64,000 nucleotides of DNA from Williamsia soli (GTDB taxonomy: Bacteria; Actinomycetota; Actinomycetes; Mycobacteriales; Mycobacteriaceae). This document shows positions 1-64,000 of the stretch, piece after piece. Each line of letters starts with the position of its first letter. The stretch's first letter is position 1. The stretch is from assembly GCF_017377795.1 (NCBI RefSeq), contig NZ_JAFRDR010000003.1:372001-436000 (forward strand), in the 5' to 3' direction. A program made the translations under genes and the position numbers. The notes beneath the pieces are model-generated. The model worked only from the letters and a program-made list of their open reading frames with translations. It did not search any database and was not told the origin of the DNA.

Positions 1-339
1 CGGGCCCTTGCGGGTCCGGGCGTTGGTCTTGGTGCGCTGTCCACGGACAGGCAGTCCACGACGGTGACGCAGACCCTGGTAGCAGCCGATCTCGATCTTG
101 CGACGAATGTCGGCCTGCACCTCACGGCGCAGGTCACCTTCGACCTTGACCGAGGCCTCGAGGTACTCGCGAAGCTTCAGAACGTCTTCGTCGGTGAGGT
201 CCTTGGCCCGCAGATCGGCGCTGAGTCCGGTCGCGGCAAGGATCTCCTTGGAGGTGGTGCGGCCAACTCCATAGATGTAAGTCAGTGCGATCTCCAGGCG
301 CTTTTCGCGCGGGAGGTCTACACCAGCAACACGTGCCAT
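1..339 (-). CDS. rpsM: 30S ribosomal protein S13 (3' end beyond window)
   Basis: S13 lies in the head of the 30S subunit and contacts the P-site tRNA and the subunit bridge. The minus-strand reading begins [14 protein letters not shown] and continues through the helix-hairpin-helix stretch ending [20 protein letters not shown], which is diagnostic of S13. The ATG at 339-337 is preceded by an AAAGGAAA ribosome-binding sequence. About 113 codons are visible; the last few lie off the left edge. It follows rpmJ and infA on the same strand, the usual actinobacterial order. Confidence 0.97.
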
Positions 340-399
340 GTGGCGTTTCCTTTGGTTCTCGGAGGTCTGCTCCCAGTCCGTCCCCTGCTCTGCGAGGGG

Positions 400-419
400 C
401 CCCGGCCTCCGTGCCGGGG
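400..419. other. GC-rich hairpin between rpmJ and rpsM
   Basis: CCCCGGC (400-406) and GCCGGGG (413-419) form a perfect 7-bp stem with a 6-nt loop in the 180-nt gap between rpmJ and rpsM. It would sit in the rpsM leader if the genes are co-transcribed. It could be a processing site, an attenuator or a weak terminator. There is no T tract, so the role is inferred only. Confidence 0.35.
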
Positions 420-519
420 GTAGGCGGTGATCCGTTTATCGCCGCTGGTGCTGGAAGGTCTTCTAGTGCCTGTATTCAGTTGTGTCTCGCTCTTGCAAGC
501 GATCTTGCGAGGGTGCTGA

Positions 520-633
520 TCAGCCCTGACGCTGCTTGTGACGCAGGTTGTCGCAGATCACCATGACCCGGCCGTTACGCCGGATCACCTTGCACTTCTC
601 GCAGATCGGCTTGACGCTCGGCTGAACCTTCAC
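520..633 (-). CDS. rpmJ: 50S ribosomal protein L36
   Basis: This 37-residue protein starts at a GTG (633-631) and reads [19 protein letters not shown], then [18 protein letters not shown]. It has the zinc-binding pattern C-x2-C ... C ... H typical of the zinc-containing form of L36. L36 is the smallest large-subunit protein and binds 23S rRNA. It lies between infA and rpsM on the same strand, as in other actinobacteria. The zinc residues suggest a possible zinc-independent paralogue elsewhere, but none is visible here. Confidence 0.95.
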
Positions 634-717
634 GTCTCGATCTCCTTCAAAGCCCCGCGGCGCAGCGCAATGCTGCACCACAGCTGGTGTTCTTACCCGG
701 AGGTGTCCGGGAAGCCT

Positions 718-936
718 TTACTTGTACCGGTAAACGATGCGGCCGCGGGTCAGGTCGTAGGGCGACAGCTCCACGACCACGCGGTCCTCGGGCAGGATGC
801 GGATGTAGTGCTGCCGCATCTTGCCGCTGATGTGGGCGAGCACCTTGTGGCCGTTCTCCAGCTCAATGCGGAACATTGCATTGGGCAGGGGTTCGACAAC
901 TCGACCCTCGACCTCGATCGCGCCTTCTTTGGCCAT
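718..936 (-). CDS. infA: Translation initiation factor IF-1
   Basis: The 72-residue protein starts [15 protein letters not shown] and ends [12 protein letters not shown]. It is a single S1-type OB fold that occupies the ribosomal A site during initiation, and its length matches the family. An in-frame GTG nine bases upstream (945) would add MEA, but family conservation starts at the ATG. A GGAGG lies only 2 nt before that ATG, which is unusually close. It heads the infA-rpmJ-rpsM block; its promoter was not identified. Confidence 0.96.
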
Positions 937-1182
937 AGCCTCCACGATTCTGGTGTGTTCACCACACCTGAACAGTTCTGTTCGATTACCTTCGTGGCAC
1001 GCCCGTGTCCCGGATATTCGAGTGACAGCTGGCAGAGGACTCGACAGAGTTCTGCGGATCTGGGCACGAAAACAACCCGGCGCGGGTGCACCGTTGATCT
1101 ACTTTACGCTGCTGCGCTGCTCAGGACAAATAAGTCCGATCTCCCCCACCCCCGGCAGTCGACGCCGGCTCGAAACTCCCCC

Positions 1183-1212
1183 TTGACGCGATCACATCTG
1201 GCGGTTTACCGT
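1183..1212 (+). promoter_or_regulatory. Predicted promoter of the rhamnose operon
   Basis: TTGACG (1183-1188) and TACCGT (1207-1212), separated by 18 nt, resemble a housekeeping sigma promoter. Transcription would start near 1219, just upstream of the palindromic operator at 1228-1241. A bound repressor there would block initiation or early elongation. The assignment rests on hexamer match and operator placement only. Confidence 0.4.
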
Positions 1213-1227
1213 GACTCCACTCACAAA

Positions 1228-1241
1228 TTGAAACGTTTCAA
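1228..1241. promoter_or_regulatory. LacI-family operator O1, rhamnose operon
   Basis: TTGAAACGTTTCAA is a perfect 14-bp palindrome with a central CG, the usual form of LacI-family operators. It lies 29 nt before the rhaM start. A near-identical site occurs inside rhaI. The LacI-type gene at the end of the operon is the obvious ligand-responsive partner. Confidence 0.75.
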
Positions 1242-1270
1242 AAGCGTTCGCCACCGATAGGCCGCCCCGC

Positions 1271-1588
1271 ATGCAAAGAGTGTGTTTCACGATGAATCTG
1301 CAACCGGACCGCATCGACGATTACCTCGCCGCCCACAAGGACGTCTGGCCCGAGATGCTCGATGCCCTTCGCTCCACAGGCTGGCGGAACTACTCGCTGT
1401 TCCTGCGGCCAGACGACGGACTGGTCGTCGGATACCTCGAGACCGACGATTTCGACCGCGCCCGCGAGCTTATGGCGCAGACCGCGGTGAACGAGAAGTG
1501 GCAGAGCCAGATGGCCGAGTACTTCAATACCGGCACCAACCCCGACACCGCGCTGACCGTTCTCGACGACTATTTCCACCTCGCTTGA
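1271..1588 (+). CDS. rhaM: L-rhamnose mutarotase
   Basis: This 105-residue cytoplasmic enzyme of the RhaM/RhaU family interconverts the alpha and beta anomers of L-rhamnose, supplying the anomer used by the isomerase. The start MQRVCFTMNLQPDRIDDY and the later WPEMLDAL, NYSLFL and YFHL segments match the family over its whole usual length. It is the first gene of the operon, directly behind the predicted promoter and operator. The Shine-Dalgarno match before the ATG is weak, which may limit translation of this first gene. Confidence 0.93.
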   Translation: MQRVCFTMNLQPDRIDDYLAAHKDVWPEMLDALRSTGWRNYSLFLRPDDGLVVGYLETDDFDRARELMAQTAVNEKWQSQMAEYFNTGTNPDTALTVLDDYFHLA

Positions 1589-1668
1589 CCCTCCCCTCGT
1601 TTTCCTCGTTTTTCCCTCGTTTTGTGCCGCAGTACCCTCCCATCTCATAAACCCCTGAAGGAGACCCC

Positions 1669-3063
1669 ATGAAAATCGGGGCAAAGAAGACCACCGGTTG
1701 GAAGGCGACCATCTCGGTCGCCATGTCCAACTACATCGAGGCCGGCTCGATCATCGCCATCGCCACCAGTCTCGGCTTCTGGCAGGACGAGTTCGGCATC
1801 AGCAACTTCGCCGTCGGGTTGCTCGCCGCGCTCAGCGCCAACGCATTCGGTGCCGCGATCGGTGCCGCCATCGGAGGTCCCCTGTGTGATCGCTACGGCC
1901 GCAAGGCGATCTACACCTACGACCTGATCGTCTACATGGTCGGCGTTTTGCTGGCCGCGTTCGCCATGAACTTCGGAATGCTGATGATCGCGTTCGTGGT
2001 CACCGGTATCGCGGTCGGTGCCGGCGTCCCCGCGTCGTGGACCTACATCGCCGAGCAGGCCCCTTCTGGCGCTCGCGCCAAGCACGTCGGCACCGCCCAG
2101 CTCGCGTGGTCGGTCGGACCGCTGGTCGGCTTCGCGCTGGCCGCCGCACTCGCCCCGCTCGGACTCCTGGGATCGCGCATCATCTTCCTACACCTGTTCG
2201 TCGTCGCCGCAGTGGTCTGGTGGATCCGGCAGGGGCTGGTCGAATCGAAGATCTGGAAGGACGAGGGGCGCGAGAACGTCGATGCGCCGCAGACGTCCGC
2301 CTCGGGCGGAGAAGGCCTGCGTGGCCTGTTCTCGAAGAAGGTCAACATCACCGCCCTTCTCGTGCTCATCGGCATCTATGGCTTCTGGAACACCGTCGCC
2401 GGCCAGGCGGGCATCTTCATGCCCCGGGTGTACGAGACCGCAGGCCTCGAGAGCGAGGTCCAGCAGAACCTGCTGCAGGTGCTGGTCTGGGGCATGACGG
2501 TACTGGCCACCTACTTCGTCTTCATGCGTCTCGCCGACCACATGTCGCAGCGCCTGCTGTTCGCGCTCGGCGCCATCCCAGGCATCTTCGCCTGGGGCGT
2601 GCTGGTCCTGTTCACCGACGGCGGCATGACCACCCTGCTCATCTTCGCGATCTGCTGGGGCATCTCGAGCGGTGTCGGTGCGCAGGCCTTCTACAGCCTC
2701 TGGGCCAGCGAATTGTTCGCGACCCCTTACCGGGCCAGCGCTCAGGGCATCATGTTCTTCGTGGTCCGCACGGCCACCGGCCTGCTGAGCTACTTCTTCC
2801 CCACCCTGCTCGCCGCCACCGGTTTGGCCTGGGTCGGACTCATCCTGATGATCTGCCTGACCGCCTCGCTGATCGTCGGGGTCGTCTGGGCCCCCAACAC
2901 TCGCGGCAAGGAACTCAAGGACATCGAGATCGAACGCTACGGCGAGCCGATCAGTCCCGAACTGACGACCACCACACCTGCAACTCGACATGATCCGGTC
3001 CGACACGAGCCGTCCCCGACGGTGCACGTACCGGCGTCAGCAGGCAACACAGGAGGCAACTGA
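1669..3063 (+). CDS. MFS sugar transporter, probable L-rhamnose uptake
   Basis: A 464-residue major facilitator superfamily protein of the sugar-porter type, with about 12 hydrophobic membrane segments. The loop after TM2 carries the signature DRYGRKAIY, and a longer hydrophilic stretch near residues 185-220 is the central cytoplasmic loop. A good AAGGAG precedes the ATG. It lies between rhaM and rhaI and ends 1 nt before rhaI, so rhamnose import, probably proton-coupled, is the natural inference. Substrate is inferred from context, not from sequence. The last 40 residues are polar and probably disordered. Confidence 0.85.
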   Translation: MKIGAKKTTGWKATISVAMSNYIEAGSIIAIATSLGFWQDEFGISNFAVGLLAALSANAFGAAIGAAIGGPLCDRYGRKAIYTYDLIVYMVGVLLAAFAMNFGMLMIAFVVTGIAVGAGVPASWTYIAEQAPSGARAKHVGTAQLAWSVGPLVGFALAAALAPLGLLGSRIIFLHLFVVAAVVWWIRQGLVESKIWKDEGRENVDAPQTSASGGEGLRGLFSKKVNITALLVLIGIYGFWNTVAGQAGIFMPRVYETAGLESEVQQNLLQVLVWGMTVLATYFVFMRLADHMSQRLLFALGAIPGIFAWGVLVLFTDGGMTTLLIFAICWGISSGVGAQAFYSLWASELFATPYRASAQGIMFFVVRTATGLLSYFFPTLLAATGLAWVGLILMICLTASLIVGVVWAPNTRGKELKDIEIERYGEPISPELTTTTPATRHDPVRHEPSPTVHVPASAGNTGGN

Positions 3064-3064
3064 C

Positions 3065-4234
3065 GTGAGAAACCTCAACACAGATGCAATTGAAACGTTT
3101 CAGAACCTGGCCATCGAGCTCCCTTCCTGGGCGTTCGGGAACTCCGGGACGCGGTTCAAAGTCTTCGGCACCCCCGGCACCCCCGGCACAATAGAGGAGA
3201 AGATCGCCGACGCCGCGACCGTGCACCGATTCACCGGACTGGCCCCGAAGGTCGCACTCCACATCCCCTGGGATCTCGTCGACGACTTCGGGGCCCTGCG
3301 CAGCTACGCCGCCGACCTGGGGGTCGGCCTGGGAACGGTCAACTCCAACACCTTCCAGGACGACGACTACAAGTTCGGCAGCCTGACCCACACCGACAAG
3401 CATGTGCGGCAGAAGGCGATCGACCACCACCTCGCGTGCATCGAGGTCATGAACGAAACCGGGTCGCGCGACCTGAAGATCTGGCTCGCCGACGGCACGA
3501 ACTACCCCGGACAGGGCGACATCCGCGGCAGGCAGGATCGCCTCGCGGAGTCACTCGCGACCATCTACCAGCACATCGGCCACGAACAGCGAATGGTGCT
3601 GGAATACAAGTTCTTCGAGCCCGCGACGTACATGACGGATGTGCCCGACTGGGGAACCTCCTACGCCCAGGTCAGCGCGCTCGGTGAGCGTGCCCTGGTC
3701 TGCCTCGACACCGGCCACCACGCACCGGGGACGAACATCGAGTTCATCGTGGCGCAGTTGCTGCGGCTGGGGAAGCTCGGTTCGTTCGACTTCAACTCGC
3801 GGTTCTACGCCGACGACGACCTGATCGTCGGTGCGGCCGATCCGTTCCAACTGTTCCGCATCATGTTCGAGGTCATCCGCGGCGGTGGCCTCGCCACCGG
3901 GTCGCCGGTCGCCCTGATGCTCGATCAGTGCCACAACATCGAGGAAAAGATCCCCGGACAGATCAGGTCGGTGCTCAACGTGCAGGAGATGACCGCCCGC
4001 GCACTGCTCGTCGACACCGACGCGCTGACCGCCGCCCAGGAGGCGGGAGATGTGCTGGGCGCCAACGCCATCTTCATGGATGCGTTCTACACCGACATCC
4101 GGCCCGATCTTGCGACTTGGCGAACCGAGCGCGGTCTCCCGGCCGATCCGATGGCCGCATTCGCCGACTCCGGATACCAGGAAGAGATCGCCGCCGTCCG
4201 CGTCGGCGGTACGCAGTCCTCCTGGGGCGCTTGA
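3065..4234 (+). CDS. rhaI: L-rhamnose isomerase (RhaI type)
   Basis: This 389-residue enzyme converts L-rhamnose to L-rhamnulose. It belongs to the xylose-isomerase-like TIM-barrel group typified by Pseudomonas RhaI rather than E. coli RhaA. Family stretches seen are KIWLADGTNYPGQGD, LEYKFFEPATY, CLDTGHHAPGTN and MLDQCHNIEEKIPGQ; the acidic and His residues in them form the divalent-metal site. The GTG at 3065 is chosen because AGGAGG lies 8 nt upstream and family similarity begins there. A second LacI-type operator lies inside its first codons. Confidence 0.93.
   Translation: MRNLNTDAIETFQNLAIELPSWAFGNSGTRFKVFGTPGTPGTIEEKIADAATVHRFTGLAPKVALHIPWDLVDDFGALRSYAADLGVGLGTVNSNTFQDDDYKFGSLTHTDKHVRQKAIDHHLACIEVMNETGSRDLKIWLADGTNYPGQGDIRGRQDRLAESLATIYQHIGHEQRMVLEYKFFEPATYMTDVPDWGTSYAQVSALGERALVCLDTGHHAPGTNIEFIVAQLLRLGKLGSFDFNSRFYADDDLIVGAADPFQLFRIMFEVIRGGGLATGSPVALMLDQCHNIEEKIPGQIRSVLNVQEMTARALLVDTDALTAAQEAGDVLGANAIFMDAFYTDIRPDLATWRTERGLPADPMAAFADSGYQEEIAAVRVGGTQSSWGA
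3090..3103. promoter_or_regulatory. Second LacI-family operator O2, inside rhaI
   Basis: TTGAAACGTTTCAG matches the promoter operator at 13 of 14 positions. It is read as codons 9-13 of rhaI (IETFQ). A bound repressor could block transcription of the distal genes or loop DNA to the promoter site about 1.86 kb away. Confidence 0.65.
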
Positions 4235-4274
4235 GCATTCCACACCACCCACTACCCTCTCTAAGGAACAGCGA

Positions 4275-6311
4275 ATGACGAACGAGACCGTCACCCAACT
4301 GATCGAACGCTCCAACCGACTCGGCGCCAACCCCAAGAACACCAACTACGCGGGCGGCAACACCTCCGCCAAGGGCACCGAGCGCGACCCGGTGACCGGC
4401 CAGGACGTCGACCTGATGTGGGTGAAGGGTTCCGGTGGAGACCTCGGCACCCTCACCGAGAACGGTCTCGCCGTGCTGCGACTGGATCGCCTGCGGGCGC
4501 TGACGGGTGTGTATCCCGGCGTCGACCGCGAGGACGAGATGGTGGCCGCGTTCGACTACACCCTGCATGGGCGCGGCGGCGCAGCACCCTCGATCGACAC
4601 CGCGATGCACGGCCTGGTCGAGGCCGACCACGTCGATCACCTGCACCCCGACTCCGGTATCGCGATCGCCACCGCCGCCGACGGCGAGGCGATCACGAAG
4701 CAGATCTGGGGCGACCGGGTGATCTGGATTCCGTGGCGGCGACCGGGATTCCAGCTCGGACTCGACATCGCCGAGGTCAAGCGCCAGAATCCGCAGGCGA
4801 TCGGCACCATCCTCGGGGGCCACGGCATCACCGCGTGGGGCGAGACCTCCGAGGCGGCCGAAGCCAACTCACTCGAGATCATCGCGGCCGCGGAGGAATT
4901 CATTGCAACCAACGGCCGGCCGCAGCCATTCGGTCCGCCGCTACGGGGTTTCGGCCCGCTGAGTCCGGCCGGCCGTCGCGCGAAAGCCGCTGCGCTGGCA
5001 CCGACCCTGCGCGGACTGGTGTCCACCGACAACGCCCAGGTCGGGCACTTCACCGACACCGACCCGGTCCTCGAGTTCCTCACCGGCGCCGAGCATCCCC
5101 GGCTCGCCGCACTCGGGACGTCGTGTCCCGATCACTTCTTGCGCACCAAGGTCAAGCCGATGGTGCTGGACCTGCCGGCCGATGCGCCCATCGAGGACTG
5201 CATCGCACGTCTGCGGGAGCTCCACAGCTCCTACCGAGACGACTACACCGCGTATTACAACCGACACGCCACCGAAGACTCCCCCGCCATGCGCGGGGCC
5301 GACCCGGCGATCGTGCTGATCCCCGGTGTCGGGATGTTCAGTTACGGCAAGAACAAGCAGACCGCCCGGGTGGCCGGCGAGTTCTACCTCAACGCCATCA
5401 ACGTCATGCGCGGCGCCGAGTCGATCTCGCACTACCTGCCCATCGACGAAGTCGAGAAGTTCCGGATCGAATACTGGGCCCTGGAAGAGGCCAAGCTCGC
5501 CCGGATGCCCGAGCCCAAGCCGCTGGCCACCCGGATCGCCCTCGTCACGGGTGCCGCCTCGGGCATCGGTAAGGCCATCGCGACCCGGCTCGCGGCCGAA
5601 GGTGCGTGTGTCGTGATCGCCGACCTCGACGAGGACAAGGCAGCGGCTGCAGCGGCCGAGATCGGATCCGCCGATGTCGCGATCGGTGTGCGAGCCGACG
5701 TGACCGACGAGGCGCAGGTACAAGCCGCGGTCGAGGCCTGCGTCCTCGCGTTCGGCGGTATCGACCTGGTGGTGAACAACGCCGGACTCTCACTCTCGAA
5801 GTCGCTGCTGGACACCACGGCCGCCGATTGGGACCTGCAGCACAACGTGATGGCCCGCGGGTCGTTCCTGGTGTCGAAGGCTGCCGCCAAGGCACTCATC
5901 GATCAGCAGATGGGCGGCGACATCCTGTACATCTCGTCGAAGAACTCGGTGTTCGCCGGCCCCAACAACATCGCGTACTCGGCGACCAAAGCCGATCAGG
6001 CACATCAGGTTCGACTGCTCGCCGCCGAACTCGGCGAGCACGGCATCAAGGTCAACGGCGTCAACCCAGATGGAGTGGTCCGTGGATCGGGCATCTTCGC
6101 CGGCGGCTGGGGCGCGAAGCGCGCCGCGGTCTACGGTGTCGCCGAAGAAGATCTCGGCGAGTTCTACGCCCAGCGCACATTGCTCAAACGCGAAGTGCTG
6201 CCGGAGAACATCGCCAACGCGGCGTTCGTGCTGTGCAGCTCTGACATGTCGCACACCACTGGCCTGCATGTGCCCGTCGATGCCGGTGTGGCCGCGGCAT
6301 TCCTGCGATGA
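4275..6311 (+). CDS. rhaEW: Bifunctional L-rhamnulose-1-phosphate aldolase / L-lactaldehyde dehydrogenase
   Basis: A 678-residue fusion. The N-terminal ~400 residues are a class II aldolase/adducin-type domain with zinc-ligand motifs HLHPDSG (about residue 122) and GGHGI (about 181). It should split rhamnulose-1-phosphate into DHAP and L-lactaldehyde. The C-terminal half is a short-chain dehydrogenase: TGAASGIGK (about 424), NNAG (about 501) and YSATK (about 567). It should oxidise lactaldehyde to L-lactate, as described for the RhaEW/YuxG family. The ATG at 4275 has AAGGAA upstream. It overlaps the kinase start by 4 nt (ATGA). Confidence 0.93.
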   Translation: MTNETVTQLIERSNRLGANPKNTNYAGGNTSAKGTERDPVTGQDVDLMWVKGSGGDLGTLTENGLAVLRLDRLRALTGVYPGVDREDEMVAAFDYTLHGRGGAAPSIDTAMHGLVEADHVDHLHPDSGIAIATAADGEAITKQIWGDRVIWIPWRRPGFQLGLDIAEVKRQNPQAIGTILGGHGITAWGETSEAAEANSLEIIAAAEEFIATNGRPQPFGPPLRGFGPLSPAGRRAKAAALAPTLRGLVSTDNAQVGHFTDTDPVLEFLTGAEHPRLAALGTSCPDHFLRTKVKPMVLDLPADAPIEDCIARLRELHSSYRDDYTAYYNRHATEDSPAMRGADPAIVLIPGVGMFSYGKNKQTARVAGEFYLNAINVMRGAESISHYLPIDEVEKFRIEYWALEEAKLARMPEPKPLATRIALVTGAASGIGKAIATRLAAEGACVVIADLDEDKAAAAAAEIGSADVAIGVRADVTDEAQVQAAVEACVLAFGGIDLVVNNAGLSLSKSLLDTTAADWDLQHNVMARGSFLVSKAAAKALIDQQMGGDILYISSKNSVFAGPNNIAYSATKADQAHQVRLLAAELGEHGIKVNGVNPDGVVRGSGIFAGGWGAKRAAVYGVAEEDLGEFYAQRTLLKREVLPENIANAAFVLCSSDMSHTTGLHVPVDAGVAAAFLR

Positions 6312-7783
6312 GCAAGGGCTCACGCATGGCCGAGCTGGCCGCCGTCGACCTGGGAGCGACCAGCGGTCGGGTGATGCTGGCCCAGGTCGGCGGCGGCCGG
6401 CTGGACATTCGCGAGGTGAATCGATTCCCCAATGGTCCCCTCCCGATCTGGGACGGCCACCGGACGGCGTTGCACTGGGACGTACCCGCCCTGTACTCGC
6501 ATATCCGCGACGGCTTGTCGTCGGCAGCACGTCAGGCCACGGATCTGATCGGGATCGGGGTCGACTCGTGGGCAGTCGATTACGGGTTGCTGCGCGACGG
6601 GCGCCTGCTCGGCCTGCCCTACCACTACCGAGATGACCGGAACCGCGCCGGCGTCTCGGCGGTTCACCAAGGGATCGATCCCGCAGTGCTCTACGCCCGC
6701 AACGGCTTGCAATTCCTGCCCTTCAACACCGTGTACCAACTGATGGCGGAAAAACAGGCCGGGACACTCGAGCTCGCCGACCGGGCACTGCTGATCCCGG
6801 ACCTCATCGGGTACTGGCTCACCGGCCAGATGGCGACCGAACGCACCAACGCCTCGACCACCGGGCTGCTCGGCGCGGACGGCATCTGGGACAGTGAACT
6901 CGAACGTACGCTCGGGCTGCCCGGCGGGTTGTTCCCTGCGCTCATCGAACCAGGCTCCGAACTCGGTGCGGTACTGCCGCAGATCGTCACGCAGCTCGGG
7001 CTGCCGTCGTCGGTCACAGTGAGCGCCGTTGCCTCGCACGACACCGCCTCGGCGGTCGTCGCCGTCCCGATGCGCCCGGAATCGGCCGCATACATCTCGT
7101 GCGGCACCTGGGGGCTGGTCGGAGTCGAGGTGGCCCACCGCGTCGTCGATCCCGCGGCTCGAGTCGCCAACTTCACCAACGAGGTCGGGGTGGACGGTCG
7201 AATACGGTTCCTCCGCAACGTCATGGGCCTGTGGCTCCTGAGTGAGTCCGTCCGGCAATGGGAGCGCGAAGGCACTGCCGTCGAGCTGTCCCGCTTGCTC
7301 GACGAGGCAGCCCAGGCACACCCACCGGTCGAACTCTTCGACACCGATGACCCGGAGTTCCTGGCACCCGGCGACATGCCGGCGCGTATCGCGCAGTGGT
7401 ACACCAGCCGCGGCCTTCCCGTGCCGGCCGACCGCGCCCCGATGGTTCGAGCCATCCTGGAGAGCCTCGCGGGAGCTTTCGCCCGTCGTGTCCAGGAGGC
7501 GGCATCGCTCTCGGGCACTGACGTCGAGGTGGTGCACATAGTCGGCGGCGGCTCCCGAAATCGACTGCTGTGTCAGCTCACCGCAGACCGACTCGGCCTC
7601 CCGGTATTCGCCGGCCCCGTCGAAGCCACCGCGATCGGCAACATCCTGGTCTCCGCCCGCACCAAAGAGCTGCTCGCCGACGATCCCGAGAGCGCACGCG
7701 CGCTGGTCGCCGCCACCTTCCCACCCGAACGTTTCGAGCCGCGTACTGCGGCCCACGCACACCACCTGAAGGCAACCCGATGA
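6308..7783 (+). CDS. rhaB: L-rhamnulokinase (FGGY family)
   Basis: This 491-residue FGGY carbohydrate kinase phosphorylates L-rhamnulose at C1 with ATP. The N-terminal phosphate loop [14 protein letters not shown], the segment [12 protein letters not shown] and the C-terminal nucleotide-binding [14 protein letters not shown] are family features, and the length is normal. The ATG at 6308 overlaps the previous stop. An in-frame ATG at 6326 sits closer to the conserved region and is an alternative start. The stop overlaps the ATG of the next gene, so rhaEW, rhaB and the lactate dehydrogenase are translationally linked. Confidence 0.94.
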
Positions 7784-9024
7784 CACGACACAGCACTGTG
7801 AGACGACAACTGCCGAAGGTCCATGACCTCGCACCCCTCATGAAGTTCAAGAAGCCTGAGTTCGACGCCACGAAGCGGCGACTGGACGCCGCGCTCACGA
7901 TCGAAGACCTACGCCGCATCGCCAAACGCCGCACCCCGAAGGCCGCCTTCGATTACACCGACGGTTCGGCCGAGGCCGAGATCTCCATCGGCCGTGCCCG
8001 AGAAGCCTTCGCGGATATCCAGTTCAATCCGGCCATCTTGCGTGACGTCTCCAAGGTGAGCACCGGTTGGGAGGTCCTCGGCGCCCCGGTGTCGTTGCCG
8101 TTCGGTATCGCGCCCACCGGTTTCACCCGCATGATGCAGACCGAAGGCGAGATCGCCGGCGCCCATGCCGCAGCACGGGCAGGCATCCCCTTCTCGCTGT
8201 CCACGATGGGTACCGCGTCCATCGAGGATGTCCAGGAGGCCAATCCGCAGGGGCGCAACTGGTTCCAGCTCTACATGTGGAAAGAACGCGAACGCTCGAT
8301 GGCCCTGGTCGACCGGGCCGCCAAGGCCGGTTACGACACCCTGCTCGTGACTGTCGATGTCCCGGTCGCCGGCGCGCGTCTGCGGGACAAGCGCAACGGG
8401 ATGTCGATCCCACCTGCGCTCACCCCGGGCACAGTCCTCAACGCGCTGCCGCGCCCGAAGTGGTGGATCGACTTCCTCACCACCGAACCGCTGGCCTTCG
8501 CCTCCCTCGATCGCTGGTCGGGCACCGTCGCCGAGCTGCTGGACACCATGTTCGATCCGACGGTGACCTTCGACGACTTGGCCTGGATCCGCGATCAGTG
8601 GCCCGGCAAGATCGTCGTGAAGGGCATTCAGACCGTGGCCGACGCACGAGCCGTCGTCGACCTGGGTGTCGATGGCATCGTGCTGTCGAATCATGGTGGA
8701 CGACAACTCGACAGGGCACCGATTCCCTTCCATCTGCTCCCCGAGGTCGCCCGTCAGGTCGGTTCCGACACCGAGGTCATCCTCGACACCGGCATCATGT
8801 CCGGGGCAGACGTCGTCGCGGCCATCGCGCTCGGCGCCCGTTTCACCCTGATCGGCCGGGCTTACCTCTATGGCCTCATGGCAGGCGGCGAAGCAGGGGT
8901 GAACCGGGCCGTCGACATCCTCGCCGAACAGGTCGAACGCACCATGCGGCTACTGGGTGTCACCTCGCTCGAAGAGTTGACCCCGGCGCACGTCACACAA
9001 CTGACCCGGCTCGCTCCGCGCTAG
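7780..9024 (+). CDS. lldD: FMN-dependent L-lactate dehydrogenase (LldD-like)
   Basis: A 414-residue member of the FMN-dependent alpha-hydroxy-acid dehydrogenase family, which oxidises L-lactate to pyruvate at the membrane quinone pool. Visible motifs are [24 protein letters not shown], the FMN/catalytic region [11 protein letters not shown] and [12 protein letters not shown], which contains the catalytic His. Its ATG overlaps the rhaB stop (ATGA). It would consume the L-lactate made by the upstream fusion enzyme, completing rhamnose breakdown to pyruvate. Other 2-hydroxy acids are possible substrates; context favours lactate. Confidence 0.88.
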
Positions 9025-9080
9025 CCTGTCGGTGGACGCGGGGTCGGGTTCCCGCCCGGAGGTCGGAAAGGGAAGCAGCG

Positions 9081-10091
9081 ATGTCGGTGAGCATGCGCGA
9101 GGTGGCCGCAGCCGCATCGGTGTCCATCGGGACCGTGTCGAATGTGCTGAACGCTCCCGACAAGGTCGCACCGGCGACTGTCGATCGAGTGCACAAGGCG
9201 ATCACCGAACTCGGCTTCGTACGCAACGATGCTGCGCGGCAACTCAAAGCAGGTAGGTCGCGCTGCGTAGGCTTGATCGTCCTCGATGTGGGAAACCCGT
9301 TCTTCACCGATCTCGCCCGGGCCGCAGAGCGGCAGGCGGCGGAGAACAACCTGACCCTCCTGCTCGGTACGTCCGACGACGACGTCGCCCGCGAGCACAT
9401 GTACATCGAGACCTTCGACGAGCAGCGGGTTTTCGGGGTTCTGGTGTCGCCGGTCGGCGACGATCTCAGTCGGCTGGAAGCGTTGCATCAGCGCGGAACG
9501 CCCGTGGTCCTCGTCGACCGGAACGGACAGGGGACGGTGTTCCCGTCGGTCACCGTCGACGACGTCGCCGGCGGCGCGCTGGCGTGCACGCACCTGTGCG
9601 AGACCGGGAGGCGCCGGCTCGCCTTCATCGGCGGCCCCCGCGGCCTGCACCAGGTGGCCGACCGACTGCGCGGCGCGCGTCAGGCGATCGCCCAGGTGAC
9701 CGGCGCAACGCTCGAGGTGATCGAAACGCCATCGCTGAGTGTGCTGGCGGGTCGCGCCGCGGGCGAGGAGATCCGCAGGCGCCCGGCGAACGAGCGTCCC
9801 GACGCAATCTTCTGTGCCAACGACCTCGTGGCCATCGGGATCCTGCAAGCCCTGACGATGCTCGGCGACATCGCGGTACCGCGCGACATCGCGCTCATCG
9901 GCTACGACGACATCGACTTCGCCCGTTCCGCCGTGGTCCCCCTGTCGTCGATCAGCCAGCCGAGCCGCCAGCTGGGGTCCAGCGCCATCGAGCTGCTCGT
10001 CGACGAGATCTCCCGGTCCCCACAGACCCCGCCCCGCCATGTGCTCTTCCAGCCGCGGCTGGTCATCCGGGCCTCCACCGCGCCCGCCTGA
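9081..10091 (+). CDS. LacI-family repressor of the rhamnose operon
   Basis: This 336-residue protein has an N-terminal HTH, MREVAAAASVSIGTVSNVLN (residues 5-24), followed by the hinge-helix region and a periplasmic-binding-protein-like effector domain from about residue 60 (GLIVLDVGNPFF ... FCANDLVAIGILQAL ... GYDDIDFA). GGAAAGGGA lies upstream of the ATG. It closes the rhamnose operon, 56 nt after lldD, and should bind the two TTGAAACGTTTCA(A/G) palindromes. The inducer is probably L-rhamnose or L-rhamnulose (inference). It is probably autoregulated, as it shares the operon transcript. Confidence 0.9.
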   Translation: MSVSMREVAAAASVSIGTVSNVLNAPDKVAPATVDRVHKAITELGFVRNDAARQLKAGRSRCVGLIVLDVGNPFFTDLARAAERQAAENNLTLLLGTSDDDVAREHMYIETFDEQRVFGVLVSPVGDDLSRLEALHQRGTPVVLVDRNGQGTVFPSVTVDDVAGGALACTHLCETGRRRLAFIGGPRGLHQVADRLRGARQAIAQVTGATLEVIETPSLSVLAGRAAGEEIRRRPANERPDAIFCANDLVAIGILQALTMLGDIAVPRDIALIGYDDIDFARSAVVPLSSISQPSRQLGSSAIELLVDEISRSPQTPPRHVLFQPRLVIRASTAPA

Positions 10092-10204
10092 CCCGCTGAC
10101 CGGGCTGGATCGACCAAGGCCCTCGAGCACTTTCCCTGGTGCTATCGACCACCATTGTGGAACACTCGTTGTCAGATGTGAGACGGATCACCAGGGAGCT
10201 GCTC

Positions 10205-12457
10205 ATGGCCGAGAACAAAACCACCTTCTGCCGAATCTGCGAACCGCTGTGCGGGATGATCGCCACCGTCGAAGACGGCAGGTTGCTGTCCCTGCGGCCG
10301 GACAAGGAGAACCCCCTGTCGAAGGGGTTCGCCTGCCCGAAGGGAATCGCCTTCAGCGAGATCGTCAATGACCCCGATCGAGTGCTGCACCCGCTTCGAA
10401 AGAACGAATTCGGCGAGTTCGAACAGGTCTCGTGGGACACCGCGATGACCGAGATCACCGAGAAACTGGCGGCGGTACACAAGCGCGACGGAGCGTCCGG
10501 TATCGGTTGGTACTTCGGCAATCCCGCGACCTTCTCGACCGGCCACACCCTCTGGGTCGCCAACTTCACCACGCTGCTCGGCACGCCCCACGTCTACTCC
10601 GCAGGCTCTCAGGACGTGAACAACCGCTTCGTGGCCAGCCACTTTCTCTACGGCACCCCGGTCGCCGCGCCCATACCCGACATCAACCGTGTCCAGTTCC
10701 TCGTCATCATCGGCGCCAACCCTGTTGTCTCGCATGGCAGCGTGATGAGTTCGCCGCGTATCCGCGAGGGGCTCACCGCGATCACCAAGCGCGGCGGTCG
10801 GGTCTTGGTCATCGACCCGCGTCGCACCGAGACGGCCCGAGAGTTCGACTGGCAGCCGATCGTCCCCGACACCGACGCCCTGTTGCTGCTGTCGTTGCTC
10901 CACGTGATGTTCGACGAAAAGCTCGCCGACGACGACCGGCTCCGCGACCAGGCCACCGGGGTGGCGGCCATCAAGTCGCTGGCGGCGAAATATCCGCCGG
11001 AGCTGACCTCGGAGCGCACCGGCATCGACGCGGACACCGTGCGGGACCTCGCCCGCACCTTGGTGCTCACCGACCGCGCGGCACTATACGGCCGGGTGGG
11101 CACCTCACTCGGCCGGACCGGCACCCTGACCACGGCGCTGCTCGACATCGTCAACCTCGTCGCAGGCAACCTCGACACGGTCGGCGGCTCGATGTTCGGC
11201 GACCTGGGTGTACCCGGACAGCGGGCCGGGGTCACTGCCCTGCAGCATGTTTCGAACTTCGCGTGGAACGGTCGGCGCAGTCGGGTCGGCGGTCTGCCGC
11301 AGGTCCTCGGCACTGCACCGGCGTCGCTGATGGCCAAAGAGATGCTGACCCCGGGCAAGGGACAGCTCAAGGCACTGTTCGTCAGCGCGGGCAATCCGGT
11401 GCTGTCGGTGCCGAACGGCGACGAACTCGTCAAAGCCCTCGGCGGGCTCGACCTGATGGTGTCGCTCGACTTCTATCAGAACGAGACCAATGCCCACGCC
11501 GACTACATCTTGCCGACGACCACCATGTACGAGCGGGCGGACTTCCTGATCCCCTTCCAGCCTCTGTTCACCACACCCTTCAAACAGGCGACCGACGCGG
11601 TCATCCCGCCCATGGGCGAAGCCCGCGAGGAGTGGCAGATCGTCAACGAGCTCGTGGGCGCGCTCGCTCCCCAGGCACCGGCACTCCGTGGGCTGCACCT
11701 GTTCAACAAGCTCGCCGACCGGATCGGCAAACCCTGGACACCGACAAGACTCTCGGATCTGGTGGTCCGGCTGGGAACGGGTGGGGATCGCTTCGGATTA
11801 CGCCGCGGCGGACTCACGTTCAAGCGGCTGCTCGACAAGTTCCCGCACGGCACCATCGTCGCCGACCATCTCGAACCCGGTCAGTTGGGTAAGTTCGTCA
11901 CCCATCGGCATCGCAGGATCCGCCTCGACGCGCCCGAATTGCTCGCCGAGATCGACCGTCTCGATCCAGACGTCGACCCGTCGTACCCGTTGCGGCTCAT
12001 CGGGATGCGGGAGATCCGATCGGAGAACAGCTGGCAGCACAATGCACCCATGCTCCTGCGCGGTGGTCGCGCTCACACCGCCCGAATGCACCCTGCGGAC
12101 GCGAGCGCTCGCGGCCTCGACGAAGGCGACCTGGTCACGGTGACGTCCAGGCACGGGCAGATAGCCCTGCCGATCAGCGTCACCGACGACATCAAACCCG
12201 GGGTCGTCGCCATTCCTCACGGCTGGGGACACAACGGCACCGGTGGCTGGACGAAGGCGAATGACGCCGCGTCCACTGACCTCGGCAGCGGAGGGGCGAA
12301 CGTGAACGCACTCATCTCGTCCGATCCCGAGGATCTCGAACGACTCGCCGGCATGGCGAACATGACCGGCGTGCCCATCGAGGTGACACCGCTGGAGCCT
12401 TCGATTCGCGCCCACCTGGCCGCCCAAGCTCCGGAATTGGTGGATTCTGGCGAGTAA
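10205..12457 (+). CDS. Molybdopterin-dependent oxidoreductase, substrate unknown
   Basis: A 750-residue Mo/W-bis-MGD enzyme of the DMSO-reductase superfamily. Residues 9-44 hold the 4Fe-4S motif C-x2-C-x3-C-x27-C (CRICEPLC ... CPKG). The central catalytic domain and the C-terminal molydopterin-dinucleotide-binding domain (about 620-740, including HNAPMLLRGG and HGWGHNGTGG) follow. No Tat signal is seen, so it should be cytoplasmic. The ATG at 10205 has AGGGAG 6 nt upstream; an upstream in-frame start at 10139 lacks support. No partner electron-transfer subunit is adjacent. Its last codons form part of a palindromic repeat. Confidence 0.85.
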   Translation: MAENKTTFCRICEPLCGMIATVEDGRLLSLRPDKENPLSKGFACPKGIAFSEIVNDPDRVLHPLRKNEFGEFEQVSWDTAMTEITEKLAAVHKRDGASGIGWYFGNPATFSTGHTLWVANFTTLLGTPHVYSAGSQDVNNRFVASHFLYGTPVAAPIPDINRVQFLVIIGANPVVSHGSVMSSPRIREGLTAITKRGGRVLVIDPRRTETAREFDWQPIVPDTDALLLLSLLHVMFDEKLADDDRLRDQATGVAAIKSLAAKYPPELTSERTGIDADTVRDLARTLVLTDRAALYGRVGTSLGRTGTLTTALLDIVNLVAGNLDTVGGSMFGDLGVPGQRAGVTALQHVSNFAWNGRRSRVGGLPQVLGTAPASLMAKEMLTPGKGQLKALFVSAGNPVLSVPNGDELVKALGGLDLMVSLDFYQNETNAHADYILPTTTMYERADFLIPFQPLFTTPFKQATDAVIPPMGEAREEWQIVNELVGALAPQAPALRGLHLFNKLADRIGKPWTPTRLSDLVVRLGTGGDRFGLRRGGLTFKRLLDKFPHGTIVADHLEPGQLGKFVTHRHRRIRLDAPELLAEIDRLDPDVDPSYPLRLIGMREIRSENSWQHNAPMLLRGGRAHTARMHPADASARGLDEGDLVTVTSRHGQIALPISVTDDIKPGVVAIPHGWGHNGTGGWTKANDAASTDLGSGGANVNALISSDPEDLERLAGMANMTGVPIEVTPLEPSIRAHLAAQAPELVDSGE

Positions 12458-12495
12458 AACCGCAGGTCGAACTCACCAGAACCCACCAAGATCGG
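12431..12495. repeat. 65-bp palindromic element, copy 1
   Basis: Arms at 12431-12455 and 12471-12495 pair at 20 of 25 positions around a 15-nt loop (12456-12470) containing CCGCAGGTC. It begins inside the last codons of the molybdopterin enzyme and ends 3 nt before the convergent LLM gene's stop. A second copy with the same geometry and loop core lies at 50135-50199. It may act as a bidirectional terminator, but the conserved loop suggests a repeat family. Confidence 0.8.
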
Positions 12496-12498
12496 GGG

Positions 12499-13308
12499 TC
12501 AGATCAGTTTGGCGAGCTCTTCGACGATGTCGACGTCACCCAGGATCTGGATGGCGACGTGGTCGGCGCCCTGACCGAGGTGTGAATCGAGCTGTTCACG
12601 GACCACCTCCGCGCTGCCGTGCGCGACGAGTGCGTCGATCAATGCATCGGAACCACCGTCGGCGATGTCGGCATCGGTGTAGCCAAAACGCTTGAGGTTG
12701 TTCGTGTAATTCTGCAGATGCAGGTACGGCTGGTCCACGTAGGGCCGTCCGACCGACCTCGCGAGTTCGGCGTCCTCGGTGAGTACCACCTTGTGCTCGG
12801 GTGCCAGGAACTTGTCCGGGCCGAGGATCTTCCGGGCGTACTCGGTGTGAGCTGCTGGTACGAGATATGGGTGCGAGCCGAGCGCGCGGTCTCGGGCCAG
12901 ACGCAACATGCGGGGCCCCAGGGCTGCGATCACCCTGCGGTCCGCGGGAACCCCACCCTCATCGAGGACGTCGAGGTAGGCGACCAGCGAGTCGTAGGGA
13001 CTTCTGTACTCCTGGACGGCCTCCGGATGGCTGACTCCGATTCCCAGCAGAAAGCGGCCGGGAAAATCAGTCTCGAGCTGGGCGAATTGCTCAGCGATCT
13101 GCGCGGCTTCGGTGTTCCAGATGCTCGTGATACCCGTCGCCACCCGGATCGACGACGTCGCCTCGAGGATGGTGCGCGCCGGCGTCAGCGACCGCGGCGA
13201 ACCGCCCAGCCAGATCGTGCCGTAGCCGAGTTTCTCGATCTCCAGTGCCTGTTGCGGGGATATCGCCGAAAAGCCGGCCCACACCCCATGAGTTCCGAAT
13301 CCAGTCAT
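12499..13308 (-). CDS. LLM-class F420-type oxidoreductase
   Basis: This 269-residue luciferase-like TIM-barrel protein resembles the F420-dependent LLM enzymes common in mycobacteria and relatives. It opens with GVWAGFSAISPQQALEIEKL and has LGYGTIWLGG, RVATGITSIWNTEAAQIAEQ and GRFLLGIGVSHPE. These are the usual cofactor-binding strand regions. Substrate cannot be inferred. It is convergent with the molybdopterin enzyme across the palindromic repeat. F420 rather than FMN use is an inference from family resemblance. Confidence 0.83.
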   Translation of the reverse strand: MTGFGTHGVWAGFSAISPQQALEIEKLGYGTIWLGGSPRSLTPARTILEATSSIRVATGITSIWNTEAAQIAEQFAQLETDFPGRFLLGIGVSHPEAVQEYRSPYDSLVAYLDVLDEGGVPADRRVIAALGPRMLRLARDRALGSHPYLVPAAHTEYARKILGPDKFLAPEHKVVLTEDAELARSVGRPYVDQPYLHLQNYTNNLKRFGYTDADIADGGSDALIDALVAHGSAEVVREQLDSHLGQGADHVAIQILGDVDIVEELAKLI

Positions 13309-13420
13309 ACTTCAATGCAACTCCCCCACCGCGGCGACCATTCCACTGGGCGTCATTCGCGCGCAGCAATTGTGTCGCGAGACGACGGATACCAGGACAC
13401 ATGTCCGTAGTGTCGCCCGC

Positions 13421-14062
13421 ATGCGGATGACCGTCGTTCTCGCTGCTGCGCTCCTGACAGGTCTCGTCGGCTGTACGTCCGGGCACGAGAACTCGACCGA
13501 CCAGACTGCAACATTCGACTCCGTGACCGAGATTCGGACGATCGCGCCGGTGGACGCAGGCGGCAACGCGACGCCCGGTTACACCGGACGGAACGTACCG
13601 ACGTTCGCACCGCTCGACTGCTTCACCGACATCACCGGTGGCCTTCGCTGCTCAGACACTCCGGAAGGCCTTCGCTTCTGCGTCGAGGCCGGCCAGACCA
13701 CAGCGGCGTGCCTGGCCGATCCGCGAGATACCGAATTCGGCTATGTGGGAGCAACACTCACGTTCATGACCGACGTCAGCCCATATGTTCCCGCAGGTCT
13801 CGACCTGGCCGACGGCTCGCACTGCACCCTCGGCCGCAATCCGATGGCCATGGCGACCGGAAACACACAGTTCGTCCACGTCTACGGCTGCACGGACGGC
13901 CCGACCCAGGGTGTGTACGTGCAACCCCTGGCTGAGATCGGAAATCCGGTGCGGAACGTCATCGACCGCACGTCGGATCGGTGGACGGTGCAGGGCGGTG
14001 ACGACACCGGCCCGACCCGAACGGTGGAGGTGGCCGTCGCCTACGAACTGTTCAGTCGCTAG
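13421..14062 (+). CDS. Putative secreted lipoprotein
   Basis: A 213-residue protein with a short lipoprotein signal: MRM, then a hydrophobic stretch ending LVGC, with Cys18 as the probable lipidated residue. The mature part has several Cys residues (DCFTDITGGLRC, RFCVEAGQ, HCTLG, YGCTDG) that could form disulfides outside the membrane. No domain is recognised. The ATG at 13421 places the signal peptide correctly; 13427 is an alternative. It lies 9 nt upstream of dtd on the same strand and is probably co-transcribed, though a functional link is not evident. Confidence 0.78.
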   Translation: MRMTVVLAAALLTGLVGCTSGHENSTDQTATFDSVTEIRTIAPVDAGGNATPGYTGRNVPTFAPLDCFTDITGGLRCSDTPEGLRFCVEAGQTTAACLADPRDTEFGYVGATLTFMTDVSPYVPAGLDLADGSHCTLGRNPMAMATGNTQFVHVYGCTDGPTQGVYVQPLAEIGNPVRNVIDRTSDRWTVQGGDDTGPTRTVEVAVAYELFSR

Positions 14063-14071
14063 GTTGGCTGG

Positions 14072-14509
14072 ATGAGGGCAGTGCTGCAGAGGGTCACGTC
14101 GGCGTCGGTGAGCGTCGACGGTCAGGTGATCGGCGAGTTGACCATCCCTGCCGGTGCCCACGGACTCGTCGCGTTGATCGGCGTCACGCATGACGACACC
14201 CCAGACACCGCTGCCAAACTCGCCGACAAGATCTGGCGACTCCGCATCCTGGCGGGCGAGAAGTCCGCCGCAGACCTCGGTGCACCCGTTCTCGTCATCA
14301 GCCAATTCACCCTGTACGCGAACACCGACAAGGGGCGGCGCCCGTCGTGGAATGCGGCAGCGCCCGGCTCGGTCGCCGAGCCACTTGTCGACGCAGTGGT
14401 CGCGGCGCTGAAAGCATCGGGAGCACAGGTCGAGACAGGCAGATTCGGCGCGAGCATGCAGGTTTCGTTGGTGAACGACGGCCCGGTCACCATCGAACTC
14501 GAGGTGTGA
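14072..14509 (+). CDS. dtd: D-aminoacyl-tRNA deacylase
   Basis: This 145-residue enzyme removes D-amino acids, and wrongly attached glycine, from tRNA. It matches DTD from [17 protein letters not shown] through the catalytic [17 protein letters not shown] to the C-terminal [11 protein letters not shown], which contains the Gly-cisPro-type specificity motif, here GPVT. Length is exactly that of the family. It stands between a lipoprotein gene and a convergent map. Confidence 0.95.
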
Positions 14510-14522
14510 CTCGGCCCTGGCG

Positions 14523-14597
14523 CCCTGAGATCGTCCCCATCTGCGGCCATGAATGGCATAGTGCCCTCGAACACCCGCCAGGGGGACGATGTCAGGG
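14523..14597. terminator. Inverted repeat between convergent dtd and map
   Basis: CCCTGAGATCGTCCCC (14523-14538) pairs with 14582-14597 at 15 of 16 positions across a 43-nt loop. An alternative 8-bp stem (CCCTGGCG 14515-14522 / CGCCAGGG 14576-14583) is mutually exclusive with it. Its position between convergent genes suggests bidirectional termination. The long loop is unusual. Confidence 0.45.
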
Positions 14598-14613
14598 AGA
14601 TTTCGAGGTGGGC

Positions 14614-15405
14614 CTACGGGCGCGTGGTGAGAATCCGCGGACCATCGCCGGTGACGACCACCGTGTGCTCCCAGTGCGAAGCCCTGGTGCCATCGTCGGT
14701 GATCACGGTCCAGCCGTCGTCCAACTCGGTGGTGTCGACGGTACCCAGCGAGAGCATCGGCTCGATCGCCAACGTCGAACCGATCACCAGGACCGGCCCG
14801 CGGCCCGGCTTACCCTCGTTGGCGAGGAATGGGTCGAGGTGCATCTGTCTGCCAATACCGTGGCCGCCATAACCGGCAACGATCCCGAAAGTCCGACCGA
14901 AGGTCTTTTCCGCTGCGCGCGTTGCGGTTTCGATCGCGTGGGAAATGTCGGTGAGCCGGCCGCCGTCGACCATCGCGGCGATGCCGGCGTCGAGGGCTTG
15001 CTGGGTGGCGGCGTTCAGATCCTGGTCGGCCTGTGACAACTCGCCGACGCCGAACGTCCAGGCCGAATCGCCGTGCCAGCCATCGAGTATCGCGCCGCAG
15101 TCGATGGACACCAGGTCGTGCTCGGCGAGAATCACATCCTTTGACGGGATGCCGTGCACCACAACCTCGTTCACCGAGCTGCAGATCGAACCAGTGAAGC
15201 CGTGATAGCCGAGGAAGGACGGGACCGCGCCTGCGTCGCGGATCACCGACTCTGCGATCTGATCGAGCTCCAGAGTGCTCACCCCGGGCCGCGCAGCGTC
15301 CCGCACTGCCACCAGGGCGTTGCCGACGATGGCGCCGGCCGCGGCCATGGCGTCGATTTCACCGGCGCTACGAAACGGCACCGGCTTGGGCTTACGAAAA
15401 CCCAT
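14614..15405 (-). CDS. map: Type I methionine aminopeptidase
   Basis: A 263-residue enzyme that removes the N-terminal Met from nascent proteins. The five metal ligands of the pita-bread fold are in place: Asp102 (SIDCGA), Asp113 (WHGDSAWTF), His182 (YGGHGIG), Glu215 (AIEPML) and Glu246 (HWEHTV). Start chosen at ATG 15405, 5 nt after AGGTG; the GTG at 15411 is possible but crowds that site. It is the last gene of the secY-adk-map segment, as in mycobacteria. A second, diverged MetAP gene lies at 60784. Confidence 0.94.
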
Positions 15406-15450
15406 TCTCACACCTGCGCATTCTCGAACTGTGCCGCGAGGGCCGAAACG

Positions 15451-15996
15451 TCAGGCACTCAGAGCGCGGAGCACGCGCTGATGCACCTCGTTGACGTCGC
15501 CCATCGCGTCGATCGTCTTGACCGTGTCGGCGTAGTACTCGAGCAACGGCGCCGTCTCGCGCAGGTAGACATGCATGCGGTTGCGGATGACCTCTTCGGT
15601 GTCGTCCGCGCGGCCTCGGGCCAGCATGCGCTTGACGACGACATCCTCGTCGACGCCGAAGGACAACACTGCGTCGAGCTTGGTGTCGAGCTCGGACAGG
15701 ATCTCGGTGAGCGCATCCGCCTGCGCCGTCGAACGCGGGAAACCGTCGAGAATGAAACCCTTGGTCGCATCGGGCTCGGCGACGCGCGCACGCACCATGT
15801 CGACGGTGATCTCAGACGGCACGAGGTTTCCGGCATCCAGGTACTTCTTCGCCTCGACACCGATCGGGGTGCCCTGCGAGATGTTGGCGCGAAACAGGTC
15901 GCCGGTCGAGATGTGCGGGATACCCGCGCTCTCGGACAGCAGTTCTGCCTGCGTACCCTTGCCGGCTCCGGGTGGGCCGAGAATAACCAGTCTCAC
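15451..15996 (-). CDS. adk: Adenylate kinase
   Basis: A 181-residue short-form adenylate kinase (ATP + AMP to 2 ADP). The P-loop GPPGAGKGT occupies residues 7-15; the AMP-binding [10 protein letters not shown] and [10 protein letters not shown] and the lid-region [10 protein letters not shown] are all visible. The zinc-finger lid of longer bacterial forms is absent, as usual for actinobacteria. The GTG start overlaps the secY stop by 4 nt (GTGA), giving translational coupling. The next gene downstream is map. Confidence 0.97.
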
Positions 15997-17318
15997 TTCA
16001 GGAACCCTTCGTATTTACGCTGCATGAGCTGCGAATTGACCTGTTTGACGGTGTCCAGACCGACACCGACCATGATCAGCACCGCGGTGCCGCCGAACGG
16101 AATATTCTGCACACCACCCGAATTGCCGATCTCCAAGAAGAGGTTGGGGAGAACCGCGATGGTGCCGAGATAGATCGAGCCGGGCAGCGTGATCCGGCTG
16201 AGCACATAGCCGAGATAGTCGGCCGTCGGCTGACCCGGCCGGATACCGGGGATGAAGCCGCCGTACTTCTTCATCTCGTCGGCGCGTTCCTGCGGATTGA
16301 ACGTCACCGCCACGTAGAAGTACGTGAAGAAGATGATCATGAGGAAGTAGATGAGGATGTACACCGGGTTGCTCGGATCCACCAGGTAGGTCTGGATCGC
16401 GCGCTGCCACCACGATGGCTCCTCGGTCTGACTCTGCGTCAGCTGCAGGATCAGGTTGGGGAGATACAGCAGCGACGACGCGAAGATGACCGGGATGACG
16501 CCGGCCTGGTTGACCTTCAGCGGCAGGTACGTCGACGATCCGCCGTACATCTTGCGGCCGACCATGCGTTTGGCGTACTGCACCGGGATCCTGCGCTGGC
16601 CCTGCTCGATGAACACCACACCGGCCACGATCGCGAGCGCCGCCAGGATGACCAGGAAGAACACCAGGCCACCGCGGGTGTCAAGGATGGTCTTGCCCTC
16701 GGCCGGGATACGCGCGGCGATGCCGGCGAAGATCATCAGCGACATACCGTTACCGATGCCACGTTCGGTGATCAGCTCGCCGAACCACATGACCACACAC
16801 GCCCCCGCCGTCATCACCAAAACGATGATGAAGAGGCCGAAGATGGACTGGTCCCGCAGGATCTGGTCACCGTTCTGGCAGTCTCGCAACAGATCACCGC
16901 GGTCGGCGAGTGCGACGATGCCCGTCGACTGCAGCAACGCCAGGGCCACGGTGAGGTAGCGCGTGTACTGCGTCATCTTGGCCTGGCCGGACTGACCTTC
17001 CTTACGCAGCTGCTCGAATCGTGGGATCACCACGGTCAGGAGCTGGACGATGATGCTGGCCGTGATGTACGGCATGATGCCGATCGCGAACACCGACAAC
17101 TGGAGCAGGGCTCCGCCGGAGAACATGTTGATCAGGGAGTAGATGCCTGCGGAATCTCCACGCGAGACATCGTCGAGACATTGTTGGACCTGCTGATAGT
17201 CCACACCGGGCGACGGGATCGTCGCGCCGAGACGATAAAGAATGATGATTCCCAGAACGAAGAGAATCTTCCGCCTCAGGTCGGGTGTCCTGAAGGCCGA
17301 TATGACGGCGGAACGCAC
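15993..17318 (-). CDS. secY: Preprotein translocase subunit SecY
   Basis: This 441-residue integral membrane protein, with 10 transmembrane helices, is the channel of the Sec translocon. Diagnostic stretches are [16 protein letters not shown] at the N-terminus, [11 protein letters not shown] (plug region), [15 protein letters not shown] and [23 protein letters not shown] in the cytoplasmic loop. The GTG at 17318 is chosen because AGGAGGAG lies directly upstream; the longer open frame adds 14 unrelated residues. It is separated from rplO by 186 nt, a wider gap than elsewhere in the cluster. Confidence 0.97.
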
Positions 17319-17504
17319 TAACTCCTCCTGGGCAATGTCGCTCCGGCAGCAGCGTTGCACCGGGCTACAAACAACTCTTGAACTCTAACAGTCACCTTGT
17401 TGGAACCACGTTGGGTGACCGCCGGAGTGACGGACGACGCAGCGATGATGCCGCGCCGTCCGCCACTGTAGCGAGTCCTGGGTGATCGATGGACTACGGC
17501 CGAC

Positions 17505-17945
17505 CTACAGGACGGTCGTGGATCCGCCCGCGGCGGCGATCTTCTCGGTGGCAGAGGCGGAGAACTTGTTGGCGGTGACCTGCACGGCCACCGTCAGCTC
17601 TCCGTCGCCGAGCACCTTGACCAGTTCGTTCTTGCGAACGGCGCCCTTGGCGATGAGGTCCTCGACACCGATCGTGCCCCCGTCGGGGAACAGCCGGTTG
17701 ATGTCGGCGAGATTCACGACCTGGTACTCGACCCGGTTGCGGTTGGTGAAGCCCTTGAGCTTCGGCAGCCGCATGTGGATGGGCATCTGCCCACCCTCGA
17801 AACGAGCAGGCACATTCTTGCGCGCCTTGGTGCCCTTGGTGCCGCGACCCGCGGTCTTACCCTTGGATCCCTCACCACGACCCACACGGGTCTTCTCTGT
17901 CTTCGACCCCGGAGCGGGGCGAAGGTGATGCAATTTGATTGTCAT
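17505..17945 (-). CDS. rplO: 50S ribosomal protein L15
   Basis: This 146-residue protein begins [20 protein letters not shown] and has the basic, Gly-rich N-terminal extension [17 protein letters not shown] typical of L15, which threads into 23S rRNA. The C-terminal globular domain ends [16 protein letters not shown]. It starts 5 nt after rpmD. Confidence 0.97.
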
Positions 17946-17950
17946 TGCGG

Positions 17951-18130
17951 TTAAACCTCTTCGACTGTCACGAGGTGCCGAACCGCTTTGATCAATCCAC
18001 GGTTCTGGGCGTTGTCCTCGCGGGTGACGGTCTGGCGGATCTTTCGGAGACCGAGGGTCCGCAGGCTGTCACGCTGATTGCTCTTCTGCCCGATGGTGCT
18101 CTTCACCTGGGTGATCTTCAGCTCTGCCAT
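17951..18130 (-). CDS. rpmD: 50S ribosomal protein L30
   Basis: A 59-residue protein, [19 protein letters not shown] to RHLVTVEEV, of normal length and sequence for bacterial L30. The ATG at 18130 is the family start. It lies 4 nt after rpsE and 5 nt before rplO. Confidence 0.96.
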
Positions 18131-18134
18131 GTCG

Positions 18135-18803
18135 TTATGCTCCCTGTCCTGCACGGGCACGCAACATACCGGCCGGAGCGACGTCCTCGATCGGCAGTCC
18201 GCGACGTGCGGCCACCTCTTCGGGACGCTGCAGCAGCTTGAGCGCAGCCACGGTCGCGTGCACGACGTTGATCGAGTTGTCGCTGCCGAGGCTCTTGCCG
18301 AGGATGTCGTGGACACCCGCGCACTCGAGCACGGCACGCACCGCGCCACCGGCGATCACACCGGTACCGGGGCTGGCCGGACGCAGCATCACGACACCGG
18401 CAGCGGCTTCGCCCTGCACGGGGTGCGTGATGGTCGCGCCGATCATCGGGACGCGGAAAAAGCTCTTGCGAGCTTCCTCGACACCCTTCTGGATCGCGGC
18501 AGGGACCTCTTTGGCCTTGCCGTAGCCGACGCCGACCAGTCCGTTGCCGTCACCGACGACGACGAGGGCGGTGAAGGAGAACCGACGTCCACCCTTGACC
18601 ACCTTCGAGACGCGGTTGATGGCAACCACGCGCTCGAGCTGGTTTTTGTCTTCCCGGCCGCCGCCGCGCTGGTTGTCGCGCCGATCGCGGTTGCCGCCGC
18701 CACCGCGGCGGTCGCCGCCTGCGTTGTTGGCGTTCGGGTCATTGCTGTTGCTTCCGGCGGGTCCGCTTCCGGTACCGCCGTCACGCCGCTGACGTCCCGG
18801 CAT
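18135..18803 (-). CDS. rpsE: 30S ribosomal protein S5
   Basis: A 222-residue S5. Conserved parts are the dsRNA-binding fold ([35 protein letters not shown]) and the C-terminal domain ([16 protein letters not shown]). S5 takes part in decoding fidelity and mRNA unwinding. The N-terminus carries a ~55-residue Gly/Asn/Arg-rich extension, predicted disordered, typical of Mycobacteriales and longer than in E. coli. The ATG at 18803 has GGAAGGA 7 nt upstream, preferred over the 7-codon-longer frame. Confidence 0.96.
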
Positions 18804-18840
18804 CAGATGGTCCTTCCGTTGCAAGTATTCGTATCAATCA

Positions 18841-19245
18841 TCAGAACTCGAGCCCTCCCTCGCGGGCGGCGTCCGCCAGAGCGGCGATACGACCGTGATA
18901 GCCGTGGCCACCGTGGTCGAACACCACGGTCTGCACGCCGGCAGCCTTGGCGCGGGCGGCGATCAGTTCGCCGACCTTCTTGCTCTGTGCCGACTTGTCA
19001 CCGCCGGCACTGCGCACGTCTGCCTCGATGGTCGAGGCGGCGGCGAGGGTATTGCCTGCGAGGTCGTCGATCAACTGCACGTGGATGTGCCGTGACGACC
19101 GCTTGATGGCCAGCCGGGGACGCTCAGGAGTGCCGCTGACCTTCTTGCGCAGCCGGAAGTGGCGGCGGTTGTTGGACACCCGGCGACGGGTGGAGACGTC
19201 CTTGCCCAGGGGCAGACGCTTTGGCTTTACTGTTGCTTCACTCAT
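18841..19245 (-). CDS. rplR: 50S ribosomal protein L18
   Basis: This 134-residue protein binds 5S rRNA. Family segments are [20 protein letters not shown]-like positions 22-45 and the C-terminal [20 protein letters not shown]. The ATG at 19245 is used; the longer open frame upstream is a reading of rplF in another frame. It begins 1 nt after the rplF stop. Confidence 0.96.
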
Positions 19246-19246
19246 G

Positions 19247-19783
19247 TCACTTACCCGTCTTTCCGACCTTGCGACGGATCTGCTCACCCTCGAAGCGAAC
19301 GCCCTTGCCCTTGTACGGGTCCGGACGGCGCAGGCGGCGGATGTTCGCCGAGATCTGTCCGACTTGTTGCTTGTCGATTCCCGAAACCGAGAACTTGGTG
19401 GGCGATTCCACCGCGAAGGTGATGCCCGCAGGCGCCTTGATCGGCACCGGGTGGCTGTACCCGAGCGCGAACTCGAGGTCGCTGCCCTTGAGCGCGACAC
19501 GGTAACCGACACCGAAGATCTCCAGCTTGCGGACATATCCCTCGGTGACGCCGGTGACCAGGTTGGCAACCAGGGTGCGGCTCAAACCGTGCAGCGCACG
19601 GTTCTTGCGCTCGTCGTTGGGACGGGTCACCACAATGGTGTTGTCCTCAACAGCGACATTGATCGGTTCCGAGATGTCAACCGACAGAGTCCCCTTGGGG
19701 CCCTTGACGTTGACGGTCTGGCCATCGATCTTCACGTCTACTCCGGCCGGGATGGCGACCGGGTTCTTTCCAATACGCGACAT
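19247..19783 (-). CDS. rplF: 50S ribosomal protein L6
   Basis: A 178-residue L6 made of two similar alpha/beta domains, beginning [20 protein letters not shown] and ending with the conserved [20 protein letters not shown]6 binds the sarcin-ricin loop region where translation factors dock. Spacing to rpsH is 12 nt. Confidence 0.97.
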
Positions 19784-19795
19784 TGTTTTTGCCCC

Positions 19796-20194
19796 TTACC
19801 AGACGTACGCGAGGACTTCGCCGCCCACGCCCGCGCTGGCGGCTTGGCGGTCGGTCAGCAGACCCGAGGACGTGGAGATGATCGCCACGCCCAGGCCACC
19901 GAGCACCTTGGGCAGATTGGTGGACTTTGCGTAGACCCGCAGGCCCGGCTTGGAGACGCGACGCAGGCCGGCGATGCTCCGTTCGCGGGTGGGGCCGTAC
20001 TTCAGAGAGACGACGAGGCTCTTACCGACCTCTGCGTCCTCCGTGCGGTAATCGGTGATGTAACCCTCGCGCTTGAGGATCTCGGCGATGTTGGCCTTGA
20101 TCTTCGAGGCGGGCAGGGTCACCTCATCGTGGTACGCCGAGTTGGCGTTGCGCAGACGAGTCAAGAAGTCTGCGATCGGATCAGTCATGGTCAT
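19796..20194 (-). CDS. rpsH: 30S ribosomal protein S8
   Basis: A 132-residue S8 ([17 protein letters not shown] ... [12 protein letters not shown] ... GGEVLAYVW) that organises the central domain of 16S rRNA. In E. coli S8 also represses its operon by binding the mRNA. Here rpsH, not rplN, is the first gene of a separate transcription unit with its own promoter at 20469-20497 and a leader of about 268 nt. Confidence 0.97.
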
Positions 20195-20319
20195 AACAGA
20201 CCGTCAACCTTTCTCGCGGCGGTTCCCATGCAGCATGCGCGTACCGGTTCCCGTGAGCGCTTGCGCGCCGTGGGCCTCGCACGTCACATCGTGGGCCTAC
20301 TACGAAGTGAGTTTTGCGT

Positions 20320-20343
20320 CCTGACCGACCGTTGCCGGTCAGG
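20320..20343 (-). other. Hairpin in the rpsH leader
   Basis: CCTGACCG (20320-20327) and CGGTCAGG (20336-20343) form a perfect 8-bp stem with an 8-nt loop within the predicted rpsH 5' leader. It may be an autoregulatory structure or an RNA-stability element. It lies too far upstream to mask the ribosome-binding site directly. Confidence 0.4.
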
Positions 20344-20468
20344 GGTGTTGCTCCCCCGAGTCCACGGATGCACTCGCGAGTTTTCAAAGCTCGATGGCCA
20401 AGAAAAATGGTGGTCACCAGGGGCGTTTTGGACGTGCGCGAACACATCCCACCCTGGGCAACCGTTCT

Positions 20469-20497
20469 AGTGTAGGGAACACCGCTGCTCAGGCCAA
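20469..20497 (-). promoter_or_regulatory. Promoter of the rpsH-map block
   Basis: On the minus strand, TTGGCC (20497-20492), a 17-nt spacer and TACACT (20474-20469) form a clear promoter. The surrounding 24 bases (20457-20480) match the rplN promoter region at 23 positions. This duplicated promoter lets the rpsH block be expressed despite the insertion between rpsN and rpsH. Confidence 0.75.
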
Positions 20498-20590
20498 ATT
20501 GCTCGAGATCGCCGACCTGCTTTGAAGGGGAAACCGAGGGCGGGCTCCGCTGATACGGTTGCGAATCCTAAACAGCAGGGAGTGCACCCG

Positions 20591-22339
20591 GTGGCAGCGG
20601 ACAACGACATCTCCACAACGGACAACTCCGGTGCCCGTGCACCTGGGGAGCCCGTAGACCCGCAGGTATCCGACGAGACATCGGCGGACAATCCTGAGCC
20701 GTCGTGGTGGCGTCGACACCTGCAGCGGTACGCATACGCCGGCATGGTGGCCGCCGTCGTGTTCCTCTGGTTGTCGCTGACACCGTCACTGCTTCCGCGG
20801 GGCCCATTGTTCCAGGGTGTCGTCAGTGGCGGCTCCGCTGCGCTGGGCTATTGCCTCGGCGTGTTCTTCACCTGGCTCGTGCGGTTCATGATCTCGCGGG
20901 ACGAACCCTGGCGCAGCGCAGGCCGGGTGGCCTGGCTCGCGCTCGCGGCGTCCGCGGTGGTCGGCACGTCGCTGATGCTCGTCTGGTTCGCTTCGTGGCA
21001 GAGCGAGATCCGCGACCTGATGGGGGTCGATCACCTGAGCTGGAGTGCGTACCCGACGATCGCGGTGGTCGGGCTCATCGTGTTCTTCCTTCTAATGTCT
21101 CTGGGTCAGGGCTTCGGGTTCGCGGTGCGATGGTGCGTACGACAGCTCAACAAGGTCGCGCCGCCACGGATCTCCGCGGTCATCGGTGCTGGTGTCGTCG
21201 TCGTTCTGACGGTGTTCATCCTCAACGGGGTGATCGTGAACTACTCGATGCAGGCCCTCAATGCCAGCTTCGCCGCCGCAAACGACGAAACAAAGGCCGA
21301 CTCGTCGCCACCGACATCCTCACTCCGTTCCGGCGGCCCCGGGTCGCTCGTGTCCTGGGATTCGCTCGGCCGCGAAGGTCGGGTGTTCATCTCGAAGGGC
21401 CCGGACGTCGAGGCTTTGACCCGGTTCAACGGTGTTCCCGCCACCGAGCCGATCCGCGTGTACGCCGGCCTCGAGTCCGCCGAGTCGGTCCGCGAGATCG
21501 CCGAACTCGCGGCCGAAGAACTGGTCCGGACCGGCGGCCTGGAGCGCCAGGTGGTCGCGGTCGGATCCAGCACCGGTAGCGGCTGGCTTAACAAGGGGAC
21601 CGTGGATTCACTCGAATACATGTACAGCGGCGACACCGCCATCGTCAGCATGCAGTATTCGTACCTCCCGAGCTGGCTGTCGTTCCTCGTCGACAAAGAG
21701 CGTGCCCGGCAAGCCGGCCGAGCACTCTTCGAGGCAGTCTCCGAACGGGTCCAGGCCATCCCGGAGGCACAGCGCCCGAAGCTGGTGGTCTTTGGAGAGA
21801 GTCTCGGGTCGTTTGCCGGCGAGTCCGCCTTCGGCAGCATCCCGGCGCTGGCCGCGCGCACCGACGGTGCACTCTTCAGCGGTCCGACGTTCAACAACAC
21901 GCTGTGGAACGACACGACGACGGATCGTGATGCCGGATCGCCCCAGATCCTCCCCATCTACGACGACGGCAGCCAGGTCCGGTTCATCGCCGATGAAACA
22001 GACCTCGACCGACCGGATGCGCCGTGGAAGCAGTCACGGATCGTCTACCTGCAGCACGCCAGCGACCCGATCGCCTGGTGGAGTCCCCGGTTGATCCTGA
22101 ACGAGCCGGACTGGTTGAAGGAAGCCCGCGGCGACGACGTCCTGTCGTCGACCCGGTGGATCCCGTTCGTGTCGTTTTTGCAGGTCTCGGCGGACTTGGC
22201 CGTGTCGACCGATGTCCCCGACGGCCATGGTCACGATTACCTGTCCGCCATCCCTTACGCGTGGGCCGCGATTCTCGACCCGCCGGGATGGAACCAGGCG
22301 AAAACCGAGGCACTGGTCCCGCTACTGAATCGAGACTGA
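20591..22339 (+). CDS. Integral-membrane alpha/beta-hydrolase (DUF2319-type)
   Basis: A 582-residue protein. After a polar N-terminus (about 45 residues) come four or five hydrophobic membrane segments up to about residue 220. A soluble alpha/beta-hydrolase-like domain follows, with nucleophile elbow FGESLGSFAGE and a second glycine motif SSTGSGWLNKG. It matches the actinobacterial membrane hydrolases annotated as alpha/beta-hydrolase/DUF2319. The likely site of action is the cytoplasmic face or lumen of the membrane; substrate unknown. The GTG at 20591 has AGGGAG 8 nt upstream; the frame stays open to a TTG at 20522. It lies inside the split spc operon on the opposite strand. Confidence 0.82.
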   Translation: MAADNDISTTDNSGARAPGEPVDPQVSDETSADNPEPSWWRRHLQRYAYAGMVAAVVFLWLSLTPSLLPRGPLFQGVVSGGSAALGYCLGVFFTWLVRFMISRDEPWRSAGRVAWLALAASAVVGTSLMLVWFASWQSEIRDLMGVDHLSWSAYPTIAVVGLIVFFLLMSLGQGFGFAVRWCVRQLNKVAPPRISAVIGAGVVVVLTVFILNGVIVNYSMQALNASFAAANDETKADSSPPTSSLRSGGPGSLVSWDSLGREGRVFISKGPDVEALTRFNGVPATEPIRVYAGLESAESVREIAELAAEELVRTGGLERQVVAVGSSTGSGWLNKGTVDSLEYMYSGDTAIVSMQYSYLPSWLSFLVDKERARQAGRALFEAVSERVQAIPEAQRPKLVVFGESLGSFAGESAFGSIPALAARTDGALFSGPTFNNTLWNDTTTDRDAGSPQILPIYDDGSQVRFIADETDLDRPDAPWKQSRIVYLQHASDPIAWWSPRLILNEPDWLKEARGDDVLSSTRWIPFVSFLQVSADLAVSTDVPDGHGHDYLSAIPYAWAAILDPPGWNQAKTEALVPLLNRD

Positions 22340-22367
22340 CCCACCGCCTGGAACAATGGAGCAGGCC

Positions 22368-23744
22368 ATGAGAGAACTCGCTCCGGGAGAGAACGCTCCC
22401 CTACCGTCACCGCAGGTCAGCGTGACGGTCACCTGTGCGTCGCCGGTCAACACGTCGGCGGTGCTGCTGACCACATCCGGACGGGTCCGCTCGGACGACG
22501 ACCTGATCTTCTACAACCAGGCCTCCGGTCCTGGTGTCAGTTACAGCAGTGCCGGTCGAACAGACGTGATCACCATCGACACCACGCGCCTGCCCCGCGA
22601 CATCGAGACGGTCGCGATCACCGCCAGCCTCGACGGCACCGGGCCCACCACCTTCGCGACGGCGGGCACGCTTCGGGCCGAGCTCCGCGACGGCTCCGGC
22701 GCTCCCACGGTCTCGTTCACCCCGGCGCAACTGACCTCCGAGGCCGGTGTCGTATGTATGGAGGTCTACCGGCGCGGCGACACCTGGAAGGTCCGCGCCG
22801 TCGGCCAGGGATACGACGACGGACTCGCGGGTCTGGCCAGGGCCTTCGGGATCCAGGTCGACGACGATCCGGGGACCACGCCGCCCACACCCGACCCGAT
22901 GCCGTGGCCGCCGGCAAGCCAGAACCCAGCACCACCCCAGCAATACGGCCATATGCCGACCCCAGCACCTCAGCCTCAGCCTCAGCCTCAGCAACAGGGA
23001 GTTCACGCCATGAACAGTGACCTTTTCAATCCCGCCCACGCCGAGGTGTCCGGCAGTGGCATCCAGAAGCAGGGCAGCAAGATGTGCCGCGTCGGGATGA
23101 ACGGCGAGGTGATGGCACGGTCCGGGTCGATGGTCGCCTATCAGGGCGATCTGAAGTTCGAGGCGCTCGGCTCGGGCGGCATCAGCCGCGCCATCCGGAA
23201 CACCCTGACCGGCGAGGGTGTGCCGCTGATGAAGGTGACCGGACGGGGCGACCTGTTCCTCGCCGACGCGGCCAGCGACGTCCACCTCATCGACTTGGAC
23301 GGCTCCGACGGTTTGACCATCAACGGGGCCAACGTGCTCGCGTTCGACTCCACGCTGACCTACGACGTCAAACGCGTCCAAGGTGCCGGCGCGCAGGGCA
23401 ACGCCGGACTGTTCAACTGCGTCTTCACCGGTCGCGGCCGCATCGCGATCACCACCGACGGCAACCCGGTGGTCCTGACCGTCGATCAGCAGACCTTTGC
23501 CGACCCGAACGCCGCCGTCGCGTGGTCGTCGAGTTTGCAGACCAGCGTCAAACGCAACGACTCCTTCAATCTCGGGACGCTGATGGGTCGCAGCACCGGT
23601 GAGCGTTTCACCCTCGCGTTCAGCGGACAGGGTTTCGTCGTCGTCCAGCCCTCCGAACTCCCGCCGGGCGGACTCATCGGCGGCACCGGCGGCGGCAGCC
23701 AATCCGGTGTGCAAGGCGGCCTCGGCGGTTTGCTCGGGCGGTAG
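22368..23744 (+). CDS. TerD-domain / AIM24-domain fusion protein
   Basis: A 458-residue two-domain protein. Residues ~1-165 resemble the TerD tellurite/stress-resistance fold: SDDDLIFYNQASGPG, ITIDTTRLP, EVYRRGDTWKVRAVGQGY. Residues ~170-210 are a Pro/Gln-rich linker. Residues ~220-440 are an AIM24 (DUF124) beta-helix domain: GSKMCRVGMNGEVMARSGSM, VTGRGDLFLADAAS, FTGRGRIAITTDGNPV. TerD domains bind calcium in characterised members; AIM24's role in bacteria is unknown. Start 22368 has GGAG 6 nt upstream; ATG 22356 is in frame but lacks one. It lies 28 nt after the hydrolase gene, probably in one operon. No signal peptide. Confidence 0.84.
   Translation: MRELAPGENAPLPSPQVSVTVTCASPVNTSAVLLTTSGRVRSDDDLIFYNQASGPGVSYSSAGRTDVITIDTTRLPRDIETVAITASLDGTGPTTFATAGTLRAELRDGSGAPTVSFTPAQLTSEAGVVCMEVYRRGDTWKVRAVGQGYDDGLAGLARAFGIQVDDDPGTTPPTPDPMPWPPASQNPAPPQQYGHMPTPAPQPQPQPQQQGVHAMNSDLFNPAHAEVSGSGIQKQGSKMCRVGMNGEVMARSGSMVAYQGDLKFEALGSGGISRAIRNTLTGEGVPLMKVTGRGDLFLADAASDVHLIDLDGSDGLTINGANVLAFDSTLTYDVKRVQGAGAQGNAGLFNCVFTGRGRIAITTDGNPVVLTVDQQTFADPNAAVAWSSSLQTSVKRNDSFNLGTLMGRSTGERFTLAFSGQGFVVVQPSELPPGGLIGGTGGGSQSGVQGGLGGLLGR
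22968..22991 (+). repeat. (CCTCAG)4 microsatellite in the TerD-AIM24 linker
   Basis: Four perfect tandem CCTCAG units encode alternating Pro-Gln in the inter-domain linker. Slippage in multiples of 6 nt would change linker length without shifting frame. Confidence 0.85.
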
Positions 23745-23830
23745 GGACCCACCCAACACCCCCAGGGGCGCCAGAAAAAACCCCCTGTACCACCACCTGG
23801 TTTTGCCTGGAACGACTGGGTTTGTTGTTG

Positions 23831-24306
23831 ATGAAACGCGACCATCGGCAAGATCCGAGCTCACGGATGGGCGGTCACAGCCGTCAGCGACAAGTGCGAG
23901 TGCGACTCCGCCGGCTGCTCTCCACCCGACTGCTCCTTCGGCTACACGACCGGCCTGGGGTTGCACGCCCTTCCCGAACTGGCGGTGTACGGGTTAGACG
24001 CCGCAACGAGTTTCGGCGTTCTCAATGAACTCGGCGACCTGCTCCACGGATACGAGTGGACCGACATCGTCGACAACGGCGTCGCGATGACCCTGCGGTC
24101 CATTGAGGTCCCGGTCCGATTGATCGAGATCGTCGACAAGAGTGACCTGTTGGATGGACGAATACTCGCTCCGCCCGGATCATCAGCTCGTGAAGGGCGT
24201 GCCCCCGTTGGGCGGCAGCAGGACCGGGGGTCCGCGAGTCATCTCACCCGCGGCGGGGCTGAACAGAGCGCAACGACGACAGGCCGCGCGCCGACGCCGG
24301 AGGTAG
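23831..24306 (+). pseudogene. Frameshifted DUF4262-like gene
   Basis: Reading from ATG 23831, one extra base near 23842 switches the frame into a clear DUF4262-like stretch: KIRAHGWAVTAV, CSFGYTTGLGLHALPELAVY, NELGDLLHGYEWTD and PVRLIEIVDKSDLL. Near 24150 a second shift is needed to reach a protein-like tail, PDHQLVKGVPPLGG then GLNRAQRRQAARRRR, ending at TAG 24304-24306. The central frame has an upstream stop (23832-23834) and no usable start. The simplest reading is a gene broken by two single-base insertions; a sequencing or assembly error is the main alternative. DUF4262 proteins have no known function. Confidence 0.55.
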
Positions 24307-24330
24307 CAACCCGGCAAACGCTCCGGATAC

Positions 24331-24366
24331 ACAAAGACGCTCCACCTATAGGTGGAGCGTCTTTGT
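24331..24366 (-). terminator. Perfect 36-bp palindromic terminator after rpsN
   Basis: ACAAAGACGCTCCACC (24331-24346), central TATA and the exact reverse complement (24351-24366) form a 16-bp stem. On the minus strand the stem is followed by a short T-rich run. It should end the rplN-rplX-rplE-rpsN transcript and isolate it from the oppositely oriented genes beyond. Confidence 0.85.
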
Positions 24367-24402
24367 AAAAGTGGAGCGTTTGAGAGCCGTGAGGCTACTC
24401 AG

Positions 24403-24588
24403 TCACCAGCTGCTCTTCTGCACACCGGGCAGCTCGCCCGCGTGTGCCATCTCGCGCAAGCAGATACGGCACAGGCCGAACTTGCGGAAGACCGAGTGCG
24501 GGCGTCCGCAACGGTTGCACCGGGTGTAGCCACGCACGGCGAACTTGGGCTTCTTGTTGGCCTTGTTGACCAGAGCCTTCTTTGCCAT
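24403..24588 (-). CDS. rpsZ: 30S ribosomal protein S14, type Z (zinc-binding)
   Basis: A 61-residue short S14 with two CxxC pairs (RCNRCGRP and LCRICLRE) that bind zinc; often called rpsN1 in actinobacteria. It begins [20 protein letters not shown]. The start lies 1 nt after the rplE stop. A zinc-free paralogue often exists elsewhere in such genomes, outside this window. It is the last gene of its block, followed by a strong terminator. Confidence 0.97.
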
Positions 24589-24589
24589 G

Positions 24590-25168
24590 TCAGTTGTCCT
24601 TCACGTTGGGGTCTTTGAACGGGAAGCCGAGCTGACGCAGCAGTGCCCGACCTTCGTCATCGTTGGTCGCGGTGGTGACGACGGTGATGTCCATGCCGCG
24701 GGGCCGATCGATGTTGTCGATGTTGATCTCGTGGAACATCGACTGCTCGTTGAGACCGAAGGTGTAGTTGCCGTTGCCGTCGAACTGGCGATCGCTCAGA
24801 CCGCGGAAGTCCCTGATACGGGGCAGCGCGATGGAGACGAGCCGGTCGAGGAACTCCCACATGCGATCGCCACGAAGAGTGACGCGCGCACCGATGGGCA
24901 TGCCCTCACGCAGCTTGAACTGCGCGATCGACTTGCGGGCCTTGCGGACCTCTGGCTTCTGGCCGGTGATCAGCTCGAGGTCTTTGACCGCGCCGTTGAT
25001 CAGCTTGGAGTCACGGGCAGCGTCGCCGACGCCCATGTTGACGACGACCTTGACCACGCCGGGGATCTGCATGACGTTGTCGTACTGGAACTGCTCGTTG
25101 AGCGCGTCCTTGATCTCCGCGCGGTAGCGGAGCTTCAGCCGAGGCTGGATCTTCTCAGTGGTGCTCAT
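24590..25168 (-). CDS. rplE: 50S ribosomal protein L5
   Basis: This 192-residue protein binds 5S rRNA and contacts P-site tRNA. Diagnostic stretches are [39 protein letters not shown] and the C-terminal [20 protein letters not shown]. The ATG at 25168 gives [12 protein letters not shown], the usual actinobacterial start; the open frame extends 33 codons further upstream, overlapping rplX. It starts 1 nt after rplX. Confidence 0.97.
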
Positions 25169-25169
25169 G

Positions 25170-25484
25170 TCAGATGTCCTTCCCGTTCTTGCGGGAAATG
25201 CGGACGCGCTTGCCGTTGTCGTCGGTGCGGTAGCCGATGCGCGTCGGATTGCCGTCGGAATCAACAACCATCACGTTCGAAACGTGGATGGCGGCTTCCT
25301 GGGTGACGATGCCGCCCGAGGATGCGCCGCGTTCATTCTGCGAGGCGGAGGTGTGCTTCTTGATGCGGTTGACGCCTTCGACGAGGATGCGGTTACGCGA
25401 GGGGTAGGACTCGATGACCTTGCCCTTGGCGCCCTTGTCCTTGCCTGCGACGACGATCACGGTGTCACCCTTGTGAACCTTCAT
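25170..25484 (-). CDS. rplX: 50S ribosomal protein L24
   Basis: A 104-residue L24 with the KOW motif at its N-terminus ([20 protein letters not shown]), an assembly-initiating 23S rRNA binder. It starts 1 nt after the rplN stop. Confidence 0.97.
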
Positions 25485-25485
25485 G

Positions 25486-25854
25486 TCAGAGCACCTCCGG
25501 AGCCAGCGAGACGATCTTCATGAACTTCTTCTCGCGCAGCTCGCGGCCGACCGGGCCGAAGATGCGGGTTCCGCGAGGATCGCTCTCGTTCTTGATGATG
25601 ACGGCGGCATTCTCGTCGAACTTGATGTACGAACCATCCGGACGACGGCGCTCCTTGGTGGTGCGCACGATGACCGCCTTGACGACCTCTCCCCGCTTGA
25701 TGTTTCCGCCGGGGATGGCGTCTTTGACAGTGGCGACGATGACGTCCCCGATGCCGGCGTAGCGCCGTGACGAGCCTCCGAGCACGCGGATGCACAAGAT
25801 TTCCTTGGCACCGGTGTTGTCGGCAACCCGCAGGCGTGACTCCTGCTGGATCAC
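25486..25854 (-). CDS. rplN: 50S ribosomal protein L14
   Basis: A 122-residue L14 reading [18 protein letters not shown] from a GTG (25854-25852) to [13 protein letters not shown]. The longer open frame upstream adds 26 unrelated residues and is rejected by family length. First gene of its transcription unit, with a predicted 95-nt leader and the promoter at 25956-25984. Confidence 0.97.
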
Positions 25855-25955
25855 TTTTTCTCCTTGACCTGGTTTGCAAATATGCCCGCCGGATTTCCGA
25901 CCCGACGCGCGCGGTCTTGCCACCCGAGACATGAGAGTGTCCAGGCAACCGGTCT

Positions 25956-25984
25956 AGTGTAGGGAACTCGCTGGTGGAAACCAA
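25956..25984 (-). promoter_or_regulatory. Promoter of the rplN-rplX-rplE-rpsN block
   Basis: Minus strand TTGGTT (25984-25979), 17-nt spacer and TACACT (25961-25956). The conserved block 25944-25967 matches the rpsH promoter at 23 of 24 positions, and the -35 regions are also aligned at the same distance. Confidence 0.75.
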
Positions 25985-26006
25985 ATCACGTCGCAGCGAA
26001 CCCGCT

Positions 26007-26279
26007 TCACCAGTCGTCGAGCGCCGTGATCCCGTCCTGGATCGCACGGGCCAGTAACTGCGCCTTCGTCCGGGCCGGACGGCCCACGAGATCGTACTTT
26101 CCGCGGATCCTGGTGATGTGCGTGCTGACAGTCGCCGAGGTGATGAACAGTGCGGCGGCCGCTTCCCCTTTCGAATCGGCCGCGAACCATGCGAGAAGGA
26201 CCTCGATCTCCCGAGCCGACAACGGCGGGATCTGGTCTTCCGGAACCAACGGCGCCGAGAAGTAGCTGTCCACACTCAT
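26007..26279 (-). CDS. Small stand-alone LuxR-type HTH regulator
   Basis: This 90-residue protein is almost entirely a LuxR/FixJ-type DNA-binding domain: LSAREIEVLLAWFAADSKGE, AALFITSATVSTHITRIRGK, then GRPARTKAQLLARA. No receiver domain is present. The tail after the recognition helix closely resembles that of the response regulator at 28637-29308 (GRPAHTKLDLFKRA), so it is probably a derived DNA-binding-only relative. It lies 148 nt downstream of the kinase-like gene on the same strand. It may compete for or modulate the same sites (inference). Confidence 0.83.
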   Translation of the reverse strand: MSVDSYFSAPLVPEDQIPPLSAREIEVLLAWFAADSKGEAAAALFITSATVSTHITRIRGKYDLVGRPARTKAQLLARAIQDGITALDDW

Positions 26280-26427
26280 CTGAAACTCTTTCCGGTGTCA
26301 TCTGTCGATGTCATCGGCGCAAGAAACACCCGAGACCTGGTCGAGTTCGGCTTCGCCGCTGCTGACCACCCAAGATTAGGAAGCCGCGTCCTCTGCAGTA
26401 AGTCCCAGTCCTGGGGGATAAAAAGGC

Positions 26428-27459
26428 CTATCGCGCGGCCACCGCGTCCGCCCCATACGAATGTCGGAACACCTTCGCCCCGGTGTCGACGATGACCGTG
26501 ACGAGGAACGGCCGCCCCGGCGGTTGGACGCGAACGGTGACCTCTCCGCCCACTGCGTCGTCGAGGTGTCGCGCGACCGCCTCCGTCAGACGCGTCCGAG
26601 TCGAATCACCCGCGCCTTCCAGTCCTCCGTCGTCGAGCAGCACAACCCGCACACCCCGTTCGCGCGCCGCCCACGCCGCGGCGGCCACCACAGGACCGGC
26701 GAGCGAGCGGGCCCGGATGCCGTCGCGCAACCTCGCCTCGACGAGCGCCGCCTCCGCGAGTTGTCCGTCTGTCATCGCGGTTCGGTTCGTCATCGGCTCA
26801 AGCAGGGGCCTGGCCATGGTGTTCAGCCTTTTCAACTGGAGATCGCGTTCGACGCGCGACGCCGTTGCCGCGGCCTGTGCCGCCACCTGCCGCACGGATT
26901 GGGCCCTGAGCTCGTAGATGGCTGCCGCCGCGGGCCGCAGGAGATAGGCGAAGAACGTTGCCATCAACATCACCGCTACGTTCCCGAGGCCCTGGCCCAC
27001 GGCCGACAGTGGCCCCTGACCTGTATTGACCCCCCACACGGCCAGTGCCAAGAACGACCCCGCCAACGCGAGCCACGCCAATGCCACCCTGCCCCGCACA
27101 CACATGAAAGAGCAGAGCACCACGCTCCCGCCAAGCGGCGGCCCCAGCTGCAAGCTGTTTCCGGGGGGCACGGCCAGGGCCGGCAGTACGAGGGCGAAGA
27201 TCATCGTGGGTGCCGCTGAGATCATCAGCGCAGGCCGCAGTGGGAGTGGATCGCCCGAGGCGAACAGCAGGGTTGTTATACCTACCGCCAGTACCAGGAA
27301 TCCCGCGACCAGCGGCCAGACCGATCGCACCTGCTCGAGGGTGCCCAGCGTGGTCACCAGGTATCCGAGCAGCAGGAGAGCGCCGACCACCACGGCGCCG
27401 CGCGACTGCATCCCGATGATCGTCGACGCGTCCTCGCGACGTTCCTGAGCAAACCTCAC
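26428..27459 (-). CDS. Membrane protein with a degenerate kinase-like C-terminus
   Basis: A 343-residue protein with five or six N-terminal membrane segments (to about residue 175), a coiled linker (YELRAQSVRQVAAQAAATAS) and a cytoplasmic C-terminal domain. The domain resembles the layout of a histidine kinase core, but no clear N, G1 or G2 box is seen and no obvious phospho-accepting His. The GTG start overlaps the stop of the upstream kinase (GTGA, 27456-27459). It may be a regulatory partner of that kinase. The identification is structural inference; no family is named with confidence. Confidence 0.7.
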   Translation of the reverse strand: MRFAQERREDASTIIGMQSRGAVVVGALLLLGYLVTTLGTLEQVRSVWPLVAGFLVLAVGITTLLFASGDPLPLRPALMISAAPTMIFALVLPALAVPPGNSLQLGPPLGGSVVLCSFMCVRGRVALAWLALAGSFLALAVWGVNTGQGPLSAVGQGLGNVAVMLMATFFAYLLRPAAAAIYELRAQSVRQVAAQAAATASRVERDLQLKRLNTMARPLLEPMTNRTAMTDGQLAEAALVEARLRDGIRARSLAGPVVAAAAWAARERGVRVVLLDDGGLEGAGDSTRTRLTEAVARHLDDAVGGEVTVRVQPPGRPFLVTVIVDTGAKVFRHSYGADAVAAR

Positions 27460-28640
27460 GATCGCGCCGCCCAGCCCACCTGAACCGACGTGCCGCCGCC
27501 GGGCCGGGCATCGATCAGGGCTGACCCGCCGTCGATCTGCACCATGCGCTGGATGATGCTCACCTCAATGCCCAGCCGTCCCGGCGGCACCCTGACCGGG
27601 TCGAACCCGACGCCGTTGTCGGCCACCACCGCCCGCACCTCGGCCTCGTGGATCTCGATCACCGCGACACGATCAGCGTCGGGCCCGGCGTGGATCGAGC
27701 TGTTTCGAGAGGCTTCGCCGATCGCCTCTCCGAGCGCCCGGACCGCCGCCGCCGGGTACTGGATGTAGGCCGCTTCGGGGTGGATGCGTACCTCCGTCTC
27801 GAACAGATCCGATGCCGTCGAGACCGCTGCGCGCAGGCTCGCCGCCACGTCGGCCGACCGCCACCAGTTCTCTTGCTGATCATCGGGCAATGACAATCGA
27901 TCCAGTTCAGAGAGCGCCGCCGAGGCCTGCTTGGCGAGCTTCTCGCTGCCGTTTGCCCCCTCGGCGGCCAGTAGGGTCGCGAGCACATGATCGTGGGTCA
28001 GTGAATCGAAGCGGGCGCGCTCGGCGCCCTGGGCCTTGCTCGCGGCAGCCGCGGCAGTGACCTGCTGGGCATTTGCGCGGGTCGCGTCGAGCAACTTTCC
28101 TGTGCGTAGTGCCATGATTGCCGCGACCAGGAACACCATGCTGAAGGTAACCGCCCACATGGTCTCGTAGACGAGCTGCGCCCCGATGGCATCGCGGCCA
28201 CCGCGACCGAGTTCGTTGACGAAGGCGACTGCGGCGCTGACGAACACCAGATGCACGAACGTCCACGCCGGACGCCACGCCAAGGCCGCCGCCAGGCTGG
28301 TGAGACCGGAGAAGTTCACCAGCCATGTACTGCGTGAGGAGTCGATGAGCTGGTCGTTCCAAGCGGGCAGCCACAGCAGCACTGCGATCGGATACCCGCA
28401 GGCGCACGCCGCACCCCACCGAGGTAGCCAACGCAGGTCCGCCCAGAACGTACTCAGCAGCAACGCGATTCCAGGCCCGAATGCAAGGATCAGGGCCACA
28501 GGTGTCCACCACGGGGCGACGATCGCTGCATCGGGACCGATCTCCGGCAGGGCCACGAGCAGGTAAGCCAGGAATCCGACACCGATGAATCGCGCCATCA
28601 CGCGCAGAACGCGATCGCCGTCGCCGGAGTCGTCGGTCAC
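27456..28640 (-). CDS. Sensor histidine kinase
   Basis: A 394-residue kinase. About six membrane segments occupy residues 15-175; the dimerisation/phosphoacceptor helix follows (DSLTHDHVLATLL); then a GHKL ATPase domain with N-box-like ALGEAIGEASRNS, G1 DNGVGFD and a C-terminal GGGTSVQVGW. No PAS or other sensor domain is visible, so sensing is probably membrane-based. The GTG start overlaps the response-regulator stop (GTGA, 28637-28640). It probably phosphorylates that regulator. The open frame continues far upstream over the regulator gene; the overlap start is preferred. Confidence 0.87.
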   Translation of the reverse strand: MTDDSGDGDRVLRVMARFIGVGFLAYLLVALPEIGPDAAIVAPWWTPVALILAFGPGIALLLSTFWADLRWLPRWGAACACGYPIAVLLWLPAWNDQLIDSSRSTWLVNFSGLTSLAAALAWRPAWTFVHLVFVSAAVAFVNELGRGGRDAIGAQLVYETMWAVTFSMVFLVAAIMALRTGKLLDATRANAQQVTAAAAASKAQGAERARFDSLTHDHVLATLLAAEGANGSEKLAKQASAALSELDRLSLPDDQQENWWRSADVAASLRAAVSTASDLFETEVRIHPEAAYIQYPAAAVRALGEAIGEASRNSSIHAGPDADRVAVIEIHEAEVRAVVADNGVGFDPVRVPPGRLGIEVSIIQRMVQIDGGSALIDARPGGGTSVQVGWAARS

Positions 28641-29308
28641 TGCTGACGAATGCGGTGCAGCGGGGTCGGCAGCCATCCATCCTCCACAGCGCGTTTGAAC
28701 AGGTCGAGTTTGGTGTGCGCAGGACGCCCTGCCTCGGCATAGCGCTGCCGAATGCGTTTGAGGTACTCGTTCACCGTGTCGGTCTGCAGGCCCAGAGACT
28801 CGCCCACACTGGCCGAGGTCTCGCCGGACGCGTAGAGCGCCAGTACCTTCTGGAGTTGCGGCGACAGTTCCACGGCGTCGAGTCTCGGGTCGGCGTCGAT
28901 GGCCGCGGCCCATTCGGTGGTGAGCACCTCGTGTCCGGCAGCGGCTCGCCTGATGGCTTCGACCACAACCCCTTCCGGAGCGGATTTGAGAATGACCCCA
29001 AGGGTGCCCGCGCGAGCGGCTGATCGCAGAAGGTCTGGATACTCACCCGAGGTGTAAACGATGGTGTGGATACCTCGCGCAGCCAGCCGTTCGACGTTCT
29101 CTCGGGGCGTGGTGCCGTCCGTCAGCCGCAGGTCGAGGACCACCACGTCGAGCGGGAGATACTTCTCGAGCAATTCAGCCACGCTGGTCGCGGCCCCCGC
29201 GAACTCGAGGTCGTCGAGACCATCGACGACTCGTTCGATACCCCAGACCGGAGACAGGTGATCGTCGACCATCCCAACCCGGCGAACCGCCGAACCCACG
29301 CCCGTCAT
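28637..29308 (-). CDS. NarL/FixJ-type response regulator
   Basis: A 223-residue regulator with a receiver domain (residues ~10-125). It has the acidic pair in GMVDDH, phosphoacceptor Asp in VVLDLRLTDG, Thr/Ser in YTSGE and Lys in ILKSA. A LuxR-type HTH follows (~150-215: LSPQLQKVLALYASGETSAS, LGLQTDTVNEYLKRIR). First gene of a GTGA-coupled set with the kinase and kinase-like protein. Regulated genes are unknown. Confidence 0.9.
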   Translation of the reverse strand: MTGVGSAVRRVGMVDDHLSPVWGIERVVDGLDDLEFAGAATSVAELLEKYLPLDVVVLDLRLTDGTTPRENVERLAARGIHTIVYTSGEYPDLLRSAARAGTLGVILKSAPEGVVVEAIRRAAAGHEVLTTEWAAAIDADPRLDAVELSPQLQKVLALYASGETSASVGESLGLQTDTVNEYLKRIRQRYAEAGRPAHTKLDLFKRAVEDGWLPTPLHRIRQQ

Positions 29309-29639
29309 TGCACAGACTCCTCGACCTCACAGTTCGTACCAACTTATCGTGCGCTCGCGGAACCTGCTCGCCACCAATATATTTCGCAATGCTCAAGACC
29401 TAGAGGTAGCCGGCGATCGACAGCGGATTGTCGCCGACCGGAAGTCAACTATTGCCCACGCCTTATGCGAGGCCGGATTGTGCAGGGTGAGTCTGCGGTG
29501 TTTTCGCCGGTGCTGGGCCTGCTCCCGGCCCGCGGATGAGGCGCCACCGACAGCGAACACCGTCACTGCAGCATGACCCCGGGGCCCCGCGGGACCTAGG
29601 TTAGTGTTGGCTTACCAACCAGGTGTCGAGGAGTGAGAA
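29309..29639. other. Divergent intergenic region with AT-rich patch
   Basis: 331 bases between the response-regulator gene (minus) and the MTB12-like gene (plus). A locally AT-rich patch around 29375-29395 stands out and may mark the regulator promoter, but no confident -35/-10 pair was found. AGGAG for the next gene lies at the right end. No gene seen. Confidence 0.5.
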
Positions 29640-30170
29640 ATGAACATTCGCAAGAGTATGGCCACGGCTGCCCTCATCGGTCTGGCCGCGTTCGGTGCCG
29701 CCGCGTGCAGCGACGACAGCAGCTCAGACTCGTCCACGACGACGAGTTCGGCTGCCGCCGAGACATCGGCCGAGGCCTCGACGTCGAGTGGTTCGAGCGC
29801 GGGCAGTGAAACCGCGAGTGCACTGGAGGTCACCGAAGCCCAAACCACCTTGCGCACCGTCCTCTCGCCCGACACCGACCCCGCCGAGTCGGCGAAGCTG
29901 GTCGACTCGACCGACCCCGGGATCGGGATGCAGCTGTCCGGACTCGCGCGCGGCTTCACCGCGGCCGGCTATACCCCCGACAAGTTCACCGTCACCACCG
30001 TGACCGCCGACGGGGCCGATACGGCGACCGCGAACGTGGAGGTCGCGAGCCCTCACACACCTGCGCCCGTCGCCATGCCGGTCACCTTCGTCAACGCCGG
30101 CGGGCAGTGGAAGCTCTCGTCCACCTCGATCACCGATCTCGCCTCGATGGGTGGCAGCCACGGCGGCTGA
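29640..30170 (+). CDS. MTB12-like low-molecular-weight antigen, lipoprotein
   Basis: A 176-residue exported protein with signal MNIRKSMATAALIGLAAFGA and a lipobox ending in Cys23. A Ser/Thr-rich spacer (24-60) leads to a compact domain ending with GGQWKLSSTSITDL, as in the mycobacterial MTB12/CFP-2 antigen family. Function of the family is unknown. AGGAG precedes the ATG. It is monocistronic: a strong hairpin follows the stop. Confidence 0.82.
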   Translation: MNIRKSMATAALIGLAAFGAAACSDDSSSDSSTTTSSAAAETSAEASTSSGSSAGSETASALEVTEAQTTLRTVLSPDTDPAESAKLVDSTDPGIGMQLSGLARGFTAAGYTPDKFTVTTVTADGADTATANVEVASPHTPAPVAMPVTFVNAGGQWKLSSTSITDLASMGGSHGG

Positions 30171-30188
30171 TCCGACGGCACACTCTGA

Positions 30189-30222
30189 CGATGCCCGGCC
30201 GCGTTCACGTGGCCGGGCATCG
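30189..30222 (+). terminator. Terminator after the MTB12-like gene
   Basis: CGATGCCCGGCC (30189-30200) pairs perfectly with 30211-30222 across a 10-nt loop, 18 nt after the stop codon. There is no T tract, as is common in actinobacteria. Confidence 0.8.
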
Positions 30223-30345
30223 CTGTATCTGCTCCCCGGCCACCTGCAGCCCTCTCGGTCTCCCCGTCCTTCGAACGTCGGACAGCTCCACCGGCGCCCG
30301 CCGAGCCTCCTTTAAACTGGCCGACACAGTCGACGAGAGGCACCG

Positions 30346-30861
30346 ATGACCGATGCTGACGGGGCGGATCGGAGCACTGGTGGGGATCGGAGCACCGGGC
30401 CGGATCTGAACAAGTACCCTTCACCGCCCGCGGCCGATGCCGAGTATTGGCAGCCGTACGACCCTTACACGCCGTACCAGGCCGACCCCCTCGCCGCCCT
30501 CGATCAGCTGTATCCGCCCTACCCTGTCGCGTACCCGTCGAGTCCCTTTCCGGGGCCCTACTCCCCCAATCCCTACCTGATGGCTCCACATCTGACGGCT
30601 CCGCCGAAGACGAACGCCATGTCGACTGCGGCCATGGTCTGCTCACTGGTCGCCATCCCGGGTGTCTTCATGTGCTTCGGGGTGGCACTCGCGCCAGTCG
30701 GTGTGGTCCTCGGCATCATCGGGCTCGGACAGATCAGAGACCGACCGAACGAATCCGGCGATGCGCAGGCGTGGACCGGAATCATCGTCGGCGGGTTGCT
30801 GACCCTGTTCTGCGTTCTCATCGGCGTGCTGTGGTTCGCCTTTGCTCTGGACGGCCTGTGA
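30346..30861 (+). CDS. DUF4190 membrane protein
   Basis: A 171-residue protein. The N-terminal half is Pro/Tyr-rich and probably disordered (PYDPYTPYQADP, YPPYPVAYPSSP). Two membrane helices follow (about 95-125 and 140-168) flanking GIIGLGQIRDRPNESGDAQA, the DUF4190 signature. Such small membrane proteins are common in actinobacteria and uncharacterised. Its stop overlaps the GTG start of the VOC gene. Confidence 0.82.
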   Translation: MTDADGADRSTGGDRSTGPDLNKYPSPPAADAEYWQPYDPYTPYQADPLAALDQLYPPYPVAYPSSPFPGPYSPNPYLMAPHLTAPPKTNAMSTAAMVCSLVAIPGVFMCFGVALAPVGVVLGIIGLGQIRDRPNESGDAQAWTGIIVGGLLTLFCVLIGVLWFAFALDGL

Positions 30862-31373
30862 CGCCGCCGTATGCTTATGGGCCGATCTTCCAACTCGCCT
30901 GGGTCGTGGCCGACATCGCGGCCGCCGAGAAAGAGTTCACGGCGCGCTATGGCGTCGACTCCTGGCTCCGCATCCCGGACGTCGCGTTCACGCCCGAACG
31001 CTGCACCTATCGCGGACGGCCCGCCGACTACACCATCCACGTGTCGCTCGGTTATGCCGGTGGCCAACAACTCGAACTCATCGAACCGGTGGCCGGTGAC
31101 AATCTGTACACCGAGTTCCTGAGCTCCCGTGGACCAGGCCTGCATCACGTCGCCTGGATTCCGGAAAACTTCGACCGCACCGTCGAACAATTGCGCACCG
31201 CCGGAGTCGACATCGTTCAATCAGGCGAATTCTCCGGCGTGGGAATGGAATTCGTCTACATCGAGGGGAATGCCCTCGGATCGTACGTCGAACTGATGAA
31301 GCTCTCGGACGACATGCGGTCGATGTTCGACGGCCTGGTGCCGCGCGGGTACGCGAACCCGTGGCAGCGTTGA
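30858..31373 (+). CDS. VOC-family (glyoxalase-fold) protein
   Basis: A 171-residue protein with paired beta-alpha-beta-beta-beta units. It begins FQLAWVVADIAAAEKEFTAR and contains PGLHHVAWIPENFDRTVEQL and a C-terminal GNALGSYVELMKL; His and Glu in these positions are the usual metal ligands. It could be a dioxygenase, isomerase or binding protein; substrate unknown. GTG start within the DUF4190 stop (GTGA, 30858-30861) indicates coupling. Confidence 0.85.
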   Translation: MTPPYAYGPIFQLAWVVADIAAAEKEFTARYGVDSWLRIPDVAFTPERCTYRGRPADYTIHVSLGYAGGQQLELIEPVAGDNLYTEFLSSRGPGLHHVAWIPENFDRTVEQLRTAGVDIVQSGEFSGVGMEFVYIEGNALGSYVELMKLSDDMRSMFDGLVPRGYANPWQR

Positions 31374-31385
31374 GCCGATCGGTCG

Positions 31386-31401
31386 GACCTCCCCCGAGGT
31401 C
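31386..31401. terminator. Short hairpin between convergent VOC and SDR genes
   Basis: GACCTC (31386-31391) and GAGGTC (31396-31401) with a CCCC loop, in the 26-nt gap between convergent genes and touching the SDR stop. Only a 6-bp stem. Confidence 0.35.
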
Positions 31402-32167
31402 AGTCGGCCGAGCGCCCGTTGTCGACGGCGTACACGGCGCCGTGCACCGCGGAAGCGTCGTCACTGGCCAAGAAGGCGATGAGTGTGGCCACCTCGGCGG
31501 GTTTCGACATGCCCCGCGGTGATGCGGTCCGCATGATGAGGTCGAAGTCGGCGCCGTCAGGTGCGACGAAATTGCTGACCTGCGGGGTCAGCATGCCGCC
31601 CGGACAGACCGCATTCACCCGAACGGCGGTGTGGGCGTACTCGACGGCCAAGGCCCTGGTCAGTCCCACGAGTCCGTGTTTGGCGGCGCAGTATCCTGCC
31701 GAATATGCCTGCCCCTGCGTTCCCGCGGTCGAGGCGACATTGACGATGTTGCCGCCCGTCTGCACGAGATGCGGCAGGGCAGCGCGGCTCAGGAAGAACG
31801 GGCCGTTCAGGTTGACGGCGAGGTCACGGTGCCACTCGTCGTCGGTGACCGTGGCGGTATGCCGCATGGTGTGCGCACCCGCGACGTTGACGAGCGTGTC
31901 GATACGGCCGAATTCCGCGACGGTGTCTGCGATCGCGTCGGCGCAGGCACCGGGATCGGCGAGGTCGGTGATACGCCACCGGCCCTGCGGCACCTCGGCG
32001 AACACCTCGGACAAACGACTCTCGTCTCGTGCGAGACCGTGAACTCGCGCGCCACGAGCGGACAACAGTCGGACGACGGCGGCTCCGAGTCCCGACGATG
32101 CCCCGGTCACGACCGCGACCTTTCCGGCGAGCGCGGACATGCCAGGGTTCTGCACGGCATCGGTCAT
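31400..32167 (-). CDS. Short-chain dehydrogenase/reductase
   Basis: A 255-residue classical SDR: cofactor loop TGASSGLG (residues 21-28), NVAGAHT (94-100), catalytic Ser146, Tyr159 and Lys163 (YCAAK), and the substrate-loop region PGGMLTPQ. NAD(P)-dependent oxidation or reduction of a hydroxyl/carbonyl; substrate unknown. It has its own candidate operator 10 nt upstream of the start. Confidence 0.9.
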   Translation of the reverse strand: MTDAVQNPGMSALAGKVAVVTGASSGLGAAVVRLLSARGARVHGLARDESRLSEVFAEVPQGRWRITDLADPGACADAIADTVAEFGRIDTLVNVAGAHTMRHTATVTDDEWHRDLAVNLNGPFFLSRAALPHLVQTGGNIVNVASTAGTQGQAYSAGYCAAKHGLVGLTRALAVEYAHTAVRVNAVCPGGMLTPQVSNFVAPDGADFDLIMRTASPRGMSKPAEVATLIAFLASDDASAVHGAVYAVDNGRSAD

Positions 32168-32176
32168 GCGACTATA

Positions 32177-32192
32177 TAAGCACGTCCGCTTA
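32177..32192. promoter_or_regulatory. Candidate TetR-type operator upstream of the SDR gene
   Basis: TAAGC-N6-GCTTA, a perfect 5-bp-arm inverted repeat in a 45-nt intergenic gap. Size and position suit a TetR-family operator; the regulator is not identified. Confidence 0.35.
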
Positions 32193-32212
32193 ACGGGAGG
32201 GTGATGGTCAGC

Positions 32213-33208
32213 TCAGATGTCGAGCGCCTCGGCGATCGTCGGCCAGGACCGATGGAGGTCTTCATTCCAGTAGCCCCAGGAGTGCAAGCCTTCGCGGTAG
32301 TCGAACGTGATCTCCACACCTGCGGCGTCAGCCTTCGCTTCGAAGGACTGGGTGCACGCCAGGGCCGCCGCCTCGAGGACACCGCCGACCGGCGAAGCCA
32401 GACCCGCCAGTCCCAGCGCCGGATCGGGCAGCCCATTGCCGACCGCCACGTAGAGCGGTTTTCCGCGCAAAGCCGCAATGTTCACCCCTGGGTCGTGCGC
32501 CTCCCACGTTTTGTTGTAGACCGACCCCCACATGTTCTCCGGTTCGCCGCCCCGGGTCCGAACCGATCCCGTGGTCGCGTTCTGCGCCGCGGGATCGCCG
32601 AGATCGAGGCAGCCACTGAGCAGCGCAGCACCGGCGTACAGGTCAGGGTTGCGGACCGCGAGCATCATTGCGCCCGTCGCCCCCATCGACAGTCCCTCCA
32701 CGGCGTTGCGACCGTTGCCCTGGAACGTCGCATCGATCAACGGTGGGAGTTCTTCGACCAGAAATGTCTCCCACTTGTTCCTGCCGAGAGCAGGGTCATC
32801 GCGCTGCCAGTCGGTGTAGTAACTCCCGGTACCGCCGATCGGCAGTACGACGTTGACATTCTTGTCGGCCATGAAGTCGACGATGTCCGTGTACTGGGTC
32901 CATCCGCTCTCGGTGTACCCGCTGTACACGCCGGCGTCGATTCCGTCGAGCATGTAGAGGGTGGGACGCTTCGCGCTCGGCCCAGGCTTCGCCGGCAGGA
33001 GTACGTCGACCCGGACGGCTCGACGCATGGCGTGCGAGAAGACCGTGAGCTCGGCCCGATGCGGCGTGGCCATGACCATCGCTCGCATCTCCGCCGGCTC
33101 GACCAGTTCTCGACCGGCCGGGTCGGCAGAGGCTGTCGAAAGCACTCCAAGCTCACAAATGACACAGAGGATCACTGCAGTTACGATCACCGAAAGCTGC
33201 CGTCTCAC
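32213..33208 (-). CDS. Secreted esterase of the antigen-85/mycolyltransferase family
   Basis: A 331-residue protein with an N-terminal signal peptide (MRRQLSVIVTAVILCVICEL, cleavage near residue 28, ASA-DP). The alpha/beta-hydrolase domain has nucleophile Ser174 in EGLSMGATGA and a late catalytic His in LHSWGYW, laid out like antigen 85 and related corynomycolyl/mycolyl transferases. Likely acts in the cell envelope on trehalose mycolates or other esters. GTG start 7 nt after GGGGGA. Divergent from the TetR gene (102 nt between starts). Confidence 0.85.
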   Translation of the reverse strand: MRRQLSVIVTAVILCVICELGVLSTASADPAGRELVEPAEMRAMVMATPHRAELTVFSHAMRRAVRVDVLLPAKPGPSAKRPTLYMLDGIDAGVYSGYTESGWTQYTDIVDFMADKNVNVVLPIGGTGSYYTDWQRDDPALGRNKWETFLVEELPPLIDATFQGNGRNAVEGLSMGATGAMMLAVRNPDLYAGAALLSGCLDLGDPAAQNATTGSVRTRGGEPENMWGSVYNKTWEAHDPGVNIAALRGKPLYVAVGNGLPDPALGLAGLASPVGGVLEAAALACTQSFEAKADAAGVEITFDYREGLHSWGYWNEDLHRSWPTIAEALDI

Positions 33209-33310
33209 TTGCGATTCCCCCGAACGTCGGTACCCACGAATGCGCCATCCGGCAGTAGTAAACCATGTCAACGCTCGTCGTGAAGAGCGGACGATAAGCT
33301 CGGAGGTCAC

Positions 33311-33898
33311 ATGGCAGACAACGGGGCCGACCACAGGAAACGCGAGTTGCTCGACGCCGCCGAGCGGCTGATCGCGACGCGCGGCTATGAGGTGCCCCTG
33401 CGGGACGTTGCCGTGGCCGCCGGACACCGCAACAACTCGGCCGTGCAATATCACTTCCGCAACCGCCAGGGACTCATCGCAGCGGTTGTGGCCCGCCGCC
33501 TCGGCCCGATGGAACGCGAACGGGCGAAGATGCTCGAAAGTTTTGCCGCACAAGGTAAACAACCGGCAGTCCGCGACCTGATCGAAGTGCTGGTGTTGCC
33601 CATCCTGCAGATGAAGGGCACACATTATGCCCGTTTTCTGGAGGCCATCCGTCCGCACTGGCCCGACGAATCCATTCCGACGGGTTACACCGAATGGCCG
33701 AAAGTTCTTGACCAACTAAACAAATCGATCAGGGCCGACAAACCGGCCAGGATTCGCCGCGTCACAGCAGTCGCGACCGCCATGTTCTCGCTCATCGCCG
33801 ACTACGAACGGCGCACCGAACTCGGTGAGCAATCCGACTCCGAGCCGGACGAGATCGTCGACATGCTCAGCGCAATGATGACCGCAGGACTTGCCTGA
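33311..33898 (+). CDS. TetR-family regulator
   Basis: A 195-residue regulator with an N-terminal HTH (KRELLDAAERLIATRGYEVP then LRDVAVAAGHRNNSAVQYHF) and an all-helical ligand-binding domain. GGAGG lies 4 nt before the ATG. It sits 254 nt upstream of the NRPS in the same direction and divergent from the antigen-85-like gene, so it may control either or both (inference). No palindromic operator was found in the 102-nt divergent gap. Confidence 0.88.
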   Translation: MADNGADHRKRELLDAAERLIATRGYEVPLRDVAVAAGHRNNSAVQYHFRNRQGLIAAVVARRLGPMERERAKMLESFAAQGKQPAVRDLIEVLVLPILQMKGTHYARFLEAIRPHWPDESIPTGYTEWPKVLDQLNKSIRADKPARIRRVTAVATAMFSLIADYERRTELGEQSDSEPDEIVDMLSAMMTAGLA

Positions 33899-34152
33899 CG
33901 TCGCAGGGTTGCTGTAATGCGCTTAGCCACGCAAACTTCCACCGAAGTCGACTTACGTTTCCCACCTTCCGTCGCAGGGTAACGAAACCAGAAGCGTTTG
34001 CGATGTACCTGTGTAGCACGTAGCCCCTGTGCGCATCTAACTTCGGTCATCTGATCATTAATGCCACAGAAGACCCATCCGGCGTTGACCTCAGCCCGAA
34101 CGACTAGCGAGATACAGACAGACTGCACAACGAAAACCACGGGAGGGGCGTT
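33899..34152 (+). promoter_or_regulatory. Upstream region of the NRPS operon
   Basis: 254 bases precede the NRPS GTG and end with a strong purine-rich ribosome-binding stretch (GGGAGGGG). They are visibly richer in A+T than the flanking genes. No IdeR/Fur-type iron box and no clean promoter hexamers were recognised. Confidence 0.45.
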
Positions 34153-37100
34153 GTGAAGCGAGCCTTGAGCAGCACAAATATGGATTTTCCTTATACCGGC
34201 GACAACAAAATCGTCACCACAACTGAACTTACGGAACTTGATTCGCCTACAGAGGTCGACCAGACGTTTGCGATGACTGAAGCCCAGCGTGGCATCTGGT
34301 ATGCACATCAGTTCGATTCTGAAGTCCCACTTTCTGTTTCGGCCTACGTCGAGTTCCGCGGACCGATGGACCTCGAAGCCCTCGCGAAAGCTGTGCATTA
34401 CACCGCATCCGAGACCGAGTCCGGACTGCTGCGAGTGGTCGAAACCGACGCCGAACCCCGCCTGTATGTCGATCGCGACCTGGACGTCCCGCTCCAGTTC
34501 GTCGATCTGCGGGACGAGTCCGACCCGCATGAACGCGCGATGGAGTTCATGACAGCTCATCGCACCAAGCCCGTCGACCTGCAAACCGACCGGTTGCTCG
34601 AGGTCTTCCTGTTCGAACTCGGCGAAGACCATCGCATCTTCTACTGCTGGGGTCACCACCTGGCATTCGACGGCTACGCCGCCATGTTCATGATGACGGC
34701 CGTCGGGCAGCGCTACGGCGCCCTCCTCGATGGACGCGACTACACGGCCATGACCTCGGCAACCATGGCGGAGATCTCCGAGTTGGACCACGCCTATCGC
34801 GCGTCAGAGGAGTTCGAAGCCGACAGGGAGTACTGGCGGCAGCAACTCGACAGCATCGATCCCGAGGTCGCGGAGACTGCTCGCGCGTCACTGTCGCGAA
34901 CCGAGACCAAACGCGGTTCGGACGCCGACGAAGACACGTCCGCGTCGGCCATCGCACGCATCGAGTACGGCCAGCTGAGCTCTGAGCTCGCGGCCACTCT
35001 GCGTGCGGTCGCCTCCGACAACGGCGTCCGGCCGGCATCTGTGATCACGGCTGCCGTCGCGCTGTACCTCGCGGGATTCACCGGACGCAACCAGACGGTC
35101 ATCAGCCTGCCGGTGGCGGCACGTACCTCCGATCTGATGCGCACGAGCGCCGGCATGACGTCCAACGTGTTGCCCATCGGCGTGTCCGCGACGCCTCAGA
35201 TGACCATCGCCGAGCTGCTCACCCACGCGAACTTCCAGATCAAGCATGCGCTCAAGCATCAGCGATTCCGGCACGAGGACATCTTGCGTGACCTCCTCGG
35301 AGACAACGGGTCAGAGCGTGACTTCTTCGGACCGATGGTCAACGTGATGCTGTTCTTCAGCCACATCGACTTCGGCCCGGTCAGTGGAGAGGTGCACCTG
35401 CTCTCCACCGGCCCGGTGGAAGACCTCTCGGTCAACGTGTACGAGAACTTCGGTAGCGACGAGATCATGTTTGATCTCGAAGCAAATCCCAATCGCTACA
35501 CCAACGACGAGGTGCGCGAACACCATCAGCGGATCGAAGCCTTGCTCGAGGCACTGGTCACCAACGACCCGCAGACCACCATTGCGCACCTCGACATCGT
35601 CCGCCCCGAGGAGCGGCAGCGGGTGCTCTCCGACTGGAACGACACCGCGGCCAACTTCGCTGCACAAACACTCACCGAGCTTGTGGACCGCGCCGAAGCC
35701 GAGCACGTCGACTCCCCCGCACTTCTCGACGCGGACACCGCCGGAGCCGCACTGACCTATGGTGAACTCTCCTTCGCCACAACCGCGCTCGCCCGTCACC
35801 TGATCCAGCGAGGTGTCGGCCCCGAGTCGGTCGTCGCGGTGATGATCCCTCGCAGCATCGAGCAAGTGGTCGCCATCCACGCGGTCATCAAGGCCGGGGG
35901 CGCCTACCTGCCGATCAACCCCGACGACCCGGCTGACCGGATCGAGCACATCCTCACCACAGCAACCCCGGCGCTCGCTCTCGTGACCCCGGACCACCAA
36001 GACATCCCGGTGGCGACGGTGACAGTCGAGCTCGGCGAACTCCGCGCGACACGCGGTGACCCGATCACCGACGCCGACCGGCCTACGCCGCTGCGGCCCG
36101 AGCATCCCGCGTACGTCATCTTCACCTCAGGCTCGACCGGCAAGCCGAAAGGTGTCAGCGTGAGCCACGCTGCCATCGCCAACCGGCTGCAGTGGATGCA
36201 GGCCGAGTACGGTCTCGGGCGCCACGACCGCGTGATCCAGAAGACCCCGGCCACCTTCGACGTGTCCGTATGGGAGTTCTTCTGGCCCCTGATGAGCGGC
36301 GCCGCACTGGTGGTTCCGACACCCGATGGCCACCGCGACCCGTGGTACCTCCGCGAGGTCATCACCGCGCACCACATCACCGTCGCCCACTTCGTACCGT
36401 CGATGCTCGCGACCTTCGTCTCGGCTTTCGAATCAGGGGACCGGCCAGACGAAGGCACCCTCGACTCCCTGCGCCTGGTGTTCACCAGCGGTGAGGCACT
36501 GAGCACACCGACGGCCGTCCGCTTCGGCACCATCAGCTCTGCCCCGGTCCACAATCTGTACGGCCCGACCGAAGCTGCGGTGGACGTCACCTATCAGAAC
36601 GACAGCGCTGCATCCGAGGGATCCTCCGTCCCGATCGGACGTCCGGTGGCGAACACCGCCGTTTACGTCCTCGACCAGCAGCTCCGCCCGCAGCCCGTCG
36701 GCGCCATCGGCGAGCTCTACCTGGCAGGCGACCAGCTCGCCCGCGGTTATGTTCGGCGCCCCGACCTGACGGCCGACCGTTTTGTCGCCAACCCCCATCA
36801 GCCCGGCCGCCGGATGTACCGTTCCGGCGACCTCGTCCGGTGGCGCGCGGACGGCACTCTCGACTACGTCGGCCGCAGCGACTTCCAGGTGAAGATCCGC
36901 GGACAGCGAATCGAGCTCGGTGAGGTCCAGGCGGCACTCGACGCGGTCACCGGAGTCAGGGAGGCCGTCGTCATCGCACGCACCGACGCGGCGACCTCTG
37001 AGACCATGCTCGTCGGCTACGTCACCGGTTCCGCGCTGCCTGCGGCCGCCGAGGTCCGCGCGGCACTGCGTGGGACCCTGCCCGAGTTCATGATCCCGGC

Positions 37101-40100
37101 CGCGATAGTCGAACTCGACGAGATCCCCACCACGTCGAACGGCAAGCTGGATCGACGCGCTTTGCCGGAGCCGCACTTCGAGGCGGTCGAGCTCGTGGAC
37201 CAGCAACCCGCCGACGACCTCGAACTTGCTCTGTGCCAATTGTTTTCGAGCATCCTCGGCCGCGAGAGCACCGGAGCGGGGACCTCATTCTTCGACCTCG
37301 GCGGCAATTCGCTGCTCGCCACCAAGGTGGTGTCCCGGCTCAGCGCGATGGTTGGCGCCCGGATCGGGATCAAGGCACTCTTCGATGCACCTACCCCTGC
37401 CGAACTCGCCGCGGCACTGCGCGAGATGGGCATCGACGAGACGCAGATCGTCCCGGATCGGCGCAGCGCGATCCCTGTGGCCCCGGCGGACATCGACCGC
37501 ATCCCGCTGTCTGCCGCTCAGCAGCGGGTCTGGTTCATCAACCGGTCCGACCCGGAATCGGGCGCGTACAACATCCCGTTCCGGCTCAAGCTCCGCGGCG
37601 ACCTGAACATCGACGCCCTCGGTCAGGCGCTGCGCGATGTGGTTGCACGACAACAGATCCTGCGCACGGTCTTCCCCCTCGACGAACAGGGCCCCTTCCA
37701 GCGGGTACTGCCCGCCGACGAGGTGTCGGAGGAACTCACCGTAACGCCCATCGCCATCGAACCAGCTCAGGCAGAACGAGTTTCACGGGAGATCGCCGGC
37801 GAGGGCTTCGATCTCGGCGAACAGATCCCACTACGGGTCAAGTTACTTCAGGTGTCCGACGACGAGCACCGATTGGTGATCGTCCTGCACCACATCGCTG
37901 CAGATGGCCTGTCCCTGCCACCGTTGGCCCACGACATCTCCGTCGCCTACGCAGCGAGACACGCCGGTCAGGCCCCCCAGTGGCAGCCCCTGCCGATCCA
38001 GTACAGCGATTTCAGTGTGTGGCAGCAGAACCAGCTGACCGATGACACGAACGCTGATTCCATCGCTGCGCAATTGGAATACTGGGTCGACACCTTGTCC
38101 GACATCCCTGCGCAGACGGAACTGCCCGTCGACCGGCCCCGCCCCGCCGCCCCGACCATGCGCGCGGGTGGGCACAGCCTCACACTCGATGCCGGGGTCC
38201 ACCGCGGACTACTCGCGCTGTCGGGTGCTCCCGGCGAACAGACCATGTTCACCGTCGTCCACGCACTGATCGCCACTTTGCTGCGCCGGATGGCCGCCGA
38301 CGACGACATCTCGGTCGGAACTCCGGTCGGCGGGCGGGGCGATGACGCCCTCGACCAACTCGTCGGCATGTTCGTCAATACCGTGGTGCTGCGGGCGCCG
38401 GTGAGCAAGTCCGACACGTTCTCCGAACTACTCACCCGGTTGCAGGCGGTGACCCTCGACGCGCTCGCGCACGCCGACGCCCCGTTCGAGCAGGTCGTAC
38501 AAGAACTCAACCCGGACCGCTCGACTCCCGCCCACCCGCTCTTCCAGGTCAGCATCGCGGTCAACGAGAACTCTCGCGTCACCATCGAGTTGCCCGGCGT
38601 CAGTGTCGATGCCGCGCCGATCCCGACGGGTCTGATCAAGTTCGACATGCAGTTCACGATCACCGAGCACCTCGACGACCGGGGTGAACCAGCCGGCGTA
38701 GAGGTCGAGATCGAGTACGCCTCAGATCTTTTCGATCATTCGACCATCCGAGCACTGGGCAAACGCCTGCAGCGACTCGCGCGCGGGGTCCTGACCCATC
38801 CGACCCGCCCGATCGGAGACATCGGCATCCTCGGCCGCGGCGAGGAAGCATCACTGGTGCCTGCCACCGGACCCACCCCGCGTCGTCCCCGGACATTGCC
38901 CGGAATCCTCGCTGCCGCAGTCGAGGAGAACCCGCACGCCATCGCAGTTCGCGATACGCGGGACCACCTCACCTACGCAGAACTCGACGCTCGCTCCGAT
39001 TGGCTCGCCCACCTGTTGATCGGCGAAGGGATCGGCCCGGAAGACTTTGTCGCCGTGGCAATCCCCCGATCGATCCACTGGATCGTCGCCCTCTGGGCAA
39101 CCGCGAAGACCGGCGCCGCCTGGGTACCGGTGGATCCCAAGTATCCGATGGAGCGCATCAACCACATCGTTTCCGACTCGGGTGCGCGGCTGTGCCTGAC
39201 GATCAGCGAAGCACCGGTCACTCCCGACGACACCCCCACGATGGCAATCGACCACCCTGAGCTGCTCGAGCGACTCCGCACTGCCGTCGCCCGTCCCGTC
39301 AGCGACTCCGATCGGATCGCTCCGCTCACGCTGGACAATCCGGCATACCTGATCTACACCTCCGGAACCACCGGCACCCCAAAGGGCGTCGTGGTCAGCC
39401 ACCACGGACTGGTCGACTTCACCACGGAGCAGGTCCAGCGGTTCCGCGTCGAACCCGACAGCGTCACACTGCATTTCGCGTCCCCCAGCTTCGACGCATC
39501 TGTTCTGGAAGTACTGATGGCCGTCGGCGGAGCCGCAACGATGGTCATCGCACCACCCCACGTGCTCGGCGGTAACGAACTCCAAGAGGTGCTGGCCGAT
39601 GCCTCGGTGACCCACGCGTTCGTGACCCCGTCCGTCCTGGCGACAATGGACCCGAGTTCTCTGCCGACCCTGTCCACCGTGATCATCGGTGGCGAGCACC
39701 CGAACCCGGAGGTCGTGTCCCGCTGGGCACGAGATCGCAGCCTGTTCAACGCATACGGTCCGACAGAGGCGACAGTGGCCGCGACCATCTCGGCCCCCAT
39801 CACCCCTGAAGGCGCGCTCAGCATCGGCGGTCCGGTGCGAGGCATGGATCTCCTCGTGCTCGACGAGCGACTGCAGCCCGTACCCGTCGGCGCGGTCGGG
39901 GAGCTGTATCTGGCGGGCGGCCATCTCGCCCGCGGTTATCACCGGCGCACCCGTCGCACATCGGAATCCTTCTTGGCGAACCCCTTTGGGCGCGACGGCG
40001 ACCGTATGTACCGAACCGGCGACCTGGTGCGCTGGACATCGGCAGCCGAACTCGAGTTCCTGGGCCGGGCCGACAGCCAGGTCAAGGTGCGCGGATTCCG

Positions 40101-43100
40101 CATCGAACTCGGCGAGATCGACGCGGCTCTGGTCCGCGACGATCTCGTTGCCGAGGCGGTGACGATCGCCCGTCCGGGCCGGGACGGCTCCACCGAATTG
40201 GTGTCGTACGTGAGCCCCGCCCGCGCGCAGACCCTGCAATCGGATTCCCTTCGAGATCGATTGACCCGCCAGCTGCCGGGGCACATGGTGCCTCGGATCA
40301 TCATGGTGATCGACAAGTTGCCGGTGACCCCAAGCGGCAAGATCGACTACCGGGCATTGCCCGAACCGTCGCGTGGCGCCGGCGACACCTCCACCGACAA
40401 CGGCGGCAGCCCCCGTGGTCGCCGCGAGCTCGAGGTCGCGGCGATATTCGCCGAGGTCGTCGGCCGCGACGCCGATCAGATCGGCCGCGCCGAGGACTTC
40501 TTCGAGATGGGCGGCAACTCGTTGATGGCCACCCAGGTCGTCGCGCGACTCGAGACATCGATGGGCCGGCGAATCCCGGTCCGGACCCTCTTCGACAATC
40601 CGACCATCTCGCGGCTGGCCCGCGCCTGCTCGTCGGCCGACGGAGAGCAGATCGCGCCCCTGCCCGAACTCATCGCGCGTGATCGGCCCGACACCGGCCT
40701 CGACTCGGTGCCGGCGTTGGCCGCGTCACGACTGTGGTTCCTCAACCGGCTCGAACCGGAATCCGGCGCCTACAACATCGCGTTCGCCGTCGGTCTCGAA
40801 GGCGATCTGAACGTGCAGGCCCTCGAGCAGGCACTCTCGGATGTGACCGACCGCCACGAACCGCTGCGCACGATCTACCCCGAGGACGACGGCAAGCCGC
40901 AGGTACACGTGCTCGCAGCGCCGACCTTCGACCTGACCGCCCGCGAGATCGCACCCACCGAGCTCGCAGACCACCAGAGCAGCTTGGCTGCACAAGGTTT
41001 CGACCTCCGCAGCGAGCATCCGATCCGGGCCGAGCTGGCGAAGACCGGCGAACAGCACCATGTGCTGACCATGGTGATCCATCACATCGCCGCCGACGGC
41101 TGGTCCCTGCGGCCGCTCGCTACAGACCTCGCGCAGGCCTACCAGGCACGTAGCGGAAACCTGGCGCCCGACTTCGCGCCGCTGCCCGTCCGATTCCGTG
41201 ATTTCGCGGAATGGCAACGGGCAGCCCTCGGCGACGATCGCGATCAGGACAGTCGGGTCAATTCGCTCCTCGACTGGTGGCGCGGTACGTTGGCCGGCGT
41301 CCGCAGGCAATCGATGCTCCCTGAGACGATCACCGGCCTCAATGGAAGTGGGACAGTCGATTTCAGCGTCGACGCCACGATCCTGCAGCGACTGAACGAA
41401 GTTGCTCGCTCCCGCGACGCCAGCCTGTTCATGGTCATGCACAGTGCGCTGGCCACACTGCTGCACCGGCTCAGCACCGATCCCGCGGTACACCTCGAAG
41501 GTGCTGATTCGGACGTCGTGATCGGCAGCCCCGTCGCCGGACGCGATCATCCCCAGCTGGCCGAACTGGTCGGGATGTTCGTCAACACCGTGGTGCTCCG
41601 CACCGTGGTTCCGGGGCACACCTCGTTCGCCGACCTGGTCGACCGGGTGCGCGACAACGACATCGACGCGTTCTCCCATGCGGATGTGCCCTACGACCAG
41701 CTGGCAGCAGCGGTGGCGGGCGATCGACGGCAGCAGGATCCGCTGGTACGGGTGGCGCTTGCCTTCGCAGAGGACTCCGGACCCGATCTCGCGCTGGGTG
41801 ACCTGCGCGCGGAGGTGTCCGAAATCGACACTGCCGGTACCCGGTTCGATCTCGAGCTCCGCGTCACCGGCGCATCGATGCGGCTCACCTACGCTCGCGG
41901 CAAGTATCGCCGTGACACCGTCGAGGCGATGGCGCAGCGATTCGTCCGCATCCTGGAAGCCGTAGCCGCCGACCCCGGTATCTCGGTCGACGACATCGAC
42001 ATCCTCGCCGAGACCGAATGGCCTACAGCCGAGGTGTCGGTGGACGAGCAGGGTGATGCCTGGTCGGACAACGAGATCCTCCTTCCCGATCTGCTCGCCG
42101 ACGCCAGCTCGCGTAACCCCGACGCGGTGGCGCTCGAGTTCGAGCCCGGCCAGTGGTCCACCCCCGGGGCGACGAGCGATCAGCGCGCGCTGACCTACCG
42201 CGAGCTGGACGAGTGGTCCAACCGGTGGGCGCGCTACCTGCTCAGCCTCGAGATCGGGCCAGAAGATGTGGTGCCGATCGCGCTGAGCCGCAGCGCCGCC
42301 TCGGTGGCCGCGCTCTGGGCGATCACGAAGACCGGCGCGGCCTTCGTGCCCGTCGATCCCGGCTACCCGGCCGAGCGGATCGAGCACATGATCGCCGATT
42401 GCGGCGCCACCGTCGGCATCACCGACGAGGTGACGGCACCCGATCTGCCGACCGGTGTCCGGTGGATCAGTCTCGACGGACAGCTCGGCGCAGCAGTCGA
42501 AACCATGAGTGGACGCAGGCTCAAGCGCCAGCGCTGGGCCACACCCGACAACACCGCGTACATCATCTACACCTCGGGGTCGACGGGCGTACCCAAGGGC
42601 GTCGCCGTCACCCACCGCGGGCTGGCCCCGCTCGCAACCGAGCAGCGCGAGCGCTACGGCATCGGGACCGATTCTCGTACCTTGCATTTCGCATCGCCCA
42701 GCTTCGACGCGTCCATCCTCGAGCTGCTCCTCGCCGTATCCGCCGGAGCGACCATGGTCATCGCGCCGCGCATCTACGGCGGGATCGACCTGGAGAACTT
42801 CCTGCGGGACCACCACATCACACACGCCTTCATCACCCCCGCTGCGCTGGCGACGGTCCCGGGAACGGATCTACCGGAGCTGCGGGCCCTGGCCGTCGGC
42901 GGCGAGGCCTGTGGTCCCGAGCTGGTGGAGAAGTGGGCGCCCGGCCGTACGTTCCTCAATGCCTACGGCCCGACCGAGACCACCGTCGTCTCGCTGATGG
43001 CCGAGTTGCACGCCGCCTCCGAGGGAACGGGACAGACCGTCATACCCATCGGTACCCCGGTACGCGGCGAGCGGGCGCTCCTGCTCGACGCCCGCCTGCG

Positions 43101-46100
43101 TCCGGTGCCTGCCGGCGTCCCCGGCGAGCTGTACCTCAGTGGCGCCGGTGTCGCCCGCGGCTACCTGCAGCGGGCAGGTTTGACGGCAACCCGGTTCATC
43201 GCCAGCCCGTTCGGTGATTCCGGCGAAGTTCTCTACCGGACCGGCGACGTCGTCGTGTCCGATCCCGACGGGGTCATCACCTACCTCGGACGCAGCGACA
43301 GCCAGGTCAAGCTACGCGGCTTCCGCATCGAACTCGGCGAGATCAATGCGGCACTGACCGCCCGCCCCGACATCCGGTTCGCGGTGACGGTCGTGCGCGG
43401 CCATGGTGAAGGTGCGAGCCTCGCCAGTTATGTCGTGCCCGAGGAGAACGTCGACGGATCCCTCGATCTCGAGGACGTCCGGCGCCACCTGCAGTCACGC
43501 CTTCCGCGGCATCAGGTTCCGGCATCGATCACCTCCATCGACGAGATCCCGCTGACTCCCAACGGCAAGTTGGACAACAAAGCCCTGCCCGAGCCGGCGG
43601 CGGCGAACCGGGCCGAGCGACGCCCCGTCACCGGCGACACCCAGCAGTCGCTGGCCGAGCTGTTCGCCGACGTTCTCGGAGTCCCCGCCGACCAGGTGGG
43701 AGCCGATGACGACTTCTTCGAACTCGGCGGAACCTCGTTGACCGCCACCCAGCTGATCAGCCGGATCAATCGTTCGCTCGGCACGGACCTGCCCGTGAAG
43801 GTCGTCTTCGACCACCCGACCGTCAGCGATCTTGCACAGTTCGCCGCCGAGGGTGACACCTCTGCGAGCCCCGAACGCACCCCGCTGACCGGCGCAGCCG
43901 AACACGTGACCAGCGCGCCGCTGTCGCTGGCCCAACGGCGGCTGTGGTTCCTCGCGAGCACCGATCCCGAATCGGCTGCCTACAACGTCCCGTTCGCGGT
44001 GGATTTCCACGGCGAACTGTCCGTGGACGCCCTGCGCTCGGCCCTCATCGATCTGCTGGACCGGCACGAGAGTCTGCGCACCCTGTTCCCCGAGGTGGAC
44101 GGCGAGGCCGTACAGGTTCCGGAACCGGACGCCGCGAAGATCGTCGGCAATCGCCTCCCGGTGGAGCACCACGACGACGCCGATCGCGACGAACTCGTGT
44201 TGGCTACGGCTGCACAGGGATTCGACCTGGCGACGCAGGCCCCCGTCCGCTTCCGGTTGCTCCGCACCGGGCCACTGAGCCACACCCTGGTGGTGGTGGT
44301 GCATCACATCGCCGCTGACGGCTGGTCACTGCCGACCCTCTTGGGCGATCTGATGACCGCGTACCGGGCGCGCATCTCCGATGCCGCGCCGGAGTTCGAG
44401 CCGCTGCCGGTGAGCTACATCGATCACACCCTCTGGCAACGCGCCACGGTGGGATCCCCCGAGGACCCCGAGAGCGCCGCACACCGTCAGCTCGAGTACT
44501 GGCGGGGCGTATTGCAGGGCGCCCCCACCGATTCCACGATTCCCTCACTCACCGAGAACGCGATGGGTGTGGCCGGCGCCGACACCGATCACAGTGGCGG
44601 GAACACCGTCCTGACCATCGACGACGATCTGCGAGGTGCGATAGCAGACCTGGCACGGCATGAGGGTGTGAGCCCGTTCATGCTCATGCACGCAGCGCTC
44701 GCCGTGCTGATGTACCGGATGGGAGCGGGTTCCGATGTGCTGATCGGCACCCCGGTCGCCGGTCGGTTCGAGCCCGAACTGCAACGGGTGGTCGGCATGT
44801 TCGTCAACACGCTTGCATTGCGCAGCGCGCTCGACCCGACCTCATCGTTCACCACCCTGCTCTCGGAGATCCGCGAGAGCGATCTCGAAGCGCTTGCCCA
44901 CGTGGACATACCGTTCGACGACGTGGTGGCGGCTGTGAATCCGCAGCGCGTGGTCGGTCGGCATCCGCTCTTCCAGATCGCGCTGTCGGTGCACGATTGG
45001 TCCGAGAGCAGCCTCGGCGGTGATCTCGATGCCGGCCCCGGACTGTCAGCACAGGTCACCGAGGTCGACACCCCTACCGTCAAGTTCGACCTGCAGTTCA
45101 CCGTCACCGGGATCAACCCGGGTGCGGACGGTCAGGCCCGGATCAAGATGACCTACGCGAACGCGCTCTACGACGAGCGGACCGCGGAAGCCATTGCCGG
45201 GCGCCTGGTCAGGGTGCTGCGCGCCGTCACCGACACCCCCGAGCGGCCGATCGGCGACACCCCGGTCACGGACTTCGTCGAAGAGGCGACCCTGGCACCG
45301 GTACGCGGCCTGCCCGCGCCTCGGCCGCGGGCGTTGGCCGAGTTGTTCTCCGCGGCGGTGCGCGACAATCCGGATGGCACGGCGTTGATCGATGCGCACA
45401 CGAGCGTCAGCTATCGAGAGGTCGACTACCGGTCGAACAAGCTGGCCCGGTTGTTGCTCCGCCGGGGCCTCGGCCCCGATTCGCTGGTGGCCATGGCCAT
45501 CCCGCGTTCTGTGGACTCGATCATCGCGACGCTCGCGATCACGAAGACGGGCGCAGCATTCCTTCCCGTCGACCCGTCCTATCCCTCGGCCCGCATCGAA
45601 CACATGTTGTCCGACAGCCGGGTTCGCGTCGGCATCACGATGGCCGAGCACGCACAGTCGTTGCCCGCTGCAGTGGACTGGTTCGTCCTCGACGACGCGG
45701 CAGTGCACGGCGCCACCACGGCGCTGTCGGCATTGCCGCTGACACGCGATGAGATCGGTGACGGGATCCGGCACGAGCAACTGGCGTACATCATCTACAC
45801 GTCGGGATCCACCGGCCGACCGAAGGGCGTGATGGTGTCCCATCGCGGTCTCGCTGCGGTGCACGACGAGCTCAAGGCCAAGATGTGCCCCGAATCCGCC
45901 TCCCGGGTACTGCATTTCGCGTCACCGAGTTTCGATGCGTCGGTACTCGAGATGCTGATGGCCATCTCCGGCCGTGCAGCGCTGGTCATCAGCCCGGTGG
46001 ACATCTACGGCGGCGAGCAACTGGCCGACTTCCTCGAACTCAGCGCGGTCACGCACGCGTTCATCACCCCGGCCGCCCTTGCGAGCCTCGACCACCGTCG

Positions 46101-48006
46101 GGTCCGTGGCCTGCGGACGATTGCCGTCGGCGGCGAGAGCTTCGGACGCGACCTGGTCCGTAAGTGGTCGGACGGCCGCACGATGTACAACGTCTACGGG
46201 CCGACCGAGACGACCGTCATCACCACCTGCAGCAATCCGCTGACCCCAGAGGGTCCGATCACGATCGGTTCTCCCAACCGTGGTGTCCGGGCACTGGTGC
46301 TCGACAGTCGCCTGCATCCGACCCCGGTCGGCGTGGCCGGCGAGCTCTACCTCATCGGCGATCAGGTGACCCGCGGATACTTCGGTCGCCCCGATCTGAC
46401 GTCGGCGCGATTCGTCGCCAATCCGACCGGGGTGGGCGGCGAGCGGATGTACCGCACCGGCGACGTCGTACGGTGGACCGCTGCCCGGACGCTGCAGTAC
46501 ATCGGTCGCAGCGACGATCAGGTACAGGTGCGCGGCTTCCGCATCGAACTCGGGGAGATCGATGCGGTCCTCGCCGGCTTCGACGAGGTCCGGCACTCCA
46601 CGACCATCGTGGACGGCGACTCGGACCGGCAGGCACGTCTGCTGAGCTACATCGTCGTCGCAGACGGTGTCGATGTGGACGTTGCGTCGCTGCGAGAGCA
46701 GTTGTCGCACAAACTTCCTCGGCACATGGTGCCGTCGGCGATCACGGTCCTCGACGAGATCCCCATGACCCCGGTCGGCAAACTCGACAAGGCTGCCCTG
46801 CCGAAACCCGAGGTGTCGACGACGACGGGCCGCGCGCCGGCACCCGGCACAGAGACGCTCGTGGCAGCCGCGTTCGCCAAGGCGCTCGACCTCGAGACGG
46901 TGACCGCAAACGATGGCTTCTTCGACCTCGGCGGCAACTCACTCTTGGCCACCAAGGTGATCGCCACGCTGCGGGAGGAAGCCGACATCGCGGTGCCCGT
47001 CGGCTGGATGTTCAGTGACTCGACCACCGAGGAGCTCGCAGCCCGCATCGACAGCGAGCGGCACCGCGCGGCGAACGACCCCGATGCGGCCCCGGCTGTA
47101 CCCGCCGACGATCCGGCGCTGGCACCTCTGCTGTCGCTGCGTGCCACCGGCACCCGGCATCCGGTGTTCGCCGTACATCCCGCGCTGGGCGTCGCCTGGA
47201 GCTACACGTCCCTGCTCACACATCTCGACTCCGACCAACCGCTGTACGGGTTGCAGAACCCCGCACTGTCCGGTGGGCCGAAGTTGCGCTCGGTCCCTGA
47301 TCTGGCGGATTTCTATGTGCAACAGGTCCGTTCGGTACAGCCGCAGGGGCCTTACCATCTGGTCGGCTGGTCGCTGGGTGGTTCGATCGTCCACGAGATG
47401 GCCGTTCAGCTCCGAGAGCAAGGCCAACAGGTGGACCTGCTGATGCTGCTCGACTCCTACGTGATCCCGGGCAGGCCTGAGCTCAACGTCGAACCCTCGG
47501 TCGGAGAGCTACTGGAAGAGTTCGGTTTCTCCGATGTTCGCGAAGCCCTCGGTCACGACGTGGATGCCGACCTGAGCATCGAGCAGGCGACGGAGATCGT
47601 CCACCAAGCCGAAGGGCCACTGGCCCACCTGTCGGTCACCGCTCTCGAATCGCTGTACGAGGCGTACGTGGCAGCGACCGCGGTCGCCCGGGATTGGACA
47701 CCGCGACGCTACGAAGGTGACGTCGTATTCGTCACTGCGGCAGAAGATCCGCCTGCGGGGCAACCCGCGATCGAGGATTGGCGAGAGCATGTCTCGGGCG
47801 AGATCGATCACATCACCGCGCCGTGCCGGCACAGCCAGCTTCTCGATTCCGAGCACGTCGCCCCGGTGGCCGACGCGCTGCGCGATCACCTCGATGCGCT
47901 CGCCGGAGCACACCGGGTCCACGACGCGACCACAGACAAGTTCCACAGTGCCGACAAGTACGAATCAGCCAGGGAGAGGACACATCATGATGAATCCATT
48001 CGATGA
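34153..48006 (+). CDS. Tetramodular non-ribosomal peptide synthetase (C-A-T x4, TE)
   Basis: A 4617-residue NRPS. Each C domain has HHxxxDG (about residues 168, 1246, 2310, 3384); carrier GG(N/T)SL Ser sites lie near 1050, 2120, 3192 and 4260; the thioesterase GWSLGG is near 4405. Specificity-code residues read: A1 DVWHFSLVDK, the serine code; A2 DALFIGAVAK; A3 DALFAGAVVK; A4 DALFAGVVIK. A2-A4 match no code I recall exactly; A3 is 8/10 like a Tyr code (DALVTGAVVK), a weak lead. Module 1 resembles EntF throughout C and A, so a starter C domain may add an acyl or aryl cap. C2-C4 look LCL type and no epimerisation or methylation domain is seen. Predicted product: capped Ser-X-X-X. Confidence 0.95.
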   Translation: MKRALSSTNMDFPYTGDNKIVTTTELTELDSPTEVDQTFAMTEAQRGIWYAHQFDSEVPLSVSAYVEFRGPMDLEALAKAVHYTASETESGLLRVVETDAEPRLYVDRDLDVPLQFVDLRDESDPHERAMEFMTAHRTKPVDLQTDRLLEVFLFELGEDHRIFYCWGHHLAFDGYAAMFMMTAVGQRYGALLDGRDYTAMTSATMAEISELDHAYRASEEFEADREYWRQQLDSIDPEVAETARASLSRTETKRGSDADEDTSASAIARIEYGQLSSELAATLRAVASDNGVRPASVITAAVALYLAGFTGRNQTVISLPVAARTSDLMRTSAGMTSNVLPIGVSATPQMTIAELLTHANFQIKHALKHQRFRHEDILRDLLGDNGSERDFFGPMVNVMLFFSHIDFGPVSGEVHLLSTGPVEDLSVNVYENFGSDEIMFDLEANPNRYTNDEVREHHQRIEALLEALVTNDPQTTIAHLDIVRPEERQRVLSDWNDTAANFAAQTLTELVDRAEAEHVDSPALLDADTAGAALTYGELSFATTALARHLIQRGVGPESVVAVMIPRSIEQVVAIHAVIKAGGAYLPINPDDPADRIEHILTTATPALALVTPDHQDIPVATVTVELGELRATRGDPITDADRPTPLRPEHPAYVIFTSGSTGKPKGVSVSHAAIANRLQWMQAEYGLGRHDRVIQKTPATFDVSVWEFFWPLMSGAALVVPTPDGHRDPWYLREVITAHHITVAHFVPSMLATFVSAFESGDRPDEGTLDSLRLVFTSGEALSTPTAVRFGTISSAPVHNLYGPTEAAVDVTYQNDSAASEGSSVPIGRPVANTAVYVLDQQLRPQPVGAIGELYLAGDQLARGYVRRPDLTADRFVANPHQPGRRMYRSGDLVRWRADGTLDYVGRSDFQVKIRGQRIELGEVQAALDAVTGVREAVVIARTDAATSETMLVGYVTGSALPAAAEVRAALRGTLPEFMIPAAIVELDEIPTTSNGKLDRRALPEPHFEAVELVDQQPADDLELALCQLFSSILGRESTGAGTSFFDLGGNSLLATKVVSRLSAMVGARIGIKALFDAPTPAELAAALREMGIDETQIVPDRRSAIPVAPADIDRIPLSAAQQRVWFINRSDPESGAYNIPFRLKLRGDLNIDALGQALRDVVARQQILRTVFPLDEQGPFQRVLPADEVSEELTVTPIAIEPAQAERVSREIAGEGFDLGEQIPLRVKLLQVSDDEHRLVIVLHHIAADGLSLPPLAHDISVAYAARHAGQAPQWQPLPIQYSDFSVWQQNQLTDDTNADSIAAQLEYWVDTLSDIPAQTELPVDRPRPAAPTMRAGGHSLTLDAGVHRGLLALSGAPGEQTMFTVVHALIATLLRRMAADDDISVGTPVGGRGDDALDQLVGMFVNTVVLRAPVSKSDTFSELLTRLQAVTLDALAHADAPFEQVVQELNPDRSTPAHPLFQVSIAVNENSRVTIELPGVSVDAAPIPTGLIKFDMQFTITEHLDDRGEPAGVEVEIEYASDLFDHSTIRALGKRLQRLARGVLTHPTRPIGDIGILGRGEEASLVPATGPTPRRPRTLPGILAAAVEENPHAIAVRDTRDHLTYAELDARSDWLAHLLIGEGIGPEDFVAVAIPRSIHWIVALWATAKTGAAWVPVDPKYPMERINHIVSDSGARLCLTISEAPVTPDDTPTMAIDHPELLERLRTAVARPVSDSDRIAPLTLDNPAYLIYTSGTTGTPKGVVVSHHGLVDFTTEQVQRFRVEPDSVTLHFASPSFDASVLEVLMAVGGAATMVIAPPHVLGGNELQEVLADASVTHAFVTPSVLATMDPSSLPTLSTVIIGGEHPNPEVVSRWARDRSLFNAYGPTEATVAATISAPITPEGALSIGGPVRGMDLLVLDERLQPVPVGAVGELYLAGGHLARGYHRRTRRTSESFLANPFGRDGDRMYRTGDLVRWTSAAELEFLGRADSQVKVRGFRIELGEIDAALVRDDLVAEAVTIARPGRDGSTELVSYVSPARAQTLQSDSLRDRLTRQLPGHMVPRIIMVIDKLPVTPSGKIDYRALPEPSRGAGDTSTDNGGSPRGRRELEVAAIFAEVVGRDADQIGRAEDFFEMGGNSLMATQVVARLETSMGRRIPVRTLFDNPTISRLARACSSADGEQIAPLPELIARDRPDTGLDSVPALAASRLWFLNRLEPESGAYNIAFAVGLEGDLNVQALEQALSDVTDRHEPLRTIYPEDDGKPQVHVLAAPTFDLTAREIAPTELADHQSSLAAQGFDLRSEHPIRAELAKTGEQHHVLTMVIHHIAADGWSLRPLATDLAQAYQARSGNLAPDFAPLPVRFRDFAEWQRAALGDDRDQDSRVNSLLDWWRGTLAGVRRQSMLPETITGLNGSGTVDFSVDATILQRLNEVARSRDASLFMVMHSALATLLHRLSTDPAVHLEGADSDVVIGSPVAGRDHPQLAELVGMFVNTVVLRTVVPGHTSFADLVDRVRDNDIDAFSHADVPYDQLAAAVAGDRRQQDPLVRVALAFAEDSGPDLALGDLRAEVSEIDTAGTRFDLELRVTGASMRLTYARGKYRRDTVEAMAQRFVRILEAVAADPGISVDDIDILAETEWPTAEVSVDEQGDAWSDNEILLPDLLADASSRNPDAVALEFEPGQWSTPGATSDQRALTYRELDEWSNRWARYLLSLEIGPEDVVPIALSRSAASVAALWAITKTGAAFVPVDPGYPAERIEHMIADCGATVGITDEVTAPDLPTGVRWISLDGQLGAAVETMSGRRLKRQRWATPDNTAYIIYTSGSTGVPKGVAVTHRGLAPLATEQRERYGIGTDSRTLHFASPSFDASILELLLAVSAGATMVIAPRIYGGIDLENFLRDHHITHAFITPAALATVPGTDLPELRALAVGGEACGPELVEKWAPGRTFLNAYGPTETTVVSLMAELHAASEGTGQTVIPIGTPVRGERALLLDARLRPVPAGVPGELYLSGAGVARGYLQRAGLTATRFIASPFGDSGEVLYRTGDVVVSDPDGVITYLGRSDSQVKLRGFRIELGEINAALTARPDIRFAVTVVRGHGEGASLASYVVPEENVDGSLDLEDVRRHLQSRLPRHQVPASITSIDEIPLTPNGKLDNKALPEPAAANRAERRPVTGDTQQSLAELFADVLGVPADQVGADDDFFELGGTSLTATQLISRINRSLGTDLPVKVVFDHPTVSDLAQFAAEGDTSASPERTPLTGAAEHVTSAPLSLAQRRLWFLASTDPESAAYNVPFAVDFHGELSVDALRSALIDLLDRHESLRTLFPEVDGEAVQVPEPDAAKIVGNRLPVEHHDDADRDELVLATAAQGFDLATQAPVRFRLLRTGPLSHTLVVVVHHIAADGWSLPTLLGDLMTAYRARISDAAPEFEPLPVSYIDHTLWQRATVGSPEDPESAAHRQLEYWRGVLQGAPTDSTIPSLTENAMGVAGADTDHSGGNTVLTIDDDLRGAIADLARHEGVSPFMLMHAALAVLMYRMGAGSDVLIGTPVAGRFEPELQRVVGMFVNTLALRSALDPTSSFTTLLSEIRESDLEALAHVDIPFDDVVAAVNPQRVVGRHPLFQIALSVHDWSESSLGGDLDAGPGLSAQVTEVDTPTVKFDLQFTVTGINPGADGQARIKMTYANALYDERTAEAIAGRLVRVLRAVTDTPERPIGDTPVTDFVEEATLAPVRGLPAPRPRALAELFSAAVRDNPDGTALIDAHTSVSYREVDYRSNKLARLLLRRGLGPDSLVAMAIPRSVDSIIATLAITKTGAAFLPVDPSYPSARIEHMLSDSRVRVGITMAEHAQSLPAAVDWFVLDDAAVHGATTALSALPLTRDEIGDGIRHEQLAYIIYTSGSTGRPKGVMVSHRGLAAVHDELKAKMCPESASRVLHFASPSFDASVLEMLMAISGRAALVISPVDIYGGEQLADFLELSAVTHAFITPAALASLDHRRVRGLRTIAVGGESFGRDLVRKWSDGRTMYNVYGPTETTVITTCSNPLTPEGPITIGSPNRGVRALVLDSRLHPTPVGVAGELYLIGDQVTRGYFGRPDLTSARFVANPTGVGGERMYRTGDVVRWTAARTLQYIGRSDDQVQVRGFRIELGEIDAVLAGFDEVRHSTTIVDGDSDRQARLLSYIVVADGVDVDVASLREQLSHKLPRHMVPSAITVLDEIPMTPVGKLDKAALPKPEVSTTTGRAPAPGTETLVAAAFAKALDLETVTANDGFFDLGGNSLLATKVIATLREEADIAVPVGWMFSDSTTEELAARIDSERHRAANDPDAAPAVPADDPALAPLLSLRATGTRHPVFAVHPALGVAWSYTSLLTHLDSDQPLYGLQNPALSGGPKLRSVPDLADFYVQQVRSVQPQGPYHLVGWSLGGSIVHEMAVQLREQGQQVDLLMLLDSYVIPGRPELNVEPSVGELLEEFGFSDVREALGHDVDADLSIEQATEIVHQAEGPLAHLSVTALESLYEAYVAATAVARDWTPRRYEGDVVFVTAAEDPPAGQPAIEDWREHVSGEIDHITAPCRHSQLLDSEHVAPVADALRDHLDALAGAHRVHDATTDKFHSADKYESARERTHHDESIR

Positions 48007-48247
48007 CGAGCGGGGTACGTTCCGCGTTCTGGTCAACCACGAGGGCCAGCATTCCCTGTGGCCGGATTTCGCGCCCGTGCCCGGTGGCTGGACATCCCAG
48101 CACGGACCGTCCGGCCGCGAGGATTGCCTGCAGTACGTCGAGCAGAACTGGCGCGATATCGCTCCGATGAGCCTCAAGCAGTCGATGTCAGAACGTAAGC
48201 ACGAGATCCGAGCAGTCCGCGACGACAAGTGGTGGATCAATGGATGA
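47987..48247 (+). CDS. MbtH-like NRPS accessory protein
   Basis: An 86-residue MbtH-family protein that binds and activates adenylation domains. The signature NHEGQHSLWPDFAPVPGGW and REDCLQYVEQNWRDIAP are intact, including the conserved Trp residues. A C-terminal extension (ERKHEIRAVRDDKWWING) is longer than the minimal family. Two consecutive ATGs (47987, 47990) are usable, with AGGGAGAGGA upstream. It overlaps the NRPS 3' end by 20 nt and the exporter ATPase by 8 nt. Confidence 0.95.
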   Translation: MMNPFDDERGTFRVLVNHEGQHSLWPDFAPVPGGWTSQHGPSGREDCLQYVEQNWRDIAPMSLKQSMSERKHEIRAVRDDKWWING

Positions 48248-49226
48248 GTATGCGATCGAGGTCTCCGGTCTGACGAAGACCTTCGGTGGCAAGTTCGGGC
48301 GCGGTGAACCTCATCGCGCACTCGGGGGTGTCGACCTGCAGGTCAAGCGGGGTACCGTTCATGCTCTCCTCGGACCCAACGGGGCCGGCAAGACCACGAC
48401 CGTGCGGGTGATATCCACTCTGCTCAAACCCGATGAGGGCACGGTCACCGTACTGGGCACCGACGCCCTGGCCGATCCCGCCAAGGTTCGTCGCAGCATC
48501 GGGGTCTCCGGACAGTACGCCGCGGTGGACGGCAACCTGACCGGTTGGGAGAACCTCCGCATGGTCGCGCGCCTGTACGGCCTCAAACGGAAGGCCGCCG
48601 GCGCTCGCGCCGACGAACTGATCAATGACTTCCGGCTCACCGACGCACGAGATCGTCCCTCGCGCACCTACTCCGGCGGCATGCGCCGCCGACTCGATCT
48701 CGCCGGCTCGCTGATCGCGAGGCCCGGCGTCGTCATCCTCGACGAACCCACCACCGGCCTCGACCCACGAGGTCGACGCGAGATGTGGGCACTGATCGAG
48801 AATCTCGTCAGCACGGGCACCAGCGTGCTCCTGACCACGCAGTACCTCGAGGAGGCCGACGCCCTCGCCGACATCATCACGGTGATCGACAAGGGCGTGG
48901 TGGTCGCGAAGGGCACCGCCGCCGAACTGAAGGCCGCGTCCCAGTCCACCCTGCTGACAGTGGAAGTGGCTCAGGGCTATGACCGGGACCGGCTCATCGC
49001 CGTGCTGACCGAATACGGATCGGGCGAACCGTACAGTCACGCGCACTCGATGGCTTGGCATGTTCCAGTCGCGCACGGCAACGCCAGTGCGGCAGCGATC
49101 ATCCAGGCTCTGTCCGAGACGGGCGTGATGGTGTCGGACTTCACCGTCGACGCCCCCACGCTCGACGACGTCTTCCTGAACCTGACGTCGACCACCCCCG
49201 ACAAAGACGAGGAGCGTGCTGCGTGA
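48240..49226 (+). CDS. ABC exporter ATPase, DrrA type
   Basis: A 328-residue daunorubicin-resistance-type ATPase: Walker A GPNGAGKTTT, signature YSGGMRRRL, Walker B VVILDEPTTGLD, H-loop replaced by Gln in LLTTQYLEE as usual for DrrA, and the C-terminal extension seen in the DrrA group. Pairs with the following permease to export the NRPS product and perhaps give self-resistance. Its ATG lies inside the mbtH coding end. Confidence 0.93.
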   Translation: MDEYAIEVSGLTKTFGGKFGRGEPHRALGGVDLQVKRGTVHALLGPNGAGKTTTVRVISTLLKPDEGTVTVLGTDALADPAKVRRSIGVSGQYAAVDGNLTGWENLRMVARLYGLKRKAAGARADELINDFRLTDARDRPSRTYSGGMRRRLDLAGSLIARPGVVILDEPTTGLDPRGRREMWALIENLVSTGTSVLLTTQYLEEADALADIITVIDKGVVVAKGTAAELKAASQSTLLTVEVAQGYDRDRLIAVLTEYGSGEPYSHAHSMAWHVPVAHGNASAAAIIQALSETGVMVSDFTVDAPTLDDVFLNLTSTTPDKDEERAA

Positions 49227-50134
49227 CGACAACATCGGCACAGCCGACTCCCGACGACACGAAGCGTGCGAACGAGAAGCAGGAGAAACCGAACAAGGTG
49301 ACCGCGACGTCGATGGGTTCTGAGGACTTCCTTCCCGCGAAAGGTGGCGGACTGTTCTCCGACAGCTCGGTGATGGCGGGGCGAAATCTGCTGACCATCC
49401 GCCGGGTACCGACGCTGCTCGTGAGCGCCACCGTGCAGCCCTTCATGTTCGTCTTCCTCTTCGCGTACGTGTTCGGTGCGACCCTCGGCGGCGCGTCCTA
49501 CCGCGAGTTCCTGATGGCAGGAATCTTCACGCAGACAGTTGTTTTCAACTCGGCCTTCACCACTGTCGGACTCGCCCAGGACTTACAGTCCGGCATTGTC
49601 GATCGCCTGCGGACGCTGCCCATGTGGTCGCTGGCGGTAGTGCTCGGACGGACACTGTCCGATCTCTTGGTCAGCATCGTCAGCGTCGCCGTCATGGCGC
49701 TGTGTGGCCTGGTCATCGGCTGGCGCATCCGCGGCAGCGCACTCGATGCGTTGATCGCCCTCGGCCTGATCCTGTTGCTCGCGTTCGCGATGTCGTGGGT
49801 CGGTGCGTTCTCCGGCCTCATGGCGCCCAATGTCGAGGTGGCGCAGAGCGTCGGTTTCGTGTGGATGTTCCCGATGACGTTCCTCTCGAGCGCGTTCATC
49901 TCGGCGCAGAGTCTGCCCGGGCCGCTCAAGACAATCGCAGAGTGGAATCCGATCACCGCCGTGGCCACTGCATCTCGGCAGTTGCTCGGTAACGCGGCGC
50001 CTGCCGACTTCCCGCAAGCGACGGGCTGGGTGGCAGACAACGCAGTGCTCTATTCAGTCCTCACGTGCGCTGCGATCCTCGTCGTGTTCGTGCCGTTGTC
50101 GCTGTGGCGTTACCGCTCAGTCGCCAGCCATTAG
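49223..50134 (+). CDS. ABC-2 exporter permease, DrrB type
   Basis: A 303-residue ABC-2 permease with a ~70-residue charged cytoplasmic N-terminus and six membrane segments (PFMFVFLFAYVFGATLGG onward, last segment AAILVVFVPLSLWRYRS). The family stretch QDLQSGIVDRLRTLPM is present. GTG start within the ATPase stop (GTGA, 49223-49226). Last gene of the NRPS operon; the second palindromic element begins at the base after its stop. Confidence 0.92.
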   Translation: MTTTSAQPTPDDTKRANEKQEKPNKVTATSMGSEDFLPAKGGGLFSDSSVMAGRNLLTIRRVPTLLVSATVQPFMFVFLFAYVFGATLGGASYREFLMAGIFTQTVVFNSAFTTVGLAQDLQSGIVDRLRTLPMWSLAVVLGRTLSDLLVSIVSVAVMALCGLVIGWRIRGSALDALIALGLILLLAFAMSWVGAFSGLMAPNVEVAQSVGFVWMFPMTFLSSAFISAQSLPGPLKTIAEWNPITAVATASRQLLGNAAPADFPQATGWVADNAVLYSVLTCAAILVVFVPLSLWRYRSVASH

Positions 50135-50199
50135 CCGATCCTGGTGGGTTTTGGCAACCATTTCCGCAGGTCACGGTCGCCAGAACCCACCAAATTCGG
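50135..50199. repeat. 65-bp palindromic element, copy 2
   Basis: Arms 50135-50159 and 50175-50199 pair at 20 of 25 positions around a 15-nt loop with CCGCAGGTC at the same offset as in copy 1 (12431-12495). The right-arm core CCAGAACCCACCAA is identical in both. It starts directly after the drrB-type stop and ends 13 nt before the convergent gene. Confidence 0.8.
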
Positions 50200-50212
50200 A
50201 TGCGTGAACAGG

Positions 50213-51346
50213 TCAGTAGTCGGATTCGGCCGCCAAGATCTCGGCAAGGAACGCGTCGGCGGGCGGCGCGGCGAGGCGCGCACGCACGAAGGCCCGCACC
50301 CGTTCACGGGCTTGTACCGGCTCTGATACCGCCGCCCCCACAGTCAAGGCTGTCGACGACCAATCATGGCCCCACAGCTCTGACTCCGTTGCAGCGTCAT
50401 CGCCGGCGCTGAGCTCGATCCTCGCGGCACCATTGCCGTCCAGTACGGCCGCTCCGGCGATCGCACCCGAGCGCAAGGTGACGGCGATACCCGCCGGGTC
50501 GCCCCCGATCAACATTGTCCGGACGACCGCTGTTGCGGCGTCGCCAGAACCGGCTGGTATCAGCCATTCCGCTGTGTTCTCGGCAGCATCGAAGGTGTGC
50601 GGCGGGACAGCGCCCCACTTGATCGACGCCGTACCCCGTGCGATCGCGCCCGAATTGGTGCCGGCTGTTGCGCCCGCCGCGAGGGCGTAGTCGTCCTGCC
50701 TGCCGGCTTCGGCCGTCGCGCGTGGATCCGAGTTGTCCAGCGTGTCGGCGAGATCGAGCCACAGTGCCGAGTCAGGGCCGGCGCCGGCGCCGGTTTCCTC
50801 CACCAGTTCGACTGCGCGAGATACCAGTTCCACGATCCGATGATCGCCACCACGTGCGTGCCTGGTCAGAGCAACCGCATGCGGCGCGAGCAACGCGGCC
50901 ACGTCGGAGTCGAAGGTGTCGGCGGGGAAAAAGTGTTGGGCATCTGCCGTCAGTACTGCGACCTCGGCGTCGAGGAGGGCGGCGTCCAGCGGTCCGATCG
51001 CGTCGCGAACACTGGTCGGCCACCAGCGACGCAGCCAGTGTCCGAGCGCGAGCCGCCGTGGCACCTCGAGCGCCCCTGCGACGATCTCGACGTCGTCGAT
51101 CTCGAGAGAGTCTGGCCCGACAGCCGGATCCGCCATACCGGCGGCAAGTGCGATGTGACCGTCTTCCCCGACCACATGCCACAGCCAGTCGGCCTGATCG
51201 TGGTCGAGAAAGGTGATCTGAGGCGGGTCCGTCGCATCAACAGTCCACGACATCACCGCGCCACCGACCTCGAGTACGGCGACCAGTGGCGGACCTTCTA
51301 CCTCTGGGCCGATGGTCCACAGCCTCGATTGCGGGTGCAGCCTCAT
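50213..51346 (-). CDS. Protein of unknown function, paired with next gene
   Basis: A 377-residue soluble protein I do not recognise. No signal peptide or membrane helix is visible. It is acidic and Ala-rich, with a Trp-rich N-terminal half (QADWLWHVV, LGHWLRRWWPTSV) and a beta-rich C-terminal half. The ATG at 51346 overlaps the stop of the 446-residue gene (ATGA), so the two are made together. Same strand as the CHAT and TPR genes 4 kb away. The frame extends upstream, but that part lies over the neighbour. Confidence 0.75.
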   Translation of the reverse strand: MRLHPQSRLWTIGPEVEGPPLVAVLEVGGAVMSWTVDATDPPQITFLDHDQADWLWHVVGEDGHIALAAGMADPAVGPDSLEIDDVEIVAGALEVPRRLALGHWLRRWWPTSVRDAIGPLDAALLDAEVAVLTADAQHFFPADTFDSDVAALLAPHAVALTRHARGGDHRIVELVSRAVELVEETGAGAGPDSALWLDLADTLDNSDPRATAEAGRQDDYALAAGATAGTNSGAIARGTASIKWGAVPPHTFDAAENTAEWLIPAGSGDAATAVVRTMLIGGDPAGIAVTLRSGAIAGAAVLDGNGAARIELSAGDDAATESELWGHDWSSTALTVGAAVSEPVQARERVRAFVRARLAAPPADAFLAEILAAESDY

Positions 51347-52683
51347 ATCGCCGCCACACCCGATGCCGGGTTCAGTTGATTCTCCAACATTGCCTTGATG
51401 CGCTGGCGCTGGTCCAGGCTCGTCGACCGCGCCACCCCATCCAGCAGCGCGCGAACATCGTCGACGTCGGCGCATGTTTCCTGCCACACGTCGCGACCGT
51501 GCAATCTGGCCCACAGCCGGCTCAGGTATGGCCGGGCGAACGCCCGGAGATCATCGACCACCCGCTGCTGGCGCGGATGCAATGCGGTGTCTCCGGCAAG
51601 GCAGCGTCGCGCGTGCAGCACATACGCCTCCTTGCGCAGTCGCGCTTGGATCTGCATCGCCAAAGCGGTCTGGGGAGTGTGCTTCTCGTCGAGAGGCACG
51701 AGGTCGACGGCGACCTCGATGCCGGCGATCAATGTGGCCTGGCGATCTTCGCCGAGTAGGCCCCATGGCGCACACGCGCGGTCCACCTCCTCGTCGCACA
51801 GCAGGGGGACGTCAGGGAGCTCGGTCTGGTCGAGGCCGCGGCGCAGGGTGGCCCGGACCCGCTCGGCAACCGTCCGGTCGAGCGGCCGATCGCCACGCGG
51901 TTCGCCGAGTACGGTCGGACGTTGTTGTGGAGCAACAGAACTCAGCCCGACGTCGACGATTGACCACGGGAGTACCGATACTTCGTCCCGAGCGAGCGCC
52001 CCGAGGTTGAACGGTGTCTCATCGGCGATGAGCGCCGACCACACCCGCTGCCGGGCGCCGCGGGAGCTGTGATCGTCGGCCGGCCCCAACACTGCGGGCA
52101 GGCCTGAAAGAAACGGCCCGGTGATTGACCCGCCGGGTGCCACATCACCCCAACTGGCTGCCAGTTGCCGCGTGAGTTTGTCCACCACGGCAGGATCGGA
52201 CAGATGGTCGGTGAGAACCGCACCCGCAGTTCGGTCCCGGTCCCCATGTAGTTCGAGCAGCGTCGCCTCTGCGACATCGTCTGCGTCAGCCTGCGGCACC
52301 CCTACGGTGACGGCAAGCTCGAAACAGATCGGAAAGTACATCTCCTGGGCATTCCCGGTGGTGATCCGGAGCCGCTTGCGAGCCTTCTTCAGGAAGGTGA
52401 ACCACGTGGCGGTCAACACCAGTTCGCGGCCATGGGCTGTGATCAAGGCATCGACGGCGGCGGCGGCCTCGCCCGCGAGGATCGGTGTGGAGAACTGCGG
52501 ATTCACGCGCAGCCGCAACACCAGCGGATCGAGGATGCGTTTGACAGTGCGCCGCAGCGGTCCCCCGTCCGTGCTGCTGAGCACCTCGAGTCCCGGACCG
52601 ATACGTCGCCACGCCTCGTCGATCACCGCCCGTCGTGGACGGGCCACCGACACGTCGGTCGTCACCTGCAGCCCCGTACTCAT
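51343..52683 (-). CDS. Protein of unknown function, first of a coupled pair
   Basis: A 446-residue soluble, mostly helical protein with no recognised domain. It starts MSTGLQVTTDVSVARPRRAV and contains a basic patch, WFTFLKKARKRLRITTGN (about 120-137), and a C-terminal region with Arg/His clusters (LHARRCLAGDT, LWARLHGRDVW). No export signal. Coupled to the 377-residue gene by ATGA. Upstream of ATG 52683 the frame stays open for 35 codons without support. A role with the CHAT/TPR genes is inference from proximity and strand. Confidence 0.75.
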   Translation of the reverse strand: MSTGLQVTTDVSVARPRRAVIDEAWRRIGPGLEVLSSTDGGPLRRTVKRILDPLVLRLRVNPQFSTPILAGEAAAAVDALITAHGRELVLTATWFTFLKKARKRLRITTGNAQEMYFPICFELAVTVGVPQADADDVAEATLLELHGDRDRTAGAVLTDHLSDPAVVDKLTRQLAASWGDVAPGGSITGPFLSGLPAVLGPADDHSSRGARQRVWSALIADETPFNLGALARDEVSVLPWSIVDVGLSSVAPQQRPTVLGEPRGDRPLDRTVAERVRATLRRGLDQTELPDVPLLCDEEVDRACAPWGLLGEDRQATLIAGIEVAVDLVPLDEKHTPQTALAMQIQARLRKEAYVLHARRCLAGDTALHPRQQRVVDDLRAFARPYLSRLWARLHGRDVWQETCADVDDVRALLDGVARSTSLDQRQRIKAMLENQLNPASGVAAI

Positions 52684-52803
52684 CAGGCGATCGTAGACCG
52701 AGGCGGCCGAGTCGAACCAGTGCCGAAGTTGGGATCGGTAGCCGCTCGCGGACGAGATCGTTGACGCATGCGAACACGACTTTCCCACCTGAAGACCACC
52801 TCG

Positions 52804-53385
52804 ATGACGTCCATCCGACCACGACGAGGCCCGGCGAGACCCCCAGCATCGGCCATCGGCCTCGGGACAGTGTCGGGCGCCGCCGAAGGCTGTCAGGGCT
52901 CCGCGGTGGCCGTCGACGTCGAAACCGTCTCAGGCGAACGCTTTCGCGGGGCGCTCACCACCTCCACCTGTCACGGCGCGGCCCTCGACCTGAGGCCCGG
53001 AGTGGTCATCGCGGTCAGATTCGATCCGGACAGGCCGGCCGTTCTCACCCTTGCCGACGACATGATCGCTGCGCGTGCAGCGTTCGACCACATGCTGATC
53101 CGTAAAGGACTCACGACCACCGAGAAGATCGATCTCGTGCGGCGGGGAAACCGGTCTCAGGGTGTGGTGACCGCGGTGCGCGTCACCGGCGATGTGATCG
53201 AGGACCATCAAGAGGTCACGGTCGACCTGATGGTCAGCAAGACCGACGGTGGACAATTCGCCGCCCGTGAAACCGCCTACATTCCAGCCACATCCGTGGC
53301 CTCGGTGGCGCCGGGGAGCGTGATCGCCGTCTACTATCGGCCTGCAGACGAATCGACGATCTCGATCACGGTTCCCAGGGCCTGA
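52804..53385 (+). CDS. Small hypothetical protein with two similar beta-rich halves
   Basis: A 193-residue protein with no recognised family. Two segments share a pattern ending in a Pro-Gly turn: DLRPGVVIAVRFDPDRP (about 75-91) and VAPGSVIAVYYRPADE (about 172-187). They suggest a duplicated beta-barrel-like unit with a helical linker (MLIRKGLTTTEKIDLVRRGN). No signal peptide or membrane helix. Start uncertain: 52768 is also in frame and neither has a good ribosome-binding site. Divergent from the 446-residue gene; the only plus-strand gene between 50.2 and 58.1 kb. Confidence 0.65.
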   Translation: MTSIRPRRGPARPPASAIGLGTVSGAAEGCQGSAVAVDVETVSGERFRGALTTSTCHGAALDLRPGVVIAVRFDPDRPAVLTLADDMIAARAAFDHMLIRKGLTTTEKIDLVRRGNRSQGVVTAVRVTGDVIEDHQEVTVDLMVSKTDGGQFAARETAYIPATSVASVAPGSVIAVYYRPADESTISITVPRA

Positions 53386-53492
53386 CACACTGTGGAGTTG
53401 TCAATGTTCCAGCTGCGCCGGTGTCATCCGGTGCTGCGGTAGTAACTTCGGGCTACGTCGTCGAAGTAGTTTCTCGTGAACTTGTGGGCCGT

Positions 53493-54803
53493 TTATGCGG
53501 CGAGTGGTTCGTTGGTCAGGGTTCGCCGGGCGTGCGACCGCATGGGCGTGGTGGTGCCGGGTTTGACGAAGCAGGGGTGTCCGTCTGCCACATGGGTCGA
53601 GCTCCGCTCCGCTTCGTCTCCGCCAATGAACACGGTCCAGCCTTTGTGGTGGATGTAGTTGTGGTGCCGACGGCACAGCAGGACAGTGTTCGCGAGGCTG
53701 GTCTCGCCGCCATGACTCCAGAACTTGATGTGGTGGGCCTCTGTCCAGCCGGCGGGGCAGCCGCAGCCGGGGAACGCACAGCCTTTGTCGCGCGCGATGA
53801 GTGCTTTACGGATGGCGGGTGTGACCGTGCGGAACTCGCGTCCGACATCGAGGGGTACGGCGTTGTTGTCGAGCAGGATCTTGGTGATCACCGAATCGCA
53901 CACCGTCATCTGTGCGGTGGGCAAAGACACCGGTCCGGTCCACTCGAACGTCGCGGTCGGTACCTTCGCGCCGGAGATGCCGTTCATCTGAAAGGCCAGG
54001 AGCTGCTCAGCCGACACTGTCATCGTCACCCGCGGTTTCACGCCACCTTCGGTGGGCCGGTCCTGGTGAGCGAAGAACACATCCAGGATCTTGCCGAGGG
54101 CTTCGGACAGACGTTGCGGCGTGCTGCGAGGATCAGGTGACCCGTCGGGTTCTGGGACCGGCTTGGCCACCGGACGCAACGCAGCAGAGAGCTTCTCGCC
54201 GAGCGTTTTGTCGAGGTCAAGAGTGCCGTGGGTACGGCCGTCGTCACCGGTCCCGAACGACACCTCATTGAGGTCATCGTTTTCCGCGTCCGGTACTTCC
54301 TTGTCCGGTGGGGACAGGGCGATAGCCATCTCGTGGGCTCGCCGGCTCACTGCCGCCGGCGTCGACACACGAGCTTCGGTCAACAACCCACGCACGCAGT
54401 CGTTGCGGTCAGACTCCGACAGATCCGGATCACGTCGATCGATGTGATTGAGACCTTTCACTATCGCGTCCATGTGTTCCCCCGATAGTGTCCCGTCGAC
54501 GGCGTAGCCAGCGACCGAAGGAACAGAGCTGAGCGCGCGACCGACCCGCACGTAGCGTTGCGCGGCAGCCGGCGGCGTCTGCACCGACTGCAGAAGCTCT
54601 ACAGTCGAGTCCGCACCGAGTGTTTTCGCGACACCACGCTTGTCGAGGTCGGCAGTGCACCGAAAGAGCAGCACATCCAACACGTTCTTGGCCCGCAGCG
54701 CGTAGACAGTCTCCTCGGACAACGCCAGATCGTCCAGCGGTGCGAGCAGCAATGGATCCGCCGCCATCGTTGATAAGTGTTCGAACAGCCCCCGCAAGTT
54801 CAT
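53493..54803 (-). CDS. DUF222 / HNH endonuclease, 13E12 family
   Basis: A 436-residue member of the 13E12 repeat family. The N-terminal ~300 residues are the DUF222 region (GLNHIDRRDPDLSESDRN and RVTMTVSAEQLLAFQ). The C-terminus is an HNH nuclease: CAFPGCGCPAGWTEAHHIKFW, then LCRRHHNYIHHKGW, with all metal and catalytic His/Asn positions present. These genes are multicopy in Mycobacteriales and are treated as mobile or recombination-prone elements. It separates the CHAT/TPR pair from the 446/377 pair. An alternative start is 54767. Confidence 0.9.
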   Translation of the reverse strand: MNLRGLFEHLSTMAADPLLLAPLDDLALSEETVYALRAKNVLDVLLFRCTADLDKRGVAKTLGADSTVELLQSVQTPPAAAQRYVRVGRALSSVPSVAGYAVDGTLSGEHMDAIVKGLNHIDRRDPDLSESDRNDCVRGLLTEARVSTPAAVSRRAHEMAIALSPPDKEVPDAENDDLNEVSFGTGDDGRTHGTLDLDKTLGEKLSAALRPVAKPVPEPDGSPDPRSTPQRLSEALGKILDVFFAHQDRPTEGGVKPRVTMTVSAEQLLAFQMNGISGAKVPTATFEWTGPVSLPTAQMTVCDSVITKILLDNNAVPLDVGREFRTVTPAIRKALIARDKGCAFPGCGCPAGWTEAHHIKFWSHGGETSLANTVLLCRRHHNYIHHKGWTVFIGGDEAERSSTHVADGHPCFVKPGTTTPMRSHARRTLTNEPLAA

Positions 54804-54943
54804 AACTCGAAACTACCTCAAGACCTGGATTAGTACAAGTGTTCGAAAGTTACTTATTTCATTGTCCAGCAACATGTTTCAACGAACCGCAGGCTGACCG
54901 CACCCAGAATATCAGCGAGGTCTGACATCGCCGAAAACACACG

Positions 54944-55048
54944 AGAAGGGCACAGTCGACGGTCAGAAGGGCACGGTCGGTGGGTGTTTCGGCCCGGTCG
55001 ACAGTCAGAAGGGCACGGTTGGCGCGAGTTTGGGCACGATCGACGGTG
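54944..55048. repeat. Five imperfect 21-nt tandem repeats
   Basis: Five consecutive 21-nt units (e.g. AGAAGGGCACAGTCGACGGT plus C) lie between the HNH and CHAT genes. Units 1, 2 and 4 begin AGAAGGGCAC, units 3 and 5 begin GTTTcGGCcC or similar, giving a 42-nt higher-order period. A short minus-strand frame across them reads as heptads (TVDRAET, PTDRALL), but no gene is called. Confidence 0.7.
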
Positions 55049-55063
55049 GTCACCACAGCTCGC

Positions 55064-56413
55064 TCAATCAGCGCCTACGACGAATGTGACCAGCGCACCC
55101 CAGTAGATCGGATGAGCGCCAACGTCCCCATCTCGCCAGCGTCGCATCTGAGCCCGCTGCCACCGACCGACGGACCGTGCCGCGTCGTCGGCCCGATGTG
55201 CACTGTCGACCGCGACGATCAGCTCCGCCATCGGATCCCTGCCGCCGGCCGCCGCCTCCCCCTGAAATCGGAGGTAGCCGGCCGTTGTGGGCAGTGACCA
55301 CAGAGTCGCCGTGACGACCTCCGCACCCGCCAGGATCAGCGCAGCAACCATGCCCGTCGCTTCGTCGAACCGGTAGTCGCTGCCAGATGCGCACGCCACC
55401 AACGCCACCCGCGGCGGCATCGGCCACCGCGACGTATCCACCAAGAGATCAGCCGCGGTGAACGGGCGGTGCGTTCCCACCACATCCGCGTATCCCGGGA
55501 TGCTCTCCTTGCACGCCAGGTGGATCGCGGCGCGTTCGGCGTATCCGGCGTCGCCCGGCGCCGCACTCGCATGACCCACGAACAGCAGCCGGCTCGGTTC
55601 GTCCTGCAACGTTCTCGACATCCAGATCCGGTCGATGTCGCTTCGCCGGAACAACTCCACCGCAGTCCCGACATCAGGAATGACGGTCTCGGCCGCGAGG
55701 ATCTCCGCGAAGTGTTGCGCGACGACACTTGTCGGCGAGGGTCGTCCCAACACCGACCCGAGCGGAGAATCCGGGCGCTGACCCGGTACGCGCGGATCGA
55801 GGAGCAGCACCGGAGGGTTGTGACGCCGGTCTTCCCAACTCACCACGCGCCGCGGCGCCCGCACGATGTTGGCGGGTGGTGCCATCACCACATCGGCGAT
55901 CTCCATCAGTCGATACCCGTCGGTCAGCTCGGGCAAGTCCGGAAGTTCTTGGCCACCAGAGAATTCTGCTGGTGTGGTGTCCACCAACCCGTTCGCCAAC
56001 GACAACGCGGTGGGCACCGCGAGCATCGCAAAGGGTGTCTGCGCGAGACGCGCAGTGGGAGTGACGAACAGCATCGGCCGCGGATCGGCGACACATTCCG
56101 ACAGCAGTGTCCATGCCTGCACTGAGAGCAGGAGCGATCCCAACTGGTACGACCACCGCAACTCTGAGTCGGGGGACGCCAACGGACCGGCCGTCAGAGC
56201 CCTGTCGATCGCGTCCCCGGCCGATTCCTCCCCGTACGGCACCGGTAACGCCGCGTCGAGTAGCGCCGTCGCCGCGTTCAGGTGCGAATCCGCGACCACC
56301 CAGGTCACCGTTCGCGCAGGATCGCCGACGACCCGCAGACTCCCGTAGGTCGCGACCCCCACATCAGCGAACCTCAGCACCAGCGTCATACCACCGGTGC
56401 CGTTCACGGCCAT
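55064..56413 (-). CDS. CHAT-domain (caspase-like) protease
   Basis: A 449-residue protein whose C-terminal ~330 residues form a CHAT domain, the caspase/separase-related cysteine protease fold. Catalytic His281 lies in LLFVGHAS and Cys341 in VALVACASGSDYRFDEATGM. Upstream ARLAQTPFAMLAVP and the terminal HPIYWGALVTFVV also match the family pattern. No membrane helix or signal peptide. Its ATG overlaps the TPR gene's stop by 10 nt. CHAT proteases coupled to TPR proteins occur in signalling and defence systems; the target here is unknown. Confidence 0.88.
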   Translation of the reverse strand: MAVNGTGGMTLVLRFADVGVATYGSLRVVGDPARTVTWVVADSHLNAATALLDAALPVPYGEESAGDAIDRALTAGPLASPDSELRWSYQLGSLLLSVQAWTLLSECVADPRPMLFVTPTARLAQTPFAMLAVPTALSLANGLVDTTPAEFSGGQELPDLPELTDGYRLMEIADVVMAPPANIVRAPRRVVSWEDRRHNPPVLLLDPRVPGQRPDSPLGSVLGRPSPTSVVAQHFAEILAAETVIPDVGTAVELFRRSDIDRIWMSRTLQDEPSRLLFVGHASAAPGDAGYAERAAIHLACKESIPGYADVVGTHRPFTAADLLVDTSRWPMPPRVALVACASGSDYRFDEATGMVAALILAGAEVVTATLWSLPTTAGYLRFQGEAAAGGRDPMAELIVAVDSAHRADDAARSVGRWQRAQMRRWRDGDVGAHPIYWGALVTFVVGAD

Positions 56414-58134
56414 GTCGCCCAGACCGGCTCGGCGCTGGTGACCACGCGACCATAACGCTCCTGCGCCAACTCGCGATACCGCGCCAGCACGGGCGGGCCC
56501 GCGGGATCCATCCGCAATGGCGGCAACGGACCGAGCCTGGTCAACGCTGACGTGGCGGCGACGGCAGCACCCGCTGCGAACGCCACTTCGGCGATGTCAG
56601 CCGTTACGGGAGTCGCGGCCGTCGCTGTCACCTCCCAGTCGACGACCGTCGAGGGATCAGGCTGAGTGGTGAAAGTACCCCGTGCACACTGATATTCGAT
56701 GAGCTCTGCCACCAGCTCCACATTCTCCCACTCCCACGCCACGGCAAACGCCCCGGCGAGGATCGGTGCCGAGACCGAGGCAGTCCACCGCAGACGCGCG
56801 GTCGCGTCGGCGAGGGTGTACCGCACACTGTCAACCGCAAGTGCCGCCGGAATCTTCAGGTCCGCGGCACGTTCGAACTTCGTCATCGCCCTCTCGTAGC
56901 CGTCGGTGCCGAGAGCCGCGTCCACGACCCCACGCGATCCGGCCAGTCTCGCCTCCAGCTCACGCCACCCCTCATCGGGGTTTCCAGCCCCATCGAATCC
57001 CATGTCCGCCAGCGCTTCCGCACGCCAGGCAGAACCGAGCAGATCGTCGAGCCGGGCGTACTGGAGCCACGTCGATCGCGGACTCGAATCGAGCACACCG
57101 CGGGCCTGCTCGATGGCGTCGCGGGCCTGCGCATAGCGGCCTCGGAAAATTTCTGTCCAGCTGCGCTGCAACAATATTCGATGCACATGTAGCGGCCTGC
57201 CGAGTTCTTCCCAGTGCCGCTGGGCGTGCTGCCAGCACTCGTCGGCTGCTTCCAATGCGCCCGCAGCCATCCGGGTGAGCCCGAAGTACAGCCAGCATCG
57301 CGAGACATCGTGGGCGATCGCATGCTGGGCGATGACCGGATAAGCAAGCGTGGCCAGACGTTCGGTGTCCACGACGTCAGATCGCGACCACGCGGCAGCG
57401 GACCGCTCCAACAGCACTCTCGCCGAGGCCAACTCCCACCCCCGACGTTCTGCACGCGCACCTGCGCGACGGAGGTGGGGCTCCGCCTCGGCCAGGCGCC
57501 CCGTCTCAACGCAGAACCGTCCATATCCGATTCCGACGAGGACCCACAGGTGATCGGACCGGGCATCCTGCTCGCGCTCATCGAGGACCGCCAGCACCGC
57601 ATCCCACAGTGGCTCCGCCCGGACGTGATCGTCGTCGTCAGCGAGGGCGAGGGCGCAACTGATACGGGCCCGCATGACGAGTTCACGAGCTTCGTCGGCG
57701 AGGTTCGGCGCGGCGCCCGTATCACTCTCGCCGATCAGATCTGCCAGACCCGCAGCCGCCGCTTCGTGGTCACCGGCAGCGGCGGCGAGCCCGATTTCGA
57801 GGTGATCAGCCCGCCGGGTGTACCGGACAACCATCTCGTCGACGATGTCAGGAGGCAGTGTCACCTGTGCGGCGTCCTTCGAGAACGGATCCGCGGCGAT
57901 CTGGACATAAGCCGACACACAGTCGCGGATTCGTCGAACACATTCGGCCACACCGTCGTAGGCGCTGCGGACCAGGTACACCTCGCCCAGTTGCGCGAAC
58001 ACCTCGAGCGCGAGGTCGTCGCGGTCCAGGGCCACGATCTGTGGCATCAGAGAGAGCAGCAGGGCTTGCGCGCCGGCGTGATCATCGGCGAACGCCAACT
58101 GGCGGGCACGTTCGAGCTCACCGGGAACCGACAT
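56404..58134 (-). CDS. TPR-like helical repeat protein partnered with CHAT protease
   Basis: A 576-residue, almost wholly helical protein. Repeated pairs of helices with small-residue patterns (LAEAEPHLRRAGARAERRG, YARLDDLLGSAWRAEALADM, GRYAQARDAIEQARGVLDSS) indicate tetratricopeptide-type repeats. No export signal. It is the first gene of the TPR-CHAT pair and overlaps the protease by 10 nt. TPR scaffolds typically sense a partner and hold the CHAT protease inactive until triggered; that role is inferred. Confidence 0.82.
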   Translation of the reverse strand: MSVPGELERARQLAFADDHAGAQALLLSLMPQIVALDRDDLALEVFAQLGEVYLVRSAYDGVAECVRRIRDCVSAYVQIAADPFSKDAAQVTLPPDIVDEMVVRYTRRADHLEIGLAAAAGDHEAAAAGLADLIGESDTGAAPNLADEARELVMRARISCALALADDDDHVRAEPLWDAVLAVLDEREQDARSDHLWVLVGIGYGRFCVETGRLAEAEPHLRRAGARAERRGWELASARVLLERSAAAWSRSDVVDTERLATLAYPVIAQHAIAHDVSRCWLYFGLTRMAAGALEAADECWQHAQRHWEELGRPLHVHRILLQRSWTEIFRGRYAQARDAIEQARGVLDSSPRSTWLQYARLDDLLGSAWRAEALADMGFDGAGNPDEGWRELEARLAGSRGVVDAALGTDGYERAMTKFERAADLKIPAALAVDSVRYTLADATARLRWTASVSAPILAGAFAVAWEWENVELVAELIEYQCARGTFTTQPDPSTVVDWEVTATAATPVTADIAEVAFAAGAAVAATSALTRLGPLPPLRMDPAGPPVLARYRELAQERYGRVVTSAEPVWATWP

Positions 58135-58194
58135 GGACGCATCCTATTGACAGCGAGATCACCTGGACAACAAGGAGGTGCAGTCAACACGAAC

Positions 58195-58224
58195 GCGGCG
58201 GGCGTGCATGTGCACGCCCGCCGC
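58195..58224 (-). terminator. Terminator after the LpqH-like gene
   Basis: GCGGCGGGCGTGCA (58195-58208) and its exact reverse complement (58211-58224) with a 2-nt centre form a 14-bp GC-rich hairpin, 14 nt past the lipoprotein stop and upstream of the TPR gene. Confidence 0.8.
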
Positions 58225-58237
58225 TCGAGACGAGATA

Positions 58238-58747
58238 TCAGTTGCAGGTGACCGTGACGGTGAACTCTTTCTTGATCATTCCCGCGGTCGGGTTCTTCAT
58301 GTCCGCCCCCTCGGCCTCACCGGTGATCGTGTAGGTGTCGCCATCGACCGACACCTCGGCCGATCCGACCGACATGCCCATGCTGTTCGTGACCGCCAGG
58401 GCACTTCCGTCGACCACGATTCCCAGCGACTCCACCTTGGGGGTGGCCTCGTCGGTCATCACGATGCCGAGGCCCTGCTGACCACCCGTCGACCCGCTGC
58501 CCACATTGATCTTTCCTCCCTGCTTGACGCAGCTGACCGAGTCGAGATCCACGCCGGCGAGATCCTTGCCTTCGACCTTGACCTCGGTGTCACCACCCGT
58601 GGAGACCTCGGTGCCGCCCGTCTGCACGGTGCTCGCCGCCGGGGTGGCGGCAGGGCTGCTGTTGCTGCTGCTGCTGTCATCGGAACAGGCGGAGAGTATT
58701 CCGACTGCGGCGATCAGTCCGATGGTGGCTGCGAGGACTCGTTTCAT
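58238..58747 (-). CDS. LpqH-type (19-kDa antigen family) lipoprotein
   Basis: A 169-residue lipoprotein: signal MKRVLAATIGLIAAVGIL and lipobox SAC with Cys21, then a Ser/Thr/Ala-rich spacer and a compact beta domain with one disulfide candidate pair (VSCVKQGG and the C-terminal VTVTCN), as in mycobacterial LpqH. Family members are abundant cell-wall lipoproteins. GGGAAGA precedes the ATG at 58747. Expressed alone; a strong hairpin follows. Confidence 0.83.
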   Translation of the reverse strand: MKRVLAATIGLIAAVGILSACSDDSSSSNSSPAATPAASTVQTGGTEVSTGGDTEVKVEGKDLAGVDLDSVSCVKQGGKINVGSGSTGGQQGLGIVMTDEATPKVESLGIVVDGSALAVTNSMGMSVGSAEVSVDGDTYTITGEAEGADMKNPTAGMIKKEFTVTVTCN

Positions 58748-58895
58748 TGGTCTTCCCTTCGTTGATGCGTCGCCTGGAGTGGCGCCGTCATGAGAGAAGT
58801 ACAAGCCACGCCCTCGGCTACCGATCCCAATTTTCCTCCCACCGGTGGCGGCAGAGACCTGGTCAGTCGGGACTCAGCGTCGTTGACCCGCCAGT

Positions 58896-59519
58896 TCAGC
58901 CCTGGGACAGTGAGTCCCCCATCAGTCGTGCAAAGTTGTCGATCCCGGCCTGGTCGGTATCCACCGGATCGGGCCGCCGGTCGCGCCCGCCCAGCAACGC
59001 CGCCAGCTCACCGGTGGCCCGTTCGACCCGATCTGCCAATGTCGCCGTATCGCCCGATCCCGCCGCCCAGTCCTCGGAAGCCGCGTAGACACCGGTCGGG
59101 ACAACCACCGCGCGCAGGTAGGCGAACAACGGTCGCAGGGCGTGATCGAGCACCATCGAATGCCGCGGACTGCCGCCCGTGGCGGCGATCAGTACCGGCT
59201 TGCCCACGAACGTGTCCTTGTCGACGATGTCGAAGAAGGACTTGAACAATCCGCTGTACGAGGCGTTGAACACCGGGGTCGCGGCGATCACCGCATCCGC
59301 TGCCTCAACGGCACGGACTGCGTCCCTGGCACCGCCCACGGCGAAACCGCCGAGCATGCTCTGAGCCACGTCCACCGCGATGTCCCGCACGTCGATGACG
59401 TCCACCTCGATCGAGTCCAACTGCTGCGCAATCGAATTGCCGAGACGATCGGCCAGCAGTCGCGTCGACGACGGTTCGCTCATACCCGCACTGACCACTG
59501 CGATGCGTCGGGTCCTCAT
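58896..59519 (-). CDS. NAD(P)H-dependent FMN reductase
   Basis: A 207-residue flavodoxin-fold reductase of the MsuE/CE1759 group: N-terminal AVVSAGMSEPSSTRLLADRL phosphate-binding turn, ATPVFNASYSGLFKSFFD and AATGGSPRHSMV. It would supply reduced FMN to the luciferase-like partner directly upstream, which overlaps it by 1 nt (TGATG). Confidence 0.9.
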   Translation of the reverse strand: MRTRRIAVVSAGMSEPSSTRLLADRLGNSIAQQLDSIEVDVIDVRDIAVDVAQSMLGGFAVGGARDAVRAVEAADAVIAATPVFNASYSGLFKSFFDIVDKDTFVGKPVLIAATGGSPRHSMVLDHALRPLFAYLRAVVVPTGVYAASEDWAAGSGDTATLADRVERATGELAALLGGRDRRPDPVDTDQAGIDNFARLMGDSLSQG

Positions 59520-60613
59520 CAGCTGACCGCCTCTGCGTCAGCGACTGAGCGGGCAGCCACCAACGCCGCGTGCGTCGGAGCATCGGGCACGTCGGCGGGA
59601 CGGCCTTCTGCGAAACCCGCGCGAAGATCCGGCAGAACCTCACCGAGCAGGTCGAGCTGCTCGAGGGCGGTCTTGAGCGGCAGTCCCGCGTGATCGACGA
59701 GGAACAGCTGACGCTGGTAGTCACCGAAATGCTCGCGGAAGCCCAGCGTTTTGTCGACGAACTGCTGCGGACTTCCGACGGTGAGCGGGGTCTGCTGTGT
59801 GAACTCCTCGAGCGAGGGCCCGTGTCCATACACCGGCGCGTTGTCGAAGTAGGGACGGAACTCGTCGACCGCGTCCTGGGACTTCGGCCGGATGAAGAAC
59901 TGACCACCGAGTCCGACGATCGCCTGTGCCGCCGTGCCGTGGCCGTAGTGCTCGAAGCGCTCCCGGTAGAACCCGATCAACTGCTTGTAATGTTCTGTGG
60001 GCCAGAAGATGTGGTTCGCGAAGAAGCCATCGCCGTAGTAGGCGGCCTGCTCGGCGATCTCCGGGCTGCGGATGGAACCGTGCCAGACGAACGGCGGCTC
60101 GTCGTCGAGCGGACGCGGCGTCGAGGTGAACGAGGTCAGCGGGGTACGGAACTTGCCCTGCCAGTCCACGTTCTCTTCGCGCCACAAGCGGCGCAGGAGG
60201 TGATAGTTCTCGATGGCCAGCGGAATTCCCTGACGGATGTCTTTTCCGAACCATGGATAGACCGGCCCGGTGTTACCGCGGCCCAACATCAGATCGACCC
60301 GGCCGTCGGCGAGATGCTGCAGCATCGCGAAGTCTTCTGCGATCTTGACCGGATCATTGGTGGTGATCAGCGTCGTCGACGTCGACAACTGCAGGTTCTC
60401 GGTCCGGGCAGCGATGTAGCCGAGCATCGTGGTCGGCGACGACGGGACGAATGGCTTGTTGTGATGCTCGCCGGTGGCGAATACGTCGAGGCCGATGTCC
60501 TCTGCCTTCGTGGCCAGCGCGACCATCGCTTTGATGCGCTCGTTCTCGGTCGGCTCCTGGCCGGTGGTGGGGTCGACGGTGACGTCACCGACGGTGAAGA
60601 TTCCGAATTGCAT
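59519..60613 (-). CDS. Luciferase-like FMN-dependent monooxygenase (CE1758 group)
   Basis: A 364-residue LLM-class flavoprotein. Family stretches: DVFATGEHHNKPFVPSSPTT, STSTTLITTNDPVKIAEDFA, DGRVDLMLGRGNTGPVYPWF and DGFFANHIFWPTEHYKQLI. Works with the FMN reductase encoded after it; substrate unknown. AGGAGG 8 nt before the ATG gives strong initiation. A perfect 14-bp palindrome sits 41-54 nt upstream. Confidence 0.9.
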   Translation of the reverse strand: MQFGIFTVGDVTVDPTTGQEPTENERIKAMVALATKAEDIGLDVFATGEHHNKPFVPSSPTTMLGYIAARTENLQLSTSTTLITTNDPVKIAEDFAMLQHLADGRVDLMLGRGNTGPVYPWFGKDIRQGIPLAIENYHLLRRLWREENVDWQGKFRTPLTSFTSTPRPLDDEPPFVWHGSIRSPEIAEQAAYYGDGFFANHIFWPTEHYKQLIGFYRERFEHYGHGTAAQAIVGLGGQFFIRPKSQDAVDEFRPYFDNAPVYGHGPSLEEFTQQTPLTVGSPQQFVDKTLGFREHFGDYQRQLFLVDHAGLPLKTALEQLDLLGEVLPDLRAGFAEGRPADVPDAPTHAALVAARSVADAEAVS

Positions 60614-60653
60614 GATGCCTACCTCCTAGGGTGGAAGCTACGATGACATTAAC

Positions 60654-60667
60654 CGGACCGCGGTCCG
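60654..60667. promoter_or_regulatory. Palindromic operator upstream of the luciferase-like gene
   Basis: CGGACCGCGGTCCG is a perfect 14-bp palindrome of the kind bound by TetR-family regulators, 41 nt before the luciferase-like start. No regulator gene is adjacent. Confidence 0.6.
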
Positions 60668-60700
60668 ATTTATTTCATGGACCTATCGCGCCCATGTGCT

Positions 60701-60728
60701 CCTGGGCGGTATGAAAATACCGCCCAGG
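60701..60728. promoter_or_regulatory. GGTAT-N4-ATACC operator, distal, within a 28-bp inverted repeat
   Basis: CCTGGGCGGTAT (60701-60712), GAAA, and the exact reverse complement (60717-60728). The core GGTAT-N4-ATACC (60708-60721) recurs 32 bp downstream, so this is more likely an operator than a terminator. Confidence 0.6.
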
Positions 60729-60739
60729 TCCGCTACGGT

Positions 60740-60753
60740 GGTATTTAAATACC
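60740..60753. promoter_or_regulatory. GGTAT-N4-ATACC operator, proximal
   Basis: GGTATTTAAATACC is a perfect 14-bp palindrome 30 nt before the second methionine aminopeptidase gene. It is centred 32 bp from the same core in the distal site, about three helical turns, so two dimers could bind one DNA face. Confidence 0.65.
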
Positions 60754-60783
60754 GGCCACGTCGGCCGACGGAAGGGACTGATC

Positions 60784-61575
60784 ATGCTCGAATTGAAGAC
60801 GCCCACGGAGATCGAAGCGATGCGGGTCACCGGCGCATTCATCGCCGACCTGCTCGACGACCTCACGCTCCAAGCCAAGCCCGGGGTCAACTTGCTGGAC
60901 CTCGAGCACCGCGCCCGCCGGTTGATCGACGATCGCGGCGCGCAGTCGTGCTACTGGGACTACTCACCCTCGTTCGGGCGCGGCCCGTTCCGGAACGTCA
61001 TCTGCTTATCGGTGAACGACGCGGTGCTACACGGCCTTCCGCACGATTACGTCCTTCGTGATTCCGATCTGCTGACCATGGACATCGCGGTGTCCATCAA
61101 CGGGTGGGTCGCCGACTCCGCTCGCAGCATCATCGTCGGCACCCCTCGCCCCGAGGACGAACGCCTCATCGAGGCGACCGAACGGGCATTGGTTGCCGGG
61201 ATCGCCGCGGCGAGAGCAGGCAACCGTCTGGGCGACATCTCCGCGGCCATCGGCGCGGTGGCTGCCGACTACGGATACCCGGTCAACACCGAGTTCGGCG
61301 GGCACGGGCTGGGCCGCACCATGCACGAAGATCCGCACGTCTCCAACACCGGACGCGCGGGGCGAGGCCTCAAACTCAAACCAGGGCTGACGCTCGCCCT
61401 CGAGCCGTGGCTTGCCCGCACCACCGACAAGATCGTCTACGACGAGGACGGGTGGACCATCCGCTCCGCCGACGGGTCCCGGACCGCGCACAGCGAACAC
61501 ACCATCGCAATCACCGATGGCGAACCGTTGGTGTTGACGCGGCAAACTGTGTCCACCGAATCCGTCCCCGTCTGA
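60784..61575 (+). CDS. Second type I methionine aminopeptidase-like protein
   Basis: A 263-residue MetAP with all five metal ligands: Asp100, Asp111 (TMDIAVSINGWVADSA), His174 (GGHGLG), Glu207 (LEPW) and Glu238 (HSEHT), plus His83 in VLHGLP. Segments around residues 52-70 and 180-195 differ clearly from the map in the ribosomal cluster, so it is a diverged paralogue, not a recent copy. GAAGGGA 6 nt before the ATG. Two matching operators upstream imply conditional expression. Could process special substrates or back up the main enzyme under inhibition (inference). Confidence 0.88.
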   Translation: MLELKTPTEIEAMRVTGAFIADLLDDLTLQAKPGVNLLDLEHRARRLIDDRGAQSCYWDYSPSFGRGPFRNVICLSVNDAVLHGLPHDYVLRDSDLLTMDIAVSINGWVADSARSIIVGTPRPEDERLIEATERALVAGIAAARAGNRLGDISAAIGAVAADYGYPVNTEFGGHGLGRTMHEDPHVSNTGRAGRGLKLKPGLTLALEPWLARTTDKIVYDEDGWTIRSADGSRTAHSEHTIAITDGEPLVLTRQTVSTESVPV

Positions 61576-61579
61576 GGGC

Positions 61580-61602
61580 GCCGAGGGCACAGAGCCCTCG
61601 GC
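61580..61602. terminator. Bidirectional terminator between MetAP paralogue and small secreted protein
   Basis: GCCGAGGGC (61580-61588) pairs perfectly with GCCCTCGGC (61594-61602) across a 5-nt loop, 4 nt after the stop and between convergent genes. Confidence 0.7.
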
Positions 61603-61656
61603 CGGCCCATCAGAGGCCGAAAGTGGTGTCGACGATCCACGGCGGGCGCTTGCGTG

Positions 61657-61938
61657 TCACAGCACCACGGGCACCCAGAGTCCGAAGAACCAGAAGCCCC
61701 AACCCTGTTTGCGATCGTCGAAGATCGGTGTCACCGATTGGCCACGGTAGTCGAACGTCTCGAGATCGGGCCGCTTCACCGCGCCGAGCGCAGGAGCAAC
61801 CTGCGACGTCTGGCCGACAGCTGTCCGCTCTGGCGCAGCAGCCGTACTCGCCGTCGCTGTGCCGGTCCCGATTCCCAACGCCGCCAGGCTGATTCCACCG
61901 GTGACGGCAGCTGCCGCGATAGCCTTCCTGGCCTCCAT
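61657..61938 (-). CDS. Small secreted protein with aromatic C-terminus
   Basis: A 93-residue protein with an N-terminal signal peptide (MEARKAIAAAAVTGGISLAA, cleavage near residues 42-44) and a mature part of about 50 residues. It ends in an unusual aromatic, hydrophobic stretch, QGWGFWFFGLWVPVVL. AAGGAG lies 7 nt before the ATG at 61938. No named family is assigned. The tail suggests membrane or surface association. Divergent from the acidic C39-like gene; a functional link is not established. Confidence 0.75.
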   Translation of the reverse strand: MEARKAIAAAAVTGGISLAALGIGTGTATASTAAAPERTAVGQTSQVAPALGAVKRPDLETFDYRGQSVTPIFDDRKQGWGFWFFGLWVPVVL

Positions 61939-62125
61939 CTGACCACTCCTTCGTCGACATCGGTGACATCTCAACCGACTGCGTTCAACGATAAGGATCG
62001 AAACTTACCGGCATCCTTGGTCAGCCTGTGAAGTTGCTGTCAAGGACCGGAAGTTGTCGGGAACATTTGTGCCCGCCCCTGACTCTCATCGACACCTACC
62101 CGCACACTGCAGAAGGAACATGACC

Positions 62126-63019
62126 ATGGACGCCGGCACCGATTTCGACTCGCACGACGTGATATCGGTCCCGGACGAAACCGGCCCGACCGACGAGCAG
62201 GACAACACGGCTCAGGCCGGCTGGTCGGACCTCGACGGAGTCGAGATCATCGGAGACCGTTCCGACATCTCGCTCGACGATCCTGACATCGACGACTCGT
62301 CGGCCGAGCCCGAACCAGGTCACAGCGCAGGCGACTCCGACGAATACTCCGACCACTGGTTCCTGCAGGCGGAGAACGGCACCTGCGTTCCCGCTAGTGT
62401 CGCTCAGATCGTCGCGGAGTACACCGGCGAAGACATCCAGGATGAGGAGGCGTTCGTCGAGCTGTCCCAGGAGAACGGATACTTCCTCGACGGCGAGATC
62501 AACAACGGGATGTCGATCTACGCAGCGGCAGATCTGCTGGAACAGAACGGAATACCGGCGACCGTGCAAACCGGGGAGATGGACGACCTATCCGTCGCAC
62601 TCGACGAGGGCCGCGGGGTGATGCTCTACGTCGACTCCGGAGAGTACTGGGACCCCGAGCAGGAGGCGAAGGACGAGGCCGCTGGACGCGATCAGGGCGG
62701 CGACCACTGCGTGGTGATCAGCGAGATCGACTACGAGAAAGGCGTTGTCTACCTCAGCGACCCAGGGCACCCGGACGGCGACCGCATGGAGGTTCCCCTC
62801 GACGAGTTCGAACAGGCGTGGGGCGATGCGAACAACACGATGATCGTCTGCGACGAACCCTCACCGAATACCGATACCCACGGCGCACCTGTCGACTCCG
62901 CCGATCCGCTACTCGACTCCGGCTATGACAGTGACGATCTCACCGATCTCAAAGCCGCCATCGACTGGCTCACCGAGCGCCCGTGGACGCTGCTGCCACT
63001 CGTCATCGGCGGCAACTGA
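62126..63019 (+). CDS. Acidic papain-fold (C39-like) protease or transglutaminase-like protein
   Basis: A 297-residue, strongly acidic protein. Residues ~75-245 carry a C39-like papain fold: Gln81 and Cys87 in LQAENGTCVPASVAQI, His194 in GGDHCVVI and Asp212 in YLSDPG, the full catalytic layout. The first ~75 residues are Asp/Glu/Ser-rich and disordered. No signal peptide or ABC domain is attached, unlike bacteriocin C39 exporters. ATG 62126 has AAGGA 8 nt upstream; ATG 62120 sits too close to it. The stop abuts the convergent neighbour's stop with no gap. Substrate unknown. Confidence 0.8.
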   Translation: MDAGTDFDSHDVISVPDETGPTDEQDNTAQAGWSDLDGVEIIGDRSDISLDDPDIDDSSAEPEPGHSAGDSDEYSDHWFLQAENGTCVPASVAQIVAEYTGEDIQDEEAFVELSQENGYFLDGEINNGMSIYAAADLLEQNGIPATVQTGEMDDLSVALDEGRGVMLYVDSGEYWDPEQEAKDEAAGRDQGGDHCVVISEIDYEKGVVYLSDPGHPDGDRMEVPLDEFEQAWGDANNTMIVCDEPSPNTDTHGAPVDSADPLLDSGYDSDDLTDLKAAIDWLTERPWTLLPLVIGGN

Positions 63020-64000
63020 TCACACCTGTTGACTCCGCCGCCTCGGGTGGAGCCACACATAATCCGGGTTCGGCCGCACCGGGCGCCGGCGCAGGCGGTT
63101 CAACAACGGTGACTCATCGATACGCCCCACGCAGATCTCGAGTTGTCGCATCGTCCATGCCCGTCCCGGCCGGACATCGATTTGGTAGGCCCCGAGGTAG
63201 TCGGTGATCTCTTCGCTGAACGCGGTCTTGAACTGGCCGACGCCGTGGCGCTGGTGGGACTCGTCGGTGATGGTCGCCGACGAGGGCGTGCCATCGAGGT
63301 CGTACCACTCGCATCCCTGTTCGCGGGCCCAACGCATGATCTCCCACTGCAACGCGTAGGCCGCACGGCTCCCACCGAGTCCACACTCGGTGGGGTCACC
63401 CGGCCGCTTACGCACCGAACCCGCCCCGAAGTACAACGCAGTCTTCCCGAACGTCGTCACAAACGCACCGACCACCACTTCGCCGCGATGCCGCGCCAGG
63501 AACAATTGGCCGTGACCGAACTGCTCGTAGCGCTGGAAGACGGCGGTGGTCGTCGGCAGGCTCGGTATCCGAAATCGGCCTCCGCTCGTCGCGTCGAGCA
63601 TCTCGTACAGAACTCGACAATTGTCGTCGGTGGCCGGCACGCGGTCGACGGTGACCCCCTCGTGGGCAGCGCGACGAATCGACTTCCGGGCGCGCTTCTT
63701 GAACCGGGCCTGCACATCGAATTCAGAACCTCGCAAGTCGACGAGCACCGTGCTGTCGTCGAGCCAGGTCGGGGCGCGTCTGAGCCCCGCTGCGCGAAGC
63801 GCCATCTCATCGCCCGAGTTCGCTCTGAGCTGGGTACGCAATCGCACCGCGGTGATGCCGTTTCGGGCTCCGAATGCCGCTACCTCGCGCGCGGCAGCGA
63901 TCAGGGCATGTACGTCGGCTACCGGCGGCCCGATCAGCACCCACAGACGACCGGTCACCGGAACGTTGACTTGGAAAGCGGTGACTGCGAAACCGCCCAC
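63020..64000 (-). CDS. FemX-like GNAT acyltransferase (5' end beyond window)
   Basis: About 326 residues of a FemAB/peptidoglycan-bridge-type acyltransferase. The double-GNAT layout is visible: VLVDLRGSEFDVQARFKKRA with the basic KKRARKSIRRA helix, GQLFLARHRGEVVVGAFVTT, AYALQWEIMRWAREQGCEWY and YDLDGTP, then GVGQFKTAFSEEITDYLGAY. These enzymes add amino acids from aminoacyl-tRNA to cell-wall precursors, or related acyl groups. The reading frame runs open through the right edge, so the start lies outside. The last residues are Arg/Pro-rich. Confidence 0.87.
   Translation of the reverse strand: MGGFAVTAFQVNVPVTGRLWVLIGPPVADVHALIAAAREVAAFGARNGITAVRLRTQLRANSGDEMALRAAGLRRAPTWLDDSTVLVDLRGSEFDVQARFKKRARKSIRRAAHEGVTVDRVPATDDNCRVLYEMLDATSGGRFRIPSLPTTTAVFQRYEQFGHGQLFLARHRGEVVVGAFVTTFGKTALYFGAGSVRKRPGDPTECGLGGSRAAYALQWEIMRWAREQGCEWYDLDGTPSSATITDESHQRHGVGQFKTAFSEEITDYLGAYQIDVRPGRAWTMRQLEICVGRIDESPLLNRLRRRPVRPNPDYVWLHPRRRSQQV

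Follow-up and report, generated by a model that had tools for sequence, protein, structure and literature searches.

We found that a CHAT caspase-like protease and a TPR-type protein encoded by Williamsia soli belong to a putative module of six genes and a 13-bp DNA element, the other members being two protein families without known relatives (446 and 377, after their lengths in amino acids), an LpqH-type lipoprotein and a small gene, P3. Judged from sequence comparison, these six genes almost certainly form one functional unit. The locus lies in a stretch of 64,000 nucleotides, which was analyzed as a whole (hereafter, the window). A preliminary description had proposed a module of four genes (TPR, CHAT, 446, and 377), split by a mobile HNH gene; the linkage of the four held, but the module was incomplete, as the lipoprotein, P3, and the DNA element also belong to it. 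The two added members and the cis element are new relative to that description, and the HNH gene is dropped. Roughly one in four sampled genomes (108 of 401) of a family rich in mycobacteria carries the module, and it is rare that a caspase-like protease with constant partners can be delimited so cleanly by comparison. Because the fixed partners narrow the candidate substrates to a few and the element provides a handle on the inducer, the question of protease signalling becomes testable.

Genes of the locus

Gene positions, strands, and overlaps were all as first described. The features are as follows.

50213..51346, minus strand: 377, a 377-aa protein of a family without known relatives (from profile and co-occurrence data)
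51343..52683, minus strand: 446, a 446-aa protein of a family without known relatives, ATGA-coupled to the 377 gene
52729..52741, plus strand: copy of the 13-bp element, TTGGGATCGGTAG, between 446 and P3, pointing to P3
52768..53385, plus strand: P3, a small gene on the opposite strand with a weak DUF3592 match
53493..54803, minus strand: DUF222/HNH (13E12-type) gene, 436 aa, a putative passenger (Pfam)
55064..56413, minus strand: CHAT caspase-like protease, 449 aa (Pfam)
55571-55573 and 55391-55393, minus strand: CHAT catalytic codons His281 and Cys341, respectively (computed from the gene start)
56404..58134, minus strand: TPR-type protein, 576 aa, with a conserved C-terminal region (IPAALAVDSVR)
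58238..58747, minus strand: LpqH-type lipoprotein (PF05481 Myco_19_kDa)
58818..58830, minus strand: second copy of the element, oriented towards the lipoprotein gene and located approximately 70 nt ahead of its start

The TPR and CHAT genes overlap by 10 bp and those of 446 and 377 by 4 bp (ATGA), and in the window the two pairs are 2.4 kb apart with two other genes between them.

The CHAT match (PF12770) scored 33.5 bits, above the curated Pfam cut-off of 24, and the profile matched 11 of 11 aligned relatives at E values up to 1 (best: 9.2e-11). His281 and Cys341, noted earlier as intact, were invariant in these 11 relatives and kept in all 136 sequences of a deeper set, from which pieces shorter than 300 aa or containing a stop had been dropped beforehand. 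By analogy with its family, the protein is very probably an active cysteine protease. The CHAT profile had zero matches among PDB chains at E values up to 1, Csx29 included, and CHAT had none in phage records. In the window TPR protein, TPR_12 scored 19.7 bits, which is under the cut-off; the TPR label thus comes from weak hits together with relatives that have clear TPRs, to which the family is homologous (hhalign, 99.5–99.9%). On a plasmid of Streptomyces sp. NBC_01237, TPR and CHAT are fused in a 978-aa ORF (TPR at 26-545, CHAT at 554-977).

Neither 446 nor 377 had a significant match in the Pfam and other libraries searched, including NCBIfam, PADLOC, and PHROGs, in which nothing was found, and nothing among PDB sequences fell below E 0.5. 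The earlier statement that both are without a recognised domain held entirely for 446 (zero Pfam matches) and, for 377, to the extent that nothing exceeded a cut-off, but 377 has a weak MalQ_N match (15.5 bits; cut-off, 24.1), which recurred in three of 10 relatives. Predicted models were poor, with mean pLDDT of 54.7 for 446 (mostly helical in this low-confidence model) and 62.2 for 377, and fold searches with these poor models gave nothing significant. In both proteins, a variable stretch lies between conserved halves (approximately residues 200-262 of 446 and 180-215 of 377); no conserved cleavage site was identified in either.

Co-occurrence and gene order

In the W. soli genome and 60 relatives, 446, 377, and TPR were each found in the same 11 of 61 genomes, and CHAT in those 11 and two more. 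Among 401 genomes sampled from the family, 446 and 377 each occurred in 108 and CHAT in 121. The genome sets of 446 and 377 were identical, and all 108 had a CHAT match, which was on the same contig as 446 in 107 and within 10 kb in 106. The p value of Fisher’s test for this co-occurrence (7.6e-84) treats related genomes as independent, which they are not, so it is no true probability. The two exceptions to proximity were G007, which has a contig break, and G243, in which the nearest CHAT lies at 13.4 kb in another architecture; the match in G230 covers just a 46-position fragment of CHAT, where the contig ends. The proposal that TPR-CHAT and 446/377 make up one module is thus borne out by the shared 108 genomes and by the 106 with CHAT within 10 kb. 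Wide occurrence of either pair apart from the other, without a shared neighborhood, had been named as the observation that would speak against it; this was not seen for 446/377, which always came with a CHAT match (108 of 108), and CHAT was found without 446/377 in 13 of its 121 genomes. Of these 13, nine were looked at more closely, and six of the nine carry components of a second CHAT architecture. In a sample of the phylum, the 446 profile matched seven of 246 genomes, six of them within the family, and the seventh match, outside it, was weak (2.2e-4, 55 residues). Additionally, 446 was found on five megaplasmids of Streptomyces and on one replicon of Nocardia farcinica, with CHAT approximately 4 kb away in each.

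Member profiles were run over 138 loci, in which G006 and G008 were counted twice (L055/L065 and L056/L066). Order 1, lpq>TPR>CHAT>P3<446>377>, was found in 80 loci, mostly of Mycobacterium and Mycolicibacterium and being the best 80 of 301. It was complete in 73 of these; six of the other seven were cut by contig ends, and L112 had no detectable P3. Order 2, P3<lpq<446>377>TPR>CHAT>, was found in 44 loci of genera g15, g22, and g23 and was complete in 34 (six without P3, one without the lipoprotein, and three without both, some of these stretches being cut); the N. farcinica locus has this order as well. Four of five g9 loci had order 3, CHAT>lpq>TPR<446>377>, in which P3 was not found, the fifth being that of G243. 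The four core genes are contiguous in other genera, as 446>377>TPR>CHAT, an arrangement also seen in Streptomyces L225, L269, and L270, and in G022 they form a contiguous operon-like run with overlapping genes. L225 is without an LpqH-type lipoprotein, and L269 has a different lipoprotein-like gene, as judged by eye.

The outer neighbors, conversely, change: 16 and 15 families were counted at the two edges of the best 80 of 301 loci (75 and 78 loci with a gene there), and 30 and 32 families in 50 loci of the remaining groups. Since the lipoprotein and, in most loci, P3 stay with the core genes through rearrangement while outer neighbors change, we regard both as module members. By its sequence, the lipoprotein is of the LpqH / 19-kDa family, an exported family (PF05481, 102.6 bits; cut-off, 23), and a lipobox-like pattern was present in 113 of 126 relatives, reading LSAC in the window protein (by eye). 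The DUF3592 match of P3 scored 22.6 bits, under the curated cut-off of 25.3 (17.9 bits in L220), and its other match, TOBE_2, was also weak. If translation is taken from the most upstream start available in a range of 100 codons, 96 of 123 P3 matches had a strongly hydrophobic 19-residue stretch, located in the first part of the protein in the rows printed, although some of the assumed starts are possibly too early; the window P3 as annotated, inspected by eye, had none near its start.

The DUF222/HNH gene (DUF222, 84.8 bits; HNH, 25.5 bits; both above the Pfam cut-off) separates CHAT from P3 in just four genomes, all of Williamsia, namely G000 (the genome of the window), G001, G002, and G007, where the arrangement spans the contig break. 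At the loci of G004, G005, G006, G008, and G036, P3, 446, and 377 come after TPR-CHAT and the HNH gene is missing, which agrees with the earlier view that this gene interrupts the module. Because the proteins of G001, G002, and G007 are closest to those of the window, a single insertion would suffice, and on this comparison the gene is a passenger confined to one clade of Williamsia and presumably has no part in module function. One further DUF222/HNH-like ORF is present on the rest of the same contig.

We also compared the divergence of module proteins with that of flanking proteins. Identity to G004 was 50% for 377, 57% for P3, 59% for TPR, 64% for CHAT, 68% for 446, and 83% for the lipoprotein, and 73% for the FMN reductase, 79% for the ABC ATPase, 90% for the luciferase-like protein, and 91% for the ABC permease in the flanks, so that divergence is faster in five of the six members than in the flanks. 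The lowest identity within the module was that of 377 against G004 and G008 (50–51%); against G001, P3 and CHAT were less conserved than 377. Faster divergence fits an accessory or conflict role as the sequences stand, without proving one.

A shared upstream element

The 13-bp element TTGGGWTCGGTAG is present in both intergenic regions of the module. When no pattern was preset, 124 of 126 loci were found to have CTACCGATC, part of its complement, in the region upstream of the lipoprotein gene, and 81 of 138 loci had TTGGGTTCG in that upstream of 446. Allowing at most one mismatch, the window contained just two sites (0.07 expected), and the 138 loci (2.18 Mb) contained 214, all in the module or within 400 bp of it (approximately 2 expected under a first-order model), one of them not upstream of a gene. 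By group, 154 sites were in the best 80 of 301 loci, 14 in seven Williamsia/G036 loci, 44 in 45 order-2 loci, one in five g9 loci, and one in L225; two of the 45 order-2 loci and four of the five g9 loci were free of the element. Zero sites were found in 11 CHAT-only or second-copy loci. The bases flanking the element vary among sites, which had been picked with at most one mismatch.

In order 2, including L225, a TANNNT box follows 13–18 nt after the element in 44 of 45 sites, compared with 0 of 45 at a control place, which indicates that the element is placed like a −35 region or an activator site towards the lipoprotein; a promoter role is therefore likely in this order. In the order of Mycobacterium and Williamsia, to which the window belongs, the box followed in 0 of 170 sites, and another conserved block is located after the lipoprotein-side sites; here, the element may have a promoter role. 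On the 770-kb contig that holds the window, the exact 13-mer occurs only at the module; elsewhere on it, 13-mers with one mismatch are found at two sites and exact copies of the 11-base core at two, with one site counting as both. In Streptomyces L269 and L270, further exact 11-base cores lie beside a 139-aa gene downstream of CHAT, a gene shared by all five module-bearing Streptomyces plasmids, and L270 has one more core at 3010, outside the module.

Comparison with known systems

No published description of the module was found in a literature search. In PADLOC, the six genes first described had no match below E 0.07 and the lipoprotein had none at E values up to 0.01, and five of the proteins had no PHROG match. 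Scanned window neighbors were an MbtH-like protein, an ABC exporter pair, an FMN reductase, a luciferase-like monooxygenase, and an M24 peptidase, among which only the ABC ATPase and the luciferase-like oxidoreductase matched PADLOC; we read these as generic-domain matches.

Csx29, the TPR-CHAT protein of type III-E CRISPR (Craspase), is reported to be a CHAT cysteine protease working with TPRs. The module shares this combination, even fused in one Streptomyces plasmid locus, whereas TPR and CHAT are separate genes in the window. Neither Cas7-11/gRAMP nor any other Cas family exceeded the cut-off in the module proteins or the six window neighbors, and among 11 CHAT relatives, one had a chance match to Cmr2_N (E 0.22).

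Burroughs and Aravind reportedly described CATRA caspase/TPR conflict systems in 2020, and Pfam names CATRA-C the 'CASPASE and TPR Repeat-Associated C-terminal domain'. PMC8195603 refers to CATRA as a caspase-dependent ternary conflict system. Like CATRA, the module combines a caspase-type protease, a TPR protein, and a further protein of unknown kind in one locus; unlike it, the module has the lipoprotein, P3, and the 13-bp element as extras. Ten members of the 446 family and 10 of the 377 family showed neither CATRA-N nor CATRA-C at E values up to 1, and hhalign gave no signal between 446/377 and one CATRA-C protein that is itself borderline (33.1 or 21 bits; cut-off, 24.6). CATRA-C was found in one of 246 phylum genomes but not in the W. 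soli genome; CATASP was not found there either, in a search that gave no match in any control. Given no CATRA domain and no Cas family, the module is filed neither as CATRA nor as Craspase, although its outline resembles both. The membrane-associated two-gene system EACC1-caspase (PMC7159879) likewise links a caspase-type protease to a membrane protein, but our module comprises six genes rather than two, and its P3 matches just DUF3592 and TOBE_2, weakly.

The second CHAT architecture is X-Y-CHAT with TPR. Eleven of 13 compared CHAT-only or second-copy loci hold one, and eight hold both, of two unknown proteins of approximately 500 aa beside CHAT, and most have a TPR protein nearby. Its CHAT (35% identical to that of the window in L062 and 33% in L063) and TPR (hhalign, 99.5–99.9%) are homologous to ours, but no significant link was found between X and 446 or Y and 377, and the element is absent in 11 loci.

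Proposed working and alternatives

As a whole, regulated TPR-CHAT proteolysis linked to the envelope is our best explanation, at about even chances. The element would place the module under joint regulation, and the lipoprotein, on the outside, and P3, at the membrane, may report or carry a signal of envelope state or invasion. The TPR protein would relay this signal to CHAT, gating the protease as in TPR-CHAT/Csx29, and CHAT would cut within the 446-377 pair, which is obligate, with the variable stretch of either protein as the likeliest site, to free an effector. Cutting by CHAT and gating by TPR follow from knowledge of the family and from the natural fusion in Streptomyces; 446-377 is suggested as target or executioner by its constant pairing, its translational coupling, and the variable stretches between conserved parts. 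That 446/377 is a substrate or regulated partner of the protease is plausible, at somewhat under even chances, and a conflict or antiphage purpose is a tentative reading that we lean towards doubting. The complete chain, an envelope-to-cytosol caspase-like relay in mycolate-type actinobacteria in which the lipoprotein and membrane protein behind the upstream element feed a TPR-gated CHAT that processes 446/377 as a paired executioner, is speculative and, taken in all its parts, rather unlikely.

Seen in the window only, with the pairs 2.4 kb apart and two genes between them, the locus could be two unrelated gene pairs brought together by chance with a mobile HNH gene in between, but this is ruled out for practical purposes by co-occurrence, adjacency, the three gene orders, and the operon-like run in G022. 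The broad make-up of the locus would also suit a CATRA conflict system in which 446 or 377 is a CATRA protein that has diverged; this is improbable, as the 10 members of each family gave no CATRA domain, hhalign gave no signal against one borderline CATRA-C protein, and CATRA-C was found in just one of 246 phylum genomes. A different assignment of roles would make 446/377 a sensor complex that activates TPR-CHAT, with another target being cut (P3, the lipoprotein, or a host protein) in a suicide or growth-arrest switch. Sensors facing variable triggers are often poorly conserved, and no other protein of the module is as divergent from its G004 and G008 counterparts as 377; moreover, the Mycobacterium/Williamsia order keeps 446/377 apart from TPR/CHAT. 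The ranking against G001, with P3 and CHAT below 377, points the other way, the two unknown proteins kept by CHAT in the second architecture are compatible with either role, and none of the observations favors sensor over substrate; we consider the sensor role unlikely, albeit not negligible.

Returning to envelope-linked proteolysis, the sequences would allow the function to be either defence or envelope signalling. In a homeostasis or stress pathway of the cell envelope, the lipoprotein would report envelope state and proteolysis would adjust lipoprotein or lipid handling, a possibility of some weight that nevertheless seems to us doubtful. It accords with the LpqH-type lipoprotein and P3 being usual members in the two main gene orders, with the same upstream neighbor in seven of seven Williamsia loci, and with ordinary window neighbors and zero phage-record or PHROG matches. 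However, the module is restricted to 108 of the 401 sampled family genomes and is also carried on megaplasmids, and with identities to G004 of 50–68% for five of its proteins and 83% for the lipoprotein, against 73–91% in the flanks, most of its members behave as accessory genes.

In the window, the module is adjoined by genes for the following products:

34153–50134: a 4617-aa ORF, an MbtH-like protein and an ABC exporter pair

The 4617-aa ORF, judged by eye, reads like a nonribosomal peptide synthetase (NRPS), and the ABC genes adjoin the module also in genomes G001, G002, G004 and G008. The record titled Kitasatospora arboriphila NRRL B-24581 (locus L066) corresponds to G008 and is probably mislabelled, because G008 belongs to the genus of the window. 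In addition, G002 and G005 (loci L058 and L054) have a CHAT gene whose reading frame appears disrupted, and in G002 the frame of 446, one of the two proteins of unknown family, appears disrupted as well. Five flanking genes of G002, by contrast, align in one piece. The apparent disruptions may reflect assembly error or decay.

In Streptomyces sp. NBC_01237, a single 978-aa ORF on a megaplasmid (L225, 12646–15582) comprises both the TPR and CHAT parts, as in TPR-CHAT/Csx29. A 139-aa gene adjoins 446 in this strain, occupying the position of P3, the small opposite-strand gene of the window (52768–53385). On two other Streptomyces plasmids, the exact 11-base core of the conserved intergenic element occurs in additional copies 3' of CHAT, one of which precedes this same 139-aa gene:

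L269, 15770 and 16096: 11-base core
L270, 15772 and 16098: 11-base core

CHAT was also found in a second architecture, in which it is adjoined by one or two unknown proteins of ~500 aa other than 446 and 377, together with TPR (L205–L214, L227 and L062); the Rhodococcus plasmid pNSL1 likewise bears this arrangement. In one genome of genus g9 (G243, L214), a single 20-kb stretch holds both a second-architecture CHAT cluster and, 13 kb away from it, a diverged 446/377 pair. CATRA-C, the Pfam C-terminal domain of CATRA (caspase and TPR repeat-associated) conflict systems, was rare, being found in one of the 246 genomes of the phylum sample (G638, contig C73, 6138–6479).
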